From assembly GCF_018256155.1 (NCBI RefSeq), contig NZ_JAERLY010000007.1:1-64000 (forward strand): a stretch of DNA of 64,000 nucleotides. The letters are read 5' to 3'. This document shows, one piece after another, positions 1 to 64,000 of this stretch (its first letter is position 1; the number at the start of each line of letters is the position of its first letter). The DNA comes from Gluconobacter sp. Dm-62 (lineage in GTDB: Bacteria > Pseudomonadota > Alphaproteobacteria > Acetobacterales > Acetobacteraceae). The position numbers were made by a program, and so were the translations under genes. The notes beneath the pieces were generated by a model that had not been told where the DNA came from, ran no database searches, and saw only the letters and a program-made list of their open reading frames with translations.

Positions 1-2
1 GG

Positions 3-3000
3 TGTCCACATCCCAAGGGTGAAACACCTTTCAGACCCAATGCAAAGCCCCATACCCCCAATTTCCAAAAAGGCTCTGAGGCCGTTGAGATCACCACAGA
101 AGAAAAAAAGCCCGAACTTCGGATCGTCTTACAGGAAACGGTTAATGCCAGCCTGTGGGAAAATAGTGTCCCGATCCTTGAAGAACTGGAATTCGACAAC
201 AGAAGCGAAAATACATATCCAGTTATTGAAATAACCATTACCAGCGAGCCGCATTTTCTGACGCCTCGGTCGTGGATGCTCCAGCAGATCGGTCCCGATG
301 AACTTCGGGTTCTGAACGATCGTGACCTGACACTGGATGGCTCATTGCTTTCGGCCCAGACCGAGGCGTCAAGGGCCGTCGTGACCATTGTCGCCCGTGC
401 GGGAGGACAGGAACTTGCGAGGGCAACACGCGATGTCCGGATGCTTGCCCGCAATGAATGGGGTGGCCTGTCCGGTATCCCCGACATCCTCGCCGCCTTT
501 GTACTTCCCAATGACCCCGCTATTGCCCGTATCCTGCGCAGCGCATCCGAGATCCTCCGGCAAGCGGGGCAATCCCCTTCCCTGGAAGGTTATCAGGGGG
601 ACAAGGCACGCGTATGGGCGCAGGCTCAGGCACTGTGGTGCGCTATCTGCGCCCTTGATATCACCTACATCAATCCACCTGCATCTTTCGTTGAAAACGG
701 CCAGCGTATCCGTCTTCCAACACAAGTTGTCGAGGAACGTCTGGCGACCTGTCTCGACACGACCGTCCTGTTTGCCGCATGTCTCGAAGCCATTGGTCTG
801 CGCCCCCTGATCGTTCTGACGCGCGGGCACGCCTTCGCGGGCCTGTGGCTGGCCCAGCAGGATGCGGGTTCGTCGGTGGTGCAGGATCTGCCTGGCATTC
901 GCAACCGCCTGAAACTCGACGATCTACGTGTCTTTGAAACAACTTTGGCGACGGCAGCACGCAAACCCAGCTTCACCGCAGCATGCGAGCGAGGTGAGGC
1001 CCATCTGCGCGACATAGACGATGACGATCCGGATGCGTTCCGCGAAGTTATCGATATTCACCGGGCACGCCTGCGCCGTATCCGTCCCCTCTCCACCTCT
1101 GCTGCCTCGCCAACGAACGAAGCGGCAGAAACCGTATCCAATGATTCAGCGGGACAACCGACATTCGAAGCCCCTCCCCCATTGCGTGAGGAGCGTGAAG
1201 AAGAGCGCCTGCCAGACCGTCCGGCAGATCGCGTGCAGAGATGGTGCAATCGCCTGCTCGACATGTCCGCGCGCAACCGGTTGCTCAACCTTCCTAAATC
1301 CGATCGGCAACTAATTGAACTCGACTGCCCGGATGCGGCTGCGCTGGAAGACATGGTGGCGGAGATGCGCGCCGGCAGCAGTGCCAAACCGCTTCGTTTC
1401 GTCGCGGCACCGGGGCTCATGGACGATGATGATCCCAGAAACAAGGCGCTCCATCAGGGACGACATCACGAGGACGCTGCCAGAGCATATGCGCTGGAAG
1501 CCCTCAAACGACGCGAGATCGTCGTCCAGCGGAAAGAGGACAAGCTTCAGACCGCACTGACCGAAATTTATCGTCATGCCCGAAGCTCCGAACAGGAAGG
1601 CGGCACGAACGTACTTTTCCTGACCATCGGGGCGCTGGCCTGGACATCTCAGGATAAATCCAGACCGTATCTCGCTCCGCTCATTCTCGTTCCGGTCATT
1701 CTGGAAAGAGCCAGCATCAAATCGCCTTTCACACTACGGGCGCACGGGGATGAAACCCGTATCAACACAACGCTGCTGGAAATGCTGCGTGCCGAATACG
1801 ATATCCGGATTCCCCTGCTGGAAGGAGACACGCTCCCGGAAGATGAGTCCGGCCTTGATGTGCCAAAAATCATCGAAGCCTTCCGGCTGCACCTTCGACA
1901 TATTCCGGGATGGGAAATTCGCGAGCATGTCAGTCTGACGACATTGAGCTTCGCGAAATTCCTGATGTGGAAGGACCTGCTGGAACGGAAAGAGCATCTT
2001 GCCACGAACGACGTCGCGAGCCGCCTGCTGAACGGAGTCAAGGACGGCGAGCAGACAGGTTCTGCCCCATCGAACGGTTTTGATCCTGCTGGTGACCTCG
2101 ACGACGCTCTCGCCAAAGCCGATCTCGTCTGCCCGATGGAAGCCGACTCATCTCAGCTCAAGGCCATCGCACGCGCGGCAGCGGGCGAAAACTTCGTCCT
2201 GATCGGGCCGCCCGGCACAGGAAAAAGCCAGACAATCGGCAACATTATTGCCAATACGCTCGCACAGGGTCGTACGATCCTTTTCGTGGCTGAAAAACGG
2301 ACGGCGCTTGAAGTGGTACGTGCGCGTCTGGCCAAACTGGGCATTGCTGAATTCTGTCTGGATCTGTTCTCGCCCAAGGCGAACAAGATGGCGGTGCTGC
2401 AACAGTTTCAGACAGCGCAGGCTGCGCTTGAGGATTTCCAGCCTGAGGAATATGCACGGACAAAACAGACACTGGATACCATTCGCACTGAGCTGAACGC
2501 TTACGTCCGCGATCTCCATACCCCGCGTCGCAATGGCTGGACGCCCTATCGCGGAATTGGCGTCACTCTTCGTGCTCAGGAAGCATCCATCGTTCGCATT
2601 CCTCTGGAATGGGCCAATGCGGATGTTCATTCACAAGCCGATTACGATACATTGGTCCAGTCCGTTGAGGATCTGTCGACCCTTTATGCCCATATCGGAG
2701 ATGTTGTCGTCTCACCCAGACTGGCAGGTCTTGAGCAGACGGACTGGTCACCACTGTGGGAAGGCAGACTGCTTGACGCCGCCAATGGAGCCCTCTCCGC
2801 CCTCGACAAACTAAGAGAGGCGGCGCTGAGTGTTACCAAGGCGCTTTCGCTGCCTCAGAACAATCTTTCCTATCAGCGGCTTGAGCAGATCAGAGCACTT
2901 TGCTCCCATCTTCTGTTGCCCCACGCAGCGGCATGGAGCTTCACGGAAAACGCCCGCGAAACACGCGATGCCGTATTACTGGAACAGGCATCTGTTACAC

Positions 3001-6000
3001 GGTGCCACGCTCTGACCGCAGATCTTGATAGCCGCTGGAAAGACAGCGTACGCGCTCTTCCATTGGCTGAAACCCTTGCAGAATGGCGTACCGTCAAGGA
3101 AAAGTGGCTGCTGGCCCGTTCCATGGGGCAGAAGGCTATTCGCAAACGGCTTGAACCTCATGCCATCGCCCTGCCTGAAGACTGTGAAAACGACCTTGAA
3201 GCTCTTGTCGAACGTGCGGCCCTTCTTGAAAAGCTCCGGAATGCTTCTCACAAGACAAGCATCGGTCCGATGTGGCGGAGTCTGGATACTGACTTCGACG
3301 CAATCAACGCCGCATTTGACTGGGGACAGGAAACACGCACCCACCTTGCGGGCTGTACAGCCGAAACGGGAGAGTTGCTCACTGCCCGCACCCATCTCAG
3401 GACTCTGCTGGTAGAAGGTCAGGATCTTCTGGCACCTGGCGGAACAATCCACGCATCCCTGACCCGTTATCTCGCGGCATTTACCGACCTTGATGCTGCC
3501 CTGAACACACTGGGAAATTGTAGTGCCAGCGACGTTACCCGGCTGGTTACCCCCGAAAATCCCAGTTGGCTCGAACAAACCACGGACAGGCTGCGGGACT
3601 GGAAAGAGGCCACTCGCGAATTGCGCGACTGGTGTTCATGGCGCCGCGCCTGCCATCAAGCCGCGCAACTCGGTCTGACACCCATGATCGAAGCCATCGA
3701 ACACGGGTTAGTCGCGCAAGATGACGTGCTGGCCGTTTTCGAAGCAAATTATGCGCGCTGGTGGACTATGCACGCCGTCAGTGATTCTGCTCTGCTGAGT
3801 AGTTTCGTGGCTGCAACCCATGAAGGGCGCATCATCAGGTTCCGCGAACTGGACGAAAAGCTGAAAACCCTGGCCATTCGTCTGATCCGTGCACGCCTTG
3901 CCGGACGTATCCCCGGCGAGGCCGCGCGGCAGCACGATCCGGATTACAAAGTTCTGACACGCGAGATTGCCAAGAAAACCCGTCACCTTCCGGTCCGTCA
4001 ATTGGCCGAAAAGATGCCAGGCGCCCTTCGGACCCTCACGCCCTGTCTCATGATGAGTCCGTTATCGGTCGCTCAGTATCTGCCCGCCGACGCAGATCCG
4101 TTCGATCTTGTTATCTTCGACGAAGCGTCCCAGATCGCAACATGGGACGCAATTGGCGCAATTGGTCGTGGCAAGCAGGTCATCGTGGTTGGCGACCCCA
4201 AGCAGTTGCCACCCACGGATTTCTTCACGGCGGGTCGGGCAGCGACTGATACTGATACATCCGATGAGATGACTGATCTTGATTCAATCCTTGACGAATG
4301 CCTCGGAGCGGGCGTTCCGGCCATCAGTCTGGAGTGGCATTATCGCAGCCGCCATGAAAGCCTGATCGCTTTTTCGAATCAGGCTTACTATGGTGGAGAT
4401 CTGGTTACCTTTCCGTCACCGGTTACGGCGGATCAGGCCGTCTCTTTCCGCTTCGTCCCGAAAGGGGTTTATGAACCCGGCAAAAATGGATCGCACACCA
4501 ATCCTGCGGAGGCGCGGATGGTGGTCGCCGAGGCTGTCCGGATCATGCGCGACGGCACCGATCGGTCGGTCGGTATCGTGACTTTCAATGGAGAACAACA
4601 GAAACTAATTGTTGATCTTCTGGATGCCGAAGTCCGCAAAGACCCTGCTCTTGAAAGATTCACAGGTGAGCAGGCTCATGAGGCGGTGCTTGTGAAAAAT
4701 CTGGAAAACGTGCAGGGCGAAGAGCGCGACATCATGCTGTTCTCGCTCACTTACGGGCCTGATATCGCAGGCAAAATCTCCATGAATTTTGGCCCCCTGA
4801 ACCGCGACGGCGGGGAACGTCGTCTCAATGTGGCGATCACCCGTGCGCGTGAACAGTTAATCGTGTTTGGATCGCTGCGGGAGGACCAAATTGCAATAGA
4901 ACGGACACGCGCCGCCGGTGTCAGGGATCTGCGACGCTTCCTGTTGTTCGCTGAACGAGGCCCAATGGCTCTGGCCGGCGCGCATGAAGGGTCTGTCGGA
5001 GGGTATGACAGTCTCTTCGAAGTCGAAGTTGCGACGATGCTTCAGGCAAAAGGGTGGGAGGTCACGACACAGGTCGGTGTTTCCGGATTCCGCGTGGATC
5101 TTGGCGTCATTGATCCTGATTTACCCAGCACGTTCCTCGCAGGCGTCGAATGCGATGGCGCCACATATCACCGGAGCGCAACGGCGCGCGACCGAGATCG
5201 CCTGAGACAAGCTGTTCTTGAAAATCTCGGCTGGAATATTCTGCGCATCTGGTCCACGGACTGGTGGACGAATGCCCCTCGCGAGGTTGAACGGATTGAT
5301 GCTGCTCTACAGAGCTTTCTGGAGATTGCCCGTCAGAAGCGCATTGATCAGGCAGAGCGGGACGCTGCAAAAGCTGAAGCACTACTGAACGCGACTGTGA
5401 ATAAGCACGAAGAGGAACCTGTTGTTTCGACCGAACCCCCGAAGGTTGAATCTGTCGCTGACGAACCCGTCTCAGAGCCGTCACCTGAAGAGGTCAGGCA
5501 TTTAGAGCCCCTTTACGCAAAGGCACCCGAAAATATTCCATCAGATGACACGACCAGTTCAGAGATCGAGGCCGATCCATCCAGATTCACGCAGGATGAT
5601 TATTTGCCGACATTGGCACGCCTTGTCGTTCGCACAATCGATCAGGCAAAGGTCATTCGAGAAGACACTCTTATTCAGACCCTGTCACGCGCACACGGCT
5701 TCAGTCGCGTCGGTCGTGAAATTCGCGAACGCGTCCAGCGCGCTATTCCTTCAGCGATAGCGCGCACCGAAGAAGATGTGGGCACTTTTCTATGGTCGGA
5801 ACGGCAGCCTGTCGTTCCACGACTGCCCCTGACATCATTAACGGCTGAGAAATCCTTGGACCCGGCGCTGGTCCCTCTTCCGGCCCTCGTAGACCTCGCC
5901 TGCCGCGCTATCGCCATCGACTGCCCGGACGAGGATGCCATTGCAAGAATGCGCGATGCCTGCGGCATGAGCCGTATGGGACAGGCAACGCGCGCTCGCT

Positions 6001-6062
6001 TCGCCACGGCTCTAAATGAAGCGCGCCGTATGAAAGATGCACACGACACGCCCCATCTATAG
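3..6062 (+). CDS. Giant DUF4011/SF1 helicase with Vsr-type endonuclease and DUF3320 (5' partial)
   Basis: The frame is open from the first bases of the window, so the real start lies to the left and the ATG at 276 is internal; at least 2019 residues are visible. Order seen: a transglutaminase-like region with Cys (750-752) and GHAF His (828-830); a DUF4011-type segment near 1231-1330; Walker A GPPGTGKS (2205-2228); Walker B DEAS (4119-4130); late SF1 motifs around VQGEERD and NVAITRARE (about 4710-4860); a Vsr/DUF559-like endonuclease with FRVDLG and VECDGATYH (about 5085-5170); and a C-terminal DUF3320-like part (5600-5800). Known relatives are single-gene helicase-nuclease defence candidates (the Hhe type in PADLOC is similar from memory). 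It probably acts on foreign DNA in the cytoplasm. It sits in an island bounded on the right by a tRNA-Glu fragment, which supports a defence role; that role is inferred. Confidence 0.9.
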   Translation, partial: CPHPKGETPFRPNAKPHTPNFQKGSEAVEITTEEKKPELRIVLQETVNASLWENSVPILEELEFDNRSENTYPVIEITITSEPHFLTPRSWMLQQIGPDELRVLNDRDLTLDGSLLSAQTEASRAVVTIVARAGGQELARATRDVRMLARNEWGGLSGIPDILAAFVLPNDPAIARILRSASEILRQAGQSPSLEGYQGDKARVWAQAQALWCAICALDITYINPPASFVENGQRIRLPTQVVEERLATCLDTTVLFAACLEAIGLRPLIVLTRGHAFAGLWLAQQDAGSSVVQDLPGIRNRLKLDDLRVFETTLATAARKPSFTAACERGEAHLRDIDDDDPDAFREVIDIHRARLRRIRPLSTSAASPTNEAAETVSNDSAGQPTFEAPPPLREEREEERLPDRPADRVQRWCNRLLDMSARNRLLNLPKSDRQLIELDCPDAAALEDMVAEMRAGSSAKPLRFVAAPGLMDDDDPRNKALHQGRHHEDAARAYALEALKRREIVVQRKEDKLQTALTEIYRHARSSEQEGGTNVLFLTIGALAWTSQDKSRPYLAPLILVPVILERASIKSPFTLRAHGDETRINTTLLEMLRAEYDIRIPLLEGDTLPEDESGLDVPKIIEAFRLHLRHIPGWEIREHVSLTTLSFAKFLMWKDLLERKEHLATNDVASRLLNGVKDGEQTGSAPSNGFDPAGDLDDALAKADLVCPMEADSSQLKAIARAAAGENFVLIGPPGTGKSQTIGNIIANTLAQGRTILFVAEKRTALEVVRARLAKLGIAEFCLDLFSPKANKMAVLQQFQTAQAALEDFQPEEYARTKQTLDTIRTELNAYVRDLHTPRRNGWTPYRGIGVTLRAQEASIVRIPLEWANADVHSQADYDTLVQSVEDLSTLYAHIGDVVVSPRLAGLEQTDWSPLWEGRLLDAANGALSALDKLREAALSVTKALSLPQNNLSYQRLEQIRALCSHLLLPHAAAWSFTENARETRDAVLLEQASVTRCHALTADLDSRWKDSVRALPLAETLAEWRTVKEKWLLARSMGQKAIRKRLEPHAIALPEDCENDLEALVERAALLEKLRNASHKTSIGPMWRSLDTDFDAINAAFDWGQETRTHLAGCTAETGELLTARTHLRTLLVEGQDLLAPGGTIHASLTRYLAAFTDLDAALNTLGNCSASDVTRLVTPENPSWLEQTTDRLRDWKEATRELRDWCSWRRACHQAAQLGLTPMIEAIEHGLVAQDDVLAVFEANYARWWTMHAVSDSALLSSFVAATHEGRIIRFRELDEKLKTLAIRLIRARLAGRIPGEAARQHDPDYKVLTREIAKKTRHLPVRQLAEKMPGALRTLTPCLMMSPLSVAQYLPADADPFDLVIFDEASQIATWDAIGAIGRGKQVIVVGDPKQLPPTDFFTAGRAATDTDTSDEMTDLDSILDECLGAGVPAISLEWHYRSRHESLIAFSNQAYYGGDLVTFPSPVTADQAVSFRFVPKGVYEPGKNGSHTNPAEARMVVAEAVRIMRDGTDRSVGIVTFNGEQQKLIVDLLDAEVRKDPALERFTGEQAHEAVLVKNLENVQGEERDIMLFSLTYGPDIAGKISMNFGPLNRDGGERRLNVAITRAREQLIVFGSLREDQIAIERTRAAGVRDLRRFLLFAERGPMALAGAHEGSVGGYDSLFEVEVATMLQAKGWEVTTQVGVSGFRVDLGVIDPDLPSTFLAGVECDGATYHRSATARDRDRLRQAVLENLGWNILRIWSTDWWTNAPREVERIDAALQSFLEIARQKRIDQAERDAAKAEALLNATVNKHEEEPVVSTEPPKVESVADEPVSEPSPEEVRHLEPLYAKAPENIPSDDTTSSEIEADPSRFTQDDYLPTLARLVVRTIDQAKVIREDTLIQTLSRAHGFSRVGREIRERVQRAIPSAIARTEEDVGTFLWSERQPVVPRLPLTSLTAEKSLDPALVPLPALVDLACRAIAIDCPDEDAIARMRDACGMSRMGQATRARFATALNEARRMKDAHDTPHL

Positions 6063-6132
6063 AAAAGCACTGCTTGCTAACCTTCTTGACTTGGCAGGCT
6101 CTCAAAAGGTTGAAAGCCGTAATACCCGTTTC

Positions 6133-6662
6133 CTAGACCGTCTTCCGATCAGCTTTCTCAACCCGTGGTGTGACGGCAAACTTGCTCGTCCGATCAATGG
6201 CCACAAAGAGATACAGGTTGCCTTCGGCTGTCTGGGCCTCGGCAATATCGATGTAAAAAAAAGCCGATGGGATAACGTTTGAAGCGCTGCAGTTTGAGCT
6301 TGTCTCTCTGAATGTCCGGCAGACGTGAAATCCGGTGACGCTAAAAGCAGCGACACAGAGCCGGGCGTGTCAGATGGGGAATGCTGGCCTGCAGAGCGGT
6401 AAAGGCTGTCATCCAGCAGAAACAATGTATGGCGCCGAAACGCCACGATCATCGCTTCGTCCGTTTCGGAAAAAATAGTTGAGCGCGGCTCTTTAGGATC
6501 TGTCTTCTAATCTTCGGCAGTCTGACGCTTTCGCCATTTTGCAACTGTTTTCGGGTTGATCCCGAACTCCTCGCTCAGTCCCGCGAGCGAAGCCTGCGAT
6601 CGCTGTATTGCTGCTCGCATGGCTTGCGTGGTCGTGGCGCTGGCATGACGTATCTGTCCCAT
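6133..6662 (-). pseudogene. Decayed IS481-family transposase, N-terminal half
   Basis: Reading leftward from an ATG at 6662 gives an HTH start (MGQIRHASATTTQAMRAAI, then GINPKTVAKWRKR) followed by RYPIGFF, IDIAEAQTAEGNLYLFVAIDR and SKFAV. This is the usual N-terminal and early DDE region of IS481 transposases. The frame is broken by an in-frame TAG at 6507-6509, a one-base insertion near 6407, a further stop near 6350, an extra base in the run of eight A at about 6254-6261, and a TGG to TAG change at 6133-6135. Similarity then ends abruptly, so the C-terminal half and the left inverted repeat are gone. It is non-functional and marks past insertion activity in the island. Confidence 0.8.
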
Positions 6663-6720
6663 AAGGCTTCCTCACACTCACGTGAAAATACCACACCATC
6701 AAACCCCGGCACTAAACACA

Positions 6721-6754
6721 AAAAATCCCGTTGCTTGGTGGCGTCGGGATTTTT
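6721..6754. terminator. Bidirectional hairpin terminator
   Basis: Perfect 10-base arms AAAAATCCCG (6721-6730) and CGGGATTTTT (6745-6754) flank a 14-base loop. The A tract on one side and T tract on the other make it a plausible intrinsic terminator in both directions. It lies between the transposase remnant and the island end. Confidence 0.65.
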
Positions 6755-6762
6755 CTGAGAAT

Positions 6763-7024
6763 GATAAGGGAGAGGAGAGAGGGTACTGTGGTGTTACCAC
6801 ACTGGCATCATGAGCCCGCCTGATGAGATTGCGGCGTATCCGTTATTGACGACGTGTGGGTTGATGCAATGGACGGTTCCGTAGTCGTCGATAGCTGACT
6901 GGCTGGACCAATTTTGGACCAATCAGCATTTCACCTGACGACACAACGCGACACCGCGAGACACCATAAAGCACTGATAACATGTCATTTATTTAAAAAT
7001 GCCATTGATATAAAAGAGTTTAAT
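6763..7024. other. Non-coding island end with short direct repeat
   Basis: No convincing gene is seen. The stretch becomes AT-rich toward the tRNA fragment. It contains a 9-base direct repeat TGGACCAAT (6904-6912 and 6915-6923) and a run of related GACAC/GAGACACC words at about 6940-6966. Such repeats close to an attachment site can be arm-type recombinase sites, but this is inference. Confidence 0.35.
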
Positions 7025-7073
7025 TCGCCCTCTCACGGCGGCAACAGGGGTTCGAATCCCCTATGGGACACCA
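7025..7073 (+). other. tRNA-Glu(CTC) 3' fragment, probable att site of a genomic island
   Basis: The stretch matches the tRNA-Glu 3' half: most of the anticodon stem-loop with loop CTCTCAC (anticodon CTC), the variable region, a T arm AGGGG-TTCGAAT-CCCCT, the acceptor 3' strand ATGGGAC, discriminator A and encoded CCA at 7071-7073. The D arm and 5' acceptor strand are absent; the sequence to the left is unrelated and AT-rich. With integration at a tRNA 3' end, the intact gene is restored at the far end and a fragment stays at the near end. The orientation here predicts the intact tRNA-Glu to the left, outside the window. Confidence 0.8.
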
Positions 7074-7250
7074 AGCAACATTTCCGAAAAATGAATTACT
7101 TATACAATCGGAATTGTTTGCTCTGAGAAAATATCAAGAAAAACTATCTGCGATCTAACTCCATAAGATGGGTTAAATTCACGGCAGACACACTTCTGTA
7201 TATTCCGATCTTTAGTCAGCCTCCATGCAGGCCCCGTTTGTTCGCAAATC

Positions 7251-7511
7251 TTATTGAACGAACCTCATAAATTGACGCTCACTTACCAGATTTCTGTAAT
7301 AACAAGCTATATAGTCCTTGTTATCCAGCTGGCACTCTTCATCCATTGCCTCTTGTAATGCTCCGGTCATACGCATAGTGGCGCCAGCCCCTGTCAACCA
7401 GCAAGGCGCCTGCATCTCCTCATAAATCGCTCCAGCCATGAGCCCCGCATACTCAACCACACCTTGGATGAAGATTGAACCTTTTCCCGCCCCCACCAGA
7501 GATTGGACCAC
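7251..7511 (-). CDS. Small hypothetical protein
   Basis: An 86-codon frame starting with GTG and reading VQSLVGAGKGSIFIQG, ending in RQFMRFVQ. No family is recognised. It contains a Gly/Ala-rich stretch and four Cys residues, and no clear signal peptide or full membrane helix. The frame stays open upstream to a stop near 7555 with no ATG, and no good ribosome site is seen, so it may be the remaining part of a longer gene or spurious. It lies just outside the island end, upstream of nothing on its strand except the transporter-facing gap. Confidence 0.35.
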   Translation of the reverse strand: MVQSLVGAGKGSIFIQGVVEYAGLMAGAIYEEMQAPCWLTGAGATMRMTGALQEAMDEECQLDNKDYIACYYRNLVSERQFMRFVQ

Positions 7512-7572
7512 GCAACACTGTATAAGGGTATGCGAGTATCTGGACTTTTGGCCCTAAAGTGCGGCGGCGCGT

Positions 7573-8856
7573 TCAGGATGTTTCTTCACGCTGAGCGAAA
7601 GTTTTTTTACGGGTTAGAGTCCAGTAAAGAAGACCGGCAATCCCCAACATTAAAGCGTCCATAACCAGACCACGGGCATAGACAGCGGTTGGGCCAGCAA
7701 GAAATGCAAAGGCCACGGGACCGAAGAAATTCCCGAGATTTCCGAACGAGTTGATCAAGGCAACGCCAGCCGCAGCCTGCATTCCATGCAGGAACCGTCC
7801 CGGCAGTCCCCACATCAAACCAAGAATTACGAAAAGTGCGGCGGTAGCAAGCGTGAGCAGAATCCCCTGCCCTGCAATATACGCCGTGAGAGTTATGCCC
7901 CACAGTGCCAGGCAGGCAATCACGAGGGCACTCAGAATACGCCTGTTATCAGTCGCCGTATCGGTTCGCCGGACACAGACGAGAAGCGCCAGAGCTCCAG
8001 CGAAATAGGGAATGGTAGCGAGGCGCAGAACCTGATGTCGCTCAAAGCCTGCATGGGCAATCATCTGGGGCAGCCAGAAGTGGATCGTGCCACTCACGAA
8101 TGAAATACAGAAAAAGACGGCCGCAATTTTCCAGACGACAGGAAGCCTGAACGCTCCCAGAAACACGTCCAGCGATCGCACCTGCCGGGATGTTCGCAGA
8201 CTGGCAAGACGGCTGGCCATAATAACCCGCTCATCCTCAGTCAGCCACGCTGCCTGCTCCAGACGCTCCGGGAGATAATAATAAAGAAGGCCACCTAAAA
8301 AGATTGAGGGTAGCCCTTCAATCAGGAATAACCATTGCCACCCGTGCAGAGTCCACATTCCGTTCAAATGAAGGATAACACTGGCAAGCAGCGAAGAAAC
8401 GGCACTCGCGACCGGGATGACCACAATCAGATAACTGATGACCCGCACGTGAAGTTTCGCCGGAAATGCCTGCATCAGAAAAAACAGAATTCCTGGATAA
8501 AAACCAGATTCCGCCATGCCCAGCACGAAACGCATGGTTAGAAATTCTGTACCATTTCCGACAAAAGCCATACCGGCGGAAACCAGACCCCAGGCAATCA
8601 TGCAGACTGACAGCCATAGTCTCGCCCCCAGTCGACCAAGAATATAATTCCCCGGCATTTCGAAAAGAACATAACCGATGAAGAAAATTCCTGCGCCCAG
8701 TCCATAAGTCGTGCCTGAAAGCATGAGATCATGGCGCATGTCACCGGCAGCAAAGCTGACATTGACCCGGTCTACATAAGCGAAAAAAAAACACAGGACG
8801 AGAAGCGGCATCAGCCGAATGAGCAGCTTTCTGTCAAGCGGATCAAATCCTGACAT
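7573..8856 (-). CDS. MFS transporter, anion:cation symporter (ACS) type
   Basis: A 427-residue inner-membrane transporter with about twelve hydrophobic helices. The N-terminal motif YVDRVNVSFA and the following helix 2-4 region (GYVLFEMPGNYILGRLGAR) are typical of the ACS group that imports organic acids such as tartrate, hexuronates or phthalate with protons. The start at 8856 is chosen because GGAGAG lies 6 bases upstream; an alternative ATG at 8892 has no properly spaced site. It follows the nitroreductase gene on the same strand after about 60 bases, so the two are probably co-transcribed. The substrate is not known. Confidence 0.88.
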   Translation of the reverse strand: MSGFDPLDRKLLIRLMPLLVLCFFFAYVDRVNVSFAAGDMRHDLMLSGTTYGLGAGIFFIGYVLFEMPGNYILGRLGARLWLSVCMIAWGLVSAGMAFVGNGTEFLTMRFVLGMAESGFYPGILFFLMQAFPAKLHVRVISYLIVVIPVASAVSSLLASVILHLNGMWTLHGWQWLFLIEGLPSIFLGGLLYYYLPERLEQAAWLTEDERVIMASRLASLRTSRQVRSLDVFLGAFRLPVVWKIAAVFFCISFVSGTIHFWLPQMIAHAGFERHQVLRLATIPYFAGALALLVCVRRTDTATDNRRILSALVIACLALWGITLTAYIAGQGILLTLATAALFVILGLMWGLPGRFLHGMQAAAGVALINSFGNLGNFFGPVAFAFLAGPTAVYARGLVMDALMLGIAGLLYWTLTRKKTFAQREETS

Positions 8857-8916
8857 TGTTCTCTCCGCAGAATTTGACCTGTCGATCAACATACCTCTCG
8901 ACAGGTCAGGAAAATC

Positions 8917-9540
8917 TCAGACCTCGGGCGGTTCAACGAATGTCCCATCGAACACGATACGATCGACTGGCACACGCTGTGACGGTACTTCGCGCACGCG
9001 AAGATCTTCCGGCAGGATCTCGGCCGGAGCCTGCTCTCCGATGGCAATCACGGTTTCAAAAGCATAGTCGGCGGGCAGACACAGGCCGGCATGGGTCAGA
9101 TCGACATCGCTGACGCCGCTCATGGTGTGCGCCGCCCAACCCGCATGATGCGCCTGTAAAAGAAGCAGCATGGCAGCAGCCCCGGCATCATAGGAATGTG
9201 TCCGGGAGAAAACACGATCCGGCGTTGTCCGTGGGATCATTGTGGTTCGCGACGCAATATAAACAAGCGCTGCGGCCGATTTGGCCCATCTCTGGTTAAC
9301 CGGCTTCAGCCAGGACAGAAACTGTTCCCAGTTTTCTGTGCCCCGGCGGGCATACATGAACCGCCACGGCTGTGAATTATATTGAGATGGAGCCCAGCGG
9401 CCGGCTTCGAGAATTTCACGAAGAGCCTCATCAGAAATTGTTTTGTCCGTAAATGCGCGGGGGGACCAGCGATTGACGATCATTTTCATAACAGAGGAAG
9501 ACGCTTCGCGATTATGGGCTTCTGTCATCACGGATCTCAT
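8917..9540 (-). CDS. Nitroreductase family protein
   Basis: A 207-residue FMN-binding nitroreductase-like protein. Family marks are the N-terminal RWSPRAF segment, the EAGRWAPSQYNSQPWRF block (residues about 45-65) that contacts FMN and forms the dimer, and the central AAAMLLLLQAHHAGW helix. Members reduce nitro-aromatics, quinones or enones with NAD(P)H; the true substrate is unknown. A second possible start lies at 9528 (MTEAHN). It is the first gene of a pair with the downstream ACS transporter, which suggests uptake and reduction of one organic compound. Confidence 0.85.
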   Translation of the reverse strand: MRSVMTEAHNREASSSVMKMIVNRWSPRAFTDKTISDEALREILEAGRWAPSQYNSQPWRFMYARRGTENWEQFLSWLKPVNQRWAKSAAALVYIASRTTMIPRTTPDRVFSRTHSYDAGAAAMLLLLQAHHAGWAAHTMSGVSDVDLTHAGLCLPADYAFETVIAIGEQAPAEILPEDLRVREVPSQRVPVDRIVFDGTFVEPPEV

Positions 9541-9818
9541 GTTGTGGGAATGGAAACATCACGCAGCATGCTGACGAAGCATCAGCCTAACAGGCTTTCC
9601 GTTTCGTGTTGGTATCATAATAAATCCGAGACTATAGATTCAGGGAATAACCCGTCCGGCGCGTGAACGAACGACACAATTGCTGAAGAAGGCGTGCAGC
9701 TCTTCCACTTCAATATGAAAGTAATGGAGATAAACGGAAAGAAGACTTCCGGGCGCACGCAGCACAACCGCACGACTTGAAGCCGATAGCGCTCCTGTTA
9801 TTCCGATCAAACAGCAAA

Positions 9819-11504
9819 TCAGCGAGGGTGTCGTGCTGTCATGATCGCTTTGCGCAGCGAGGTCAGAGTGTGATCTGCACTGAAAGTCTCCGCCACATAA
9901 GCCTGCGCCAACTCCCCCAGTCTGCGGCATTCTTCCGGAGCAGCATACAGGTTCCTGATACAGGCAACCTGGCTGGCGGCATCGTCTGCAACCAGACCTG
10001 TAAGAGAAGCAGGAAGATTCAGGCCTTCGGCAGCGACAGATGTCATGACACAGGGAATTCCTGCCAGAAGACTTTCCACAACCTTGCCTTTGATACCCGC
10101 TCCAAATTTCAGCGGGGCAACCGTCAGACGGACATGCTCGAAAACAGACCCATCCAGATCTGCGACGTGCCCCATAACCCGAACACCTTCAGGCCAAGAC
10201 AGATGCGGCGGAAGGTGCGGGCCGACCAGCCAGAGTTCAAGTTCAGGGTTTTGGACGCGCAGCTCCGGCAGGACGTCACGGACAAACCAGAGGGCGGCAT
10301 CGAGGTTCGGGGCGTGACGGTAATTTCCAATGAAGGCGATATGACGCCGGGCCGCGACGTCCGGCGTGTGGTCGCGTTTACGGATTGCCCATGGGACGCA
10401 GGCGACGCGCGCCTGCGGGACGGCCTGACGCAGCCATGCGGCTTCCGTTGGAGAGTGTGTCAGGACGGCATCGGCCTGCCAGGCGGCGGTACATTCCTGA
10501 AGGCGGGTTCTTCTGCTGAGGGAATGGAGTTCGGGGCGTTTTTCGATTTCGGCCTGCCCTGCGATGCGGAGGTGATGCAGATCGGCGACGCTGTAGAGCA
10601 GCATGGCACCCGGCTGGTGATGGCGGGCGAGGCTCAGATATCGCGCGGCCGTGCCGATCCGGTGCAGGTAGACCAGATCGAACGCGCCGGACTGACGCCG
10701 CAGGATTTCTTCCACCGAGGCGTAATGCGGGGCGCGCCAGATTGTGAAGCCTTCTGCTTCCAGTGCGTGCCGTGCATCGGCTGGCGGGGACAGGTCATCG
10801 GCGGCAACGAGGCTGACCTCGTAGCCGAGCGCCTGAAGCGCGCGGGCGTGGGACAGCAGGGCCTGTGATCCCGCGTCCTGCCCGGCGACCGGAAGGCGTT
10901 CGTCAATGAGCAAAGCGCGCGGGGCACGGGGTTTTTCTTCGATTTCGGGGCCGTGCCGACGGGCCAGTCTGCGGTAGTGGTCGTGCTGTTCCTGTCCGCC
11001 ATCCGCGCGGGCGTGATCGGTCAGCAGGTCGTCGGCGATCTGCGCGAGGAAGGACAGGATATTTTCGCGCTCGGGGTTTGTCTGCGCACCGCCCGCGACC
11101 TGTCGCAGGAGTTCGCGCAAATCGTCGTCGAAGGTTCCGGTGGCTTCGAGGACAACGGGGGAGCCGATTAGTTCCGTTCCGTCGGCTTCGCGGCGGACCT
11201 GAATGATATGCCGTTCATGGGCGCTGAGTGGCGCGGGGATCAGCAGGTCGAAGCCCAAGCGGCCGTCCCCGAACCCCGCCTGTTGCAGGTCGGGGCGGCT
11301 CTGGTTGGCGATGACGCGGGCGATCAGCCTGCCGTTATCGAGCACCTGAAGGGCGGCGGGTTCGCTGCCCTCCCCGCCTGCCTGTACCTGGGTCGCCTGT
11401 GCCCCGGCCGCCTGTGCCCAGCCCGCGATCCGCCTGCGCGTGGCGATGTCCAGATAGCCGGGCAGGACGGCGGGGCGCGCCGGAACAACATAAGGCGGGG
11501 TCAT
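9819..11504 (-). CDS. Glycosyltransferase (GT4/GT1-like) with N-terminal beta module
   Basis: From the ATG at 11504 it has 561 residues. Residues about 15-115 form a small module (GYLDIATRRRIAGWAQ ... LQVLDNGRLIARV) that also ends the upstream Hint protein. The rest is a glycosyltransferase: an N-terminal Rossmann part with SQALLSHARALQALGYEV and a C-terminal part with KFGAGIKGKVVESLLAG and AAEGLNLP, the nucleotide-sugar site of GT4-like enzymes. No signal peptide or membrane helix is seen, so it is probably cytoplasmic. It starts 11 bases after the Hint gene stop, so the two are translated from one mRNA. The same Hint-module-GT block is fused in the protein at 34738-39993. A longer reading frame to 11684 overlaps the upstream gene and is less likely. 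Confidence 0.88.
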   Translation of the reverse strand: MTPPYVVPARPAVLPGYLDIATRRRIAGWAQAAGAQATQVQAGGEGSEPAALQVLDNGRLIARVIANQSRPDLQQAGFGDGRLGFDLLIPAPLSAHERHIIQVRREADGTELIGSPVVLEATGTFDDDLRELLRQVAGGAQTNPERENILSFLAQIADDLLTDHARADGGQEQHDHYRRLARRHGPEIEEKPRAPRALLIDERLPVAGQDAGSQALLSHARALQALGYEVSLVAADDLSPPADARHALEAEGFTIWRAPHYASVEEILRRQSGAFDLVYLHRIGTAARYLSLARHHQPGAMLLYSVADLHHLRIAGQAEIEKRPELHSLSRRTRLQECTAAWQADAVLTHSPTEAAWLRQAVPQARVACVPWAIRKRDHTPDVAARRHIAFIGNYRHAPNLDAALWFVRDVLPELRVQNPELELWLVGPHLPPHLSWPEGVRVMGHVADLDGSVFEHVRLTVAPLKFGAGIKGKVVESLLAGIPCVMTSVAAEGLNLPASLTGLVADDAASQVACIRNLYAAPEECRRLGELAQAYVAETFSADHTLTSLRKAIMTARHPR

Positions 11505-11515
11505 GGGAGGGTTGC

Positions 11516-14500
11516 TCAGGCCGCCATGCGGTCCGCCGGGTCCTGCGTGAGCGGTTCGACAACGAGCGCGGCAAGCTGCGCGTCCGACAGGCCGCCGATG
11601 AGATCGATGTCGAAAGCATGGAAGCCGTCGCCTTTCCCGGCGGCTTCCAGATCCGCCCGATACCGGTCGGCCGTTACTTCGCACAGCACCAAATCGCCGG
11701 TGCGGATTCTCAGGCGCAGTCTACCCTCGGCGCGCCCTGCATCGCGCGCCCAGCCCGCGACGCGGCCATGTGTGGCCATGTCCACGTAAAGCTCGATGGA
11801 GGACGTTTCGGACTGGGTGAATGCGGGGCGCAGACTGCGGCGGATGACTTCGAGTTCTTCCCCGCCCTCGACGCGCGGGGCGCAGTAGCGGGCGGCGACG
11901 GGTTCGGCGTCGGGGTAGAGTTCGGCGTATTCGCGGGCGTTGTGGAACATGCCGCGGCTGCCGTCATCGATGAAGGTTTCGGATGCGGCCCCTTCGGCGA
12001 AAATGATGTCGTGCGTTTCCAGTTCGATATGGATGTATGTGATCACATCGACCTGTTCGGCCTGTGTGATGGTCTGGCCGTTGACCAGCGCCTGGGCCGG
12101 GACCAGCACGCCGTTGAGGAACATGGCGTGCAGCGGCGAAATGACCAGATCGCGGCGGGGCAGTCCGTTGCCCAGAGCGCCTGAGGCAATACGTACGGGC
12201 ATGATATCCGTGCGTCCGGCGGCAAAGCGGCCGTCATAGGCGCGGCGTCCGATCCAGCGGATGGGACGGGAAGTGCCATCGCGGGTGATGAGACGATCGC
12301 CGATTTCCAGCGTTTCGACGGGGCGTTCTCCCGTTTCGGTCAGGATGGCGGTGCCGGGGCAATAGCAGGGTGTGCCTTCCGCCGTGACGGTCAGGCCGCC
12401 CGCGCTGTCCGCGCCCAGGACGAAGAAGTCCGCCGCGTAGTCGCCTGCGAAGGTCAGGGTTTCGCTGGTTTTGCCGTCCGTGAGTGTGACGAGGGTGTTG
12501 CCGCCCGAGGCCGTGCGGCTCAGGGTTGCGGCGGATCCCATGCCTTCCAGATCGATCGTATCGTTGGCGCCGAAGCCGGAAATGACGGCCTGCACGCCAT
12601 AGGCCGTGGTGGACGGGGCGACGCTCTGGATCAGGGTTCCGGCACCGTCAAACTCCAGACTGCCCGTGACCGAGGCCTTGGGGGACAGGAGGTCGAGCGT
12701 GCCACCGTCTTTGAGGAAAGTATTGCTGGCGACGGAGTTGCCGTCGATGGAGAGGCTTCCCCCGTCGAGCGTGGTGCCGCTGGCCGTGACGCCCTTGATG
12801 GTGATGGCGACCGTGCCACCCGACAACACGGTTTCATTGGTGATCGAAGCGCCGGATGTGGCCAGTGTCTGAGTGCCGTAGACTATGCCGCCCGAGGCAC
12901 TGCCGGTGAGGTTTTCCACGCCACCGGCCGAAATGACCGAACCGCTATCCGTGCCTGCGACGTCGAGTGTGCCGCCGGACAGGACGGTTGCGCCGACGAT
13001 GGTACCGCCTGCGCTGACGGTCAGGGTGTCACCATTGGAGACCACCGCGCCGGAGAGTGTGGCACCGCTGGAAACCACATTTGATGGGGTGCTGCCGGAG
13101 CCGGAGGAGCCTGCGGATGTAGTGGTGAGTGCGACGCCGCCTGTGCCGTCTGCTGACAGTGCGAGGGACGTGGCGAGTGCGCTGCCTGCGAAGGTGAACT
13201 GCTGGGTGACCGAACCGCTGCTGAGGGTGGCGACCGTGTTGCCGCCGCTGACGGTCGTAGTCAGCATTGTGCCAGTCCCCATGACCGTATCGTCGAGAAC
13301 GTCTGCGTCGCCGAAGCCGGAAATCGTGGCCAGCGTGCCGTATCCGGCGCTTGCGATGCTGTCGATCTGAAGCGTGCCCTGCCCCGAGAACAGCACCGTG
13401 CCAGACAGGGTTGCCTTGGCGGATTCAAGTTCGATGGTGCCGCCGTCGAGGATGGTGGTGTCTGTTGCCGCGGCGTTGCCGTCGATCGAGAGGATGCCGC
13501 CGTTGTTCAGCGTAATACCGCTGGCCAGAGCGCCCTTGATCGCCAGTGCGACCGAGCCGCCGTTATAGACGGTCTCGCCCGATACGCTGGCCCCGGCGGC
13601 GCTGACGATCTGGGCTCCGTCGATCTGTGTGCCGGAAACCGAACCGAGCACAGTTTCCGTGGCGCCATGGGCCAGCACGCCGCCGGATGCGGAGCCGCCT
13701 GCCGAAATCGTGGCGGAGCCGCCGGAGAGGATGCTGGCGCCGGTGGCCGTGCCGCCCGACTGCACGACGATCGAGCCGCCGTTGGAAATGGTCGCAGAGG
13801 TGCTTGAACCACCATTGGAAACTGTGACCGCGCTGGCGGTGGAGGTCTGGGTCGGGGCGAAAGAGACACCGCGGATATTGGTGTCGGCGGCGGCGGTCAT
13901 GAGGGTTGTGAAGCTCTCATCCGCTGGCGCGGTCGTCGCATCCAGATCGTCCGTGATGGTGAAGAGATAGGTCTGGTCGAGGTCGCCGATCGTGGCGTTC
14001 GTGGTGTAGAGAACAACGTCGTTCCCTTCCACTTCGCCGGTCAGTCCGATCAGGCCCGTGGTGCCGGATGCGGACGTGTTGGAGACGAGGTTGAGCCCGA
14101 CCGAGAGCGTGTAATCGAGGGTCCAGGCGGTGCCGTTATAGGTCCATTTTTGCAAACCGCCGTCGCCTACGCCGCCTGCCTTGGGGTTTCCACTATCGGC
14201 CACATACATAACGGTCGAGCTTGCGAAGAAATAGGATTCCGGGCTCAGGCTGACCGTGGAGCCAACTGCGGAGGCGTTAAGGGAATTTTCTTCGGCAGCC
14301 GTCAGGGTGACCGATCCGTCTATCGCAGGCAGGACTTCGGACTGCGTTGCCGAGACCGGGAGGGTTGTGCCGTAGCTGGCGATATTGGACGTCCCGCCGC
14401 TGCCCTGCGTGCTGTCGCGTGAGACGTAGAGGACGCCGTTGACGATTTCAGTCACGCGGGTGTCGGTGGAGGTGTCGATGGCAGTTGCGACGCTGGCACC

Positions 14501-15058
14501 GTCGGCAGCGTAAAAGACGCCTTGGGTCGTGTCGCCCTTCACGCCCTGGCCGGTGATGTAGAACGAGGTTCCGTCCACCGTTGCCACGCTGCGGATATTG
14601 TTGGTGTTGAACACGCCGTACAGGGCCGTGCTGGTATCGACCGTTCCGTCATAGCTGATATCGGCAACGACGCGGGGAACGGCCGTATAGCTTGTTCCGG
14701 TCAGACTGGTGGACTGGGCCAGACGGGCATCGCCGTACACGGCCGCACCGCCTGCGTTATAAGTCGCGGCATTGATGCCGTAGCCGCCGATGACGAGGGA
14801 CTGCCCGTCCTGCGCTAGCTGAAGCTCACCTTCCGACGAAGAGCCATATTCGCCTGAAACCGCATATTCCGTAACACCATCAACCACCGTGGTCGTCTGA
14901 GGCAGGACCAGAGTGCCGACAACCTCGCCAGTGGTTGTGATTTCTTCCAGCGTGGTGGGAGACGCCTGATTGTCCGTATAGGTGCCGCTGCCGTCCCCAT
15001 TCCCAACCACACTGATGACAAGATCACCTTCAGTGAAGGATTTTAGCGTCGAGGACAT
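11516..15058 (-). CDS. Repeat-rich Hint-domain protein
   Basis: 1180 residues without an evident signal peptide. Residues 1-390 look like a beta-propeller-type region (NLVISVVGNG-like start, LQKWTYNGTAW). Residues about 395-890 are Ser/Gly/Thr-rich AIDA-like beta repeats with a tandem copy of about 245 residues. The Hint_2 domain begins at Cys898 (TPCYCPGT) and runs through RPVETLEIGDRLIT, RPIRWIGRR and VISPLHAMFLNG to ETFIDDGSRGMFHN. The C-terminal module (YVDMATHGRVAGWARD) resembles the one starting the next gene. Hint folds catalyse N-S acyl shift autoprocessing in hedgehog, inteins and some bacterial surface proteins; activity here is unproven. It is co-transcribed with the glycosyltransferase 11 bases downstream and is probably a surface or secreted protein. 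Confidence 0.88.
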   Translation of the reverse strand: MSSTLKSFTEGDLVISVVGNGDGSGTYTDNQASPTTLEEITTTGEVVGTLVLPQTTTVVDGVTEYAVSGEYGSSSEGELQLAQDGQSLVIGGYGINAATYNAGGAAVYGDARLAQSTSLTGTSYTAVPRVVADISYDGTVDTSTALYGVFNTNNIRSVATVDGTSFYITGQGVKGDTTQGVFYAADGASVATAIDTSTDTRVTEIVNGVLYVSRDSTQGSGGTSNIASYGTTLPVSATQSEVLPAIDGSVTLTAAEENSLNASAVGSTVSLSPESYFFASSTVMYVADSGNPKAGGVGDGGLQKWTYNGTAWTLDYTLSVGLNLVSNTSASGTTGLIGLTGEVEGNDVVLYTTNATIGDLDQTYLFTITDDLDATTAPADESFTTLMTAAADTNIRGVSFAPTQTSTASAVTVSNGGSSTSATISNGGSIVVQSGGTATGASILSGGSATISAGGSASGGVLAHGATETVLGSVSGTQIDGAQIVSAAGASVSGETVYNGGSVALAIKGALASGITLNNGGILSIDGNAAATDTTILDGGTIELESAKATLSGTVLFSGQGTLQIDSIASAGYGTLATISGFGDADVLDDTVMGTGTMLTTTVSGGNTVATLSSGSVTQQFTFAGSALATSLALSADGTGGVALTTTSAGSSGSGSTPSNVVSSGATLSGAVVSNGDTLTVSAGGTIVGATVLSGGTLDVAGTDSGSVISAGGVENLTGSASGGIVYGTQTLATSGASITNETVLSGGTVAITIKGVTASGTTLDGGSLSIDGNSVASNTFLKDGGTLDLLSPKASVTGSLEFDGAGTLIQSVAPSTTAYGVQAVISGFGANDTIDLEGMGSAATLSRTASGGNTLVTLTDGKTSETLTFAGDYAADFFVLGADSAGGLTVTAEGTPCYCPGTAILTETGERPVETLEIGDRLITRDGTSRPIRWIGRRAYDGRFAAGRTDIMPVRIASGALGNGLPRRDLVISPLHAMFLNGVLVPAQALVNGQTITQAEQVDVITYIHIELETHDIIFAEGAASETFIDDGSRGMFHNAREYAELYPDAEPVAARYCAPRVEGGEELEVIRRSLRPAFTQSETSSIELYVDMATHGRVAGWARDAGRAEGRLRLRIRTGDLVLCEVTADRYRADLEAAGKGDGFHAFDIDLIGGLSDAQLAALVVEPLTQDPADRMAA
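12390..13870 (-). repeat. Tandem long repeat inside the Hint protein gene
   Basis: Two copies of a roughly 740-base unit, from about 13820-13110 and 13090-12390, encode matching series: GS-SG-(Q) turn, ETV-NGGSVA / ETVLSGGTVA, SIDGNAAATDT / SIDGNSVASNT, ISGFGDADVLDD / ISGFGANDTIDL, and a closing TFAG-SALADG-type strand. Many shorter SGGT/NGGS units sit between. The pattern fits AIDA-like beta-solenoid stalks; copy number may vary between strains. Confidence 0.7.
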
Positions 15059-15251
15059 GCAGGCTCTTCCGGTTCAGGGATTTATTGCCACCTCGTTACT
15101 CCAATACCTCTATCCCCTTATGTGAAACTAATTTGAAATATTATCAGGCAGCCCGGCAACATGCACTCATATGAAATAACTGTTCCTGAAATTGTATTAT
15201 TCCAGAAATAATATCCCCACTGCCGGATTTACAAGCAGAACAGGCAGAACC

Positions 15252-16469
15252 TTACTGGTAAAGCCCGGGCTCAGGCTCCCAGCCAGTCAGAAGATGTCTG
15301 CCGATTTCCTCATGCTTCCATTCGACCGGGTCATGCAGTGAAAGCGTCCGCGCATCCCGCCAGTACCGGTCAAACCCGTAGACCGCATCCGTGGCCTTCG
15401 CCCCCAGCGCCGACATGAGATCAGAAGCTGCCCGCAGCGCAGCCCGGGAGGCTGAGGAACGCGCCGCATAAACGGGAATAGCCACATCCGTCCGCGTACA
15501 CTCACCCCGATCGAAAGCATCCAGCAACGCCGCCGCCGTCCGCACACTCGAACAGGCTGCCGCCAGTTCGGCGCCGATTTCTCCAAAGAGCCGTCTTACC
15601 AATAAATCGTCAGCCGCCGTCTCCACCCGGGCAGAGGCCCAGGGACGACTGTTCTCCCGCGCGAACCTCACGCCCGCTTCCAGCGCCGCCAACCCAATTC
15701 CTGTCAGAATCATCGAAAACCCATTCTGGTATCTCAAAGGAGCATGCACCTGAGGCATCGACTGCGCTGTCAGGACCGACCAGTCCGGCTGAGTCTGCAC
15801 ATGCTCCAAGACCACGCTTCCTGAATCCGTCGCCCGTTGTCCTAGACGGTCCCAGTCCGTCAGGAACCGCACGCCATCTGTTCCAGCAGGAACAAGATCA
15901 AGCCGGACTGCACCTGCAACCAGATCATATGATGATACAAGCAGCAGATCCGCGCCCACAGCTCCCGTCGCATAGACCTTGCGCCCGTCAATGAAATACC
16001 CGGACCCAGCAGGCCGCGACACGACATGCCCGAAATCGACAGCACGCTTCCCGTTTTCAGAAATCGCCATGCCGACAATGGCATTTTGCAAACAGATCCG
16101 CTCCGCCAGCCGCCGACAGAATTCCGGCGACCCAACGGACAGCAACTCCCGCACGGCATCATCATGCACCTTGTAAATCTGCGCCACGGACGGATCGGCG
16201 ATACCGAGCTCCAGAAACACTTCCTGCGATAATGCCTGTGAAAACCCCAGACCACCCAGCGAAACCGGAAGGGGTGCCTTCATCAACCCGCAGGCTTTCA
16301 GCGCGGAGATGGAGGCGCGCGGATAGCGCCCGAGCCGATCGTTTTCCACAGCCCGTGGCGCAATTTCACGCCCGATCACGTCTCCTAGCGTCCCAAAGAA
16401 CTCTTTCAGCCCAACTGGCACCGAACAGGGGGGCACAAGGCTCTGCAAGGCACGAAAACGCCGTTCCAT
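15252..16469 (-). CDS. Acyl-CoA dehydrogenase-fold flavoprotein (DszC/SfnB-like)
   Basis: About 405 residues from the ATG at 16469, which has GAGGAAG 5-6 bases upstream; a start at 16508 is also possible. The three-domain acyl-CoA dehydrogenase plan is visible: an alpha N-terminus ([23 protein letters not shown]), a beta middle ([21 protein letters not shown]) and a C-terminal helical part ([17 protein letters not shown]). The usual catalytic Glu region of acyl-CoA dehydrogenases is not evident, and the sequence is closer to the flavin monooxygenase branch (DszC, SfnB). It may oxidise an organosulphur or similar compound with reduced flavin. It is divergent from pgm and stands alone. Confidence 0.75.
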
Positions 16470-16696
16470 CTGCTCTTCCTCAGTCCGTGGCAGTTTCAGC
16501 GCAATCATGCACCTCGCAGCGCTCCTGTTCCAGCAAAGCCAGCCCGCACAATCTTCACAGAACTGACCTGCCTCTCTGGACATCGGTCCGGATACAAGTT
16601 TTCCTGCCCGAACGACGCGCCCAGGCAGGGCGTTCATGCGTTACGACCGTCAACCGACGTCTATGCGCAACGGCAAATGCAAGGATATCTGAAGCA

Positions 16697-18343
16697 ATGG
16701 CCCATCTCAGCCCCCTGGCCGGTAAAACACTTTCTCCTTCCCAGTTGACCGATATTCCCGCCCTGATTGCAGCCTATTATGACCGCAGACCCGATCCTTC
16801 GATCTCCACTCAGCGCGTATCATTTGGCACATCCGGCCACCGGGGCTCCTCGCTCAATACGAGCTTTAACGAGAACCATATCCTCGCCATCTGCGAAGCC
16901 ATCTGCCGCCATCGCAAAGCCGAGGGCATCGACGGTCCGCTTTTCATCGGCATGGACAGCCACGCCCTGTCCGGCCCGGCGCAGAAATCCGCCATTGAGG
17001 TCTTTGCGGCCCACGGGATCGACGCCCGGATTGACGAAAACGGCGACTACACGCCGACCCCCGTCATTTCCCACGCCATCCTGACCTACAACAAGGGCCG
17101 CAGCACGGGTCTGGCCGATGGTGTGGTCATCACGCCGTCGCATAATCCCCCGGCCGATGGCGGCTTCAAATACAACCCGACCAATGGCGGCCCGGCCGAT
17201 ACGGCGATCACCAAGGCCATTCAGGACATGGCCAATGAGTTCCTCGCCAACGGGCTGAAGGACGTCAAACGTCTGCCTTACGAGCAGGCCCGGCAGGAAA
17301 CCTGCATCAGGGGTTATGATTTCATCACGCCTTATGTGAACGATCTGGATTCCGTCATCGACATGAAGGCGATCCGCGATGCTGGCGTGAAAATCGGCAT
17401 CGATCCGCTGGGTGGGGCTGCTGTTGCGTATTGGAAGCCTATCATCGAGCGCTACGGCCTGAACGCCACCGTCGTCAGCGACGTGGTGGACCCGACCTTC
17501 TCCTTCATGACCGCCGACTGGGACGGGCAGATCCGCATGGACTGCTCCTCCCCCTATGCCATGGCGCGACTGATCGAAATGGGAGACCGTTTCGACGTTG
17601 CTTTCGCCAATGATACCGACGCCGACCGTCACGGTATCGTCGCCATGCCAGACGGGTTGATGAACCCGAACCATTATCTTGCTGTGGCAATTTCCTACCT
17701 GTTCCGGAACCGTCCGGACTGGAGCCCGGAGTTGGGTGTGGGCAAGACGCTCGTCAGCAGCGGGCTGATTGACCGCGTGGCGAAAGACATGGGTCGCAAG
17801 CTCGTTGAAGTGCCGGTCGGGCTGAAATGGTTCGTGCCGGGGCTGATGGATGGCTCACTGGGCTTTGGTGGTGAGGAAAGCGCGGGCGCAACGTTCCTGC
17901 GTCGGGACGGCACCGTCTGGACCACGGACAAGGACGGGCTCATTCTGGGTCTGCTGGCAGCGGAAATCACGGCCAAGACCGGCAAGAACCCCAGCGTGCA
18001 TTATCACGAGATCATCGCCCGCCTCGGCACGCCCTATTACGAGCGGATCGACGCCGCCGCCAATCCGGAGCAGAAGGCCAAACTCGGCAAGCTCACGCCC
18101 GAGCAATTCCCACTGGAGACGCTGGCAGGCGACAAGATCATCAGCAAGCTGACCCGCGCACCGGGTAACGACGCGCCAATCGGCGGACTGAAAGTCGTCA
18201 CCGAAAACGGCTGGTTTGCCGCCCGTCCTTCCGGCACGGAAGATGTCTACAAGATCTATGCCGAGAGCTTCGTCAGCGAGGAGCATCTGCGTGCCATCCA
18301 GCAGGAAGCGCAGGACGCCATCTCCAAGGTTTTCGCGGCCTGA
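16697..18343 (+). CDS. pgm: Phosphoglucomutase (alpha-D-glucose-1-phosphate specific)
   Basis: 548 residues, matching the size of the E. coli Pgm (546). It interconverts glucose 1-phosphate and glucose 6-phosphate, feeding nucleotide-sugar and polysaccharide synthesis. Visible marks are the phosphoserine loop [11 protein letters not shown], the Mg site [10 protein letters not shown], the sugar-binding GGEESAG loop and the C-terminal phosphate loop [14 protein letters not shown]. The start at 16697 ([10 protein letters not shown]) is chosen because family similarity begins there; the frame is open upstream to 16232 but that part is low-complexity and overlaps the opposite gene. A strong hairpin follows the stop. 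Confidence 0.95.
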
Positions 18344-18355
18344 TTCACGACGACC

Positions 18356-18380
18356 CCCGGGACATGGCTCATGTCCCGGG
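18356..18380 (+). terminator. Hairpin after pgm
   Basis: Perfect arms CCCGGGACAT (18356-18365) and ATGTCCCGGG (18371-18380) with a five-base loop, 12 bases after the pgm stop. There is no long T run, so it may stabilise the 3' end rather than terminate alone. Confidence 0.55.
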
Positions 18381-18901
18381 AATTCTCTGCCTGCGCCCCT
18401 GAGGCCAGCGACTCCCCATTTTCGGCTCTGAAAATCCCGTCCGCCTCCATGAAGGTGCGGACGAACAGTCATGCCCGGTGAGAAAATCCCGCATGTCTGG
18501 ACGATCGGATTTTCTGCGCATTTTCAGCAGTGCTGCATCTCCTGCACCGCTTCCGGGTCAGAACATATGCCGCAGAGCCTCACACCCATGTGATGCCCGC
18601 GCTCTGGTCATCATCCACAAATTGGATAATACCCGTTTCTGACACTGAGTGTCATATTTTGATGGCGCCCTGCTTCTCGACAGTTTCTCTGTTTTCAATC
18701 CGGATAAAGGACAAAATGGATGTTGAAGATCGGCCGTAATTCTGTGGGGTCTTTTTGCCCACGACCTGATCTTCGCAGCTCCATTATTCTACCCAAGACC
18801 ACGTATACTGTCCTTTTCCAGCATAAAACCCAGAAACAGAGCCTCTCACGCCCGGACGCCCTGCGCCCTGTCGCCTTTTCCCAATCGGTAACGAGGTAAA
18901 A
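18381..18901. other. Long intergenic region between pgm and aldehyde dehydrogenase
   Basis: About 520 bases with no supported gene. It contains a perfect TGACACT-G-AGTGTCA dyad (18640-18654), and a ribosome site GAGGT before the ATG at 18902. The rest is unremarkable; the promoter of the aldehyde dehydrogenase must lie here but no clear consensus was found. Confidence 0.5.
18640..18654. promoter_or_regulatory. Perfect 7-1-7 palindrome upstream of aldehyde dehydrogenase
   Basis: TGACACT and AGTGTCA separated by one base. This symmetry suits a dimeric repressor or activator. No regulator gene is adjacent, so the partner is unknown. Confidence 0.4.
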
Positions 18902-20293
18902 ATGGCCTACGCAACGACAAACCCCCTGACTGGCGAAGTCCTCAAGACCTTTCCCAATGCAACGGATGAAGAAGTCCAGGCGGCCCTCGCCGACGCCCAT
19001 GCGGCTTTTGAAAGCTGGCGCGACACCCCATTTGCCGAGCGGGCGAAGATCATGAACGCCGCAGCAGCAATCCTGCGCCGCGACGTCGACAAATACGCCC
19101 GCCTCGGCACACTGGAAATGGGCAAGCTGTTCACAGAGTCGAAACTGGAGATCATCCTCTCCGCCGAGATCTTTGAATATTACGCCAAATATGCCGAAGA
19201 CCTGCTGAAGCCCGAGACGCTTCCAGTCGCCAATCCGGCGGAAGGCAAGGCCACGCTGGTTCACGAACCTCTCGGCATCGTGCTGGCCATCGAGCCCTGG
19301 AACTTCCCGTTCTATCAGGTCGTGCGCATCATCGCGCCGCAGCTTTCGGCCGGTAATGCGGTCCTGCTCAAGCACGCATCCAATCTGCCGCAGTGCGCCG
19401 CCATTTGCGAGGACCTGATGATCGAGGCCGGACTGCCCAAGGGCCTGTTCCGCAACCTCTATCTCGCCCGCCCCCATACGGAAATGATCCTCAACGACCC
19501 CCGCGTCTGTGGTGTGGCGCTGACGGGCTCCGAAGGCGCAGGCGTCATCATCGCGGGAACGGCCGGCAAGGCGCTCAAGAAGGCTACGATGGAACTCGGC
19601 GGTGCCGATGCCTTCATTGTGCTCGACGATGCGGACTTTGAAAAGGCCGCGAAATGGGCCGTCATGGGCCGCCACTGGAATGCAGGGCAGGTCTGCGTTT
19701 CCGCCAAGCGCATCATTGTCGCGGATGCGATCTATGACCGCTTTCTCGACCTTTACAAAAAGGGCTTCTCCGAACTGAAAGCCGGGGACCCGATGGACCC
19801 GTCCATCACACTTGCGCCGCTCTGTTCTCAGGGGGCTGCGGATGATCTGCGCAAGCAGGTTGAGGAGGCGAAAAAGCATGGCGCGAAGGTCGAGGCCATT
19901 GGCGCTCCGGTGCCGACGAAAGGCTCCTTCTTTCAGCCCCTGCTGATGACCAACCTGCACGAGAATAATGAAGCCCGTCACTGGGAATTCTTCGGCCCGG
20001 TGACGCAGCTTTATCGTGCCAAGGACGAGGCAGATGCCATCCGCATCGCCAATGACTCCCCGTATGGTCTGGGGGGTGCGGTCTTTACGAAGGACGAAAG
20101 CCGCGGTGCGCGGGTGGCTGCGAAAATCCGCACGGGTATGGTCTATATCAACCATCCGCTGATCCCGAAGGCCGATCTTCCCTTCGGTGGCATTGCCCGT
20201 TCCGGCTATGGCCGTGAGCTGGTGGGTCTGGGCATCAAGGAGTTCGTCAACCACAAGCTCATCAACATCGTGGATATCGACGCCCCGATCTGA
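18902..20293 (+). CDS. NAD(P)-dependent aldehyde dehydrogenase, succinate-semialdehyde type
   Basis: 463 residues, close in length and pattern to E. coli Sad/YneI. It oxidises an aldehyde to its acid with NAD(P); succinate semialdehyde is a likely but unproven substrate. Marks: EPWNFPFYQV in the coenzyme site, catalytic Glu in MELGGADAF, catalytic Cys in NAGQVCVSAKR and the C-terminal EFFGPV and LPFGGIARSGYGREL motifs. Ribosome site GAGGT precedes the ATG. It is followed by a near-perfect hairpin and appears monocistronic. In acetic acid bacteria such cytosolic dehydrogenases act on intermediates that escape periplasmic oxidation. Confidence 0.9.
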   Translation: MAYATTNPLTGEVLKTFPNATDEEVQAALADAHAAFESWRDTPFAERAKIMNAAAAILRRDVDKYARLGTLEMGKLFTESKLEIILSAEIFEYYAKYAEDLLKPETLPVANPAEGKATLVHEPLGIVLAIEPWNFPFYQVVRIIAPQLSAGNAVLLKHASNLPQCAAICEDLMIEAGLPKGLFRNLYLARPHTEMILNDPRVCGVALTGSEGAGVIIAGTAGKALKKATMELGGADAFIVLDDADFEKAAKWAVMGRHWNAGQVCVSAKRIIVADAIYDRFLDLYKKGFSELKAGDPMDPSITLAPLCSQGAADDLRKQVEEAKKHGAKVEAIGAPVPTKGSFFQPLLMTNLHENNEARHWEFFGPVTQLYRAKDEADAIRIANDSPYGLGGAVFTKDESRGARVAAKIRTGMVYINHPLIPKADLPFGGIARSGYGRELVGLGIKEFVNHKLINIVDIDAPI

Positions 20294-20300
20294 AGGCAGC

Positions 20301-20338
20301 GGGGGACTTGCCGGGAAATTCATCTCGGCATGTCCCCC
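20301..20338 (+). terminator. Hairpin after aldehyde dehydrogenase
   Basis: Arms GGGGGACTTGCCG (20301-20313) and CGGCATGTCCCCC (20326-20338) pair with one mismatch around a 12-base loop, starting eight bases after the stop codon. Confidence 0.6.
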
Positions 20339-20355
20339 CGCCATCACGCTTATTT

Positions 20356-20385
20356 GAGTTCTTTACTGAATTCAGGAAAGAACTC
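20356..20385. promoter_or_regulatory. Nested palindromic hairpin upstream of ndh
   Basis: Outer arms GAGTTCTTT (20356-20364) and AAAGAACTC (20377-20385) enclose an inner palindrome CTGAATTCAG (20366-20375). This could be an operator pair or an additional terminator stem before the ndh promoter. Confidence 0.4.
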
Positions 20386-20417
20386 GGCGAACTTTACTAC
20401 AGTCACCTGAATATGAT

Positions 20418-20434
20418 TTTCGGCATATCCGAAA
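20418..20434. promoter_or_regulatory. Inverted repeat close to the likely ndh promoter
   Basis: TTTCGG-N5-CCGAAA, followed at 20439-20444 by CATAAT, a fair -10 box. It lies about 110 bases before the ndh start and could be a regulator site overlapping the promoter. Confidence 0.35.
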
Positions 20435-20546
20435 TACCCATAATAGTCTGTGCGAAATCCCCGGTTTACTGCCGCAACGGGCGGTAAACATCTCTCCCCT
20501 CGTGTCTCTTTCTGTTGCCCACCCCTGAACGGAGGCCTGAAAACTG

Positions 20547-21839
20547 ATGGCGTCTCGATCTGAAATTCTGATTGTCGGTGGCGGTGTTGCCGGTCTTTCT
20601 CTCGCAACACACCTCGGAAAATCAATGGGAAAACCCGGAAAGGCGCGCATCACGCTGATCGACAAGAGCTTTTCCCATGTCTGGAAACCGATGCTGCACT
20701 GCTTTGCTTCCGGCACGCTCAGCAACGAAAACGACAAGGTAAACTTCATCTCCCAGGCCAGCGGCCACCATTTCGAGTTCTGGCCCGGCGAAGTCGCCTC
20801 CATCGACCGCGAAAATCGCGAAGTCGTCCTCAGCCCGCTTCTGGAAGCCGACGGCACCGTCATTCTGGAAAGCCGGCGCATGAAATACGACACGGTCATC
20901 ATTGCGATCGGCAGTTGCGCCAATGATTTCGGCACGCCCGGCGTCAAGGAACACTGCATGTCCATCGATAATCTCGTAGAGGCCAATGCTTTCAACGAGA
21001 AGTTCCGGATGGAGCTGCTCCGCGCCTTTGCCAACAATTCCGAGCTCGACATCGCCATTGTCGGCGGCGGAGCCACCGGTGTTCAGCTCGCCGCCGAACT
21101 GCACAAGGCGCTGGAAATCGTCGGCCCTTACAACCTTCATGCGTTCGGCAAGGCCCCGCCCAAACTGCACGTCACGCTTCTGCAATCCGGCGCTCGCATC
21201 CTGCCGGCTTTTCCGGAATCCGTTTCAGCGGCGGCGCAGCAGGAACTCGAACATATCGGCGTCACTGTCCGCACCAATGCTCGTGTCGCCGGTGCCGACG
21301 ATCATGGTTTCATGCTGAAAGACGGGTCTTACGTTCCGGCCAAGCTCCGCGTCTGGGCTGCGGGCGTCAAAGCTCCGGAAGTCACTACGGCCTATGGTGG
21401 CCTTACTATCAACCGAACCGGCCAGATCCTCGTCAATCCGAACCTGTCCTCAATCGACGACGAACACATCTTCGCGCTTGGGGACTGCTCCTTCATTCAG
21501 GACGATCCCCTTCCCGCGACCGCCCAGGTGGCACGACAGCAGGCCAAACACCTTGCCCGCTACCTGCCGGCCTGGCTTGAGCACGGGCAGAAGGTTCCGG
21601 GCTGTATTTTCCACAACAAGGGCGCGATCGTGGCTTTGGGAAAATACAATGGCTGGGCAGCCCTTCCGGGCGGTACTGTCTGGGGCGGCGGGATCTCGCA
21701 CGGCTTCTCGGCGCGGATGGCGCATCTGATGCTCTATCGCCAGCACCAGATCGAGCTGTTCGGGTATTACCGGGGGCTGATGTCCTGTTATTCCGACTGG
21801 GTCGAAACCTTCGTCCGCCCTTCCGTCAGGCTCGACTGA
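20547..21839 (+). CDS. ndh: Type II NADH dehydrogenase (NDH-2)
   Basis: 430 residues. NDH-2 oxidises NADH and reduces ubiquinone at the inner face of the membrane without pumping protons; in Gluconobacter it is the usual NADH entry point to the respiratory chain. Two dinucleotide folds are visible: the FAD site ILIVGGGVAGLSLA at residue 7 and the NADH site IAIVGGGATGVQLAAEL near residue 170. The WAAGV motif (about 270) and FALGDCS (about 310) of the FAD domain follow, and the C-terminal SARMAHLMLYRQHQ segment fits the amphipathic membrane anchor. Ribosome site GGAGG precedes the ATG. A perfect terminator follows. Confidence 0.93.
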   Translation: MASRSEILIVGGGVAGLSLATHLGKSMGKPGKARITLIDKSFSHVWKPMLHCFASGTLSNENDKVNFISQASGHHFEFWPGEVASIDRENREVVLSPLLEADGTVILESRRMKYDTVIIAIGSCANDFGTPGVKEHCMSIDNLVEANAFNEKFRMELLRAFANNSELDIAIVGGGATGVQLAAELHKALEIVGPYNLHAFGKAPPKLHVTLLQSGARILPAFPESVSAAAQQELEHIGVTVRTNARVAGADDHGFMLKDGSYVPAKLRVWAAGVKAPEVTTAYGGLTINRTGQILVNPNLSSIDDEHIFALGDCSFIQDDPLPATAQVARQQAKHLARYLPAWLEHGQKVPGCIFHNKGAIVALGKYNGWAALPGGTVWGGGISHGFSARMAHLMLYRQHQIELFGYYRGLMSCYSDWVETFVRPSVRLD

Positions 21840-21840
21840 G

Positions 21841-21876
21841 ACACAAAGCCCGCAACGCACGTTACGGGCTTTGTGT
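21841..21876. terminator. Shared terminator of ndh and the TonB receptor gene
   Basis: Perfect 12-base arms ACACAAAGCCCG (21841-21852) and CGGGCTTTGTGT (21865-21876) around a 12-base loop. It lies two bases after the ndh stop and two before the convergent receptor stop, so it can end both transcripts. Confidence 0.8.
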
Positions 21877-21878
21877 TG

Positions 21879-24293
21879 TCAGAAATCCGCGCGCACGCTT
21901 CCGAAGAACATGCGGGGCGCTCCGATCTGCATGGACTGGTCCGTCAGCGCGCCCGTTGCAATATCCGCCGGATTGCCGTTCTGGCCCATCGTGGAAATAT
22001 AGCGCTTGTTCGTCAGATTGGAGCCGTTGAACGCGACTGTCAGGTTCTTGATGGCGCCCAGATAACGGTTGTACTTCTTCATGTTCCCGAAGCTGTACTG
22101 CACGCCCACATTTGTCAGCCAGTAGCCGGGTGCCTTGACGTCACCCGTATAACTGTAATTGCGCGTGCCCGTGTAGCTGCCATCGGCATAGGCCGTCATG
22201 CCGCGCCATTCATATGACACGCGCCCCTTGTACATGAAGCGCGGATAATTCACGACCTGCTGGCCCTTCGTCGCGTAGACCGTGGCACCGCTGACAAGGT
22301 TCTGATCATAGACGCCGTGGTTGTAGCTGACGGAGTTGGTCAGTGCGAAACCGCGGAAAGGCGTCAGGGTCAGTCCCGCATCCACGCCGTTCATCGTGAC
22401 CCCACCCACATTCGAGACGGCCGAGATCGGGTTGACGACCGGACCTTCCGTGATCTGCTGAAGGCGGTTGTTATAGTTCGTCCGGTAGGCATAAACCGTC
22501 GCGGCGACCAGTTTCCCGGTGTAGCGATAGCCGATCGCGTAAGTCCAGGCCGTCTCGGGGCGGATCGAGGATCTGGTATCGTTATAGGCGGTCTGGGAGA
22601 CCGCAAACGGCGAATTTGAGAGCTTGTAGCCGGATTCCGCATAGGTCCGGGCGTTTTCCGAAATATCGAAATACAGCTCGTGATCCTTCAGGAAATGCCA
22701 GTCCGCGCTGATATGCGGCAGGAAGGGTTTGGCCACAGTCAGGCTTTCCCCGCTCGTGACCGCAGCCCCGGCGCCGTAATATTCCTGGTTCAGATACCCG
22801 TCCCCCACATTGGTCGTGCTCAGCAGGGACTTGAAGCCGAAATGCAGGGCCAGGTTTGGCAGGACGTTATAGGTGTCCTGCACGAAGGCCGTGAATGTGT
22901 TGGTGTTGTAATTCTGGTTGAAAATCTGTGCGAACGGATCGCGCCACTGGGTCAGCGGATCATGCACTGTTCCCTGAACCACGCCATTCACCACCGCCGG
23001 CTGCGCATACGCGTTCATCGGGGACATGTAACTGTTGTTCTCGTACCAGACGCCCGCGCCGATGTGATTGCGCGCGATATCGTAATGCAGTGCCGAGACG
23101 ATGCCGAAACGCCGGATTTCCGGTTCTTTCATCAGCTCGCTGACCGGAGATCCTGTCGGCGATGGAAAATACGGCGTCGCCCAGGACGTCTGGTTACGCT
23201 CGCCATGTCCATAAGCCGTCGTGTTCCAGGTCAGACGGTCCGTCAGGCGCAGATCGGCCTTGATGCCGCCAAACGTATCGACCGTATTGGTGCTGCCATC
23301 ATAATAGGCCGCATCCGCCGGATCATCGAGCGTGCCGACCTTCACCGGATAGATCCCGTTCGCTGCATTCACGGCCGCGATATAGCCGGAATTGCTGCCG
23401 TTTTCGTAGCTCGACAGACCATAGCCTACCCGCTTGATGATCTGCGGCGAGATATCCGGATAGGTATTCTGGTGCAGATCGCTCCAGTCGAAGAACGCGG
23501 AAATCGAGCTGTCATGGCCGATCGGCTGCACGAGCTTGGCGTTCACCTGCTGCATGAACTGCTCGCCATAACCCTTCCACATCCCGCTGTCGTTGCGCAT
23601 GTAGGACGTATAGAACTTGGTGCCGCTGGCATTGAGCTTGCCGCTCTCAAAGCGCAGGAACGTGTGATAGGTGCTATAGCTGCCAAAACCCGCCGCAGCC
23701 GTTCCGCCCATCTTGTCCGACGGCGTCATCGAGACATAGCTCAGACCGCCACCCAGATTATTGCTCGCCGCCATGCTTTCCGCACCGGCAGACTGCGACA
23801 CATCAATGCGCGCCACGTTCTCCGAAGAGATCGCCATGATCGGGTTAAGGCCATTATAGTTCCGGTACGTCATCTCCCCAAGCGGCATCCCGTCGAGCGT
23901 CATGCCGATTTCCTGCTGCTGGAAACCATGCATGAAGATCTGTGAGCTCCACGTATCAAGACCCTGCGCATCGCCGGACTGGAACACAATGCCGGGAAGC
24001 TGGGAGATCACCTTCATCGGGTTGGTCCCGGCAGGAGCCTCCGCCAGCATTTTCTGGCTGACCGTTTCCACAGCCCCACGCGGCGGGTGCCGGGCCACGA
24101 CAGCCATACTTTCCGCGCTTTTGCTCACATAGGGTTCAACGTGCCGATGCGCGACCGCAGCAGAAGCATGAGGCGCAGTTTTGCGCGAGACTGCCGGATG
24201 CCGGGTCGCGGCCATGACGGACGGGAAGGACGCGGCTGAAAGCACCGTCGTTACCAGAAGGGCGAGATGCAGGGCGCCGGATCGTTTACACAT
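21879..24293 (-). CDS. TonB-dependent outer-membrane receptor
   Basis: 804 residues with an N-terminal signal sequence (MCKRSGALHLALLVTTVLSA, cut after about residue 29). A plug domain follows (VSQKMLAEAPAGTNPMKVISQLPGI, LDGMPLGEMTY, ESMAASNNLGGG) and then a large 22-strand barrel rich in aromatic and Asn residues, ending in the typical C-terminal Phe (SVRADF). It imports a ligand, commonly a ferric siderophore, cobalamin or saccharide, using TonB energy. No N-terminal signalling (STN) domain and no neighbouring transport or sigma/anti-sigma genes are seen, so the ligand cannot be assigned. Confidence 0.92.
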   Translation of the reverse strand: MCKRSGALHLALLVTTVLSAASFPSVMAATRHPAVSRKTAPHASAAVAHRHVEPYVSKSAESMAVVARHPPRGAVETVSQKMLAEAPAGTNPMKVISQLPGIVFQSGDAQGLDTWSSQIFMHGFQQQEIGMTLDGMPLGEMTYRNYNGLNPIMAISSENVARIDVSQSAGAESMAASNNLGGGLSYVSMTPSDKMGGTAAAGFGSYSTYHTFLRFESGKLNASGTKFYTSYMRNDSGMWKGYGEQFMQQVNAKLVQPIGHDSSISAFFDWSDLHQNTYPDISPQIIKRVGYGLSSYENGSNSGYIAAVNAANGIYPVKVGTLDDPADAAYYDGSTNTVDTFGGIKADLRLTDRLTWNTTAYGHGERNQTSWATPYFPSPTGSPVSELMKEPEIRRFGIVSALHYDIARNHIGAGVWYENNSYMSPMNAYAQPAVVNGVVQGTVHDPLTQWRDPFAQIFNQNYNTNTFTAFVQDTYNVLPNLALHFGFKSLLSTTNVGDGYLNQEYYGAGAAVTSGESLTVAKPFLPHISADWHFLKDHELYFDISENARTYAESGYKLSNSPFAVSQTAYNDTRSSIRPETAWTYAIGYRYTGKLVAATVYAYRTNYNNRLQQITEGPVVNPISAVSNVGGVTMNGVDAGLTLTPFRGFALTNSVSYNHGVYDQNLVSGATVYATKGQQVVNYPRFMYKGRVSYEWRGMTAYADGSYTGTRNYSYTGDVKAPGYWLTNVGVQYSFGNMKKYNRYLGAIKNLTVAFNGSNLTNKRYISTMGQNGNPADIATGALTDQSMQIGAPRMFFGSVRADF

Positions 24294-24471
24294 GTGCAGG
24301 TCTACCTGAGCTGGCTTGCAGAAACGCCCCGGAACAGGACGCAGACATCAACATCGAAAGTCAGCTATTGACTGTTCCGGGAAGGCACATGTCCTGAACC
24401 CGGAACGGATACGATATTCGCTGTGCAATGCGGCTGCAAGCGTCCTGAATGGTACTTCAGAAACAGCGCTT

Positions 24472-25548
24472 TCAGGTGACCTGACTGCCACGGATCAGAC
24501 GATGGATGAAGGCCAGCTTATCCATAATTCCCGCCGTCAGCACGAACGGATAGAAATCCGCCAGTCCCATGGAGCGGTTCAGACTATTCACCGCATAGGT
24601 CAGCGGCAGCCAGGCCTGCATGATGTCTTCGAAAGATGCCTCGGTATACGGGTCCCTGAGAGCCCGACCCGATGCATGTCCGATCCCCTGTACCCGCGGA
24701 TCAACACTCACTCCGAAAGCACAGGCTGTCTCGAGAGTGGACACGATATGCAGGTAATGGGCCCAGGTTTCCGCGAAATCCTCCCAGGGATGGGACGTCG
24801 CATAAACGCTGACATGGCTGTCCTGCCAGTTGGGGGGTGTCGGGCTGTCGTAATAGACCTGAAGCGCCTGCTGGTAATCCGCCCGGTCATCTCCGAACAC
24901 GGCCCGGCATTCATCCAGTCGTCCGGCATCGCGTACCAGAAGGTTCCAGTAATAATGCCCGATCTCGTGGCGGAAATGCCCGAGAAGCGTGCGGTAATAT
25001 TCCCCCATCTCGACGCGCATGCGCTCACGGGACGCATCATCGGCCTCACGGATCGCCAGAGTAATGACCCCGTTGGAGTGCCCCGTCATCACGGACGAAG
25101 ACCCGTCTGGTGCATCATCGAGGAAATCGAAGACAAGACCGTTTTCCGGGTCTTCGCGACGATCCTTCAACGGGAGTTTCAGCCGCAGCAGCGTGTAGAA
25201 CAGCCTGTGCTTGGCGACCTCGATCTTGCGCCACCGCTCAAGGTTCTCGGCCGTATGGAGGCTCGGGATCGTCCGGTTGAAACGACATGCGAAACAGAAC
25301 GGCCTGCCTCCGTTTGGATCAGGCGTCGTCAGCCAGTTGCAGACGCCATAATCATGATTGGAACAATACAGGACCTGTTCGTGCGCCACCGACTGCTCCA
25401 GCGGATGCCACATCCGCTCTCCGGCAGGGTCCAGCGCTGTCAGCAGCGACTGCTCGGGCAGATACCCGACGGCATGCCGACAATGCTCACAAACCGTGTT
25501 TTCAAAAAAGAGGATCTGGCCGCAGGACTGGCACTCAAAGAGCTTCAT
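24472..25548 (-). CDS. Zinc-binding metallopeptidase family protein (DUF2248 type)
   Basis: 358 residues. An N-terminal zinc ribbon (C6-x2-C9, C20-x2-C23) is followed by a second Cys pair (FCFAC) and a peptidase-like core with HEIGHYYW and a downstream DFAETWAHYLH segment, giving HExxH...E metal ligands. The family is of unproven substrate. Its start overlaps the end of the transglutaminase gene by 14 bases, so the two are translated together. With the divergent ATP-grasp and alpha-E genes it forms a repeated genomic set thought to make or modify a peptide (Iyer and Aravind proposed such amidoligase systems). Confidence 0.88.
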   Translation of the reverse strand: MKLFECQSCGQILFFENTVCEHCRHAVGYLPEQSLLTALDPAGERMWHPLEQSVAHEQVLYCSNHDYGVCNWLTTPDPNGGRPFCFACRFNRTIPSLHTAENLERWRKIEVAKHRLFYTLLRLKLPLKDRREDPENGLVFDFLDDAPDGSSSVMTGHSNGVITLAIREADDASRERMRVEMGEYYRTLLGHFRHEIGHYYWNLLVRDAGRLDECRAVFGDDRADYQQALQVYYDSPTPPNWQDSHVSVYATSHPWEDFAETWAHYLHIVSTLETACAFGVSVDPRVQGIGHASGRALRDPYTEASFEDIMQAWLPLTYAVNSLNRSMGLADFYPFVLTAGIMDKLAFIHRLIRGSQVT

Positions 25549-26413
25549 GGGATCGCATTACACCGGGTTTCCCGATCATGGCCAGTTCTGAAAAGTCTTT
25601 CCCGGACGGAAGAGTATCCGCCCGCATTGTCACGTCGAACGTCGCACGGCACCGGTCTAGCATTCCCGAGACGGGCGCCGCCTCCTCCGGCCGGCCGCCA
25701 ACCGCCAGCGGCACATGATGCTGCGCCACCATCAGCCCGGACGTTGTGTCAAAACCAACCCAGCCCTGCCCCGGAATCCAGGCTTCGGCCCAGGCGTGCA
25801 AATCACAGCTCAGCCCCTCGGTCGTATCGGACTGGACCAGATATCCGGACACGAACCGCGCCGAAAACCCCAGGTGCCGCAGGACCGTCACCAGCAGCCA
25901 TGCGCTGTCCCGACACGATCCGCTCCCGCGCTGCAACGTTTCTTCCGGCGTCCAGACTCCCGGCTCAAGCCTGCGCTGATAGGTCAAGCGCTCCGCCACC
26001 GCCCGGTTGAGGTCCGCCACGACAGACGAGGTCAGTTCCGCTCCCGCTGATCGCCAGGCCTCCACAAAGCGGGAGACATACACTCCTGCGGCGTCAACGG
26101 CCCGGTAAACCGTGCAGGCAGGGGCTTCCGTAGTAACCAGCGCATCGGACTGCGTCCCCAGATCCACTTCCATGCTGACCGCGATATCGAACCCCGTCAC
26201 ACGGTCCGGAACCCGGACCTCCGCGACCCGGTTGCCATAGGCATCCTGCCGCCAGACCACATCCGCCCCCTCGGGTGACACCTCCAGCGCATAATTCCGG
26301 ACCGCAGACCGTACCCGCGACACCGGACACAAACGTACGGTCTGCCGCCCCAGAAAGACCGGCCGATCATACTGATATCGGGTATGGTGGCTCAGTATGA
26401 CGCGGGAATTCAT
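25535..26413 (-). CDS. Transglutaminase-like protein
   Basis: 292 residues. The N-terminal beta domain (HHTRYQYDRPV ... LCPVSRVRS) is that of bacterial transglutaminase-like proteins paired with alpha-E and ATP-grasp genes. The triad is visible: Cys in GSGSCRDSAW (about residue 166), His in CDLHAWAEAW (about 206) and Asp in GFDTTSG (about 221). These proteins act as peptidases or amide-forming enzymes. No signal peptide is present. The ATG at 26413 has no clear ribosome site. It is transcribed divergently from the ATP-grasp gene and overlaps the metallopeptidase downstream. Confidence 0.88.
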   Translation of the reverse strand: MNSRVILSHHTRYQYDRPVFLGRQTVRLCPVSRVRSAVRNYALEVSPEGADVVWRQDAYGNRVAEVRVPDRVTGFDIAVSMEVDLGTQSDALVTTEAPACTVYRAVDAAGVYVSRFVEAWRSAGAELTSSVVADLNRAVAERLTYQRRLEPGVWTPEETLQRGSGSCRDSAWLLVTVLRHLGFSARFVSGYLVQSDTTEGLSCDLHAWAEAWIPGQGWVGFDTTSGLMVAQHHVPLAVGGRPEEAAPVSGMLDRCRATFDVTMRADTLPSGKDFSELAMIGKPGVMRSHEAL

Positions 26414-26711
26414 GTTCAGGAGGCCCTGTGGAAAAATGGGTGGAAAATCGGTTTCAGATACTCGTTTTCAGACACGCGATTTTCGGGCCATCCCGTTCCG
26501 GCAACCATTGAGTCTGACAGCAGTCGAAACGTCACCCTATCAGCCTTCTCGGGAACCGCAACAATTTCCACCGGACTTTTCCCGATCCGTCCAAACGGCA
26601 AATTTCACGCTTGGCAAAGCGTCGGAATCTTGCTCCGTTAATAAAATATCGTAATGAACCGGCGCGGCTGATCGGATTTTCCTTCAGCACACAGGGTCGG
26701 CGAAAAACAGG
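26414..26711. other. Divergent promoter region of the peptide-modification genes
   Basis: About 300 bases between divergent genes. Short open frames here have no family signature or suitable ribosome site. An AT-rich patch at 26636-26657 could hold a promoter for the rightward pair, but no clear -35/-10 pair is seen. Confidence 0.4.
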
Positions 26712-26714
26712 GTG

Positions 26715-28268
26715 ATGAGGCAGAAAATGAACAGGCCGGTTTTGCAGTCTCCCAGTCCTGCTCCTACATATCCTGCCGCCATGAGCCCTGCTCCGGCCAG
26801 CCCGGCATCCAGCGCTCCCCTTAAGGCTGCCGCTGGTATGTTCGCCGCATACGACACGCCGGACTTCTTCTGCGAACTCATGCACAGGACGGATGGTCTC
26901 CCGCCAAGTCTTCAGACCGTCCGGGATCGTCTGGCCGGTTTCGATCTGGCCGAGCTTCGTCACCGCACAAGCACCGCTGAAGCGCAGCTTTATCGTCTGG
27001 GCATTACTTTCACCGTCTATTCCGACCGCGAAGCGATCGACCGTATCCTGCCTTTCGACATGATCCCGCGTGTTCTGACCGCTTCGGAATGGGATCATAT
27101 CGATCGCGGCGTGCAGCAACGCGTCAAGGCGCTCAACCTGTTCCTGCGGGATATCTATCACGAGCGCCATGTCCTGCGGGACGGCATCATCCCCGCAAGT
27201 CTGGTACTCAACAACCCGAACTACTGCGAAGCCATGGTCGGCGTGCGCGTCCCCGGTGACGTCTATGTCCATATCAACGGAACCGACCTGATCCGTGACC
27301 GCAGCGGCCGTTTCATGGTCCTCGAAGACAATGCGCGCACGCCATCGGGCGTCTCGTACGTCATCGAGAACCGGCACATGATGCTCCGCCTGATGCCCGA
27401 TCTTGCCTCGGGCATGCCCCTCCGCTCGGTCGAAGAATATGGCCTTAAACTGCACCAGACGCTGTGTGAGGTTGCCCCCGAGGGCGTGACTGACCCGCAG
27501 GTCGTGCTGTTCTCGCCCGGCATCTACAATTCCGCCTATTTCGAACACGTCTTTCTGGCCCGCGAAATGGGCGTCCCTCTCGTCGAGGGCAAGGACCTGA
27601 TCGTCGAGAACCACCGCGTCTACATGCGCACCGTCGCTGGCCTGCGTCCCGTCCATTCGATCTACCGTCGCCTCAACGACGAGTATCTGGACCCACTGGC
27701 GTTTAATCCGGACAGCATGCTCGGCGTGCCGGGCCTCGTGGAAGCCTATCGCCGTGGCAACGTCACGCTTGCCAATGCGCTGGGAACGGGCGTGGCAGAC
27801 GACAAGGCCGTTTATGCCTACATGCCCCGCCTCATCCGCTATTATCTTGGCGAAGACCCGATCCTCGACAGCGTTCAGACCCATATCTGCGCCGAGCAAG
27901 AAGGCCTGGCGTATACACTCGCCAACATGAACAAGCTGGTCATCAAACCCGTCGGCGAGTCCGGAGGCTACGGCCTGCTCATCGGGTCACAGGCCACGCA
28001 GACCGAACTGGACGAATTCCGCGCCAAACTGCTCGAAGACCCCTCGAACTACATCAGCCAGCCCATTATCGACCTCTCGGTCTCCCCAACTCTATGCCCC
28101 AGCGGCGTGGAAGCCCGGCATGTGGATCTGAGGCCCTTCGCCCTGACCGGAAAGAACACCTGGGTTCTCCCCGGCGGGCTGTCGCGCGTGGCCCTTCGCA
28201 AAGGCTCGCTGGTGGTCAATTCCTCACAGGGCGGCGGCTCGAAAGATACCTGGGTGATGGCCCGATGA
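26715..28268 (+). CDS. Circularly permuted ATP-grasp type 2 protein
   Basis: About 517 residues from the ATG at 26715 (GTG at 26712 and ATG at 26727 are alternatives). The first 45 residues are Pro/Ala-rich and probably disordered. The family core follows: PFDMIPRVLTASEW, DIYHERHVLRDGIIP, VLEDNARTPSGVSYV and the C-terminal KPVGESGGYG nucleotide loop. ATP-grasp enzymes ligate a carboxylate to an amine through an acyl phosphate; in this family the substrate is unproven and thought to be a peptide or glutamate chain. The stop codon overlaps the next start (ATGA at 28265-28268), so alpha-E synthesis is coupled. Confidence 0.92.
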   Translation: MRQKMNRPVLQSPSPAPTYPAAMSPAPASPASSAPLKAAAGMFAAYDTPDFFCELMHRTDGLPPSLQTVRDRLAGFDLAELRHRTSTAEAQLYRLGITFTVYSDREAIDRILPFDMIPRVLTASEWDHIDRGVQQRVKALNLFLRDIYHERHVLRDGIIPASLVLNNPNYCEAMVGVRVPGDVYVHINGTDLIRDRSGRFMVLEDNARTPSGVSYVIENRHMMLRLMPDLASGMPLRSVEEYGLKLHQTLCEVAPEGVTDPQVVLFSPGIYNSAYFEHVFLAREMGVPLVEGKDLIVENHRVYMRTVAGLRPVHSIYRRLNDEYLDPLAFNPDSMLGVPGLVEAYRRGNVTLANALGTGVADDKAVYAYMPRLIRYYLGEDPILDSVQTHICAEQEGLAYTLANMNKLVIKPVGESGGYGLLIGSQATQTELDEFRAKLLEDPSNYISQPIIDLSVSPTLCPSGVEARHVDLRPFALTGKNTWVLPGGLSRVALRKGSLVVNSSQGGGSKDTWVMAR

Positions 28269-29296
28269 CACAGACCAGCGCACGTTTCCCTGCCATGCTC
28301 GCCAATCTCAACACGCTACTGTCGCGCTATGGCGAGAGCATGATGTGGCTCGCCCGCTACATGGAGCGGATCGAGAACCTCGCCCGCCTTCTGGAAGTCA
28401 CGGAGGCCTTCGTCCGCAATCCCGATGGCAGCCCGGGCTGGGATTCCATTCTTGAGATCAATTCGGACGAAGACCGCTACGCCCTTCTCTATCCCCTTCC
28501 CGCAACGGAAGAGAACATCCTCGCGTTCTACATTACCGAGAGCACGAACCCGACCTCCATCCGTGCCATGGCCCATATGGCGCGCGAAAATGCCCGCTCG
28601 GCCCGGCCACTGATTTCTACCGAAATGTGGATGCAGCTTAACGTGTTCACCCAGAGCATGATGGAGCTGTCCACGCCCGACATCCGCCGCAATGGGCTGT
28701 CAGGATTGTGTAACCGCCTCAAACAGGACTGCCAGACCCATTTTGGCGTCACCGAGGGAACGCTGTACCGCGATCAGGCCTGGCTGTTCTATCTCCTGGG
28801 AAAATATCTGGAGCGGTCCGATCAGATCACCCGCCTGATCGACATCCGCTACCATACGCTGCTGCCCGGCGGCGAAACCTTCGGCTCTCAGATGGACCTG
28901 ACCCAGTGGGGATCCGTCCTGCGCTCGGCCGCCGCCTATCACGCTTTCCGCCGCCTTCAGCCCGTTACGACGACGCCAGCCAATGTCGTAGGATTCCTGC
29001 TGAAAAATGAAGGCTTTCCGCGTTCGCTGATGCTCAACCTGCGGCAGGTGGACAGCATACTGAACGCTCTGTCCACCCATTACAATCTACGCCACCAGTG
29101 TGGGCCGCTTCAGGAACGCATCATCAATCTGCGCGCCACTCTGGAAGATCAGACCGCCGAAGAAATCATTTCGCGCGGGCTGCATGAATACATGACGTAT
29201 ATCCAGGACGAGCTTGCAGCATTACAGGCGGAAGTCTCCGCAGCGTTCTGGCCTGCCACCCCGATGACACCGCAGGAGACTGTCAGCCCGGCATAA
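28265..29296 (+). CDS. Alpha-E domain protein
   Basis: 343 residues, almost fully alpha-helical. The family signature SMMWLARYMERIENLARLL (residues 24-42) is present, with the further YLERSDQITRLID segment near residue 180. Alpha-E proteins are nearly always encoded with the permuted ATP-grasp and transglutaminase genes; their biochemical role is unknown. The ATG shares bases with the ATP-grasp stop. An open frame extends upstream to 28094 but lies entirely inside the ATP-grasp gene. Confidence 0.92.
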   Translation: MTQTSARFPAMLANLNTLLSRYGESMMWLARYMERIENLARLLEVTEAFVRNPDGSPGWDSILEINSDEDRYALLYPLPATEENILAFYITESTNPTSIRAMAHMARENARSARPLISTEMWMQLNVFTQSMMELSTPDIRRNGLSGLCNRLKQDCQTHFGVTEGTLYRDQAWLFYLLGKYLERSDQITRLIDIRYHTLLPGGETFGSQMDLTQWGSVLRSAAAYHAFRRLQPVTTTPANVVGFLLKNEGFPRSLMLNLRQVDSILNALSTHYNLRHQCGPLQERIINLRATLEDQTAEEIISRGLHEYMTYIQDELAALQAEVSAAFWPATPMTPQETVSPA

Positions 29297-30101
29297 GGGG
29301 TGGGTCCGGACGCGACACGGGAGCGATCTTCAGCGATACCCCTGCGTCCCGCAGCTGCTCGGCACAGACGGGATCGATCCCGTCATCCGTTACAACCACG
29401 TCAAACTCTGAGAGAGTCGACAGGCGGTTCATGGCGGAAATTCCAAACTTCCGGCTGTCCGCCAGCAGTACCCGGCAATCCGCAACCGCCAGTAGCGCTC
29501 GCTTGGCGCGAATGATTTCTTCCACCTGATGATAGGCGGTCAGATCATGAATAGCCGCGGCCGAGACGAATGCCAGATCGATCCGCATGGACATCACACT
29601 CTCCTCGCAGATCATGCCCGCAAAAGCCTCAAACGTCGGGGTATAATGTCCTCCCAGACCAATCAGAGTAACCGTTTCGCTGGGCCCAAGCCGCGTGGCG
29701 AGGCCGAGACTGTTGGTCACAACCGTCAGCGGTGAAATTGCGGAGAGACTTTCTGCCATGGCGCGTACGGTTGTTGAATCGTCAAGTGCCACCGTATCGC
29801 CAGGACTGACCATGAAGGCCGCAAGCCTCGCGATTGCGCGCTTTTCCGCAACTGCCTGCCGCGTGCGGTACATCACGCTCCCTGGGGCGCTCACGCTCGG
29901 AAGGGCTGTGATGTTTGTTCCGATCCGGCGGATCAGTCCCTGCGCGGAAAGCGCGAGCAGATCCCGGTTGATCGAAGCCCGGCTCAGTGAAAACCGCTTC
30001 AGCAGGTCCGAGACCGGCACAGCGCCCTGCTCCGTGACATAATCCAGAATTCCGCGCCGGCGGCCAGACAGCGCCTGCCCTTCCACGAGCACAGCATTCA
30101 T
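29283..30101 (-). CDS. DeoR/GlpR-family transcriptional regulator
   Basis: 272 residues. An N-terminal winged HTH (RRGILDYVTEQGAVPVSDLL, SRASINRDLLAL) is followed by the DeoR C-terminal sugar-phosphate sensor domain, with DDSTTVRAMAE and the IGLGGHY strand (about residue 150). It probably responds to a phosphorylated sugar. Its ATG overlaps the stop of the isomerase gene by one base (TGATG), so the two are translated together. Its end overlaps the convergent alpha-E gene end by 14 bases. The target is likely its own operon; a TTTAGCGCTAAA palindrome lies upstream of the isomerase. Confidence 0.88.
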   Translation of the reverse strand: MNAVLVEGQALSGRRRGILDYVTEQGAVPVSDLLKRFSLSRASINRDLLALSAQGLIRRIGTNITALPSVSAPGSVMYRTRQAVAEKRAIARLAAFMVSPGDTVALDDSTTVRAMAESLSAISPLTVVTNSLGLATRLGPSETVTLIGLGGHYTPTFEAFAGMICEESVMSMRIDLAFVSAAAIHDLTAYHQVEEIIRAKRALLAVADCRVLLADSRKFGISAMNRLSTLSEFDVVVTDDGIDPVCAEQLRDAGVSLKIAPVSRPDPPLMPG

Positions 30102-30889
30102 CAGGCATGCACCTCCGACGACACCAGCGCGCTCACACTGTCGACCAACGACATGAAATCTGCCGGGTCCCAGCCTGCGCGTCCGATCAGCACGCCGTCC
30201 ACATCCGGCAGTGCGACATATTCACAGATATTGGCTTTCGAAACGCTGCCGCCATAAAGTAGCGGTATGCGAACAGCGCTGTTGCGCCCTGCAATATCCT
30301 CCACCACGTCGCGCAGTTGCGTATGGATTTTGGACACGAAAGCTGTTTCGGCCGGACGCCCAGCCGAACCAATGGCCCAGACGGGCTCATAGGCGATCAG
30401 CACCCGAGCGAGCTCCTCCTGCGAAACGCCGTGCAGCGCGATTTTCATCTGCCGTGCGAGTGTTTCCTGCGATACGCCAAATTCATACTCATTCAGCGTG
30501 TCGCCAATGCAGAGCAACGGCGTCAGGCTATGTCGGAGTGCAGCCCTCAGTTTGAGGTTCACCGTCCAGTCCGTCTCGCCAAAATGCTGCCGGCGTTCCG
30601 AATGTCCGAGCACCACCATGGACGCACCGCATTCGGTGATCATCGACGCTGAAATTTCGCCAGTCCAGGCGCCGCTGTCTTCCCAGAACATGTTCTGCGC
30701 GCCCACGATCATGGGGCTGTCCTGAAGAACCGAACTGACATCCCGCAGTGACGTGCAGGGAGGTGCCACAAAGGTTCGGATGCCTTTGGGAGGACGGAAA
30801 GAAGAAAGAGCCCGCGCCGCCGATATGGCTTCGGCTGGCCCCCGGTTCATTTTCCAGTTTGTCCCGATCCAGATGTTCTTCTGACCCAT
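30101..30889 (-). CDS. Triosephosphate isomerase-family protein
   Basis: 262 residues from the ATG at 30889, which has GGAGGG five bases upstream; longer frames up to 31009 lack a good site. All TIM catalytic parts are present: TNWKMN (Lys), VLGHSERR (His) and AYEPVWAIG (Glu), then the phosphate loop GGSVSKAN. The phosphate-binding loop 6 is slightly changed (AIGSAGRPAE). It either serves as triosephosphate isomerase (TpiA) or is a paralogue acting on tetrulose phosphates, as in erythritol/erythrulose pathways. Coupling to a DeoR regulator rather than to glycolytic genes favours the specialised role, but this is inference. Confidence 0.85.
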   Translation of the reverse strand: MGQKNIWIGTNWKMNRGPAEAISAARALSSFRPPKGIRTFVAPPCTSLRDVSSVLQDSPMIVGAQNMFWEDSGAWTGEISASMITECGASMVVLGHSERRQHFGETDWTVNLKLRAALRHSLTPLLCIGDTLNEYEFGVSQETLARQMKIALHGVSQEELARVLIAYEPVWAIGSAGRPAETAFVSKIHTQLRDVVEDIAGRNSAVRIPLLYGGSVSKANICEYVALPDVDGVLIGRAGWDPADFMSLVDSVSALVSSEVHA

Positions 30890-30967
30890 GATGACCCTCC
30901 CGGACGCATTGCCGACTGGCTGAATGCTCATGTCGATTCTCCCGGATGAAGCCATATCAGGAGTTTC

Positions 30968-30979
30968 TTTAGCGCTAAA
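30968..30979. promoter_or_regulatory. Perfect palindrome upstream of the isomerase-deoR operon
   Basis: TTTAGCGCTAAA lies about 80 bases before the isomerase start, in an AT-rich stretch between divergent genes. It is a candidate operator for the DeoR regulator. Confidence 0.35.
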
Positions 30980-31205
30980 CAGTAACAGATAAAATGTCAT
31001 GCGTCTCATGAATAACGATACAACCTGCCTGACGGGACATTTCAGCTTCCTGAACCTGACTGCTCGCGAGATGCTGCCATGTTGCCAACCCAGCCTCAGG
31101 CGCTCATTATAGATGACAGACTATTGCAGGTCCTGACGCGGCTGATCCTCAAAGGTTCTGGCCATCCGGTGTGTGCAGACCTGCTTCTGGCAACGGAGCA
31201 CTCAC

Positions 31206-31685
31206 ATGACCCGCGAAACAGCCGCAACAGCCTTTCTGGCAGCGAAGAACATTCCCTTCAGCGTCCATGATTACGAATACGCCCCCAATGGCGGCCTGAT
31301 CGGGATGCAGGCGGCCGAGGCCATCGGCGTGGCGCCCGAGGATGTTCTCAAAACGCTGGTGGTCGAAGTGGACAAGAAGCAGCCGGTCTGTGTGGTGGCC
31401 CCTGCCCATCAGCGGATGAATTTGAAGAAGGTTGCGGCGCTGTTCGACGGGCGCAATGCGCGGATGATGAACCCCGAGAAGGCGCAGGAGCTGACAGGCT
31501 TCCAGTCCGGCGGGACCAGCCCGTTCGGTTCAAAAACGCCGATCCCGGTCGTGATTTCGCAGGACGCCATGCCGCGCGAGCAGGTTTATATCAATGCGGG
31601 AGGTCAGGGTTTCGTGGTGCGAATCACGCCTGCGGACGCCCAGCGCGCCACGGATGCCAAAGTGGCCGATATCGCCGCGGACTGA
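31206..31685 (+). CDS. ybaK: Cys-tRNA(Pro)/Cys-tRNA(Cys) deacylase YbaK
   Basis: 159 residues from the ATG at 31206, which has CGGAG seven bases upstream. YbaK removes mischarged Cys from tRNA(Pro). Family marks are the start SVHDYEYAPN, DVLKTLVVEVD with the catalytic Lys, the central PAHQRMNLKKVAAL block, and GGTSPFGSKTPIPVVI. The C-terminus (INAGGQGFVVRITPAD) is complete. The next gene starts five bases after the stop, so the two form an operon. Confidence 0.92.
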   Translation: MTRETAATAFLAAKNIPFSVHDYEYAPNGGLIGMQAAEAIGVAPEDVLKTLVVEVDKKQPVCVVAPAHQRMNLKKVAALFDGRNARMMNPEKAQELTGFQSGGTSPFGSKTPIPVVISQDAMPREQVYINAGGQGFVVRITPADAQRATDAKVADIAAD

Positions 31686-31690
31686 GCCGC

Positions 31691-32902
31691 GTGACCGCTT
31701 CTCCCATGGCGCTGGATAACGCTGCGACGCACAAGCTCTCCCCCGAGCTGGCGCTGTCGGGGCCACAAACGGAATTGCTGGATCGGGTGGTGTCGTTCTG
31801 CGAGCGGCATCAGTCGGATGACAGCGCGATTTTCGTCATCGAGGGTGCGGCGGGCACAGGGAAGAGCGTTGTCCTGAACGCGATCTTCAATACGCTCCAG
31901 ACCCGGGCGCGGAGTGGCGCAGCGGATGATCCGCTGAAGGGCCTGCGGAACATGGTGATCGTCAACCATCCGGAGATGCTCAAGCTCTACCGCAATATCG
32001 CGGCCACCATACCCAATCTGCGCAAGAGCGATTACGAACGCCCGACGACATTCATCAACAAATCCGCCAAAACCGGGAAGCGCGCGGATATCGTTCTGGT
32101 GGACGAAGCGCATCTGCTGCTGACGCGGCCGGACCGTTACAACCATTTCGCGCAGCAGAACCATCTGGAAGAAATCCTACGCTGGGCGCGGATCGTGGTG
32201 GTGGTGTTCGATCCGTTACAGGTCCTGAAGTTCAAGAGCCACTGGTCGGCGGATCTTCTGGAACGCTTCCGCAAAGGGCGCCCCTCGAAAGAGTTTCATC
32301 TCGACACGCAGTTCCGGGTTTCGGCCAGTCCGGCCATGTGTTCGTGGATTGATGCGCTGGGACAGGGCGAAATCCTGCCGCGTCCGAAAGATCCGTCTTT
32401 TGATCTGCGGATCTATGACGACTGTGCGAAGCTCTATGCGGATCTGTGCGCGTGCAATGCAAAATACGGGCTGTGCCGCCTGCTTTCGACCTATGATTAT
32501 CCCTACACGCTCAATGGTGAGGATCATTTCATCACCGAAGGCGATTTCCGCCTGCGCTGGGACCGCTCTCTGCCAACCGAAAAATTGCCCTGGGCCGAGC
32601 GACCGGATACGATCGACGAGGTAGGGTCCGTTTATACGATCCAGGGGTTCGATCTGAATTATGCGGGCGTGATCCTGGGGCCGTCGCTGTTTTATGACGT
32701 GAAACACGACCGGATCGGGGTACGGCCGGAGCGTTATGAGGACAGCGCCGCGTTTCAGGGCCGCGACGGGATTGCGGCACCGGAAGAAGCGAAGGCGCGC
32801 GTCATTCTCAATGCCCTGAACGTCATCCTCACGCGCGGCATCCACGGGCTGTTCCTGTATGCCCATGATCCCGCCCTGCGGGAGAGGCTGCTGCGAACCT
32901 GA
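31691..32902 (+). CDS. DUF2075 P-loop ATPase / SF1-like helicase
   Basis: 403 residues from a GTG start; an ATG at 31706 is an alternative. Walker A is EGAAGTGKS (residues about 52-60) and Walker B is VLVDEAHLL (about 138). FDPLQ and TQFRVS match helicase motifs III and IV, and YTIQGFDLNYAGVIL with NVILTRGIHGLFLY matches motifs V and VI. DUF2075 proteins are putative nucleic-acid helicases found alone or in defence-related operons. Here it follows ybaK by five bases; the link between the two functions is unclear. Confidence 0.85.
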   Translation: MTASPMALDNAATHKLSPELALSGPQTELLDRVVSFCERHQSDDSAIFVIEGAAGTGKSVVLNAIFNTLQTRARSGAADDPLKGLRNMVIVNHPEMLKLYRNIAATIPNLRKSDYERPTTFINKSAKTGKRADIVLVDEAHLLLTRPDRYNHFAQQNHLEEILRWARIVVVVFDPLQVLKFKSHWSADLLERFRKGRPSKEFHLDTQFRVSASPAMCSWIDALGQGEILPRPKDPSFDLRIYDDCAKLYADLCACNAKYGLCRLLSTYDYPYTLNGEDHFITEGDFRLRWDRSLPTEKLPWAERPDTIDEVGSVYTIQGFDLNYAGVILGPSLFYDVKHDRIGVRPERYEDSAAFQGRDGIAAPEEAKARVILNALNVILTRGIHGLFLYAHDPALRERLLRT

Positions 32903-32976
32903 TCTCTCCACTCGCGTTTGCGTGAGTTGTCATCGTGCGGCCGCTCTGGTCCTGTGCGGCAAAGGAGATTTCAACC

Positions 32977-34101
32977 ATGTCCCGTCAGACACTTCTGGCT
33001 CTTACGTTCAGTGCCGGTCTTGCAGCCCTGAGCGCCGCCTCCCCCGCCCTCGCGGCCCAGACCGTGGATAAAGGCACGCTTCCATCAGGCAATGTGCAGA
33101 TCATCGGGCGGTTTTCCAATGCCCAGCCGTCCGGCATTGCCGTGTTGCCCGATGGCCGTCTGGTGCTTGGCTTTCCGCGCAGTGCGCATGAACATTCCGG
33201 GCCGCGTCTGGCGCTCTATGCGAACGGAAAGCTGACGCCCTTCCCCGATGCGGCCACGCAGGAGCAGTTTGTCTCCCCGCTTGGCATGACGGTGGATGCG
33301 AAGGGGCAGCTCTGGGTTCTGGATGAAGGGATGGTTGCGGGCACGGGGACTGTTGCGGGTGCGCAGAAGCTGTTCCGGATCGATCCGGCAAGCGGAAAGA
33401 TCGCGCAGGTCATTCCGCTGGGCGCACCTGCCCTGCTGCCGGACAGTCACGTCAATGACGTGCGGATCGATCTGACGCATGGTGTGGCGGGAACCGCGTT
33501 TATTACCGATACGTCCACCGATGTGCATCCGGCGCTGGTCGTCGTGGATCTGGCGACGGGCCATCAGCGGCGTATTCTGGCCGATACGGTGTCCGTGATG
33601 CCGGTGCAGGGGTTTGTGGCCGTCATGGATGGTGTGGCGGGGCGTTATGATCCGAACCATGCCGTGGTGCCGCAGGGTGGTGTGAACGGTATTGCCATCA
33701 GTGCCGACCAGCAGACACTTTACTGGCAGCCACAGACCAGCCGCCGCCTTTATTCCGCGCCGACCGCAGTCCTGTCCGATCCGAAAACCAGCGAAGCCGA
33801 TCTCGAACGGGCCGTGAAAGATGAAGGCGAAACCGGCATGGGCGACGGGATGGCAACCGGGCCGGATGGTTCGATTTACATCACCGATGACGAACGCCAC
33901 GCCATCCTGCGCCACAAGCCGGACGGCGATATTTCGGTTGTTGCACATGATCCGCGCCTGACGGAGCCCGATGGCCTGACCTACGCCAATGGCGCGCTGT
34001 ACGGCACGGTCGGACAGTGGGCACGGCTCCCAGCTTTCCATAACGGGAAGGACCTGGAGGTCATGCCATATATCGTCGTGAAGATCGCGCCTCTGGACTA
34101 A
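32977..34101 (+). CDS. Secreted major royal jelly/SMP-30-like beta-propeller protein
   Basis: 374 residues from the ATG at 32977, with AGGAG nine bases upstream. A Sec signal peptide is clear (MSRQTLLALTFSAGLAALSA, cleavage after ALA-A near residue 27). The mature part is a beta-propeller with PSGIAVLPDGRLVLGFPR, GQLWVLDEG, AFITDTS and GDGMATGPDGSIYITD, the pattern of the MRJP/yellow and gluconolactonase-like superfamily. It acts in the periplasm; ligands of bacterial members are unknown, though sugar lactones are a reasonable guess in this organism. Confidence 0.88.
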   Translation: MSRQTLLALTFSAGLAALSAASPALAAQTVDKGTLPSGNVQIIGRFSNAQPSGIAVLPDGRLVLGFPRSAHEHSGPRLALYANGKLTPFPDAATQEQFVSPLGMTVDAKGQLWVLDEGMVAGTGTVAGAQKLFRIDPASGKIAQVIPLGAPALLPDSHVNDVRIDLTHGVAGTAFITDTSTDVHPALVVVDLATGHQRRILADTVSVMPVQGFVAVMDGVAGRYDPNHAVVPQGGVNGIAISADQQTLYWQPQTSRRLYSAPTAVLSDPKTSEADLERAVKDEGETGMGDGMATGPDGSIYITDDERHAILRHKPDGDISVVAHDPRLTEPDGLTYANGALYGTVGQWARLPAFHNGKDLEVMPYIVVKIAPLD

Positions 34102-34123
34102 AAACTACGGAACGCCGGGGCGT

Positions 34124-34414
34124 TTACCAACCCTCCGGCGTCACGCCCATTCCGCCTGCACCCGTGCCCGTTACGGATCCCAGACCGGACTGCGGGCCAG
34201 CACCATAACTCCCCCGCCCACCAAAACCGGTTCCCACACTCACAGCTCCATGCACCTTGTGATTTGTGGAAACCGTGTCTTTCAGGTTCTCGGAACCATC
34301 TGTCGCAACCGGCTTCAACAGGGTTGCCCGGCTGTCGGCAGATGGCTGTGAATGCGGATGAGAACATCCCGCAAGCCCCGCCGCCAGCATTACCGCAAAA
34401 ATCCGATGTGCCAC
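34124..34414 (-). CDS. Small lipoprotein
   Basis: 96 residues from a GTG at 34414 preceded by GGGAGGG; an ATG at 34456 is an alternative start. The signal peptide ends in the lipobox LAGC (AVMLAAGLAGCSHPHSQ), so it should be lipid-anchored. The mature part is short and Gly/Ser/Thr-rich (TGFGGRGSYGAGPQSGLG) with no known domain. It converges with the propeller gene 22 bases away. Confidence 0.65.
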   Translation of the reverse strand: MAHRIFAVMLAAGLAGCSHPHSQPSADSRATLLKPVATDGSENLKDTVSTNHKVHGAVSVGTGFGGRGSYGAGPQSGLGSVTGTGAGGMGVTPEGW

Positions 34415-34737
34415 ACGCTTTCCCTCCCTGAGACAGGGTCCTGTCATAGCGAACATCGGTCATCGGCAAAGCAACGAAAAATGACGCATGACCGGGAGTC
34501 ATCCGGCCACTCATGCCTCTTTTTCGGCTCAATACAGACGCCTTAGCCAAAAAGATCGCATTCAAATCCGACATACCAAGTCATGATTTTGAAATACATC
34601 GTCACAAGGTGAATTTTATATGATTCATTGCGTATTTTAACCGAAACATATTGACTCTTTAGTTAACATTACCTCCGAATAGAGACTTATCGCCCAGTAT
34701 TGTTTTCCAAAAATTTCCACACTCAGGATAATTTGCA

Positions 34738-37700
34738 ATGGCGTCCAAGTTGCTTATCAATGAATTCATGTTTAATCCAAGTGCATCTGGCGATCCCGAT
34801 GAATTTATTGAAGTAAAAGGTGACTCCAGCACCGATTACAGCGCATGGTCCCTGATTGTTGTTGATGGCGACGGGAGCGTGGCTGGCAAGGTTGATAACG
34901 TCTTTACAGTTGGCACCACGAACAGCGATGGCTACTGGGTCACGCCGTTTCAGACGAACGTCCTGCAAAACGGCACGCAGACTGTCCTTCTGGTCAAGGA
35001 TTTCACGGGCAAGGTCGGGGATGATCTCGATACGGCCAATGGCGGGACGTTCACGTCGACCCCCTGGTCCGAGATTGGCGACACGATTGCGGTCTCTGAT
35101 GGGGGCAAGGGCGATCCGACCTATGCCGGTGCGCCCGTCCTGACCGGTTCGATCATCAGCGGCGCCTCGCGCATCCCCGACGGCACGGATACGGACAGCA
35201 CATCAGACTGGGTCGCGGATGACCCTTCCCTCTCCGGGATTACAGGCTATGGCACCACGGCCGCAGCCGGGACAGTTCTGGTCACGCCGGGGGCCGCGAA
35301 TGACGGCACGTCCTCTGGTGGTAGCACTGGAGGATCGGGCGGTTCGGATACGGGTGGTTCTGATAGCGGCGGAACGGGCACGGGCAGTGGGTCCGACACG
35401 GGTGGCACTGGCACTGGCACTGGCAGCGATACCACAACACCGCAAAACCTGACGGTCCAGCAGATCAACGGTACCGGATATTACAGTCCGTATGCCAATG
35501 CGTCCGTCATGACCACAGGTGTCGTAACGGCCGTGGACACGAATGGAAGCATCGGTTTCTGGATCCAGCAGACGAATGCTGACAAGAACACGGTCGGCAG
35601 TACAGGCATTTTCATCTACGCAGGCAAAACGGCGACGCTTCCGACAGTAGGCGAAACCGTGTCCGTCACGGGAACGGTGACGAATTATTCCGGCACGTCC
35701 TGGAGCAAGTCCCTCACTCTGCCGGAAATCAACCTCGTCTCCTACACCGACACCGGTGCGGCCTATGTGAACGTCATACCGGCGGTCGTGGGTCAGGGCG
35801 GGCTGACAGTGCCGGCGGCGTCCTATCTGGGCGACATGACGCAGGCGATCGACCTCAACAAGAGCACGGCCGCTCTCAGCCCGGACACCAATGCGCTCGA
35901 TTTCTACCGCAACCTGATCGGTCAGGTCATCACGCTCCATGATGCCGTGGCCGTTGGCGCCACGGCCTCGAACGCAACATGGGTCGTGCCTGATGACGGC
36001 AATGGCCTGCTGACACCGACGGGTGCGCTTCAGGAAACGGCCGACAGCGTCAACACGCAGCGGATCGAGCTTTATTACGACAGCGGCGTCACGCCGGGAT
36101 CTGCCATCAGCGCGGAAGTCGGAGACAAGCTGGGCGACATCACAGGTGTGCTGACCTACTACAACGGCATCTATGAACTGGTCCCGACCACACAGGTCAC
36201 CGTCCTGCATACCGAGACCCCGGCGCCGGTCACGTCCCTGCACAAGGACGACCAGAACCTGCTGGTCAGCGATTACAATATCGAGAATTTCAACGCGCTG
36301 GACCCGGCGAATGCGGACCGTCTGAAGCAGGTCGCGCAGATCATCGTCAACAATCTCGACAGCCCGGACGTGCTGGCCGTTCAGGAAATCCAGGACGACA
36401 GCGGCACAACCAATGACGGCACGGTCAGCGCGGAACAGAACCTTGCTGCCCTCGTCAAGGCCATCGCCGATGCGGGTGGGCCGACCTATTCCTGGGCACA
36501 GGTGGACCCAACCAACAACGCCTCGGGCGGTGTTTCGGGCGGCAACATCCGCAGCGTCTTTCTCTATAATCCCGAGCGCGTCAGCCTCGCGGCCCCCGTC
36601 ACAACCATTGGTGACGAGGAACTGGCCAGCGGCACTTTCAAGAATACCCGCCTGCCGCTGGTCGGCACGTTCGAGTTCAACGGCCAGACCGTTACGCTCG
36701 TCAATGTGCATCTGTCATCGCAGGCCGGCAGCAGCGAGCTTTATGGCGCAACACAGCCGCCCGTAAATCATGGCGGCACGACGGGGACGGTCAACAACCG
36801 TATCGCGCAGGCCCAGTACATCACGAACTACGTCAACGGTCTGACGTCCAGTGATCCGACCGCCAAGGTGGGCATCCTCGGGGACTTCAACGATACCGAA
36901 TGGAGCGACGCCCAGCAGGTCTATACAAATGCCGGCCTGACGGACATGAGCAGCACGGAAGACCCGTCCAACCGCTACACCTATATTTTTGAGGGCAATG
37001 CGGAATCGCTGGATCATACGATCGGCAGTTCGTCCTTCGCCAGCGCCGGGAAGTTCGAAACGATCCACGTCAACACCGGCTCACTGACTGGCGAGTCCGA
37101 TCACGATCCGTCCGTCACCCTTCTGGAAATGACGGATTACAGCGCGACGAATGGTGCTTCGCTGTCGAATGTCAGCCTGGCTTCGGGGCAGACCGCCGCG
37201 GTTCACAGCGGTAGCACGGCATCAGGAATTACGGTGGGCGATGGCAGCCGTCTGGCGCTGTATGCCGGCAGCGCGGCCAATGGCATCAGCGTTGCCAGCG
37301 GGGCGAAGATCGACCTGCCGGAACTGGCCTGGTCCAGGGATGCTACCACGACCCTGACGGATGCCTCGACGCTTCAGGTCACGAGCGGAAGCAACACTTA
37401 TACGATCAGTCTCAATGGCGCCTATGACGCCGATTTCTTCAGTCTGACCGCCGATGGGTCCGGTGGCACGATGCTGCTTGCCGAAGGGACACCCTGCTAC
37501 TGCCGGGGCACGCTGATCCTCACCGATCGTGGGGAAGTGCCGGTCGAGGCGCTGCGGATTGGCGACCTGATCCAGACCGCCACCAATGGTCTGCGCCCGA
37601 TCCGCTGGATCGGCCGTCGCAGTTATTCCGGCACCTTCGCCAATGGCAACCGCGACATCATGCCCGTCGTGTTCCGCAGCGGAGCGCTCGGGCACGGTCT

Positions 37701-39993
37701 TCCGCATCAGGACCTATCGGTGTCACCGCTGCATGCCATGTATCTAGATGGCGTTCTGGTTCCGGCCGTCCTGCTGGTGAATGGCAGCACCATCCTTCAG
37801 GCCGAATGCATGGATGAAGTGGCCTATTTCCATGTCGAGCTGGAACACCACGACATCATCATCGCCAACGGCACACAGTCCGAGACCTTCGTGGACGATA
37901 ATTCCCGCGGCATGTTCCACAATGCGGGTGAATATGACTTCCTTTATCCGGATGCCGCTGCTGCTTCCGCCCGCTACTGCGCGCCCCGCGTCGAGGAAGG
38001 TGCACAGCTCGAAGCACTTCGCAGCCGCCTGAACCCGGCGTCCCCGAAAGCCACTGCACTGGCCCCGCTTCAGGGCTATGTGGATGTCGCAAGCCACCGC
38101 CATGTCACAGGCTGGGCCCGTGTCCCGGGCAGTGACGGGCCGGTCCGTCTGCAGATCATCGATAACGGGCTCGTTCTGGGTGAAGTCCTGGCGAACCTTG
38201 AGCGGGGCGATATCGGGAGTGCGTGCGGGTTCCATTTCGACATTCCGGGCGGTCTGTCCTCTCTGGAACGTCATGTTCTGGAAGTGCGTCGTGCGGACGA
38301 TCACGCGGCGCTCGGCCACAGTCCGTGGATGATGGATCTGGCCGAACCGAAAGCACGTCAGGCCATTGTTGCGTCCACCCCCGTCACGCCGATGGATGGC
38401 TGCATCGATATCGCAACGCGCAACCGGATCACTGGCTGGGTCTTCAGCCCTGCTACGCCGGATCAGGCTGTAAGCCTGCAGATCGTTGATAACGGTGTCG
38501 TTCTTGCATCCGTAGTCGCCAATGGTCGCCGTCCGGATGTGGCGCGAACCGGTCGTCCGATGCTGTGCGGCTTCGATGTTCTGCTGCCCGGTGGTCTGTC
38601 ACCCATGACGCGCCATGTTCTGGAAATCCGCCGCAGTTCTGATGGTGCCCTGCTGGGTGAGCCGCAGATCCTCGAACCTGCCCGGACTTTCGACGCCGAC
38701 ATGACCCGCAGCATCGCGCGGGCCGTGGCCGCAGCGGCGGACGATCAGGACGGCGATCAGGTCCTGTCCTTCCTGCTCGCGCAGGCGGAGAAACTCCGTC
38801 AGGCACGCTCGGACGCCACAAGCGGCATGGCGACGGCAACGCTCGGAGCCGCAATGCGCCGTCGCGGCATGGCCACGCAGGAGCCCGTCATGCGCAAACG
38901 GGCGCTGGTCATCGACGGGCAGCATCCGGACGCGAAACGTGATGCCGGATCGCAGGCCATCCTGTCGCATATGACGGCGCTCGAAGCGCTGGGTTACGAC
39001 GTGTTCTTCATCGCGGCGGACCAGATGGACCGGACGTCCACACTGGACGCCCTGCCCGGCGCAACCGTTCTCGGTCAGCCGTTCTTCGCTTCGGTGGAGG
39101 ATGTGCTGCGTCGTCAGGCGAACAGCTTTGACGTCGTCTACCTGCATCGCGAGGACATTGCGACGCGCTATATGGCGCTGGTGCGCCGTCATCAGGGCAA
39201 CGCCCGCGTGCTGTACAGCGTCGCGGATCTGCACTTCCTGCGCCTCGCCCGTCAGGCAGCAGTTCAGGGACGCCCCGAACTGGTGGCACAGGCGAACCAG
39301 ACGCGCGTTGCAGAATACAGGGCCGCTCTTCAGGCCGACGCCGTCCTGACGCATTCCGAAGCCGAAGCCGCACAGCTTCGCAAGGATCTGCCACAGGCCA
39401 GCGTGCATGTGGTGCCCTGGGCCATTCCTGCACAGACAGGCCATGCGGACGGCAAAAACGACGTGGTGTTCGTTGGCAATTACGCCCACGCGCCCAACGC
39501 TGACGCGGCCCGCTGGCTGGTGAATGAGATCATGCCGGCCGTCTGGGCGGCTGATCCGACCATCTGCTGTACGCTGGTTGGTGCGGACATGCCGCAGAGC
39601 ATCCATGCCCTCGCCGATGAGCGCATCCGGGTTCTCGGCCATGCGCAGGATCTGGGAGCGGTTCTCGCGGCCCATCGTCTGAGTGTCGCCCCACTGCGTT
39701 TCGGAGCGGGCATCAAGGGCAAGGTTATTGAAAGTCTCGCCTCCGGCCTGCCCTGCGTCATGACGCCGGTCGCGGCGGAAGGGCTTACGCTGCCGGGAGC
39801 ACTTGAGGATCTCGTGCAGGCGGATGCTGCTGCTTTGGCCGAGCAGATCGTGGCCCTGCACAATGCGGGGGATGTGTCTGGGGTGGTCGAAGCCGGTCAG
39901 GCGTTTGCAGACCAGACCTTCTCTGTGGAGGCTGTCACCACGGCCCTCGAACAGGCCCTGAGCTGCAAGCCTGCTCTGCGCGCCGCCGTCTGA
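34738..39993 (+). CDS. ExeM-like nuclease / Hint / glycosyltransferase fusion protein
   Basis: 1751 residues. In order: lamin-tail domain (1-170, LLINEFMFNPS); Gly/Ser/Thr linker (185-240); OB-fold segment (about 238-345); EEP nuclease/phosphatase domain (about 505-795) with SDYNIENF, VQEIQDD, VNVHLSS, GDFND and SDHDPS, all expected catalytic residues; AIDA-like repeats (800-910); Hint_2 domain starting at Cys920 (TPCYCRGT) with GDLIQT, RWIGRR, SPLHAMYLDG; two beta modules (about 1115-1200 and 1220-1312, YVDVASHRHVTGWAR and CIDIATRNRITGWVF); and a GT4-like glycosyltransferase (about 1388-1751) with RFGAGIKGKVIESLASG. LTD-OB-EEP is the ExeM extracellular nuclease plan. No N-terminal signal peptide is seen. 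The Hint-module-GT part is collinear with the two genes at 9819-15058. Confidence 0.9.
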   Translation: MASKLLINEFMFNPSASGDPDEFIEVKGDSSTDYSAWSLIVVDGDGSVAGKVDNVFTVGTTNSDGYWVTPFQTNVLQNGTQTVLLVKDFTGKVGDDLDTANGGTFTSTPWSEIGDTIAVSDGGKGDPTYAGAPVLTGSIISGASRIPDGTDTDSTSDWVADDPSLSGITGYGTTAAAGTVLVTPGAANDGTSSGGSTGGSGGSDTGGSDSGGTGTGSGSDTGGTGTGTGSDTTTPQNLTVQQINGTGYYSPYANASVMTTGVVTAVDTNGSIGFWIQQTNADKNTVGSTGIFIYAGKTATLPTVGETVSVTGTVTNYSGTSWSKSLTLPEINLVSYTDTGAAYVNVIPAVVGQGGLTVPAASYLGDMTQAIDLNKSTAALSPDTNALDFYRNLIGQVITLHDAVAVGATASNATWVVPDDGNGLLTPTGALQETADSVNTQRIELYYDSGVTPGSAISAEVGDKLGDITGVLTYYNGIYELVPTTQVTVLHTETPAPVTSLHKDDQNLLVSDYNIENFNALDPANADRLKQVAQIIVNNLDSPDVLAVQEIQDDSGTTNDGTVSAEQNLAALVKAIADAGGPTYSWAQVDPTNNASGGVSGGNIRSVFLYNPERVSLAAPVTTIGDEELASGTFKNTRLPLVGTFEFNGQTVTLVNVHLSSQAGSSELYGATQPPVNHGGTTGTVNNRIAQAQYITNYVNGLTSSDPTAKVGILGDFNDTEWSDAQQVYTNAGLTDMSSTEDPSNRYTYIFEGNAESLDHTIGSSSFASAGKFETIHVNTGSLTGESDHDPSVTLLEMTDYSATNGASLSNVSLASGQTAAVHSGSTASGITVGDGSRLALYAGSAANGISVASGAKIDLPELAWSRDATTTLTDASTLQVTSGSNTYTISLNGAYDADFFSLTADGSGGTMLLAEGTPCYCRGTLILTDRGEVPVEALRIGDLIQTATNGLRPIRWIGRRSYSGTFANGNRDIMPVVFRSGALGHGLPHQDLSVSPLHAMYLDGVLVPAVLLVNGSTILQAECMDEVAYFHVELEHHDIIIANGTQSETFVDDNSRGMFHNAGEYDFLYPDAAAASARYCAPRVEEGAQLEALRSRLNPASPKATALAPLQGYVDVASHRHVTGWARVPGSDGPVRLQIIDNGLVLGEVLANLERGDIGSACGFHFDIPGGLSSLERHVLEVRRADDHAALGHSPWMMDLAEPKARQAIVASTPVTPMDGCIDIATRNRITGWVFSPATPDQAVSLQIVDNGVVLASVVANGRRPDVARTGRPMLCGFDVLLPGGLSPMTRHVLEIRRSSDGALLGEPQILEPARTFDADMTRSIARAVAAAADDQDGDQVLSFLLAQAEKLRQARSDATSGMATATLGAAMRRRGMATQEPVMRKRALVIDGQHPDAKRDAGSQAILSHMTALEALGYDVFFIAADQMDRTSTLDALPGATVLGQPFFASVEDVLRRQANSFDVVYLHREDIATRYMALVRRHQGNARVLYSVADLHFLRLARQAAVQGRPELVAQANQTRVAEYRAALQADAVLTHSEAEAAQLRKDLPQASVHVVPWAIPAQTGHADGKNDVVFVGNYAHAPNADAARWLVNEIMPAVWAADPTICCTLVGADMPQSIHALADERIRVLGHAQDLGAVLAAHRLSVAPLRFGAGIKGKVIESLASGLPCVMTPVAAEGLTLPGALEDLVQADAAALAEQIVALHNAGDVSGVVEAGQAFADQTFSVEAVTTALEQALSCKPALRAAV
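35305..35440 (+). repeat. Low-complexity Gly/Ser/Thr linker region
   Basis: About 45 codons of GGS, GTG and GSDTGG units joining the lamin-tail and OB parts of the fusion protein. The DNA repeats are imperfect and length may vary between strains by slippage. Confidence 0.7.
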
Positions 39994-40004
39994 ATCCGGC
40001 ATGA

Positions 40005-40030
40005 ACCCGGGCGGCTTTGTCCGCCCGGGT
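40005..40030. terminator. Terminator between fusion gene and tautomerase
   Basis: Perfect 10-base arms ACCCGGGCGG (40005-40014) and CCGCCCGGGT (40021-40030) with loop CTTTGT, between two convergent stop codons. Confidence 0.75.
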
Positions 40031-40043
40031 GACTGCGTTCAGA

Positions 40044-40451
40044 TCATGACGCCTTGGGAGTGCCCAGCTTTCCGTTCAGGAACTGGGCCTCCCCATTGCC
40101 GAACGACCAGTCGGCATCCGTGTTTTCAACATAATTCACGATGACATCGCTCGGTGCGATATCGCATTTCCGGTCCAGCGCTTCAGTCAGGATCCGGAAG
40201 AAGGCGGTCTTTTCCTCGACGGTCCGCGGGCGCGTGGTGATCGAGACGATCATCACGTCGTCGGTCCGGGGAATACCCAGCCCTGTATCCTCGATCCGCA
40301 CCCGGCTTTTCTTATGTTCGTAAATGATCTGGTATCGGTCGCGGGGCGGCACGTGAAAGGCGTCAAGCACGGCCTGATGGGCCGTATCAAGAATTGCAGC
40401 CAGCTCGGTTTCGGAGCGGCCCTCCAGTAAATCAAAGCGGATAAGGGGCAT
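40044..40451 (-). CDS. Tautomerase (4-oxalocrotonate tautomerase superfamily)
   Basis: 135 residues starting MPLIRFDLLEG; Pro2 becomes the catalytic N-terminal base after Met removal. The two beta-alpha-beta units (SETELAAILDTAHQAVLDAF and KTAFFRILTEALDRKC) match the longer two-unit tautomerases. The helix after VPPRDRYQIIYEH resembles the cis-3-chloroacrylic acid dehalogenase/malonate semialdehyde decarboxylase side of the superfamily. The physiological substrate is not known. It is a single gene ended by the shared hairpin. Confidence 0.87.
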   Translation of the reverse strand: MPLIRFDLLEGRSETELAAILDTAHQAVLDAFHVPPRDRYQIIYEHKKSRVRIEDTGLGIPRTDDVMIVSITTRPRTVEEKTAFFRILTEALDRKCDIAPSDVIVNYVENTDADWSFGNGEAQFLNGKLGTPKAS

Positions 40452-40618
40452 GGAACGTCTCCCGTGGTCAGGCCATAAAGCCAGAACCAGAGCATGACGG
40501 CACCGCTGAGGTTTCAGGAAGTCAATTCATCCTGACCATTCATGGCAACCCGGTATCGGCCGCAAATCAGGCGGGAGCCTGATCGGGTGGATAGTGGATT
40601 TTCTGGAAAAAGAGGACC

Positions 40619-40704
40619 TGGTGGAGAGAGTTGGATTCGAACCAACGTAGGCGTACGCCAGCGGATTTACAGTCCGCCCCCTTTAGCCACTCGGGCACCT
40701 CTCC
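40619..40704 (-). tRNA. tRNA-Tyr(GTA)
   Basis: Read on the minus strand, the 86-base gene begins GGAGAGGTGCCCGAGTGG and has anticodon loop ACTGTAAAT (anticodon GTA), a long variable arm as expected for tRNA-Tyr, and T loop GGTTCGAATCC. The 7-bp acceptor stem has one G-U pair, followed by discriminator A and an encoded CCA at 40621-40619. Confidence 0.95.
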
Positions 40705-40773
40705 GGGTCGGCGGTTCAGATATGGCGGATTGACGGCTATGTCAATTCCCTGTTGTCGATTATATGCTTTTTT

Positions 40774-41619
40774 ATGGCCAGAAGATCTCCCTCCCGCTCC
40801 GCCCCCGATCGTTCCACGGATCGCCCCTCCTCTCCCGCCGGACATGCCGCGCAGACACGCCCCGCCGGTGAGCGCTCAAAAGAGCGCGGCGGCCGGTCCG
40901 GTCGTGGGAATGGCGGCAACTCCGGCCCCGGCTACTGGATTTACGGACACCATGCCGTACAGGCCGCGCTCGCCAATCCCGAGCGCGTCATCCATGACTT
41001 TCTGGCGACGCGCGAAGCCGCGGCTGCGTTCGAAAGCGGCTCGCGTAAGCCGCAGATCGTGGACCGTGAGCGCCTCGACAAGCTGTGTGAGCGCGATGCC
41101 GTTCATCAGGGTCTCTGCCTGCGGGTCGAGCCTCTGGAGACGCTCGCCATTCCCGATATCGTCGAGCGCAAGGGCCCGGTTCTGGTGCTGGATCAGGTGA
41201 CGGATCCGCGCAATATAGGCGCCATTCTCCGCTCTGCCGCAGCATTCGGCGCGGCAGCACTTCTGGTGCAGGATCGCAATGCGCCGCAGGAAAGCGGTGC
41301 GATGGCGAAGGCGGCTTCCGGCGCGCTGGACGTCGTGCCGATCCTGCGTGAGGTCAATCTCTCCCGTGCGCTTCAGGCGCTTCAGGCAGAGGACTTCTGG
41401 GTTGTCGGATTGGATGCCGGGGGGACGCGACTGGATGGCAAGAGCTTTGCCGGGCGTCGCGTGGCGCTGGTTCTGGGTGCCGAAGGCGCGGGGCTGCGTC
41501 GTCTGACGCGCGAGACCTGTGACGAGATCGCCAGCGTTTACATGCCCGGCGACATGGAGAGCCTGAACGTCTCCAATGCCGCCGCCGTGGCGCTTTACGA
41601 GCTGGTTCGCCCGGTCTGA
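40774..41619 (+). CDS. rlmB: 23S rRNA (guanosine-2'-O)-methyltransferase, TrmH/RlmB family
   Basis: 281 residues from the ATG at 40774 (MARRSPS); a TTG start at 40753 is less likely. The first 50 residues are basic, Ser/Arg/Gly-rich and disordered. Then come an RNA-binding substrate domain (YWIYGHHAVQAALANPERVI) and a SPOUT methyltransferase core with motif 1 DPRNIGAILRSAAAFGA, motif 2 VLGAEGAGL and motif 3 SLNVSNAAAVALYE forming the knotted SAM site. RlmB methylates G2251 in the peptidyl-transferase centre. The gene is divergent from tRNA-Tyr and ends at a perfect hairpin. Confidence 0.92.
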   Translation: MARRSPSRSAPDRSTDRPSSPAGHAAQTRPAGERSKERGGRSGRGNGGNSGPGYWIYGHHAVQAALANPERVIHDFLATREAAAAFESGSRKPQIVDRERLDKLCERDAVHQGLCLRVEPLETLAIPDIVERKGPVLVLDQVTDPRNIGAILRSAAAFGAAALLVQDRNAPQESGAMAKAASGALDVVPILREVNLSRALQALQAEDFWVVGLDAGGTRLDGKSFAGRRVALVLGAEGAGLRRLTRETCDEIASVYMPGDMESLNVSNAAAVALYELVRPV

Positions 41620-41639
41620 GAGACAGGCGCTGAACGGAT

Positions 41640-41666
41640 CTCCGGGAGCAGGACATACTCCCGGAG
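41640..41666. terminator. Terminator between rlmB and the old yellow enzyme gene
   Basis: Perfect 9-base arms CTCCGGGAG (41640-41648) and CTCCCGGAG (41658-41666), between convergent stop codons at 41619 and 41676. Confidence 0.65.
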
Positions 41667-41675
41667 CTCTGAAAG

Positions 41676-42761
41676 TCAGTTGGGGCCGGATGTGGCGGAC
41701 GGGTAGTCCGTGTATCCTTCCGCGCCCTGACTGTACCAGGTCTTCATGTTGTCCGGCTGAAGGGCGATGCCGCGGGCGAAGCGCTCCGGCAGGTCGGGGT
41801 TCGAGATGAACTTGCGGCCAAAGGCGATCGCATCGGCGTGGCCTTCCGCCAGGACTTTCTGGGCGCTCTCGAACGTATAGTCCTGATTGAGCACCAGCGG
41901 GCGGGTGAAGACCTTGCGGATCTGCGGGGACAGCTTGGGCTGATCCGTTTTTCCGAACGTGCCATCCGGGCCGGGTTCCCGCAGCTCAAGCCATGCCACG
42001 CCCAGATCCTGAAGCAGCTTTGCCGCCGGGATAAAGACCGTTTCCGGCGCGCTGTCGATGCAGCCCTGCGTGTCTCCATTGGGGGAAAGGCGCACGCCGG
42101 TGCGTTCGGCACCGATGGTCGCAATGACGCGCTCGGTAACTTCCTTCAGGAAGCGGATGCGGTTTTCGGGAACACCACCATACTCGTCCGTCCGCAAGTT
42201 CGTGCCGTTTCGCAGGAACTCGTCGATGAGATAGCCATTGGCGGCATGGATCTGCACCCCGTCGAAACCGGCGCGGATGGCATTGCGGGCCGCGTTCTCA
42301 TAGTCGTTCAGGATACGGCTGATATCGGCGGCATCCAGCGCGCGGGCTTCTTCGAACGGCTTCTTGCCTTCGTAGGTATGGACTTCGCCCGGAGCGGTCG
42401 TGGGAGACGGCGAGACGGGCTGCGTTCCGGTAACGGAGGAATGCACCATGCGGCCCATATGCCAGAGCTGGCAGACGATCTTTCCGCCCTTTGCGTGCAC
42501 TCCGGCAACAATCGGCTTCCAGGCCTCGACCTGTGCGTCGGACCAGATTCCCGGAGCAAACGGCCACCCCAGACCTTCACGGGAAATGCCTGTGGCTTCA
42601 GTGATGATGAGCCCGGCACTGGCGCGCTGGGCGTAGTATTCCGCCATGATGGGGGTGGGTACGGCATCCTTGTCTGCGCGTCCCCGGGTCAGCGGGGACA
42701 TCACGATCCGGTTTTTCGCGTGAATGGGACCGAAATCAATGGGATCGAACAGGGTTGGCAT
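41676..42761 (-). CDS. Old yellow enzyme-family alkene reductase (NemA-like)
   Basis: 361 residues. FMN- and substrate-site motifs are clear: MSPLTRGRAD, QLWHMGRMVH, IHAANGYLIDEFLRNGTN, RLSPNGDTQG and the C-terminal IAFGRKFISNPDLPERF. Such enzymes reduce the activated double bond of enones, N-ethylmaleimide or nitrate esters with NADPH. The ATG at 42761 has AGGAG seven bases upstream. It is divergent from an ArsR regulator, with two dyad operators between them, so it is probably induced by reactive electrophiles, as nemA is in E. coli through a different repressor family. Confidence 0.92.
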   Translation of the reverse strand: MPTLFDPIDFGPIHAKNRIVMSPLTRGRADKDAVPTPIMAEYYAQRASAGLIITEATGISREGLGWPFAPGIWSDAQVEAWKPIVAGVHAKGGKIVCQLWHMGRMVHSSVTGTQPVSPSPTTAPGEVHTYEGKKPFEEARALDAADISRILNDYENAARNAIRAGFDGVQIHAANGYLIDEFLRNGTNLRTDEYGGVPENRIRFLKEVTERVIATIGAERTGVRLSPNGDTQGCIDSAPETVFIPAAKLLQDLGVAWLELREPGPDGTFGKTDQPKLSPQIRKVFTRPLVLNQDYTFESAQKVLAEGHADAIAFGRKFISNPDLPERFARGIALQPDNMKTWYSQGAEGYTDYPSATSGPN

Positions 42762-42790
42762 CAGTTGTCTCCTCTGGACAGGTCGTCATA

Positions 42791-42844
42791 TTGTTCGACA
42801 ATAATCGAACAAGGCAAGCCTTTTGTTTGATAAGACTCGAACAA
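42791..42844. promoter_or_regulatory. Two tandem dyad operators between the reductase and ArsR genes
   Basis: Site 1 is TTGTTCGA-N6-TCGAACAA (42791-42812); site 2 is TTGTTTGA-N6-TCGAACAA (42823-42844). The half-sites are shared and the centres are 32 bases apart, about three helical turns, so two dimers would bind one face of the DNA. The position covers both divergent promoters. Confidence 0.75.
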
Positions 42845-42887
42845 AGCAGATGTTGCGATAAAACCTCAGGAAAGGGATAAGAACGCC

Positions 42888-43187
42888 ATGGCTGCCTATG
42901 ACCATCCCGCCCCAGAGACGTTTGAACTGACGATCGTGCTCCGCGCCCTGGCCGATCCTGCACGTCTGGAGATCGTCCGGCATCTGGAGCGGGTCGGGGA
43001 AGCAAACTGCGCCACGCTGATCGGAACGCGGCCCAAATCCAGCATGTCGCATCATTTTCAGGTTCTGCGGGACAGCGGGATTCTGCGAACGCGCATCGAA
43101 GGCGTCCAGCATCGCAACTCCCTGCGCCGCGAGGAACTCGACATGCGGTTCCCCGGGCTTCTGGCGGCCATTCTCAAGGCGCCCTGA
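42888..43187 (+). CDS. ArsR-family transcriptional repressor
   Basis: 99 residues with a winged HTH: ALADPARLEIVRHLERVGEANCATL followed by KSSMSHHFQVLRDSGILRTR as recognition helix and wing. One Cys (residue about 41) near the HTH could sense electrophiles; the classical metal-binding ELCVCDL motif is absent. It is divergent from the old yellow enzyme gene with two dyad operators in the gap, so it most likely represses both. Ribosome site is weak (AAAGGGA, distant). Confidence 0.87.
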   Translation: MAAYDHPAPETFELTIVLRALADPARLEIVRHLERVGEANCATLIGTRPKSSMSHHFQVLRDSGILRTRIEGVQHRNSLRREELDMRFPGLLAAILKAP

Positions 43188-43195
43188 AGAACATC

Positions 43196-43672
43196 TCAGT
43201 TCTTGCGCCAGATTTCTTCGTGGATGCAGGTTGCGAACACCAGCCAGACGAAGAACGGCACCTGCATCGAGGCCGCCTTGCAGTCCACCTTGTGCGCCGT
43301 GCAGATCGAAGCACCCGACGTCATGATCAGGCCAATGCAGATGGCCAGACCTGTCCCAAGCTGGCGCTTGCGGAATACGAAGAACGGGAACCCCGCCACC
43401 CCCGCGACACACAGTGCCCAGAGGACCAGCGCCGTCGTCCGGCAACAGGACTTTTCAGCACGCAGAAGCCGGTAGCCCGACCAAGCCAGCAGACCATCCA
43501 GCAGGGTCCAGATCACGGCATAGGCCGGTCCGGGCGGATTGAAATGCGGCTTGTTCAGCCGGTTGTACCACCGGCGGGTGGACAGGTCGTCGGCCGGGCT
43601 GATCTCCCGGGCGGCATACTGAACTCCGAAAACCGTGCCGGCGGCGAGGACCGCATCAACCAGACGTCCCAT
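43196..43672 (-). CDS. TspO/MBR family tryptophan-rich sensory protein
   Basis: 158 residues with five hydrophobic segments. The family signature WYNRLNKPHFNPPGPAYAVIW (split here at the Trp-Pro core) and the DGLLAWSGYRLL helix are present. TspO binds porphyrins and other hydrophobic ligands in bacterial membranes and affects photosynthetic or stress gene expression. The C-terminus is longer than usual and Cys-containing (CTAHKVDC). It lies convergent to the ArsR gene, nine bases away. Confidence 0.82.
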   Translation of the reverse strand: MGRLVDAVLAAGTVFGVQYAAREISPADDLSTRRWYNRLNKPHFNPPGPAYAVIWTLLDGLLAWSGYRLLRAEKSCCRTTALVLWALCVAGVAGFPFFVFRKRQLGTGLAICIGLIMTSGASICTAHKVDCKAASMQVPFFVWLVFATCIHEEIWRKN

Positions 43673-43693
43673 AATCCCTGATCCTTCATAAAT

Positions 43694-43718
43694 CCTGCTG
43701 CCTTAACGCGGCAGCAGG
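43694..43718. terminator. Hairpin between small membrane protein and TspO genes
   Basis: Perfect arms CCTGCTGCC (43694-43702) and GGCAGCAGG (43710-43718) with a seven-base loop, ten bases past the stop of the leftward gene ending at 43728. Confidence 0.6.
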
Positions 43719-43727
43719 GCTTACGGT

Positions 43728-44111
43728 TCAGGGGACCGGGGAGGCCGATGGCGCGGGCGTGCCGAAATCGAGCTCGGCCGCGATCTTCCCGGCATCCGGA
43801 TTCCACAGTAGGACCCGGTCACTTCCGGCACCACTGAGCGTCACCGCCATCAGGCCATCGGGACGGGCTGTGACCCCCGTAATGTGCTCGCCCGCGCCAA
43901 GCGGAAGTGCCAGACGGGAAAAGCCCCCATCAGTCAGCGGCACGGTTGCCGTTACACTCGGGCGCGGATGAAGGAAGCGATAGGCAATCACGCCAATCAG
44001 CCCGAAAACGGCCGCGATAATCAGCACGCCCATTAAAATTACAGCGGCCAGAAGCGCTTTTGGTGTCTGCGACTCGCTGTTCGCCATTTCCTCGGCTACA
44101 CCCTGTGTCAT
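43728..44111 (-). CDS. Single-pass membrane protein, hypothetical
   Basis: 127 residues from the ATG at 44111 (MTQGVAEEMANSES); 44087 is an alternative. One transmembrane helix is clear (residues about 20-45, ALLAAVILMGVLIIAAVFG), placing a C-terminal part with TARPDGLMAVTLSGAGSDRV and LLWNPDAGKIAAELDFG in the periplasm. The latter reads like one or two WD/YVTN-type propeller strands, too few for a full propeller. The ATG overlaps the divergent rluD ATG through the shared CATG. Confidence 0.7.
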   Translation of the reverse strand: MTQGVAEEMANSESQTPKALLAAVILMGVLIIAAVFGLIGVIAYRFLHPRPSVTATVPLTDGGFSRLALPLGAGEHITGVTARPDGLMAVTLSGAGSDRVLLWNPDAGKIAAELDFGTPAPSASPVP

Positions 44112-45078
44112 GTCTGATCCTGTTTCCCCATTCCGTCTTGTTGTCGATGCGTCCACGGCTGGCCAGAGGGCCGACCGGGCGCTGGCGGACGCCATCGGCA
44201 CGGTTTCACGCTCCCGGGTCAAGGCCCTGATTGAAAGCGGCAATCTTTCCGTCAATGGAAAGACGGTCTACGAGCCGGCGGAAACGCTGCGTGACGGCAT
44301 GGAACTGCTGCTGACATTCCCGGCGCCCACCCCTGCCCGGCCCATCGCGGAACAGATCCCGCTCAACATCCTTTATGAAGACGACGACCTGATCGTGCTC
44401 GACAAGCAGGCGGGGCTGGTCACCCATCCGGCTCCCGGAAACGAGACTGGCACACTGGTCAACGCCCTGCTCGGCCATTGCGGCGAAGGATTCGAGGGGA
44501 TTGGCGGCGAGAAGCGTCCGGGAATCGTGCATCGTCTGGACAAGGACACGTCCGGTCTGATGGTCGTGGCCAAGACGGCGATGGTCCATAACGCGCTGTC
44601 AGACGCCTTTGCCGCCCGCGACATCGACCGCGCCTATCTGGCCCTTGCCTGGGGGCTGCTTCCTGCCGAGGGCGAGTTCGATGGCAATATCGGCCGCGAC
44701 AAACGGGACCGCAAACGCATGGCGGTCGTGGGCCATGGCGGCAAGGTTGCCCTGACACGCTTCAGGCTGATTGAACCCTATCAGGCGGCCGTGTCCCTGA
44801 TCGAATGTCGCCTCGCCACTGGACGCACCCATCAGATCCGTGTTCACCTTTCAAATGCAGGCCACCCCCTGCTCGGCGATCCGGTCTATCTGCGCCGGAT
44901 TCCCGCGGCGGCGCGTGGTCTGTCGCAGGATGCGAAGGAAGCGGCCCTTGATTTCCCCCGTCAGGCGCTCCATGCGACCCGACTCGGATTTATCCATCCG
45001 CGGACAAAAAAGCAGCTTTCCTTCGAAACCGCGCCTCCCGAAGACTTCCAGGCCTTGAAAAAGCGACTGATCGGCTAA
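44110..45078 (+). CDS. rluD: 23S rRNA pseudouridine synthase RluD
   Basis: 322 residues. An S4 RNA-binding domain (residues about 15-70, RADRALADAI, SRVKALIESGNLSVNGK) is followed by the synthase core: LYEDDDLIVLDKQAGLVTHP, the catalytic loop HRLDKDTSGLMV with the essential Asp, and LATGRTHQIRVHLSNAGHPLLGD. RluD makes pseudouridines 1911, 1915 and 1917 in helix 69. The start ATG shares two bases with the opposite gene start and lacks a strong ribosome site, so a leaderless or internal start is possible. Confidence 0.92.
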   Translation: MSDPVSPFRLVVDASTAGQRADRALADAIGTVSRSRVKALIESGNLSVNGKTVYEPAETLRDGMELLLTFPAPTPARPIAEQIPLNILYEDDDLIVLDKQAGLVTHPAPGNETGTLVNALLGHCGEGFEGIGGEKRPGIVHRLDKDTSGLMVVAKTAMVHNALSDAFAARDIDRAYLALAWGLLPAEGEFDGNIGRDKRDRKRMAVVGHGGKVALTRFRLIEPYQAAVSLIECRLATGRTHQIRVHLSNAGHPLLGDPVYLRRIPAAARGLSQDAKEAALDFPRQALHATRLGFIHPRTKKQLSFETAPPEDFQALKKRLIG

Positions 45079-45092
45079 ACCTTAAAAGGCCA

Positions 45093-45121
45093 TTGACTTT
45101 TTTGGCTGAACCTGTCATAAA
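45093..45121 (+). promoter_or_regulatory. Probable promoter of rpoH
   Basis: TTGACT (45093-45098), a 17-base spacer and CATAAA (45116-45121) match a sigma-70 promoter. It would give a leader of about 195 bases before the rpoH ATG. The leader has several GC-rich stems (for example around 45183-45265) and could fold over the AAGGAG ribosome site at 45307. Confidence 0.6.
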
Positions 45122-45322
45122 CTGCTTATCCGACGAGCTGACGCGCCGCCGGAACGGATCGTACCACCAGAGGTCGCCCAGTCCGGGGGCTGACGGTCGG
45201 GGACGTGAAAGTCCTTCCCAATGCGTCACCTGGGTCAGACGGAACTATCCCGTCGCCGGTCCGTATGAGTCTCCATCTCATCCGGATGCGGGTTAAGCCC
45301 CGGGCGAAAGGAGTCGAAGACC

Positions 45323-46216
45323 ATGGCATCCCCAGCCGTCATTTCAGTGGGTCCCGAGAACAATCTCACCCGCTACCTTCAGGAAATCCGCAAGTTCCCC
45401 CTGCTAACCCCGCAGGAAGAACTCGATCTCTCCCGCCAGTGGCGCAAGGACGAAGATACGAGTGCGGCACACCGCCTTGTCACGTCCCATCTGCGCCTCG
45501 TAGCCAAGATCGCCATGGGCTATCGTGGCTATGGCCTTCCGGTGAACGAACTCATCAGCGAGGGCAATATCGGCATGATGCAGGCCGTCCGCCGCTTCGA
45601 TCCGGAGCGCGGCTTTCGTCTTGCCACATACGCCATGTGGTGGATCCGCGCCGCTATGCAGGAATACATCCTGCACAGCTGGTCGCTGGTAAAAATCGGT
45701 ACGACTGCCTCGCAGAAGAAGCTGTTCTTCAACCTGCGTCGTCTGAAAGGGCAAATGCAGGCCATTGATGACGGTGATCTGAAGCCGGAGCAGGTCAACT
45801 CCATCGCGACCACTCTGGGCGTACCGGAGCAGGACGTCATGTCCATGAACCAGCGTCTGGCCGCGCCTGACCACAGTCTGAATGCGCCCCTTCGCATTGA
45901 TGGCGAAGGGGAGTGGCAGGACTGGCTCGTGGATGATCACGAGAACCAGGAACAGACCTACGCCGCATCCGAAGAGTTCACGGGTCGCAAGGCTCTGCTG
46001 GATCAGGCCCTGATGACGCTGAATGAGCGTGAGCGTCACATCCTGAGCGAGCGTCGCCTGAAGGAAGAGCCTTCCACGCTGGAAGAACTCTCCCACCACT
46101 ATAACGTCTCTCGCGAGCGTATCCGCCAGATCGAAGCCCGCGCGATGGAAAAACTTCAGAAGGCCATGGCCGCCGAAGTCGAACATCGCCGCCGCGAAAA
46201 CGGACTTCAGGCCTAA
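45323..46216 (+). CDS. rpoH: RNA polymerase heat-shock sigma factor RpoH
   Basis: 297 residues. Region 1.2 (LTRYLQEIRKFPLLTPQEE), region 2 (LISEGNIGMMQAVRRFDPE and LATYAMWWIRAAMQEYIL), the RpoH box (QKKLFFNLRR) and region 4 with a C-terminal HTH (YNVSRERIRQIEARAMEKL) are all intact. It directs polymerase to chaperone and protease promoters. Ribosome site AAGGAG lies 11 bases upstream. A strong terminator follows. Confidence 0.96.
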   Translation: MASPAVISVGPENNLTRYLQEIRKFPLLTPQEELDLSRQWRKDEDTSAAHRLVTSHLRLVAKIAMGYRGYGLPVNELISEGNIGMMQAVRRFDPERGFRLATYAMWWIRAAMQEYILHSWSLVKIGTTASQKKLFFNLRRLKGQMQAIDDGDLKPEQVNSIATTLGVPEQDVMSMNQRLAAPDHSLNAPLRIDGEGEWQDWLVDDHENQEQTYAASEEFTGRKALLDQALMTLNERERHILSERRLKEEPSTLEELSHHYNVSRERIRQIEARAMEKLQKAMAAEVEHRRRENGLQA

Positions 46217-46234
46217 GACGCCACGGTCCCTGCG

Positions 46235-46265
46235 AAACCCGCTGAAGTTCTGCTTCAGCGGGTTT
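46235..46265 (+). terminator. Terminator of rpoH
   Basis: Perfect 13-base arms AAACCCGCTGAAG (46235-46247) and CTTCAGCGGGTTT (46253-46265) with loop TTCTG, followed by a T run. The leftward SDR gene ends only seven bases further, so it may serve both. Confidence 0.85.
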
Positions 46266-46272
46266 TTCTATG

Positions 46273-47040
46273 TCAGGACATCGGGGGCTGACCGTTGGAG
46301 GCTGATGTTCCGCCATCTACGGCAACGGTTGCACCCGTAACGAACCCTGCTTCTGCACTTGCCAGAAACACGATCACCGGCGCCACGTCCTCGGGTTCAC
46401 CCAATCGCCCCAGCGCAGTCCGTTCAGTGAAACGCTTGGCTTTTTCGGGATCCTCGACCAGCGCCTTGCCCATGGCCGTACGGCACAGCCCCGGATTGAC
46501 CGCGTTGACCCGGATTCCATATTTTCCCAGATCCAGCGCCAGAGACCGCGTCAGATTGACTGCGCCGCCCTTGGCCGCGTTATAGGCTGGAAAGTTCCAG
46601 TCCCCGCCCATGCCGGAAATTGAAGCGACATTGACGATATTGCCCTTCGTTTTCTTCAGATGGGGAATGGCGGCCCGCGAACAATAGAAAATACTGCTCA
46701 GATCGGTGCCGATGACACGGCTCCAGGTGGAATTGTCGATCTGATCCGGCTGGCCGGGAACGGCGATACCGGCATTGTTGACCAGCACATCAAGCTGACC
46801 GAAATGCCCGATGGCACGGCTGACCATCTGCTCGACGGCCTCGGGATCAGACACGTCACAGGTTATGGCAAGCACATTATCGGCAAACTGGCCTGCGACC
46901 GATTTCAGTGTCTCGGCATCCTTGTCCACCAGAATGACGTTGGCGCCTTTTTCATGAAACCGTGTTGCCGTTGCCTTGCCAAAGCCCGAAGCGGCGCCGG
47001 TGACGATCACGGTTTTTCCTGCAAAATCCTTCACGGACAT
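46273..47040 (-). CDS. SDR-family NAD(P)-dependent oxidoreductase
   Basis: 255 residues of the classical SDR type: cofactor site TGAASGFG (residues 15-22), NNAG (about 88), catalytic Ser in NVASISG, Tyr-x3-Lys in PAYNAAKGG (about 152-156), and VNPGLCRTAMGK. Asp after the second strand (VDKD) favours NAD. Many Gluconobacter SDRs oxidise polyols or reduce keto sugars; the substrate here is unknown. It is divergent from an IclR regulator that probably controls it. Confidence 0.88.
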   Translation of the reverse strand: MSVKDFAGKTVIVTGAASGFGKATATRFHEKGANVILVDKDAETLKSVAGQFADNVLAITCDVSDPEAVEQMVSRAIGHFGQLDVLVNNAGIAVPGQPDQIDNSTWSRVIGTDLSSIFYCSRAAIPHLKKTKGNIVNVASISGMGGDWNFPAYNAAKGGAVNLTRSLALDLGKYGIRVNAVNPGLCRTAMGKALVEDPEKAKRFTERTALGRLGEPEDVAPVIVFLASAEAGFVTGATVAVDGGTSASNGQPPMS

Positions 47041-47218
47041 GCTCTCCTGTCTGTTGCGTCCGACAGAAAAACGATGCTGCGTCTTTCTGCTCCGCCCCTA
47101 CAAGCTGGTTCACGCGGCAAGGGTTCTGTGCTGTCAGGGAATGCTGTGCCGGAATGTCCAGATATCCATCCATGATGAACTTCCAGCGTCCCGAAACCCG
47201 CCAGACCGGAAAAACGCC

Positions 47219-47944
47219 ATGACCCGAGCCCCGCGCATGATCCAGTCCATTGAACGCTCGGCAGCTATCCTGGAAATCATTGCACAGGCCGGTGGCGGCG
47301 CGCGCCTTCAGGAGATCGCGACGATTTCCGGCATCGGCAAAACGACGGCCCACAATATCCTTCAGACCCTTGCGCAGCTTGGCTACGTCCAGCGTCGGCC
47401 CGGAGACATGCGCTACCATCTGGGCGGGCGGGTCCTGAACCTGTCCCGCATCGCCGGGGACGATCACGCCCTGCGCACCCGGACGCGCCCTGCTCTCGAA
47501 GCCATTGCAAAAAACAGCGGAGCCGTGGTTTTCTTGGCCGTGCCCAGCGGAGACAAAGTAGCTTATCTGGATATTCTCAACCCGCATGATCCCGCCATGG
47601 CCGCGGCCCTGCTCCAGACACGCGAGACGCTGGAAGGCTCAGCCGTCGGGCTGGTCTTTCTTGCTTTCGTCCCCGGTTTGGGCAGACGCGTTCTCAGTAC
47701 GCGAACCCATGCACTGGATGGCGACAGCCTCAGTCGTATCGAGGACGTGCGCGTCAAAGGCTATTCCCTTGATCTTGAGACATTCCGTCCGGGCTGGAAT
47801 GCGGTTGCCATTCCCTGGCGTGAAAACGGCGAAGTGCGCGCCAGTATCTGTGTCAGCGGCCCCGCAGAAACCCTTCCCCGTCATCGCCTGATCCATCTGA
47901 GCTGGATGATGATGAAGCAGGTTGAAAAAGCATCCGTCCAATAA
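47219..47944 (+). CDS. IclR-family transcriptional regulator
   Basis: 241 residues from the ATG at 47219 (MTRAPRMIQSIERS); the longer frame to 46976 overlaps the divergent gene. The N-terminal HTH (LQEIATISGIGKTTAHNIL, then LGYVQRRPG) and the C-terminal GAF-like effector domain (TRPALEAIAKNSGAVVFLAV, GWNAVAIPWREN, ICVSGP) are complete. It lies between the SDR gene and the heme-binding/MFS pair and probably controls both. A dyad overlapping its stop codon (47936-47952) may be its operator. Confidence 0.87.
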   Translation: MTRAPRMIQSIERSAAILEIIAQAGGGARLQEIATISGIGKTTAHNILQTLAQLGYVQRRPGDMRYHLGGRVLNLSRIAGDDHALRTRTRPALEAIAKNSGAVVFLAVPSGDKVAYLDILNPHDPAMAAALLQTRETLEGSAVGLVFLAFVPGLGRRVLSTRTHALDGDSLSRIEDVRVKGYSLDLETFRPGWNAVAIPWRENGEVRASICVSGPAETLPRHRLIHLSWMMMKQVEKASVQ

Positions 47945-47952
47945 TGTTGGAC
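47936..47952. promoter_or_regulatory. Candidate IclR operator before the GlcG/MFS genes
   Basis: Perfect dyad GTCCAA-N5-TTGGAC overlaps the iclR stop codon and is followed by TTGACT (47956-47961), a good -35 box. A repressor bound here would block the downstream promoter. Confidence 0.5.
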
Positions 47953-48038
47953 AAATTGACTTTTCATAAAATTGAAATTCCATCTGGCTTCAACAGCGAT
48001 AGGGTCTTCCGTTCCCTCTCAGACGAAGGCCCAAACCT

Positions 48039-48437
48039 ATGAAACTTTCCACTGCAACAGCCATGCTGGACGCCGCTCACGCCGAAGCCAAACGGCTGAA
48101 CGTTGCCGTCTGCATCTCCATCCTTGATGAGGCGACCTGGCCCATGGCCATGATCCGCCTGGATGGAACACCACTGGGCGCCATTGAGGTTGCAACCAAA
48201 AAGGCCCGCACCTCGGTCCTGTTCCAGATAGATAGTGCTGATTTCGCCGCGATCGGCCATCCGAACGGCGAAGCCTACACGCTTGAAAATACCAATGGCG
48301 GTCTCACAAGCTTTGGCGGCGGTGTCGTGTTGCGGGCGACTGACGGCACTGTCCTCGGCGCAATCGGCGTTTCCGGCGCGAGTGTGGATGAAGACATCGC
48401 GATTGCCCGCGCGGGCGCCGCAGCGCTCAGCGCCTGA
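48039..48437 (+). CDS. GlcG/HbpS-family heme-binding-like protein
   Basis: 132 residues. The family start ATAMLDAAHAEAKRLNVAVCISILDE, the central LGAIEVATKKARTSVLF helix and the end GGVVLRATDGTVLGAIGVSGAS-DEDIAIARAGAAAL are all visible. Some members bind heme and sense redox state; others accompany glycolate or dicarboxylate genes with no known activity. The gene lies between the IclR regulator and an MFS transporter 48 bases downstream, likely in one transcript. Confidence 0.85.
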   Translation: MKLSTATAMLDAAHAEAKRLNVAVCISILDEATWPMAMIRLDGTPLGAIEVATKKARTSVLFQIDSADFAAIGHPNGEAYTLENTNGGLTSFGGGVVLRATDGTVLGAIGVSGASVDEDIAIARAGAAALSA

Positions 48438-48485
48438 TCTTTTTTACAGCATTTTTTTGACAGCTTTCATTAATGGTCCCCTCCC

Positions 48486-49721
48486 ATGACGACTGACACC
48501 CTCCCGGCGCCAGACGCCACGATTCAGGTCCCGCCGCCGCACGGACGGACAGCGGCGCTCCTGACCCTCACCTTCTGCACGTTCGTCGTGGGAACGGGAG
48601 AGTTCGCCATTATGGGCATGCTCCCGGAATTCGCCCGCTCTCTGGGCCTTTCTACAGCCGATGCAGGCTATGCCATCACCGCCTATGCGCTGGGTGTGGT
48701 CATTGGCGCGCCGCTCATCACCATTCTGGGGGCGCGCCTGTCGCGGCGGGAACTTCTGCTACTCCTGCTGATCCTGTTCTGCCTCGGAAACCTGCTCAGC
48801 ATCGTCATGCCGACACCTGGTCTGGTCGAAGTCGGGCGGTTCATTACCGGCTTGCCGCATGGCGCCCTGTTCGGAATTTCAGCCCTGGTTGCGGCCTCCA
48901 TGGTGGAACGTTCACGCCGCGGCTGGGCGGTAGGGCGCGTTCTGTCGGGTATTGCGATCTCAACCCTGATCGGCGCACCATTCTCGACTTTCGCTGCCAA
49001 TCATTTTGGCTGGCGGATTGCCTATCTGATTATCGCCATCTTTGGATTTCTGACGTTCCTGGGTGTCTGGCGCTATATTCCGGCCGATACGCCCAACCGG
49101 AAAAACTCGCCGCTGCGTGAAGTCACCGCCCTTAGCAACACGCAGGTCCTGCTGACCCTTCTGACGGCGGCCGTCGGGTTTGGCGGCATGTTCGCGATCT
49201 ACACCTATCTCACCAGCGTGCTTCAGAACGTCACGCATGTTCCTGAGTGGCAGGTCATGCTGTTCATGGTCATCTGGGGTTTTGGAATGCTGGCCGGTGC
49301 CAATATCGGCGCGTGGATCGTGGACCGGAACCTCGATATCGCGGCTCTTCTCGCACTTGCAGGGAGCGCCGTGGTCATGATGGTCTTCCCTGTACTGCTC
49401 CACAACGGGCCAGCCCTGATGGTGGATGTCTTTCTGGTGCCGACTTTTGTGAACGCACTTGGCCCCGCACTTCAGACGCGCCTGATGGATTTTGCAGGAG
49501 ATGCACAGACGCTCGCCGCCTCGCTGAACCACTCGGCCTTCAATATCGCCAATGCTTTAGGGGCCTCGCTAGGAAGCGTTCTTCTCGCGCGACAGCTTGG
49601 CTATGGCTCACTGGGCTTCGGGGGCGCCGTGCTCTCAGGAGCCGGGTTGCTCGTCTATCTTCTGGCGATGCTTGTTCTCAGGCGTAGCGGGCAGATCGAA
49701 ACCCGATGTGCAATCGACTGA
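48486..49721 (+). CDS. MFS transporter, DHA1/AraJ-like
   Basis: 411 residues with twelve membrane helices. The N-terminal FCTFVVGTGEFAIMGMLPEFA and the helix 2-3 motif YALGVVIGAPLITILGARLSRR are typical of the DHA1 drug:H+ antiporters such as AraJ, YdhP and PbuE. The central linker is SPLREVTALS. It probably exports a small sugar-like or drug molecule. Together with the upstream GlcG-like gene it may be controlled by the IclR regulator. Confidence 0.88.
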   Translation: MTTDTLPAPDATIQVPPPHGRTAALLTLTFCTFVVGTGEFAIMGMLPEFARSLGLSTADAGYAITAYALGVVIGAPLITILGARLSRRELLLLLLILFCLGNLLSIVMPTPGLVEVGRFITGLPHGALFGISALVAASMVERSRRGWAVGRVLSGIAISTLIGAPFSTFAANHFGWRIAYLIIAIFGFLTFLGVWRYIPADTPNRKNSPLREVTALSNTQVLLTLLTAAVGFGGMFAIYTYLTSVLQNVTHVPEWQVMLFMVIWGFGMLAGANIGAWIVDRNLDIAALLALAGSAVVMMVFPVLLHNGPALMVDVFLVPTFVNALGPALQTRLMDFAGDAQTLAASLNHSAFNIANALGASLGSVLLARQLGYGSLGFGGAVLSGAGLLVYLLAMLVLRRSGQIETRCAID

Positions 49722-49737
49722 GCGCCGCACAACTGCG

Positions 49738-49914
49738 TCAGTAATAAGTGCCGCCTGGATGTTTGAGAGGAGCAAGCAGCATTCCGGTGGGGCGCCCGCT
49801 CGTAATGGGCTCCCCGGTCGAAGGTGGAGCAGGCAGTTTCGGGGGCTGCTGATAAGCCTGACAGCCAGCGAGACTGCACAGCAGGCAAAAACCCGACAGA
49901 AACTTCCCTGACAT
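49738..49914 (-). CDS. Small lipoprotein (58 residues)
   Basis: Start at 49914, where GGGAGAGG precedes the ATG. The product begins MSGKFLSGFCLLCSLAGCQ, a short type II signal peptide with lipobox LAGC; the mature part is Pro-rich (QQPPKLPAPPSTGEP) and ends in GGTYY. It resembles small envelope lipoproteins of unknown role. It converges with the MFS gene, 16 bases apart, and lies just downstream of the pgk terminator. Confidence 0.6.
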   Translation of the reverse strand: MSGKFLSGFCLLCSLAGCQAYQQPPKLPAPPSTGEPITSGRPTGMLLAPLKHPGGTYY

Positions 49915-49941
49915 TCCTCTCCCTTCCCCAACAGCACATAA

Positions 49942-49975
49942 AAAAAGCCGGGAAGGTTTCCCCTCCCGGCTTTTT
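49942..49975. terminator. Terminator of the gap-pgk operon
   Basis: Perfect 12-base arms AAAAAGCCGGGA (49942-49953) and TCCCGGCTTTTT (49964-49975) one base past the pgk stop. The A/T tracts on both sides make it effective in both directions. Confidence 0.85.
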
Positions 49976-49976
49976 C

Positions 49977-51191
49977 TCAGTTCAGGCCCAGATCGTGGCC
50001 CGCGGAGCGGAGCACCTCGATCCCGGGAAGGACTTTGCCTTCCAGCCATTCGAGGAAAGCCCCGCCAGCCGTGGAGACATAGGTCATCTGGTCCACGACG
50101 CCAGCATGGCGCAGGGCCGAGACCGTGTCGCCACCGCCAGCGATCGTCTTGAGCTTACCCTCTTCCGTGAGCTGCGCGGCATACTGCGCAACATCGACGG
50201 TCGCCTTGTCGAAGGGCGCGATTTCGAACGCACCCAGCGGGCCGTTCCAGACCAGCGTCTTGAGCGTATCCAGACGCTCGCGGATCAGTTCGACCGTGCG
50301 CGGACCGGCATCGAGGATCATGGCATCGTCCGGGACTTCACCAATCAGGCAGGTCTCGGTCGGGACATTGGCCTTGAACTCACGCGCCACAACCGCATCG
50401 ACGGGCAGGATGATCTCGCAGCCCTTTTCCTGCGCGAGATGGGCGATCTTGCGCGCCGTCTCGTGCATCTCGGCTTCCTGCAGGGACTTGCCCACATTCA
50501 TGCCTTCAGCCGCGAGGAACGTGTTGGCCATCGCACCCGTGATGAACAGCGTGTCCACCTTTGCAATGACGTTCCCGATCAGGTCGAGCTTCGTCGAGAT
50601 CTTGGAGCCGCCGATGATCGCACCGACAGGGCGCTCCGGGTTTTCCAGAGCCGCGGACAGCGCGCTCAGCTCGGCCTGCATCAGACGTCCGGCGAAGGAC
50701 GGCAGATCACGGGCCACGCCTTCGGTCGAGGCATGGGCGCGATGCGCGGCAGAGAACGCGTCATTGACGAAAATATCGCCATTCTGCGCCAGAGCCTTGG
50801 CAAAAGCGGGATCATTGGCCTCTTCACCCGCATGAAAGCGCGTGTTTTCGAGAACGATGATGTCCCCGTCCGCCATGGCGCCCACGGCCGCTTCCACAGT
50901 CGGGCCGACACATTCGGCCACAAAGCCGACCGGCTGGCCCAAGATCTGCCCGAGCTCCAGTGCGATCGGACGCAGCGACATGGCCGGGACGATCTGCCCC
51001 TTGGGGCGGTCGAAATGGCTGAACACCACGACGCGCGCGCCCTTGTCGGCGAGTTCGCGGATGGTGGGGGCGACCCGCTGCAGACGGGTGTCATCGGTGA
51101 TGACGCCATCATGCATCGGAACGTTGAGGTCGGCGCGGACCAGCACGCGCTTGCCGCGTGCGTCCACACCATCAAGGGTGCGGAAGGCCAT
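49977..51191 (-). CDS. pgk: Phosphoglycerate kinase
   Basis: 404 residues from the ATG at 51191; a GTG three bases earlier is an alternative. It transfers the acyl phosphate of 1,3-bisphosphoglycerate to ADP. Marks: [53 protein letters not shown] and the C-terminal GGGDTVSAL loop. It starts three bases after the gap stop, forming the gap-pgk operon; both serve mainly gluconeogenesis or the lower pentose-phosphate route in organisms lacking full glycolysis. Confidence 0.95.
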
Positions 51192-51194
51192 CAC

Positions 51195-52217
51195 TCAGAG
51201 GCTCCCGAACAGGGCGGCCGTGTCGGCCATGCGGTTGGAGAAGCCCCACTCGTTGTCATACCAGGAGCAGACCCGCACCATCTTGCCGCCATCGACGACG
51301 ACCGTCTGCGTCGCATCGAAGATCGAGGACGCCTTGTCATGGTTAAAGTCGGAGCTGACGAGCGGCGCCGTGTTGTATTCGAGAATGCCCTTGAGGGAGC
51401 CTTCGAGCGAGGCGGCACGGATGGCTTCGTTGACGGCATCGGCAGAAGCCGGAGCACGCGTCGGGACGAAATCCAGCGAGACAACCGAGACATTCGGCGT
51501 CGGAACGCGGATGGAGGTTCCGTCCAGCTTGCCCTTCAGATGCGGCAGGACCAGACCGACGGCCTTGGCGGCACCCGTGGAGGTCGGGATCATATTCAGT
51601 GCGGCGGCGCGGGCGCGGCGCGGATCCTTGTGCAGGGTGTCCACCGTGCGCTGGTCGCCCGTGTAGGAATGAATCGTGACCATGTAGCCACATTCGATTC
51701 CGAAGGCCTTGTCCAGAACGGAGGCTACGGGAGCGAGGCAGTTCGTGGTGCAGGACGCGTTGGAGATGATCTTCATGTCCGGCGTCAGAACGTCGTTGTT
51801 CACACCGAACACGATCGTCGCATCCACATCGGTCGCAGGAGCGGAAATGACGACGCGCTTGGCACCGGCTTCCAGCAGGGCAGCAGCCTTCTCGCGGGAC
51901 GTGAACAGGCCCGTGCATTCCATCGCCACATCAACGCCCTGGAACGGAACCTGTGCCGGATTGCGCTCGGCGGACACCTTAATCGGACCATAGGTACGGC
52001 CATTGGCTTCGATGATCAGGCTGTTGCCTTCGGCGCGGACGGTTCCCGGAAGGCGGCCATGCGTGCTGTCATAAGCCAGAAGATGCGCATTGGCCTCGAC
52101 CGAACCCAGATCGTTGATGGCGACAACCTCGACATCCGTACGACCGCTCTCGATGATGCCACGCAGCACCAGCCGTCCGATCCGTCCGAAACCGTTGATC
52201 GCGATTTTTACAGCCAT
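51195..52217 (-). CDS. gap: Glyceraldehyde-3-phosphate dehydrogenase
   Basis: 340 residues from the ATG at 52217 (MAVKIAINGFGRIGRLVLRG), with AGG 5 bases upstream; the longer frame to 52271 has no support. The NAD fold (INGFGRIG), catalytic Cys in SNASCTTNCLAPVA, substrate His in YTGDQRTVDTLHKD and the C-terminal WYDNEWGFSNRM are intact. Asp at the end of the second strand (AINDLG) indicates NAD preference. It is the first gene of the gap-pgk operon. Confidence 0.95.
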   Translation of the reverse strand: MAVKIAINGFGRIGRLVLRGIIESGRTDVEVVAINDLGSVEANAHLLAYDSTHGRLPGTVRAEGNSLIIEANGRTYGPIKVSAERNPAQVPFQGVDVAMECTGLFTSREKAAALLEAGAKRVVISAPATDVDATIVFGVNNDVLTPDMKIISNASCTTNCLAPVASVLDKAFGIECGYMVTIHSYTGDQRTVDTLHKDPRRARAAALNMIPTSTGAAKAVGLVLPHLKGKLDGTSIRVPTPNVSVVSLDFVPTRAPASADAVNEAIRAASLEGSLKGILEYNTAPLVSSDFNHDKASSIFDATQTVVVDGGKMVRVCSWYDNEWGFSNRMADTAALFGSL

Positions 52218-52362
52218 GACCTGCCCTACTCCGTTCTTTGAAAACTCGGGCATCTTCCATAGCACCGCCACAGCGGAGCAACAGGGGGCATCAACAGTTT
52301 TTCATGAAGTTGACTCTATAATCTTGCTCAAACCTTCCGTTCCTGCGACGGTTCCGCGCGAT

Positions 52363-52857
52363 ATGGCACCTTTCGTCCGACATTTCCGTTCGCAGCGGGG
52401 CTTTGTTCCGCACTCTGCACTCCTGATGGGAGGGCTGCTGCTGGCCATGCCCCTGCTCTCGGGGTGCAAGCTGCTGGACCAGCGCACCTTCAATCCGAAC
52501 GCGGGCAAGCCTCCCCACCCCGTTATTCCGCCTGCACCGCCGGGACCGCCGCCGCATGCGCCGTTCCTGTCGATTTCTGAAGGCACGCCGGAATCCGAAT
52601 ACGGCCCGATCGTCGAACGTGCCGCGAAAGCCGCCCTGTCCCGCAAGCCGAATGTGCTCTTCATCGTGCAGACCTTTGCGCCACCGCAGCCCACCCCGGA
52701 CGCCCAGGCTCAGGCGCTGACAGACGTCACTGATCATCTGGCCGCACTCATTGCGGCCCATATTGAAAAGGCTGGCGCTCAACCCATCCAGATCGAAATG
52801 CACGCCATGACGGATGCATCAGCAGCAAAGCCGTTTGTTCGCGTCGACGTACGCTGA
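52363..52857 (+). CDS. Lipoprotein, hypothetical
   Basis: 164 residues from the ATG at 52363. The N-terminus carries basic residues, a hydrophobic stretch (HSALLMGGLLLAMPLLSGC) and lipobox LSGC, then a Pro-rich linker (PHPVIPPAPPGPPPHAP) that can span the periplasm. The globular part holds VLFIVQTFAPPQPTPDAQA and LIAAHIEKAGAQPIQIEMHA, with no assigned family. A TATAAT box at 52317-52322 lies 41 bases upstream. It is divergent from gap. Confidence 0.75.
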   Translation: MAPFVRHFRSQRGFVPHSALLMGGLLLAMPLLSGCKLLDQRTFNPNAGKPPHPVIPPAPPGPPPHAPFLSISEGTPESEYGPIVERAAKAALSRKPNVLFIVQTFAPPQPTPDAQAQALTDVTDHLAALIAAHIEKAGAQPIQIEMHAMTDASAAKPFVRVDVR

Positions 52858-52993
52858 GTGCCATGCCGGATGCAGCATCTCCTGCGGACCTTCTACGGCG
52901 CATCAGATCCATTCCGATCGCAAATGATTGACGCATTTCTGCCCCCCGCGTTACGGACTGTTCAATGACTTCGGAAAAAAGAAGCCCGAGACC

Positions 52994-53293
52994 ATGTCCA
53001 GAACAGACTCTCTGCTTGCCCTGACAGGAATCGCTGGCGTCATTAGCGGCTATACAGGGCACATGACCAGCGCCGAACTGGCGCTTGGTCTCCTGTGCGT
53101 CGTTTTCGTACTCCGGTGCGGCGCGCTCGGTCTGCGTGGTCAGGTTACGCTCTTGACCTATATTCTCGCCCTGAACTCCGTGCTGTTACAGGGGCATGGA
53201 TATCGCCGCCTTGGACTGTGCATGTTTCTTGCAGCGATGGCGCTGGCCGTTCTGCGCATGACCGGCGTCGTCCGGGAAACATCCCCCGCATAA
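52994..53293 (+). CDS. Small integral membrane protein, hypothetical
   Basis: 99 residues from the ATG at 52994. Three hydrophobic helices are seen (LLALTGIAGVISGYTGH, LALGLLCVVFVLR and LTYILALNSVLLQ to RLGLCMFLAAMALAVL). No family is recognised. The C-terminus is short and polar. It may follow the lipoprotein gene on the same transcript (136-base gap) and converges with the exonuclease VII-like gene 12 bases away. Confidence 0.65.
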   Translation: MSRTDSLLALTGIAGVISGYTGHMTSAELALGLLCVVFVLRCGALGLRGQVTLLTYILALNSVLLQGHGYRRLGLCMFLAAMALAVLRMTGVVRETSPA

Positions 53294-53305
53294 ATCTTCC
53301 CGCTT

Positions 53306-54340
53306 CTAAAGCACTCGGGTCAGCAGCAGCCCGAGCGCTACGCCGGCTGCAATCAGGATCAGTCCGTTCCGCAGGCGCGCGCCGATCGGCGCGCGTTCGG
53401 GTACGACATTGAGCGTTGCGCTGTCCCGCAGTGCCGCCATTTCTTCGAGCTGCGCCCGGGCTTCTTCCTGTTCCTGCCAGACCCGCCCGCTCATGCATCG
53501 GATGTAATGCCCGGCATCGGCGGGCGTTGTTGCGGCATGGTCCACGACGCGTTCGGCCAAAGTCCGGTTCGCCGTATGGCCCAGCCCGAGAACGCGGTGC
53601 GCCGGACAGACAGCCAGGGCTTCCAGCACCATCGGGTTTTCAAACACCACAAAATCCGACGCGTCCCCGCCCCCGCGAATGAGGACGAGGATCTCTTCGC
53701 GGCAGGTGCTGATCGCTTCGGCCAGACGGCCGGGATCGTTCATGGCCGTGGGCAGGCTTCGTACGCGCTCGGGACGCCATGCTCCACCCAGCGCCTGAAG
53801 GAAATCTTCCGCCACCAGAGCGCTGGACGCGGCCGAGTGGATCAGCAGGAGACGTGCTTCCGGGCGGGTGGGATAAGGGTGGGACGCGCAAGGCAGTCCG
53901 CGCAGAACGTCCAGTACGGAACGCTCGATACGCTCGACCTTCTGGCGTCCGGGATCGTGGAGTTCCACGGCCACGACCTCAAAGCGCAGGACGATCTGTC
54001 CGCGATACTGCCGGGCGCGCAGCATGCCGGTGACATGGACATGATCGCCGGGACCGACTTCCGCTCGCGCCAGAACGGATTTCTGCACTTCAAGGGACAG
54101 GGTGGTCCCGAACTGCGGATCGGTCAGGGGAAGCTGGTAATACTTGGGGTAGGAATTGGGCGCGGCGTCCCCAAGCTGTCCCGCCACGATCAGCGGAAAG
54201 CCCCATTCGTCGAAAGCAGCGCAGATCTCGTCCAGCCGGGCAGAGAACAGGTCCTGCACCTGAAGCGGAGAGAGGACTGTCAGTGGTGTTGTATCTCCCG
54301 CCGCGGAAGATGAGCGGGAGCGTCTCGGAAAAGCGTCCAT
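53306..54340 (-). CDS. Divergent exonuclease VII large subunit-like protein with C-terminal membrane anchor
   Basis: 344 residues against about 450 for XseA. The N-terminal OB fold (VIVAG-like strand, PGDHVHVTGMLRARQYRGQI) and the nuclease fold (LVLIRGGGDASDFVVFENP, VLGLGHTANRTLAERVVDHAATTP) match XseA in order. However the XseA catalytic HETD motif reads HTAN here, losing the Asp, and the long coiled-coil tail is replaced by a short helix and one membrane span (LRNGLILIAAGVALGLLL). It could be an inactive or repurposed membrane-tethered relative. A DUF4186 gene is divergent. Assignment to the XseA fold is good, nuclease activity doubtful. Confidence 0.75.
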   Translation of the reverse strand: MDAFPRRSRSSSAAGDTTPLTVLSPLQVQDLFSARLDEICAAFDEWGFPLIVAGQLGDAAPNSYPKYYQLPLTDPQFGTTLSLEVQKSVLARAEVGPGDHVHVTGMLRARQYRGQIVLRFEVVAVELHDPGRQKVERIERSVLDVLRGLPCASHPYPTRPEARLLLIHSAASSALVAEDFLQALGGAWRPERVRSLPTAMNDPGRLAEAISTCREEILVLIRGGGDASDFVVFENPMVLEALAVCPAHRVLGLGHTANRTLAERVVDHAATTPADAGHYIRCMSGRVWQEQEEARAQLEEMAALRDSATLNVVPERAPIGARLRNGLILIAAGVALGLLLTRVL

Positions 54341-54433
54341 CCGTCACCATATGGAGAAAGAACAAATGTTCTTACAGGGGGTTGAGGCCCTCTCACGCGA
54401 TTTTTTGCCTGTTTTTCAGAAGGTTGTGGGCTG

Positions 54434-54832
54434 GTGAGCCAATTTGATCCCGAAGAACTGTTCGAACGCCTCGCCCGGTCGCGTTTTCGCACACGGTTCC
54501 ATCTGGACGATCAGGCGCGACTCTATCTCGAAAACCGGGGTCTGGATGCCGTCATGGAGCATGGTGCGGCCTTTATTGCCGAACGTCTGGCGCCGGCCCA
54601 TCCGCCGCGCGACGGCAAGCAGACGCCCATGCGCGGGCATCCGGTCTTCATCGCCCAGCACGCCACCGGTGCGTGCTGCCGAAGCTGCCTGTCGAAATGG
54701 CATGGCATGGCGCCGGGAAAGGCGCTGACGGCCGAGCAGCAGGCGCAGATCCTGCTCGTGCTGCGACGCTGGATCGAACGGGATTTTGGACGCCGCGTCC
54801 CCGAAAGCCCGGCGCAGGGGGCGCTCTTCTGA
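54434..54832 (+). CDS. DUF4186 protein
   Basis: 132 residues from a GTG start (VSQFDPEELFERLARSRF), with AGAAGG about 12 bases upstream. The family blocks FRTRFHLDDQARLYLENRGLD, ERLAPAHPPRDGKQTPMRGHPVF and CCRSCLSKWHG are present; the Cys-x2-Cys and His residues suggest a metal site. Function is unknown. It ends three bases before the convergent permease stop. Confidence 0.8.
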   Translation: MSQFDPEELFERLARSRFRTRFHLDDQARLYLENRGLDAVMEHGAAFIAERLAPAHPPRDGKQTPMRGHPVFIAQHATGACCRSCLSKWHGMAPGKALTAEQQAQILLVLRRWIERDFGRRVPESPAQGALF

Positions 54833-54835
54833 AGG

Positions 54836-56134
54836 TCAGTCCGGCTGGCGACGGGGCACGAACCGCTCCGCCAGAAAGATCAGCAGAAGTGCGAACGCAC
54901 CCAGCACGATCTGCAAGCGCGTTTCAGGCTGGATCAGCATGGCCATCAGCGTGCACGCGATCAGCACCAGCGCGGCATAGGCCTTCCAAGGCGATTCAGG
55001 CACGAGTTTCAGGCGTCCCGCCACAATCATGGTGTTGTTGAACACCATGAACCCGCCCGTCAGGCTGACCAGCAGGCCGAAAATCAGCGTTGGCGAGAGC
55101 ACGGCCACGGCGGCCACGAGAATGGAGGCCAGCGCACTGACCAGAATGGCGCGGCGGGGGAGTTTCGTGGACGCATCCACGGTCAGGAACAGTCCTGGCG
55201 CGGAGCCGGATTCCGCCAGTTCGTACAGGATGCGGGAGGTCACATAGATCCCGGAATTGAGACTGGAAAGCGCCGCCGTCATCACCACGATCGCCAGTGC
55301 CACGTCCGCAAACGGCACGTGCAGGCGGTGCAGCACCAGCAGGAACGGCGAATAGCCCGACACGACATCGCTCCATGGCACCAGACACAGCACAAGCGCG
55401 ATGGAGACGAGATAGAACCCGCCGATCCGCAGCGCGATGGAGCGCGTGGCGCGGACGATGTTCTGCTCGGTGTTGTCGGACTCAACAGCTGCGACGGTAG
55501 AGATTTCGCTGCCGCCCATCGAGAACAGGATGGTCGGGATCACGGCCAGAAGCGCCAGCCAGCCATGCGGCAGAAGGCCACCATGCGCAAACAGATTGTC
55601 ATGCACCGGAATGGGGCGGCTCAGCAGCGCCCAGACGCCGATGCCGATGAAGCAGACAATCGCCAGAACCTTGATCGCGGAGAACCAGTATTCGAACTCG
55701 CCATAGCCCTTGACGGACATGAGGTTCACGCCGGTCATCAGCGCCATGATGAGGATTTCGAGCACAGCGTAGGGCAACGGAATATAGGGAGCGAGCATTG
55801 TCGCCACCGCGATAACTTCCACCGCAATCGCGATGATCCAGGTCATCCAGTAGGCCCAGCCCGCCACGAAAGCGGCGCGGTTGCCGAGCGAATACTGGAT
55901 CTGCCGCAGGAAAGACGCCCGTCCCGGGACTTTCAGCGCCAGATCGCGCATCATCAGATTGACCAGAAATACCAGCGTTCCGGCAAGCGCATAGGACAGC
56001 AGCACCGCAGGGCCGCCCAGCGAAAGTGCCGCGGACGCCCCGATGAAATATCCCGCCCCGATCACCCCTCCCAGGGCGATCATGACGACATGGCGCGTGC
56101 GCAGACTGTGGGCGAGCTGGTCGGGCTGGCTCAT
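54836..56134 (-). CDS. Amino acid permease (APC family)
   Basis: 432 residues from the ATG at 56134; a TTG six bases earlier is an alternative. Twelve helices of the APC/AAT type are visible, with the first-helix motif HVVMIALGGVIGAGYFIGAS, the LLSYALAGTLVFLVNLMM segment and the LVPWSDVVSGYSPF and LSSLNSGIYVTSR regions typical of AroP, GabP and Lys/Phe permeases. It imports an amino acid with protons. It lies next to an Lrp-family regulator on the same strand, 53 bases downstream of it, which fits amino-acid control. Confidence 0.9.
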   Translation of the reverse strand: MSQPDQLAHSLRTRHVVMIALGGVIGAGYFIGASAALSLGGPAVLLSYALAGTLVFLVNLMMRDLALKVPGRASFLRQIQYSLGNRAAFVAGWAYWMTWIIAIAVEVIAVATMLAPYIPLPYAVLEILIMALMTGVNLMSVKGYGEFEYWFSAIKVLAIVCFIGIGVWALLSRPIPVHDNLFAHGGLLPHGWLALLAVIPTILFSMGGSEISTVAAVESDNTEQNIVRATRSIALRIGGFYLVSIALVLCLVPWSDVVSGYSPFLLVLHRLHVPFADVALAIVVMTAALSSLNSGIYVTSRILYELAESGSAPGLFLTVDASTKLPRRAILVSALASILVAAVAVLSPTLIFGLLVSLTGGFMVFNNTMIVAGRLKLVPESPWKAYAALVLIACTLMAMLIQPETRLQIVLGAFALLLIFLAERFVPRRQPD

Positions 56135-56187
56135 GGACAAAAGACTTCCTGCTGTGGACGGGACGGGCGTTTTCGAAGAGGGGCGGT

Positions 56188-56649
56188 TCAGACCGGAAGA
56201 TCCCTGTTGTCCGCCAGGGTTTCCATGGTCATGTACGAGGTGATGGCATCAAGTTCCACCTTGCTGATGATCTGCTGATACACACGATCGAAATCGTTCA
56301 TGTCACAGGCCACCACCTTCAGAAGATAATCGTATTCGCCCGCGATCCGATAAAAATCAACTATGTTCGGTATCGAACCGACCACCTTGCGGAACGTCTC
56401 GAACCATTCGCGTGAATGATGGCGTGTGCGCATGAGCACAAACACCGTCAGGGTCAGGCCCAGCGCGGACGCATTGAGCCGCACCGTGTCATGCGCAATC
56501 ACGCCGTCCTCGCGCAGGGCATTCAGCCGCCGCCAGCAGGCATTCTGCGACAGGCCGACCTTTTCGGCGAGCTCGCGCTGGGAGGGGGTGCCCTGCTTTT
56601 GCAGGATTCTCAGGATCGCCCTGTCCGTCTGATCTAGTTTTCTGGCCAT
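56188..56649 (-). CDS. Lrp/AsnC-family transcriptional regulator
   Basis: 153 residues. The N-terminal HTH (LDQTDRAILRILQKQGTPSQ, LAEKVGLSQNACWRRLNAL) and the RAM ligand domain (VFVLMRTRHHSREWFETF, VVDFYRIAGEYDYLLKVV, YQQIISKVELDAITSYMTME) are complete. Lrp-type proteins form octamers that sense amino acids. It is encoded with the permease on one side and divergent from a cysteine-desulfurase-like enzyme on the other, so it probably controls both. Confidence 0.9.
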   Translation of the reverse strand: MARKLDQTDRAILRILQKQGTPSQRELAEKVGLSQNACWRRLNALREDGVIAHDTVRLNASALGLTLTVFVLMRTRHHSREWFETFRKVVGSIPNIVDFYRIAGEYDYLLKVVACDMNDFDRVYQQIISKVELDAITSYMTMETLADNRDLPV

Positions 56650-56759
56650 ATCGCATCATATGACCACAAAAAGGATTTTTCATCCTCAAAAAAGAAGCGG
56701 TTTTTACTCATTCCGTCGGTCTATCGTTCAGTTCTCACGCAGAGGAAGAACATCGCGTC

Positions 56760-58235
56760 ATGGAAACGATCGGCAATCTCGACAACAGCACCGCCCTTCT
56801 GGAACAGTTCGAGCAGACGCTGCGCAACAACGGACTGAGCGCGCTGGCCAAGGGCGTGATTGGCGATGGTGCGAAGTTCTCGACGCCGTTTGGCACGCAG
56901 TCCCTGCTTTATGCAGACTATGTTGCCTCCGGCCGTGCGCTGAAGCAGATCGAGACGTTCATCATGGACGAGATCCTGCCGTTCTATGCCAACAGCCACA
57001 CCGAGGCCTCCTTCTGCGGCGCCTATATGACGCGGCTGCGCAACAGCGCCCGCGCCACCATCGCCCAGCTCTGCCACGCCCCCTCCCCCGATTTCACGAC
57101 CATTTTCATGGGCAATGGCGCAACGGCCGGACTGAACCGTCTCGTCCATCTGCTGGAAATCCCGGCCCTGTGCGAAGCCGGAAAGCGCCCGACTGTTTTC
57201 ATCGGCCCTTATGAGCATCACTCCAACATCCTGCCCTGGCGCGAGAGCGGTGCGGAGATCGTCGAGATCCCTGAAGCGGCCGAAGGCGGGCCGGATCTGG
57301 ATGTTCTGGAACAGGCGCTGAAGGCCTGCCCGGCGGATCGGCTGAAGATCGGGTCATTCTCGGCTGCGTCCAACGTCACGGGCATCCTGACGGATGTGAA
57401 TACTGTCACGGCCCTGCTCAAGCGGCATGGGGCGCTGTCCATCTGGGACTATGCCGGGGCTGGCCCTTACTGTCCGATCGACATGCAGCCCGGCACGCCG
57501 TTTGAAAAGGATGCGGTCGTCGTATCCTGCCACAAGTTCATCGGTGGCCCGGCGGCCTCGGGCGTGCTGATCGTGCGCAATGCGGCGATGTCCCGCACCG
57601 CGCCCGTTCTGCCGGGCGGGGGGACCGTGCGCTTCGTCTCGCCGTGGAACCACGACTACACCGCCTGTCTCGCTGCCCGCGAAGAGAGCGGCACGCCGAA
57701 TGTGATCGGGGATATCCGTGCGGCCCTCGCTTTCATCGTTAAGGACGTGATCGGGGAAGCCCATATGGCGCAGCGCAATGCCGAGCTACGGACGCGCGCC
57801 GTGAAGGCTTGGAGCGGCAATCCCGCTATCGAAATCCTTGGTCATCCGACCGCTGCCGCACTTCCGATCTTCTCGTTCCGGATCCGCGATATGAAGAATG
57901 GTGGCTTCATTCACCAGCAGCTTTTCACGAGGATGCTGTCGGACCGTTACGGCATTCAGGTTCGCGGTGGCTGTGCGTGTGCGGGGCCTTATGCGCACCG
58001 TCTGCTGGGGATTGACGAGGGTGAGTCCGGGCTGATCCGTAGCGCCATCCTGTCCGGGCAGGAAATCGAAAAGCCGGGTTGGACGCGCCTGAATTTCAGC
58101 GTGCTGATGGATGACGGCAAGGTCGAGCGCATTCTGAACGCTGTCAATGAACTCGCCAGCAATCCCTGCGAAACGGCGGCGCAGTATGACTGTGATATCA
58201 CCACGGCGCGCTTTCGTCCGAAGGTCGCAGCCTGA
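56760..58235 (+). CDS. Class V PLP-dependent enzyme, cysteine desulfurase-like
   Basis: 491 residues, longer than IscS/NifS (about 400). The PLP Lys lies in VVSCHKFIGGP (about residue 260), the phosphate site in IFMGNGATAGLNRL, the Asp in IWDYAGAGPY and the catalytic-Cys loop reads RGGCACAGPYAH (about residue 404), close to that of desulfurases. An N-terminal extension of about 60 residues precedes YADYVASGRAL. It may release sulphur from cysteine or cleave a related amino acid. The start at 56760 is the first ATG with similarity. It is divergent from the Lrp gene and a permease gene, suggesting uptake and breakdown of one amino acid. Confidence 0.85.
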   Translation: METIGNLDNSTALLEQFEQTLRNNGLSALAKGVIGDGAKFSTPFGTQSLLYADYVASGRALKQIETFIMDEILPFYANSHTEASFCGAYMTRLRNSARATIAQLCHAPSPDFTTIFMGNGATAGLNRLVHLLEIPALCEAGKRPTVFIGPYEHHSNILPWRESGAEIVEIPEAAEGGPDLDVLEQALKACPADRLKIGSFSAASNVTGILTDVNTVTALLKRHGALSIWDYAGAGPYCPIDMQPGTPFEKDAVVVSCHKFIGGPAASGVLIVRNAAMSRTAPVLPGGGTVRFVSPWNHDYTACLAAREESGTPNVIGDIRAALAFIVKDVIGEAHMAQRNAELRTRAVKAWSGNPAIEILGHPTAAALPIFSFRIRDMKNGGFIHQQLFTRMLSDRYGIQVRGGCACAGPYAHRLLGIDEGESGLIRSAILSGQEIEKPGWTRLNFSVLMDDGKVERILNAVNELASNPCETAAQYDCDITTARFRPKVAA

Positions 58236-58238
58236 CGC

Positions 58239-59144
58239 TTAGAAAAGATAGGCAACTTTCATATAGTAGGCATTCGTCTCCGGCACGTTCCGGCCTTCGA
58301 CGGAATGCGAATAACGCGGCGTGAACGACAGACTTTTGGTGATGTAGAACATCGCACCGACACCCAGCGCCGTTTCGCGGCTGCTGGAATTGGCGACCCA
58401 CAGATTGGACGTGTTGTCGTGCATCCCACCGCTGTTCTGCCAGTCGAGCGAGAAGAACGGCTCGATGCGTGACGAGGCTTTCCAACTGAAGCGCAGGTTG
58501 GTGTAGAACACGTTTCCAGCCGAATAGCTGTGATCGCCATTGCGGTGTTTGGTCGAGCTTACGACGCTGCCCAGATCGCCGTCGAAGCTGAAATGCTTCC
58601 ATTCGTAATCGAAGATGATGCTCGACAGGTTGGCCCAGTAATGCATCGCCATGGAATCCCGCGTGCCCGACGGCGTTTCCATGAAGGTCTGGATCCCGAG
58701 CGTGCTGTGCTTGTTGGGCTTGAACCAGGCCGCCGGTCCGACAATCGTGGTACCGAGGCCACCCCAGTTCTGCCCGCTGGCCAGCGTATAGGCCTCGGAC
58801 TGGATCAACTCGAAGGCGAAGCTGACATGGGGGATCGCGTCAAAACTGCGGAAATGCACGTATTTCGTCATGCCGCTCCAGGTGTGACTGCCGCCCCGCG
58901 CCCGGCGCTGGCCGCCACTGTCATAGACCGATCCGGCAGCGTTTCCGTCACCATACTGCACGACCACATTGAACGGCTTGAAGTCCACCGGCAGGTCGTA
59001 TTCGTGCGGTCCGATGATGGCCAGTGGAATATCCGCGCCATGAGCGGCAAAGCCCGGAACGAGAGCAACAGCAGGCAACCAGGCTGTCAGGGCACCAAGG
59101 CGCACTCCGAGCGTGAATTTCCGACGCATGACATGAATTTCCAT
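58239..59144 (-). CDS. Outer-membrane beta-barrel transporter-like protein
   Basis: 301 residues from the ATG at 59144 (MEIHVMRRKF); 59129 is an alternative, while the ATG at 59192 lies inside the hairpin and is unlikely. A signal peptide (LGVRLGALTAWLPAVALVPG, cleavage near AHGA) precedes alternating aromatic beta strands and a C-terminal Phe (MKVAYLF), the pattern of phenol/MetA-pathway and Tsx-like porins. The gene lies on the same strand as and downstream of gcd, separated by a strong hairpin, and may help sugars or sugar acids cross the outer membrane; that is inference. Confidence 0.75.
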   Translation of the reverse strand: MEIHVMRRKFTLGVRLGALTAWLPAVALVPGFAAHGADIPLAIIGPHEYDLPVDFKPFNVVVQYGDGNAAGSVYDSGGQRRARGGSHTWSGMTKYVHFRSFDAIPHVSFAFELIQSEAYTLASGQNWGGLGTTIVGPAAWFKPNKHSTLGIQTFMETPSGTRDSMAMHYWANLSSIIFDYEWKHFSFDGDLGSVVSSTKHRNGDHSYSAGNVFYTNLRFSWKASSRIEPFFSLDWQNSGGMHDNTSNLWVANSSSRETALGVGAMFYITKSLSFTPRYSHSVEGRNVPETNAYYMKVAYLF

Positions 59145-59163
59145 CACTATTGAGCGGGAGTGT

Positions 59164-59190
59164 GGAGCGTGCCCGCAAGGGGCACGCTCC
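59164..59190 (-). terminator. Strong hairpin between gcd and the outer-membrane gene
   Basis: Perfect 11-base arms GGAGCGTGCCC (59164-59174) and GGGCACGCTCC (59180-59190) with loop GCAAG, 16 bases past the gcd stop. No T run follows on the minus strand, so it may stabilise the gcd mRNA and only partly reduce readthrough into the next gene. Confidence 0.65.
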
Positions 59191-59206
59191 ATCCGTAAGC
59201 GGATGA

Positions 59207-61678
59207 TCAGTGCGCGGTCGCGCCCTGGTCTCCGTTCAGGCTGTAAGCGATGATATAATCACCGCTGCGGGTGCCAAGGCCCCCATGACCGCCGGCGGCG
59301 ATCACAACATACTGTTTCCCATCAATTTGATAGGACATCGGCGTGGCCTGTCCGCCTGCGGGCAGACGGTCCTGCCAGATGACCTTGCCGTTCGACATGT
59401 CGAAACCGCGCAGGTAATCGTCGGCCGTCGCACCCATGAAGGACACGCCGCCCTTGGTCAGGACGCTGCCACCGATGTTGTACATACCGGTCGGAAGCGG
59501 AAGGTTGTTATGCGTCCGGAAAGGACCCGTGTCGCGCGTGGTGCCGACGGGGTGCTGCCAGACGATCTTCTTGGTCACCAGATCAATGGCCGTGATCTTG
59601 CCCCAGACCGGTCCCTTGCAGGGGATCTCGAGCGGGTTCAGCCACGGGCTGGTGTAGGCGATGTAGGGCGTGCCGTAATCCGGGGAGACGCTCAGCGCAT
59701 CGCCCTTGGCTTCCGGCTTGTCGCCCTGACCGTTCCACTTCGGCAGGATGCCAGCGTCTTCGGCCTTCTGACGGTGCTCCAGACGGATCCGGAACGGCAG
59801 GTAGCTCGCATTGGCGATCAGCAGTTTGCGCTGCGGATCGATGGAGGCACCCTGCCAGTCAACCACACCATAGAATGCCGGATAGACGATCGTCGTCTTG
59901 CCAACATGCGGCGGGGTGAACTGACCTTCGTAAGCGGACTGGCGGAACTGGATGCGGCAGATCATCTGATCCAGCAGCGTCGCGCCCCACATGTCACTTT
60001 CCTTCAGGTCCGGCGGCGTCAGGGACGGCAGGCCAACAGCGTAAGGCTGCGTCGGGGAGACATGGTCATCCGCTGCAACACCCGCGGTCGGAACCGGACG
60101 TTCCTCAACCGGGTAACCCGGAACCGGCTTGCCGGTCCGACGGTCCAGAACGAAGAACTCGCCGCGCTTGGTGGTCTGGATCAGAGCAGGAATGTTCTCG
60201 CCATTCGGGCCCGGCAGATCAACCATGGACGGTCCGATGGCCAGATCCATGTCCCACAGATCGTGATGCACGGTCTGGAAGGTCCAGCGGCGTTCACCCG
60301 TCTCGATGTCGAGCGCGATCGTGGCGCTGGAGGTTGCGTCGTCGAACGGACGGCGCGAGCCACCCCAGTTGTCCGGCGGAGAGTTGCCCATCGGCAGATA
60401 GAGCAGACCCAGATCCGGATCGGCCGTGTAGACGCCCCATGCGTTCGGCGTGTCACGCGTCAGCACGTCGTTCGGGCCGGGCTTCCAGTTTTCCGGATTG
60501 TGACCGGCATCCCAGGCCCATTCGATCTCACCCGTGAGCGGGTTGAACGCACGGATTGCACCGGAAGGCTCGAAATTCGCCTGGTTGTCGAAGATCCAGC
60601 CGCCCAGAACCACGCGATCCTTCACCACCAGCGGCGGCGACGTCACGAAGTGGAAGCCATGCGGAACATGACCGAGATACTGGCGCAGGGAAATGAAGCC
60701 GTGCTCGCCGAAGTCTTCGCAGGGCTTGCCGGTTTCGGCATCGACAGCCAGCAGGCGCACGTCGCCGACCGGGGAGAAGATGCGCTTCTGGCAGGCCTTG
60801 GAGCCGTCCGGCGCCTGATAGTCGTCAGCGGCCTTGTAGTAGGAGACTCCACGGCAGGCCAGATAGACGTTCGCCGCCAGATCGGCCGCGGCCGGCTTGG
60901 GATCGAACTTCCACTTCACCTTGCCGGTTTTGGCATCGAGCGCCATGACCCAGTTATGCGGCGTGCAGAGATAGAGCGTGTCATCGACCTTGATCGGGGT
61001 GACTTCGAGGTTGAACTCGTGCCCCTGATCCGGTCCGGCAACCACACCTTCGTCGGCCTTCTGGACGTCACCCGTGCGGGTCACCCAGGCGCGCTTGAGG
61101 TTGCTGATATTCGCCGGCGTGATCTGGCCCAGCGGGCTGTAGCGATCACCGCCCACCGTACGGCCATAAGCGGGCCAGTCGGCTTCGGGCGTGTCTTTCG
61201 CCGTCAGATCGGACTGCCCTGTCGCGGCCATGCGGTCAGCGGGGAGCGTGCCGTTGATGGAGTAGGACGTGAAGCAGCTTGCGATGATCGCAACCATCGC
61301 AATGACGGCCGAGCCGAGCAGTTCGCGCTTGTCCGAAACCCAGTTCTGGCCGGTGCGCCACACCCACGGAAGCAGCATCCAGGCCGCGATACCGACGAGC
61401 GTGAAGAGACGGACTTCCAGACCCCAGATGTCGAACCCGACTTCAAAAACGGACCAGATGGTCGCCACCAGCAGAAGGGCCGCATACAGACGCGCACCCA
61501 GCAGGGGGTTCCGGAAGCTGATGCCCGCAGCCGCAAGCATCACGAGGCCCAGAAGGGCGTAGAACCACGAACCACCGAGAACGAGGAGATATCCTCCCCC
61601 TCCCAGCAGGAAAAGCCCGACAAGCGCGAGCAGGATAGAGGTTAATGGAGACATTACCCTCTGGAGTGAAGCAGACAT
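59207..61678 (-). CDS. gcd: Membrane-bound PQQ-dependent glucose dehydrogenase
   Basis: 823 residues, near the family length of about 800. The enzyme oxidises glucose to gluconolactone in the periplasm and passes electrons to ubiquinone, a defining reaction of Gluconobacter. Five hydrophobic helices occupy residues about 11-155 (PLTSILLALVGLFLLGGG, ASWFYALLGLVML, WMLLPWVWRTGQ). The PQQ propeller follows from WPAYGRTVGGDRYSPL, with NWVMALDAKTGKVKW, SPPDNWGGSRRPFDDATSS, IQFRQSAYEGQFTPP, GPFRTHNNLPLPTG and the C-terminal VVIAAGGHGGLGTRSGDYI. PQQ-contact Trp, Asp and Thr motifs appear intact. GAGGTG lies just before the ATG. A GAF-Fis regulator is divergent. Confidence 0.96.
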   Translation of the reverse strand: MSASLQRVMSPLTSILLALVGLFLLGGGGYLLVLGGSWFYALLGLVMLAAAGISFRNPLLGARLYAALLLVATIWSVFEVGFDIWGLEVRLFTLVGIAAWMLLPWVWRTGQNWVSDKRELLGSAVIAMVAIIASCFTSYSINGTLPADRMAATGQSDLTAKDTPEADWPAYGRTVGGDRYSPLGQITPANISNLKRAWVTRTGDVQKADEGVVAGPDQGHEFNLEVTPIKVDDTLYLCTPHNWVMALDAKTGKVKWKFDPKPAAADLAANVYLACRGVSYYKAADDYQAPDGSKACQKRIFSPVGDVRLLAVDAETGKPCEDFGEHGFISLRQYLGHVPHGFHFVTSPPLVVKDRVVLGGWIFDNQANFEPSGAIRAFNPLTGEIEWAWDAGHNPENWKPGPNDVLTRDTPNAWGVYTADPDLGLLYLPMGNSPPDNWGGSRRPFDDATSSATIALDIETGERRWTFQTVHHDLWDMDLAIGPSMVDLPGPNGENIPALIQTTKRGEFFVLDRRTGKPVPGYPVEERPVPTAGVAADDHVSPTQPYAVGLPSLTPPDLKESDMWGATLLDQMICRIQFRQSAYEGQFTPPHVGKTTIVYPAFYGVVDWQGASIDPQRKLLIANASYLPFRIRLEHRQKAEDAGILPKWNGQGDKPEAKGDALSVSPDYGTPYIAYTSPWLNPLEIPCKGPVWGKITAIDLVTKKIVWQHPVGTTRDTGPFRTHNNLPLPTGMYNIGGSVLTKGGVSFMGATADDYLRGFDMSNGKVIWQDRLPAGGQATPMSYQIDGKQYVVIAAGGHGGLGTRSGDYIIAYSLNGDQGATAH

Positions 61679-62107
61679 GACACCTCGTTCTTGTGAAAAA
61701 CGAAAACCATTCTCTCTGAAATGATTTGTCTTTCCTGATCATCGGCGGAACGCGATACCGTTGGCGCTCCGTCATGGCTGTGGCGGACGGGACAGCCCTG
61801 TTCGTGCGTCAGGAGCGACACTGACCGGTGCTTGCAAAAGCTCCGGCTTTCATGCCTGCTTCCCTTCCGACCCACAGCACTGAACCGGAAAAGAAAGGAG
61901 TGTTGCGTTACAGATGGCCTGCGAAAAAACACACCCGCTACGCAACGCTTCGCCTTTTCCAGAAACCGTCATTCCTGAATGTCATCACCACGGGCTATCC
62001 CACATCGTCGAACTCTCACCCGATTGTGACCGTCTGCGTCGCACCTGTCGCAAAACTGCGACAGGTTTCCGGCACCCGGTGCCTTATGTCGCATCGCGAG
62101 GAGCGCG
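61679..62107. other. Divergent gcd / regulator control region
   Basis: About 430 bases without a supported gene. It holds the promoters of gcd and the GAF-Fis regulator gene. The clearest element is the dyad at 62044-62065. Short open frames on both strands lack similarity and ribosome sites. Confidence 0.5.
62044..62065. promoter_or_regulatory. Palindrome upstream of the GAF-Fis regulator gene
   Basis: Perfect dyad CCTGTCGC-N6-GCGACAGG. TGTCGC-N-GCGACA inverted repeats of this kind are common targets of AcoR-type Fis-HTH proteins. It is 43 bases from the regulator start and about 365 from the gcd start, so autoregulation is the first guess. Confidence 0.55.
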
Positions 62108-63013
62108 ATGACCACAACGACACCGCGCACCTGCCTGTCGGACTCCTGGGCGAGATGCTCCACGAATTACAATCTGGACCCTTCCGAACGCTGGGAAACG
62201 CAGGTCCTCAGCCAGCCTGAACTGCGCTTCGTCAGCGGACGCACGCAGCGCCTGATCCAGAGCGCCGTGCCGGAGATGCAGCGTCTGCATACTTTGGTGG
62301 ATCCGCTGGATTTCATGGTGATGCTGGCCGATCCCACCGGCATCGTCCTCTCCCGCCATACCCAGCGCAGTCAGCTCAGCGGCTGTCGGCGCTGGCGCTT
62401 TCAGGCAGGCGCGGTCTGGGACGAACAGAATGCCGGGACGAATGCGATCGGCACCTGTCTGCGTGAGGAACGCCCCGTCATGGTTGTCCATGACCAGCAC
62501 TGGCGGCTGTGTTTCCGCAAACTGACCGGCATGGCCGTCCCGGTCTATAATTCCATCGGGGAACTCGCTGGCGCACTCGATATCAGTTCATTCACGGCCG
62601 AACATGTCCTACCTGCCGCGCCACTTCTGATGGACGCGCTGCAGACGACTGCACGACGTGTGGAAGAGAAGCTGTTCCATGACCGCTTCGGACAGGACAT
62701 GATCGTGACCCTGGGGCCATCAACATCATCCTCGTCCATGCTGGTGGCGCTTGACCGGGACGGTCATATCCGTGGCGCGACGCATGCCAGTCGCCGACAT
62801 ATGAACTGGCCGGAGGGCGAACTTTCCAACCTCCCGGCCCTGCTCCCCCTTCTCGACACACAGGAAGAACCCAGCTTCCGGCGTGCCGAGGCGCAGGTGA
62901 TCCGGTCAGCGCTTGTGACAGTCCATGGGAATGTCAGCGCCGCCGCCCGCCTGCTGGGCGTGAGCCGCGCGACACTGCATCGCAAGATCAGGGCGCTTGG
63001 TCTGGAGCACTAG
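62108..63013 (+). CDS. AcoR-like GAF-Fis regulator lacking the AAA+ domain
   Basis: 301 residues. The N-terminal sensor resembles AcoR-type activators (SDSWARCSTNYNLDPSERW, LMLADPTGIVLSRH, FQAGAVWDEQNAGTNAIGTC, VPVYNSIGELAGALDIS) and the C-terminus is a Fis-type HTH (VTVHGNVSAAARLLGVSRATLHRKIRA). The sigma-54-interacting AAA+ core between them is missing, so it cannot activate sigma-54 polymerase in the usual way and may work as a sigma-70 regulator. Ribosome site GGAG lies eight bases before the ATG. It is divergent from gcd; its 3' end overlaps the ArsC-family gene by 26 bases. Confidence 0.85.
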   Translation: MTTTTPRTCLSDSWARCSTNYNLDPSERWETQVLSQPELRFVSGRTQRLIQSAVPEMQRLHTLVDPLDFMVMLADPTGIVLSRHTQRSQLSGCRRWRFQAGAVWDEQNAGTNAIGTCLREERPVMVVHDQHWRLCFRKLTGMAVPVYNSIGELAGALDISSFTAEHVLPAAPLLMDALQTTARRVEEKLFHDRFGQDMIVTLGPSTSSSSMLVALDRDGHIRGATHASRRHMNWPEGELSNLPALLPLLDTQEEPSFRRAEAQVIRSALVTVHGNVSAAARLLGVSRATLHRKIRALGLEH

Positions 63014-63368
63014 CGCCGGAAAAAGTCGCCGCGTATTCATCAGGGCGAAATCCGACCAGCAGAATGTCAGGCCCTTGCAGAACCGGACGCCGGATCATGG
63101 CGGGCTGTTCCAGCATGAGGGCGATGGCGCGCTGTGCATCGAGGTTTTCCCGAAGCTCTGGCGACAGCTTGCGGAATGTCGTGCCCGAACGGTTCAGCAG
63201 CTTCTCCCAGCCAAGCTGTTTGACCCAGTCTTCAAGCTGCGCCTGGCCAGCACCGTTCTTGCGATAGTCATGGAACGTGACCGCCACGCCGTGTTCGGCC
63301 AGCCACGCCCGCGCCTTGCGCATCGTATCGCAGTTGGGAATGCCATAGATCGTAAGCGGCGCGGTCAT
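62988..63368 (-). CDS. ArsC/Spx-family (arsenate reductase-like) protein
   Basis: 126 residues from the ATG at 63368, with AAGGA nine bases upstream. The thioredoxin-like start LTIYGIPNCDTMRKARAWL carries the active Cys, followed by HDYRKNG and LNRSGTTFRKLSPE, and PVLQG-ILLVGFRPDEY at the end. It is close to YffB, glutathione-dependent reductases with a single Cys, rather than to plasmid ArsC; arsenate activity is uncertain. Its end overlaps the convergent regulator gene end by 26 bases. Confidence 0.88.
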   Translation of the reverse strand: MTAPLTIYGIPNCDTMRKARAWLAEHGVAVTFHDYRKNGAGQAQLEDWVKQLGWEKLLNRSGTTFRKLSPELRENLDAQRAIALMLEQPAMIRRPVLQGPDILLVGFRPDEYAATFSGASAPDQAP

Positions 63369-63486
63369 GAAGTCTGTCCTTGGTTTCGGTGAGACGGGAA
63401 AAACCAGCATCAGGAAACCATGCAGCTGATTTTCCTACAACTCTGCCGAAACCTGTTCCGGGGCATTAAACGCCCCAGACGTCGTC

Positions 63487-63999
63487 TCAGTTGTTCCAGT
63501 GGATGCCCGGCAGCGGCTTTTCCAGCTTTGAAGTCGGCTTGATGGTCCGGCAGCTTCCGCGCGGTTTGATGCCCTTGAGAAGGCTCAACGCGAAGGGCAC
63601 GGAATCATTGGCCGAGACATTGACCGCGCCGTTATGGGTCAGGCCCGGATACTGCTTCCAGGTGACGGAGGCTCCGGCGTCGCACATCGCGGCCACAGCG
63701 TTATACTGCTGGGCCACACCGGCTTCATCATCCGCAAGCCCCGTCCCCACGAAGACCGGCATTTTCAGATGCGCATCCGGGATGGTGAAGGCGGTATCGA
63801 ACCCCTGCTCCAGCGGGGCGCGGTCGCCGGTGAAGACGTTCTCTTCCGTCATGTCATGGGCGTCGGTGTATTTGAACAGGTCCCCAAGGCAGGACTGGCG
63901 GGCCTGATGGGACAGGTCGCGTCCCTTCTCCGTCATGAACTGCCGTACATCTGCATCCGGATGCAGGCTGGTCATGGAGCCTTCGACCGTCAGAATGCC
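63487..63999 (-). CDS. Lipase/alpha-beta hydrolase family protein (5' partial)
   Basis: The frame is open to the right edge; only the C-terminal 170 residues are visible, starting GILTVEGSMTSLHPD. Asp of the triad probably lies in VFVGTGLADDEAG and His in QYPGLTHNGAVNVS, the layout of secretory lipase/prolyl-aminopeptidase-like hydrolases with an all-alpha insert (TEKGRDLSHQARQSCLGDLF). The nucleophile Ser and any signal peptide are outside the window. Cys residues (SCLGD, MCDAGA, GSCRT) suggest disulphides and export. Confidence 0.75.
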   Translation of the reverse strand, partial: GILTVEGSMTSLHPDADVRQFMTEKGRDLSHQARQSCLGDLFKYTDAHDMTEENVFTGDRAPLEQGFDTAFTIPDAHLKMPVFVGTGLADDEAGVAQQYNAVAAMCDAGASVTWKQYPGLTHNGAVNVSANDSVPFALSLLKGIKPRGSCRTIKPTSKLEKPLPGIHWNN

Positions 64000-64000
64000 G

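Follow-up and report, generated by a model that had tools for sequence, protein, structure and literature searches.

The locus and its fused gene

The window, meaning the whole stretch of DNA analysed (64,000 nucleotides), belongs to a Gluconobacter genome whose 52 contigs add up to 3.46 Mb. On its forward strand, a single uninterrupted ORF with an ATG start (34738-39993) encodes 1751 residues in which a putative nuclease is followed by a Hint domain, two modules named "GWA" after a conserved G-W-A, and a GT4-like glycosyltransferase (GT). The part ahead of the Hint is termed the passenger. The features of this gene, and of a second cassette in the window, are listed below with the evidence used.

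34738..39993, + strand: fused gene; LTD-like/OB-like/EEP passenger, AIDA-like stretch, Hint_2, two GWA (FN3-like) modules, GT4 (profiles, orthologues)
34738..35307, + strand: N-terminal LTD-like domain, residues 1-190 (motif resemblance only; conserved in relatives)
35446..36237, + strand: OB-like region as in the ExeM/NucH plan, residues 237-500 (aligned to 9sf9 from residue 240 on; relative L062 has a weak OB match)
36238..37125, + strand: EEP nuclease/phosphatase domain, residues 501-796 (NF033681, 9sf9; catalytic residues invariant)
37126..37482, + strand: AIDA-like SG-rich stretch ahead of the Hint, residues 797-915 (by eye)
37483..37941, + strand: Hint_2 domain, residues 916-1068 (PF13403, E 6.3e-45; intein/BIL fold matches)
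37495..37497, + strand: Cys920, predicted first Hint nucleophile, with the predicted cut at Pro919/Cys920 (Cys in 80/81 GT-linked Hints)
37732..37734, + strand: His999 of the SPxH motif, block B His (81/81 GT-linked Hints)
38068..38343, + strand: GWA module 1, FN3-like, residues 1111-1202 (fold search)
38392..38685, + strand: GWA module 2, FN3-like, residues 1219-1316 (fold search)
38890..39972, + strand: GT4-like glycosyltransferase, residues 1385-1745, both Rossmann halves (profile, GT-B fold, motifs)
11516..15058, - strand: second cassette, split; AIDA-like passenger, Hint_2 and one GWA module, 1180 aa (profiles)
9819..11684, - strand: second cassette, split; GWA module and GT4, gene start probably near 11504 (profiles)

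The preliminary description had placed an EEP nuclease plan, a Hint and a complete GT4 in one 1751-residue ORF, and this architecture and its coordinates were confirmed. The catalytic residues that it named were present (SDYN 511-514, QE 549-550, GDFND 715-719, SDHD 787-790 and Cys920). A survey for the same domain order, as it had proposed, returned full-length orthologues of 76-95% identity in 10 other genomes of the genus (25 searched), and a scan of named genomes found an identical plan in Acetobacter fallax and A. senegalensis; in Asaia astilbis the chain was broken ahead of the GT. An eleventh genome of the genus (G002, contig C20) carries a copy with a frame break near codon 355. The window sequence, the 10 full-length orthologues and part 353-1751 of the G002 copy were aligned, and SDYN, QE, GDFND, SDHD and Cys920 were invariant across these 12 sequences. 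Relative to L050, dN/dS was 0.05-0.19 in every one of ten segments, which indicates purifying selection. A fusion confined to one genome was ruled out by the orthologues and the named-genome scan; a chance ORF was rejected on the grounds of sequence conservation and dN/dS. In plasmid records, no single place covered at least 80% of the Hint-GT part.

The GT is unlikely to be made on its own from a start codon inside the gene. The candidate starts common to most of the 12 orthologues (offset -65 in 9/12, offset -9 in 8/12) had a Shine-Dalgarno-like motif in none; starts with such a motif occurred in 4/12, mostly at differing places.

At the passenger end, the ExeM/NucH model NF033681 spanned residues 259-779 at 150 bits, under its curated cut-off of 300, and PDB entry 9sf9 (an EEP-domain protein) aligned over 240-794 (E 4.4e-64). 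Pfam PF19580 gave only E 0.021 on the fused protein, below its cut-off, and PF03372 passed in relatives. The EEP domain is predicted from the 9sf9 match together with the conserved residues. The EEP part of the LTD-OB-EEP plan described earlier was thus upheld, the OB part was represented by a weak match in relative L062 (E 0.012), and the LTD part gained no profile support: there was no Pfam match at E≤1 in the fused protein or its relatives L161 and L062, and no convincing match in a PDB profile search, so this assignment is one of motif resemblance. The OB-EEP order and catalytic residues are shared with ExeM/NucH proteins; the fused protein differs in falling below the family cut-off and in continuing into Hint, GWA modules and GT.

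The profile and structure check suggested earlier for the Hint gave a match to Hint_2 (PF13403) at residues 919-1054 (153.6 bits against a cut-off of 28.4), with Cys920 and His999 intact. A model of the Hint-GWA-GWA part (pLDDT 90.9) had fold matches, with TM by target of 0.60-0.70, to two inteins (gp41-1 and MchDnaB) and to the BIL domain 2lwy. Among the 81 GT-linked Hints of the family described below, Cys920 was conserved in 80 (L105 has Ser) and H999, Y1030, H1032, E1034, H1038 and E1049 in all, in fused and split forms alike. The equivalent of the TxxH motif was SPLH, with Ser for Thr and the His kept. Intein block G, the C-terminal His-Asn, was not found in any of 95 aligned Hint genes (81 GT-linked and 14 unlinked); at what we take to be its position, placed from intein motifs, all 95 had E-T/S-F/Y. 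Pro preceded the Hint Cys in 67/81 linked Hints versus 2/14 unlinked ones. Pro at -1 disfavours N-terminal cleavage by inteins, and a cut at Pro919/Cys920 may therefore be slow or need a trigger.

In the same model, the two GWA modules formed beta-sandwiches with FN3-type hits in a fold search. By E-value the modules hit FN3 tandems; the alignment of two-module chains made the TM-scores low (about 0.2-0.3 by target) and the rmsd high. The modules had been called sugar-binding-like, a label that found no backing: the hits were FN3-type with no sign of sugar binding, and there was no Pfam match.

The GT matched Glyco_trans_1_4 (PF13692) at 1574-1708 (72.9 bits against a cut-off of 27, E 4.3e-20) and, under its cut-off, Glyco_transf_4 at 1412-1563 (E 2.9e-4). 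The cassette model (pLDDT 84.2, pTM 0.54) had a GT-B fold with GT4-type matches, among them GlgM, MshA, BshA and PimB' and, lower down, the protein glycosyltransferases SdgB and GtfA/B. The best curated model was that of an XrtA/PEP-CTERM-system GT, well below its cut-off. Conserved positions (D1402-A-G, H1470-R, K1660/K1662 and E1681-G) suggest an active enzyme.

A family of Hint-GWA-GT cassettes

The fused gene belongs to a large family of cassettes that recur in acetic acid bacteria and share the order passenger-Hint-GWA-GT, whereas their passengers vary. Named genomes were searched with a profile of GWA2 and GT alone (A1), and the best 80 of at least 552 relatives were kept. These gave 81 GT ORFs, of which 44 were fused to a Hint; for 34 the Hint lay one such ORF further upstream, on the same strand, and the other 3 (L091, L126, L127) had none. 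The query was seeded from Hint-linked genes, so the resulting 78/81 is not a random sample. GWA modules and GTs of this kind were found without a Hint in L143 as well as in these three.

Layouts were counted for the best 80 of at least 552 relatives plus the two cassettes of the window and a third cassette of the source genome, on contig C51 (L009). The fused forms comprised 29 Hint-GWA-GWA-GT and 16 Hint-GWA-GT. The split forms comprised 15 Hint-GWA / GWA-GT, 11 Hint-GWA / GWA-GWA-GT, 7 Hint / GWA-GWA-GT, 2 Hint-GWA-GWA / GWA-GWA-GT and 1 Hint-GWA-GWA / GT; 3 were without Hint. The 36 split loci include L068 and L084, which look like frame-broken copies, and 28 of the 36 pairs carry GWA on both halves. 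The Hint Cys and His were kept in 36/36, which means that removal of the GT is not the Hint's sole purpose. This weakens the earlier suggestion that Hint cleavage separates two products, as in these loci the GT is already encoded in another ORF.

To lessen query bias, eight genomes were searched separately for Hint_2 and for the GT. After removal of two second pieces, 72 of 74 Hint rows were kept; after removal of one second piece and 19 module-only rows, 30 of 50 GT rows were kept. All 10 GTs with a contiguous GWA lay within 4 kb of a Hint, versus 1/20 other related GTs (one of these 20, G035:C20, is in an ORF that carries two GWA modules and no Hint). GT-linked places made up 11 of the 72 for the Hint. 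Sequence distances of Hint and GT were correlated (r 0.81, 79 pairs), a value reached by 0/999 permutations. Together these counts and comparisons strongly support a coupling between Hint and GT. On the GT tree there were at least 7 switches between fused and split forms (for fused versus the rest, the starred branches force 3), so the two forms look interchangeable.

In L083, L087, L111, L112 and L115 the genes of the split pair lie in one frame with a single stop between them. Read-through was considered and set aside; separate genes are the simpler account because candidate start codons follow the stop. The frame was also broken in some copies: inside the passenger in G002:C20, inside the Hint in L084, and ahead of or inside the GT in L068, L150 and G003:C31.

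The source genome has 11 Hint_2 genes, 3 of which carry or adjoin GWA-GT. The Hints associated with GWA-GT form a distinct subtype (SPxHA, YCAPR). The open-licence part of PubMed Central yielded no report of a Hint-glycosyltransferase cassette and no tested function for Hint_2 domains of this kind. One study notes that Hint domains are over-represented in fast-responding Rhodobacteraceae (PMC12487129).

Passengers, composition and export

Passenger starts were set at the first Met of the stop-to-stop ORF for the clustering, Sec and composition counts, so some leaders are not real. The 81 rows of linked Hint proteins (L084 entered twice, L068 left out) fell into 32 BLAST passenger clusters, a few of which are truncated scraps. 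The LTD-EEP nuclease formed one cluster of 14, every one fused. By a loose motif count, 50/78 passengers were AIDA-like versus 25/407 other ORFs. Median S/T/N/G content was 44% in passengers versus 22% in other ORFs of the loci.

The same LTD-EEP passenger was found in another genus (genome G026, L161 5620-9042, - strand) on a Hint of another subtype; its C-terminal region differs, and no GT domain was present within the 11 kb covered. The nuclease therefore does not need the GT, and passengers move between cassettes. The pairing of nuclease and GT, to which the preliminary description drew attention, is incidental: passengers of many kinds occur on the cassette, and this nuclease is also found on a GT-free Hint.

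Composition changed sharply at the Hint. In the 75 passengers longer than 150 residues, Cys made up 38/53,170 residues versus 587/42,570 from the Hint on, and median K+R was 1.8% versus 10.1%. All 11 Cys of the fused protein are at 920 or later. Eight Hint-alone proteins of the source genome had 2 Cys in 2,410 residues before the Hint versus 31 in 2,748 after it, so the step goes with the Hint rather than with the GT. Nucleotide sugars are cytosolic. The step fits an exported part that would end at Pro919/Cys920, with Hint, GWA and GT staying in the cytosol.

The N-terminus of the fused protein is not Sec-like, in agreement with the earlier remark that no Sec signal is visible. Among 66 passengers with a readable start, 2 passed a crude hydrophobicity limit, and neither of these had a Sec-like n-region. 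RTX repeats gave no Pfam match in the fused protein. A candidate exporter was found elsewhere in the source genome, at L137 8416-16935 (contig C33), where an ABC-HlyD pair has a Sel1-repeat protein and a GT2-GT4 fusion as neighbours; this pair is a possible exporter of Hint proteins. The candidate type I secretion (T1SS) ABC gene was present in 33/36 family genomes and 1/24 others; the three family genomes in which it was not found, G028-G030, still match the fused protein. A T1SS operon adjoining the cassettes was rejected: there was no HlyD match, and six ABC-type hits only, the best at 180 bits (L101).

Possible roles, known relatives and neighbouring genes

The reading that we put first, while giving it somewhat less than an even chance, is that the GT modifies its own passenger with sugar, the Hint then cuts, and the Cys-free passenger is exported without Sec. 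The full chain would at first stay in the cytosol, with the GT tethered to the passenger either covalently (fused form) or by GWA-GWA docking (split form). A GT held near the passenger before the Hint step is proposed because such an arrangement fits both forms alike. Sugar would be placed on the GT's own passenger, most likely on its Ser/Thr/Gly/Asn-rich linker or repeats. A Hint thioester at Pro919-Cys920 would then lead to a cut on the N-terminal side only, without the intein C-terminal block, and the Cys-free passenger (here the nuclease) would come away from Hint, GWA modules and GT and leave the cell by a Sec-independent route, perhaps type I secretion.

Several observations speak for passenger glycosylation: the presence, for nearly all GT ORFs among the best 80 of at least 552 relatives, of a Hint in that ORF or in its upstream neighbour, the co-inheritance of Hint and GT, GWA modules on both split halves, the retained Hint and GT motifs, the step in Cys and K+R, and the S/T/N/G-rich passengers. 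There is a precedent in TibC, which heptosylates TibA and AIDA-I (PMC4358343). Against it, the EEP passenger also occurs on a GT-free Hint, and GWA modules and such GTs also occur Hint-free; Pro at -1, poor for cleavage, is common in linked Hints; the scarcity of Cys and K/R may stem from the make-up of the repeats, and Hint-alone proteins share the Cys step; and the candidate T1SS ABC gene was not found in 3/36 family genomes. A less probable course, yet one to be taken seriously, is a Hedgehog-like transfer in which the Hint would pass the passenger C-terminus from the Cys920 thioester to a sugar or glycolipid made or held by the GT. The GWA modules would act as the adduct recognition region and the passenger would end glycan-anchored. 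This would explain why the Hint is retained when the GT is split off, and it agrees with the lack of the intein C-terminal block; the region after the Hint is GWA and GT in linked Hints and different in the Hint-alone relative, much as the SRR/ARR regions differ among Hog proteins (PMC2362128). No adduct is known, however, the GWA modules have FN3-type hits without known ligand, and the best curated model for the GT is the sub-threshold XrtA/PEP-CTERM-system one. Its specific form, a bacterial "glyco-Hedgehog" whose own GT would build the sugar or glycolipid acceptor to which the Hint esterifies a secreted passenger, is rather doubtful. Of these two proposed mechanisms, we favour passenger glycosylation and release over passenger transfer to a glycan.

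Plain separation, in which the Hint would cut the chain into an independent nuclease and GT working elsewhere, is improbable. The change in Cys and K/R content at the Hint and the intact Hint residues accord with a cut, but the 36 split loci need none and yet keep the Hint Cys and His, and the co-inheritance of Hint and GT is left unexplained. There is a similarly small chance that the Hint, its cleavage being blocked by Pro at -1, does not cut at all and serves as a structural or export-gating module, with the whole chain acting and the GT working in cell-envelope glycan synthesis. The prevalence of Pro at -1 in linked over unlinked Hints and the XrtA/PEP-CTERM-system model, itself below cut-off, point that way; a dead scaffold would not need the Cys920 and His999 that are so widely kept, and the composition step at the Hint also argues against it. 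Accidental fusion without joint function, through gene order, sequencing or stop loss, is very improbable: split versions do occur in the same genome and some copies are broken, but there are 10 full-length orthologues, every segment is under purifying selection, and 44/81 ORFs are fused among the best 80 of at least 552 relatives.

Several known systems come close to the cassette. With the Hint_2 (PF13403) exoproteins of Alphaproteobacteria the cassette proteins share a Hint towards the passenger C-terminus and no visible Sec signal; the 3 of 11 in the source genome differ by GWA-GT and by their Hint subtype. Type B BIL domains likewise are without intein block G and are expected to cleave without splicing (PMC4031507); the cassette adds downstream FN3-like modules and a GT, and has nuclease or repeat passengers. 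Hedgehog and Hog proteins (PMC9163320, PMC2362128) also have a secreted-type passenger, a Hint and then a class-specific downstream region, and N-terminal thioester chemistry would be expected likewise in the cassette Hint. The cassette differs from them in Ser for Thr in TxxH, an enzyme downstream and no known adduct. The autotransporter heptosyltransferases (BAHT) of AIDA-I and TibA, which are characterized by an iron-finger motif, a beta-barrel and a dodecamer (PMC4358343), resemble the cassette in pairing a dedicated GT with AIDA-type exoproteins. The cassette differs in that its GT is GT4-like and Hint-fused to its presumed substrate, with no Sec signal seen.

Many exoprotein-like genes of these bacteria contain Hint_2, and a linked GT makes its function there testable. 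Either passenger glycosylation or glycan transfer, if true, would put the intein/Hedgehog fold to a new use and could provide a ligation tool. The acceptor-building form, if true, would provide a new route to surface proteins anchored by a glycan, in which the precursor itself encodes the enzyme that makes the acceptor.

Two further loci of the window were recorded. At 31173-32902 (+), an aminoacyl-tRNA editing protein adjoins a Schlafen group 3 helicase, the latter with weak PADLOC matches only. The gene at 276-6062 (+) combines a DUF4011 helicase with an MTES_1575 nuclease domain and gave a strong match, at 1203.7 bits, to PDC-S37, a candidate defence model of PADLOC.
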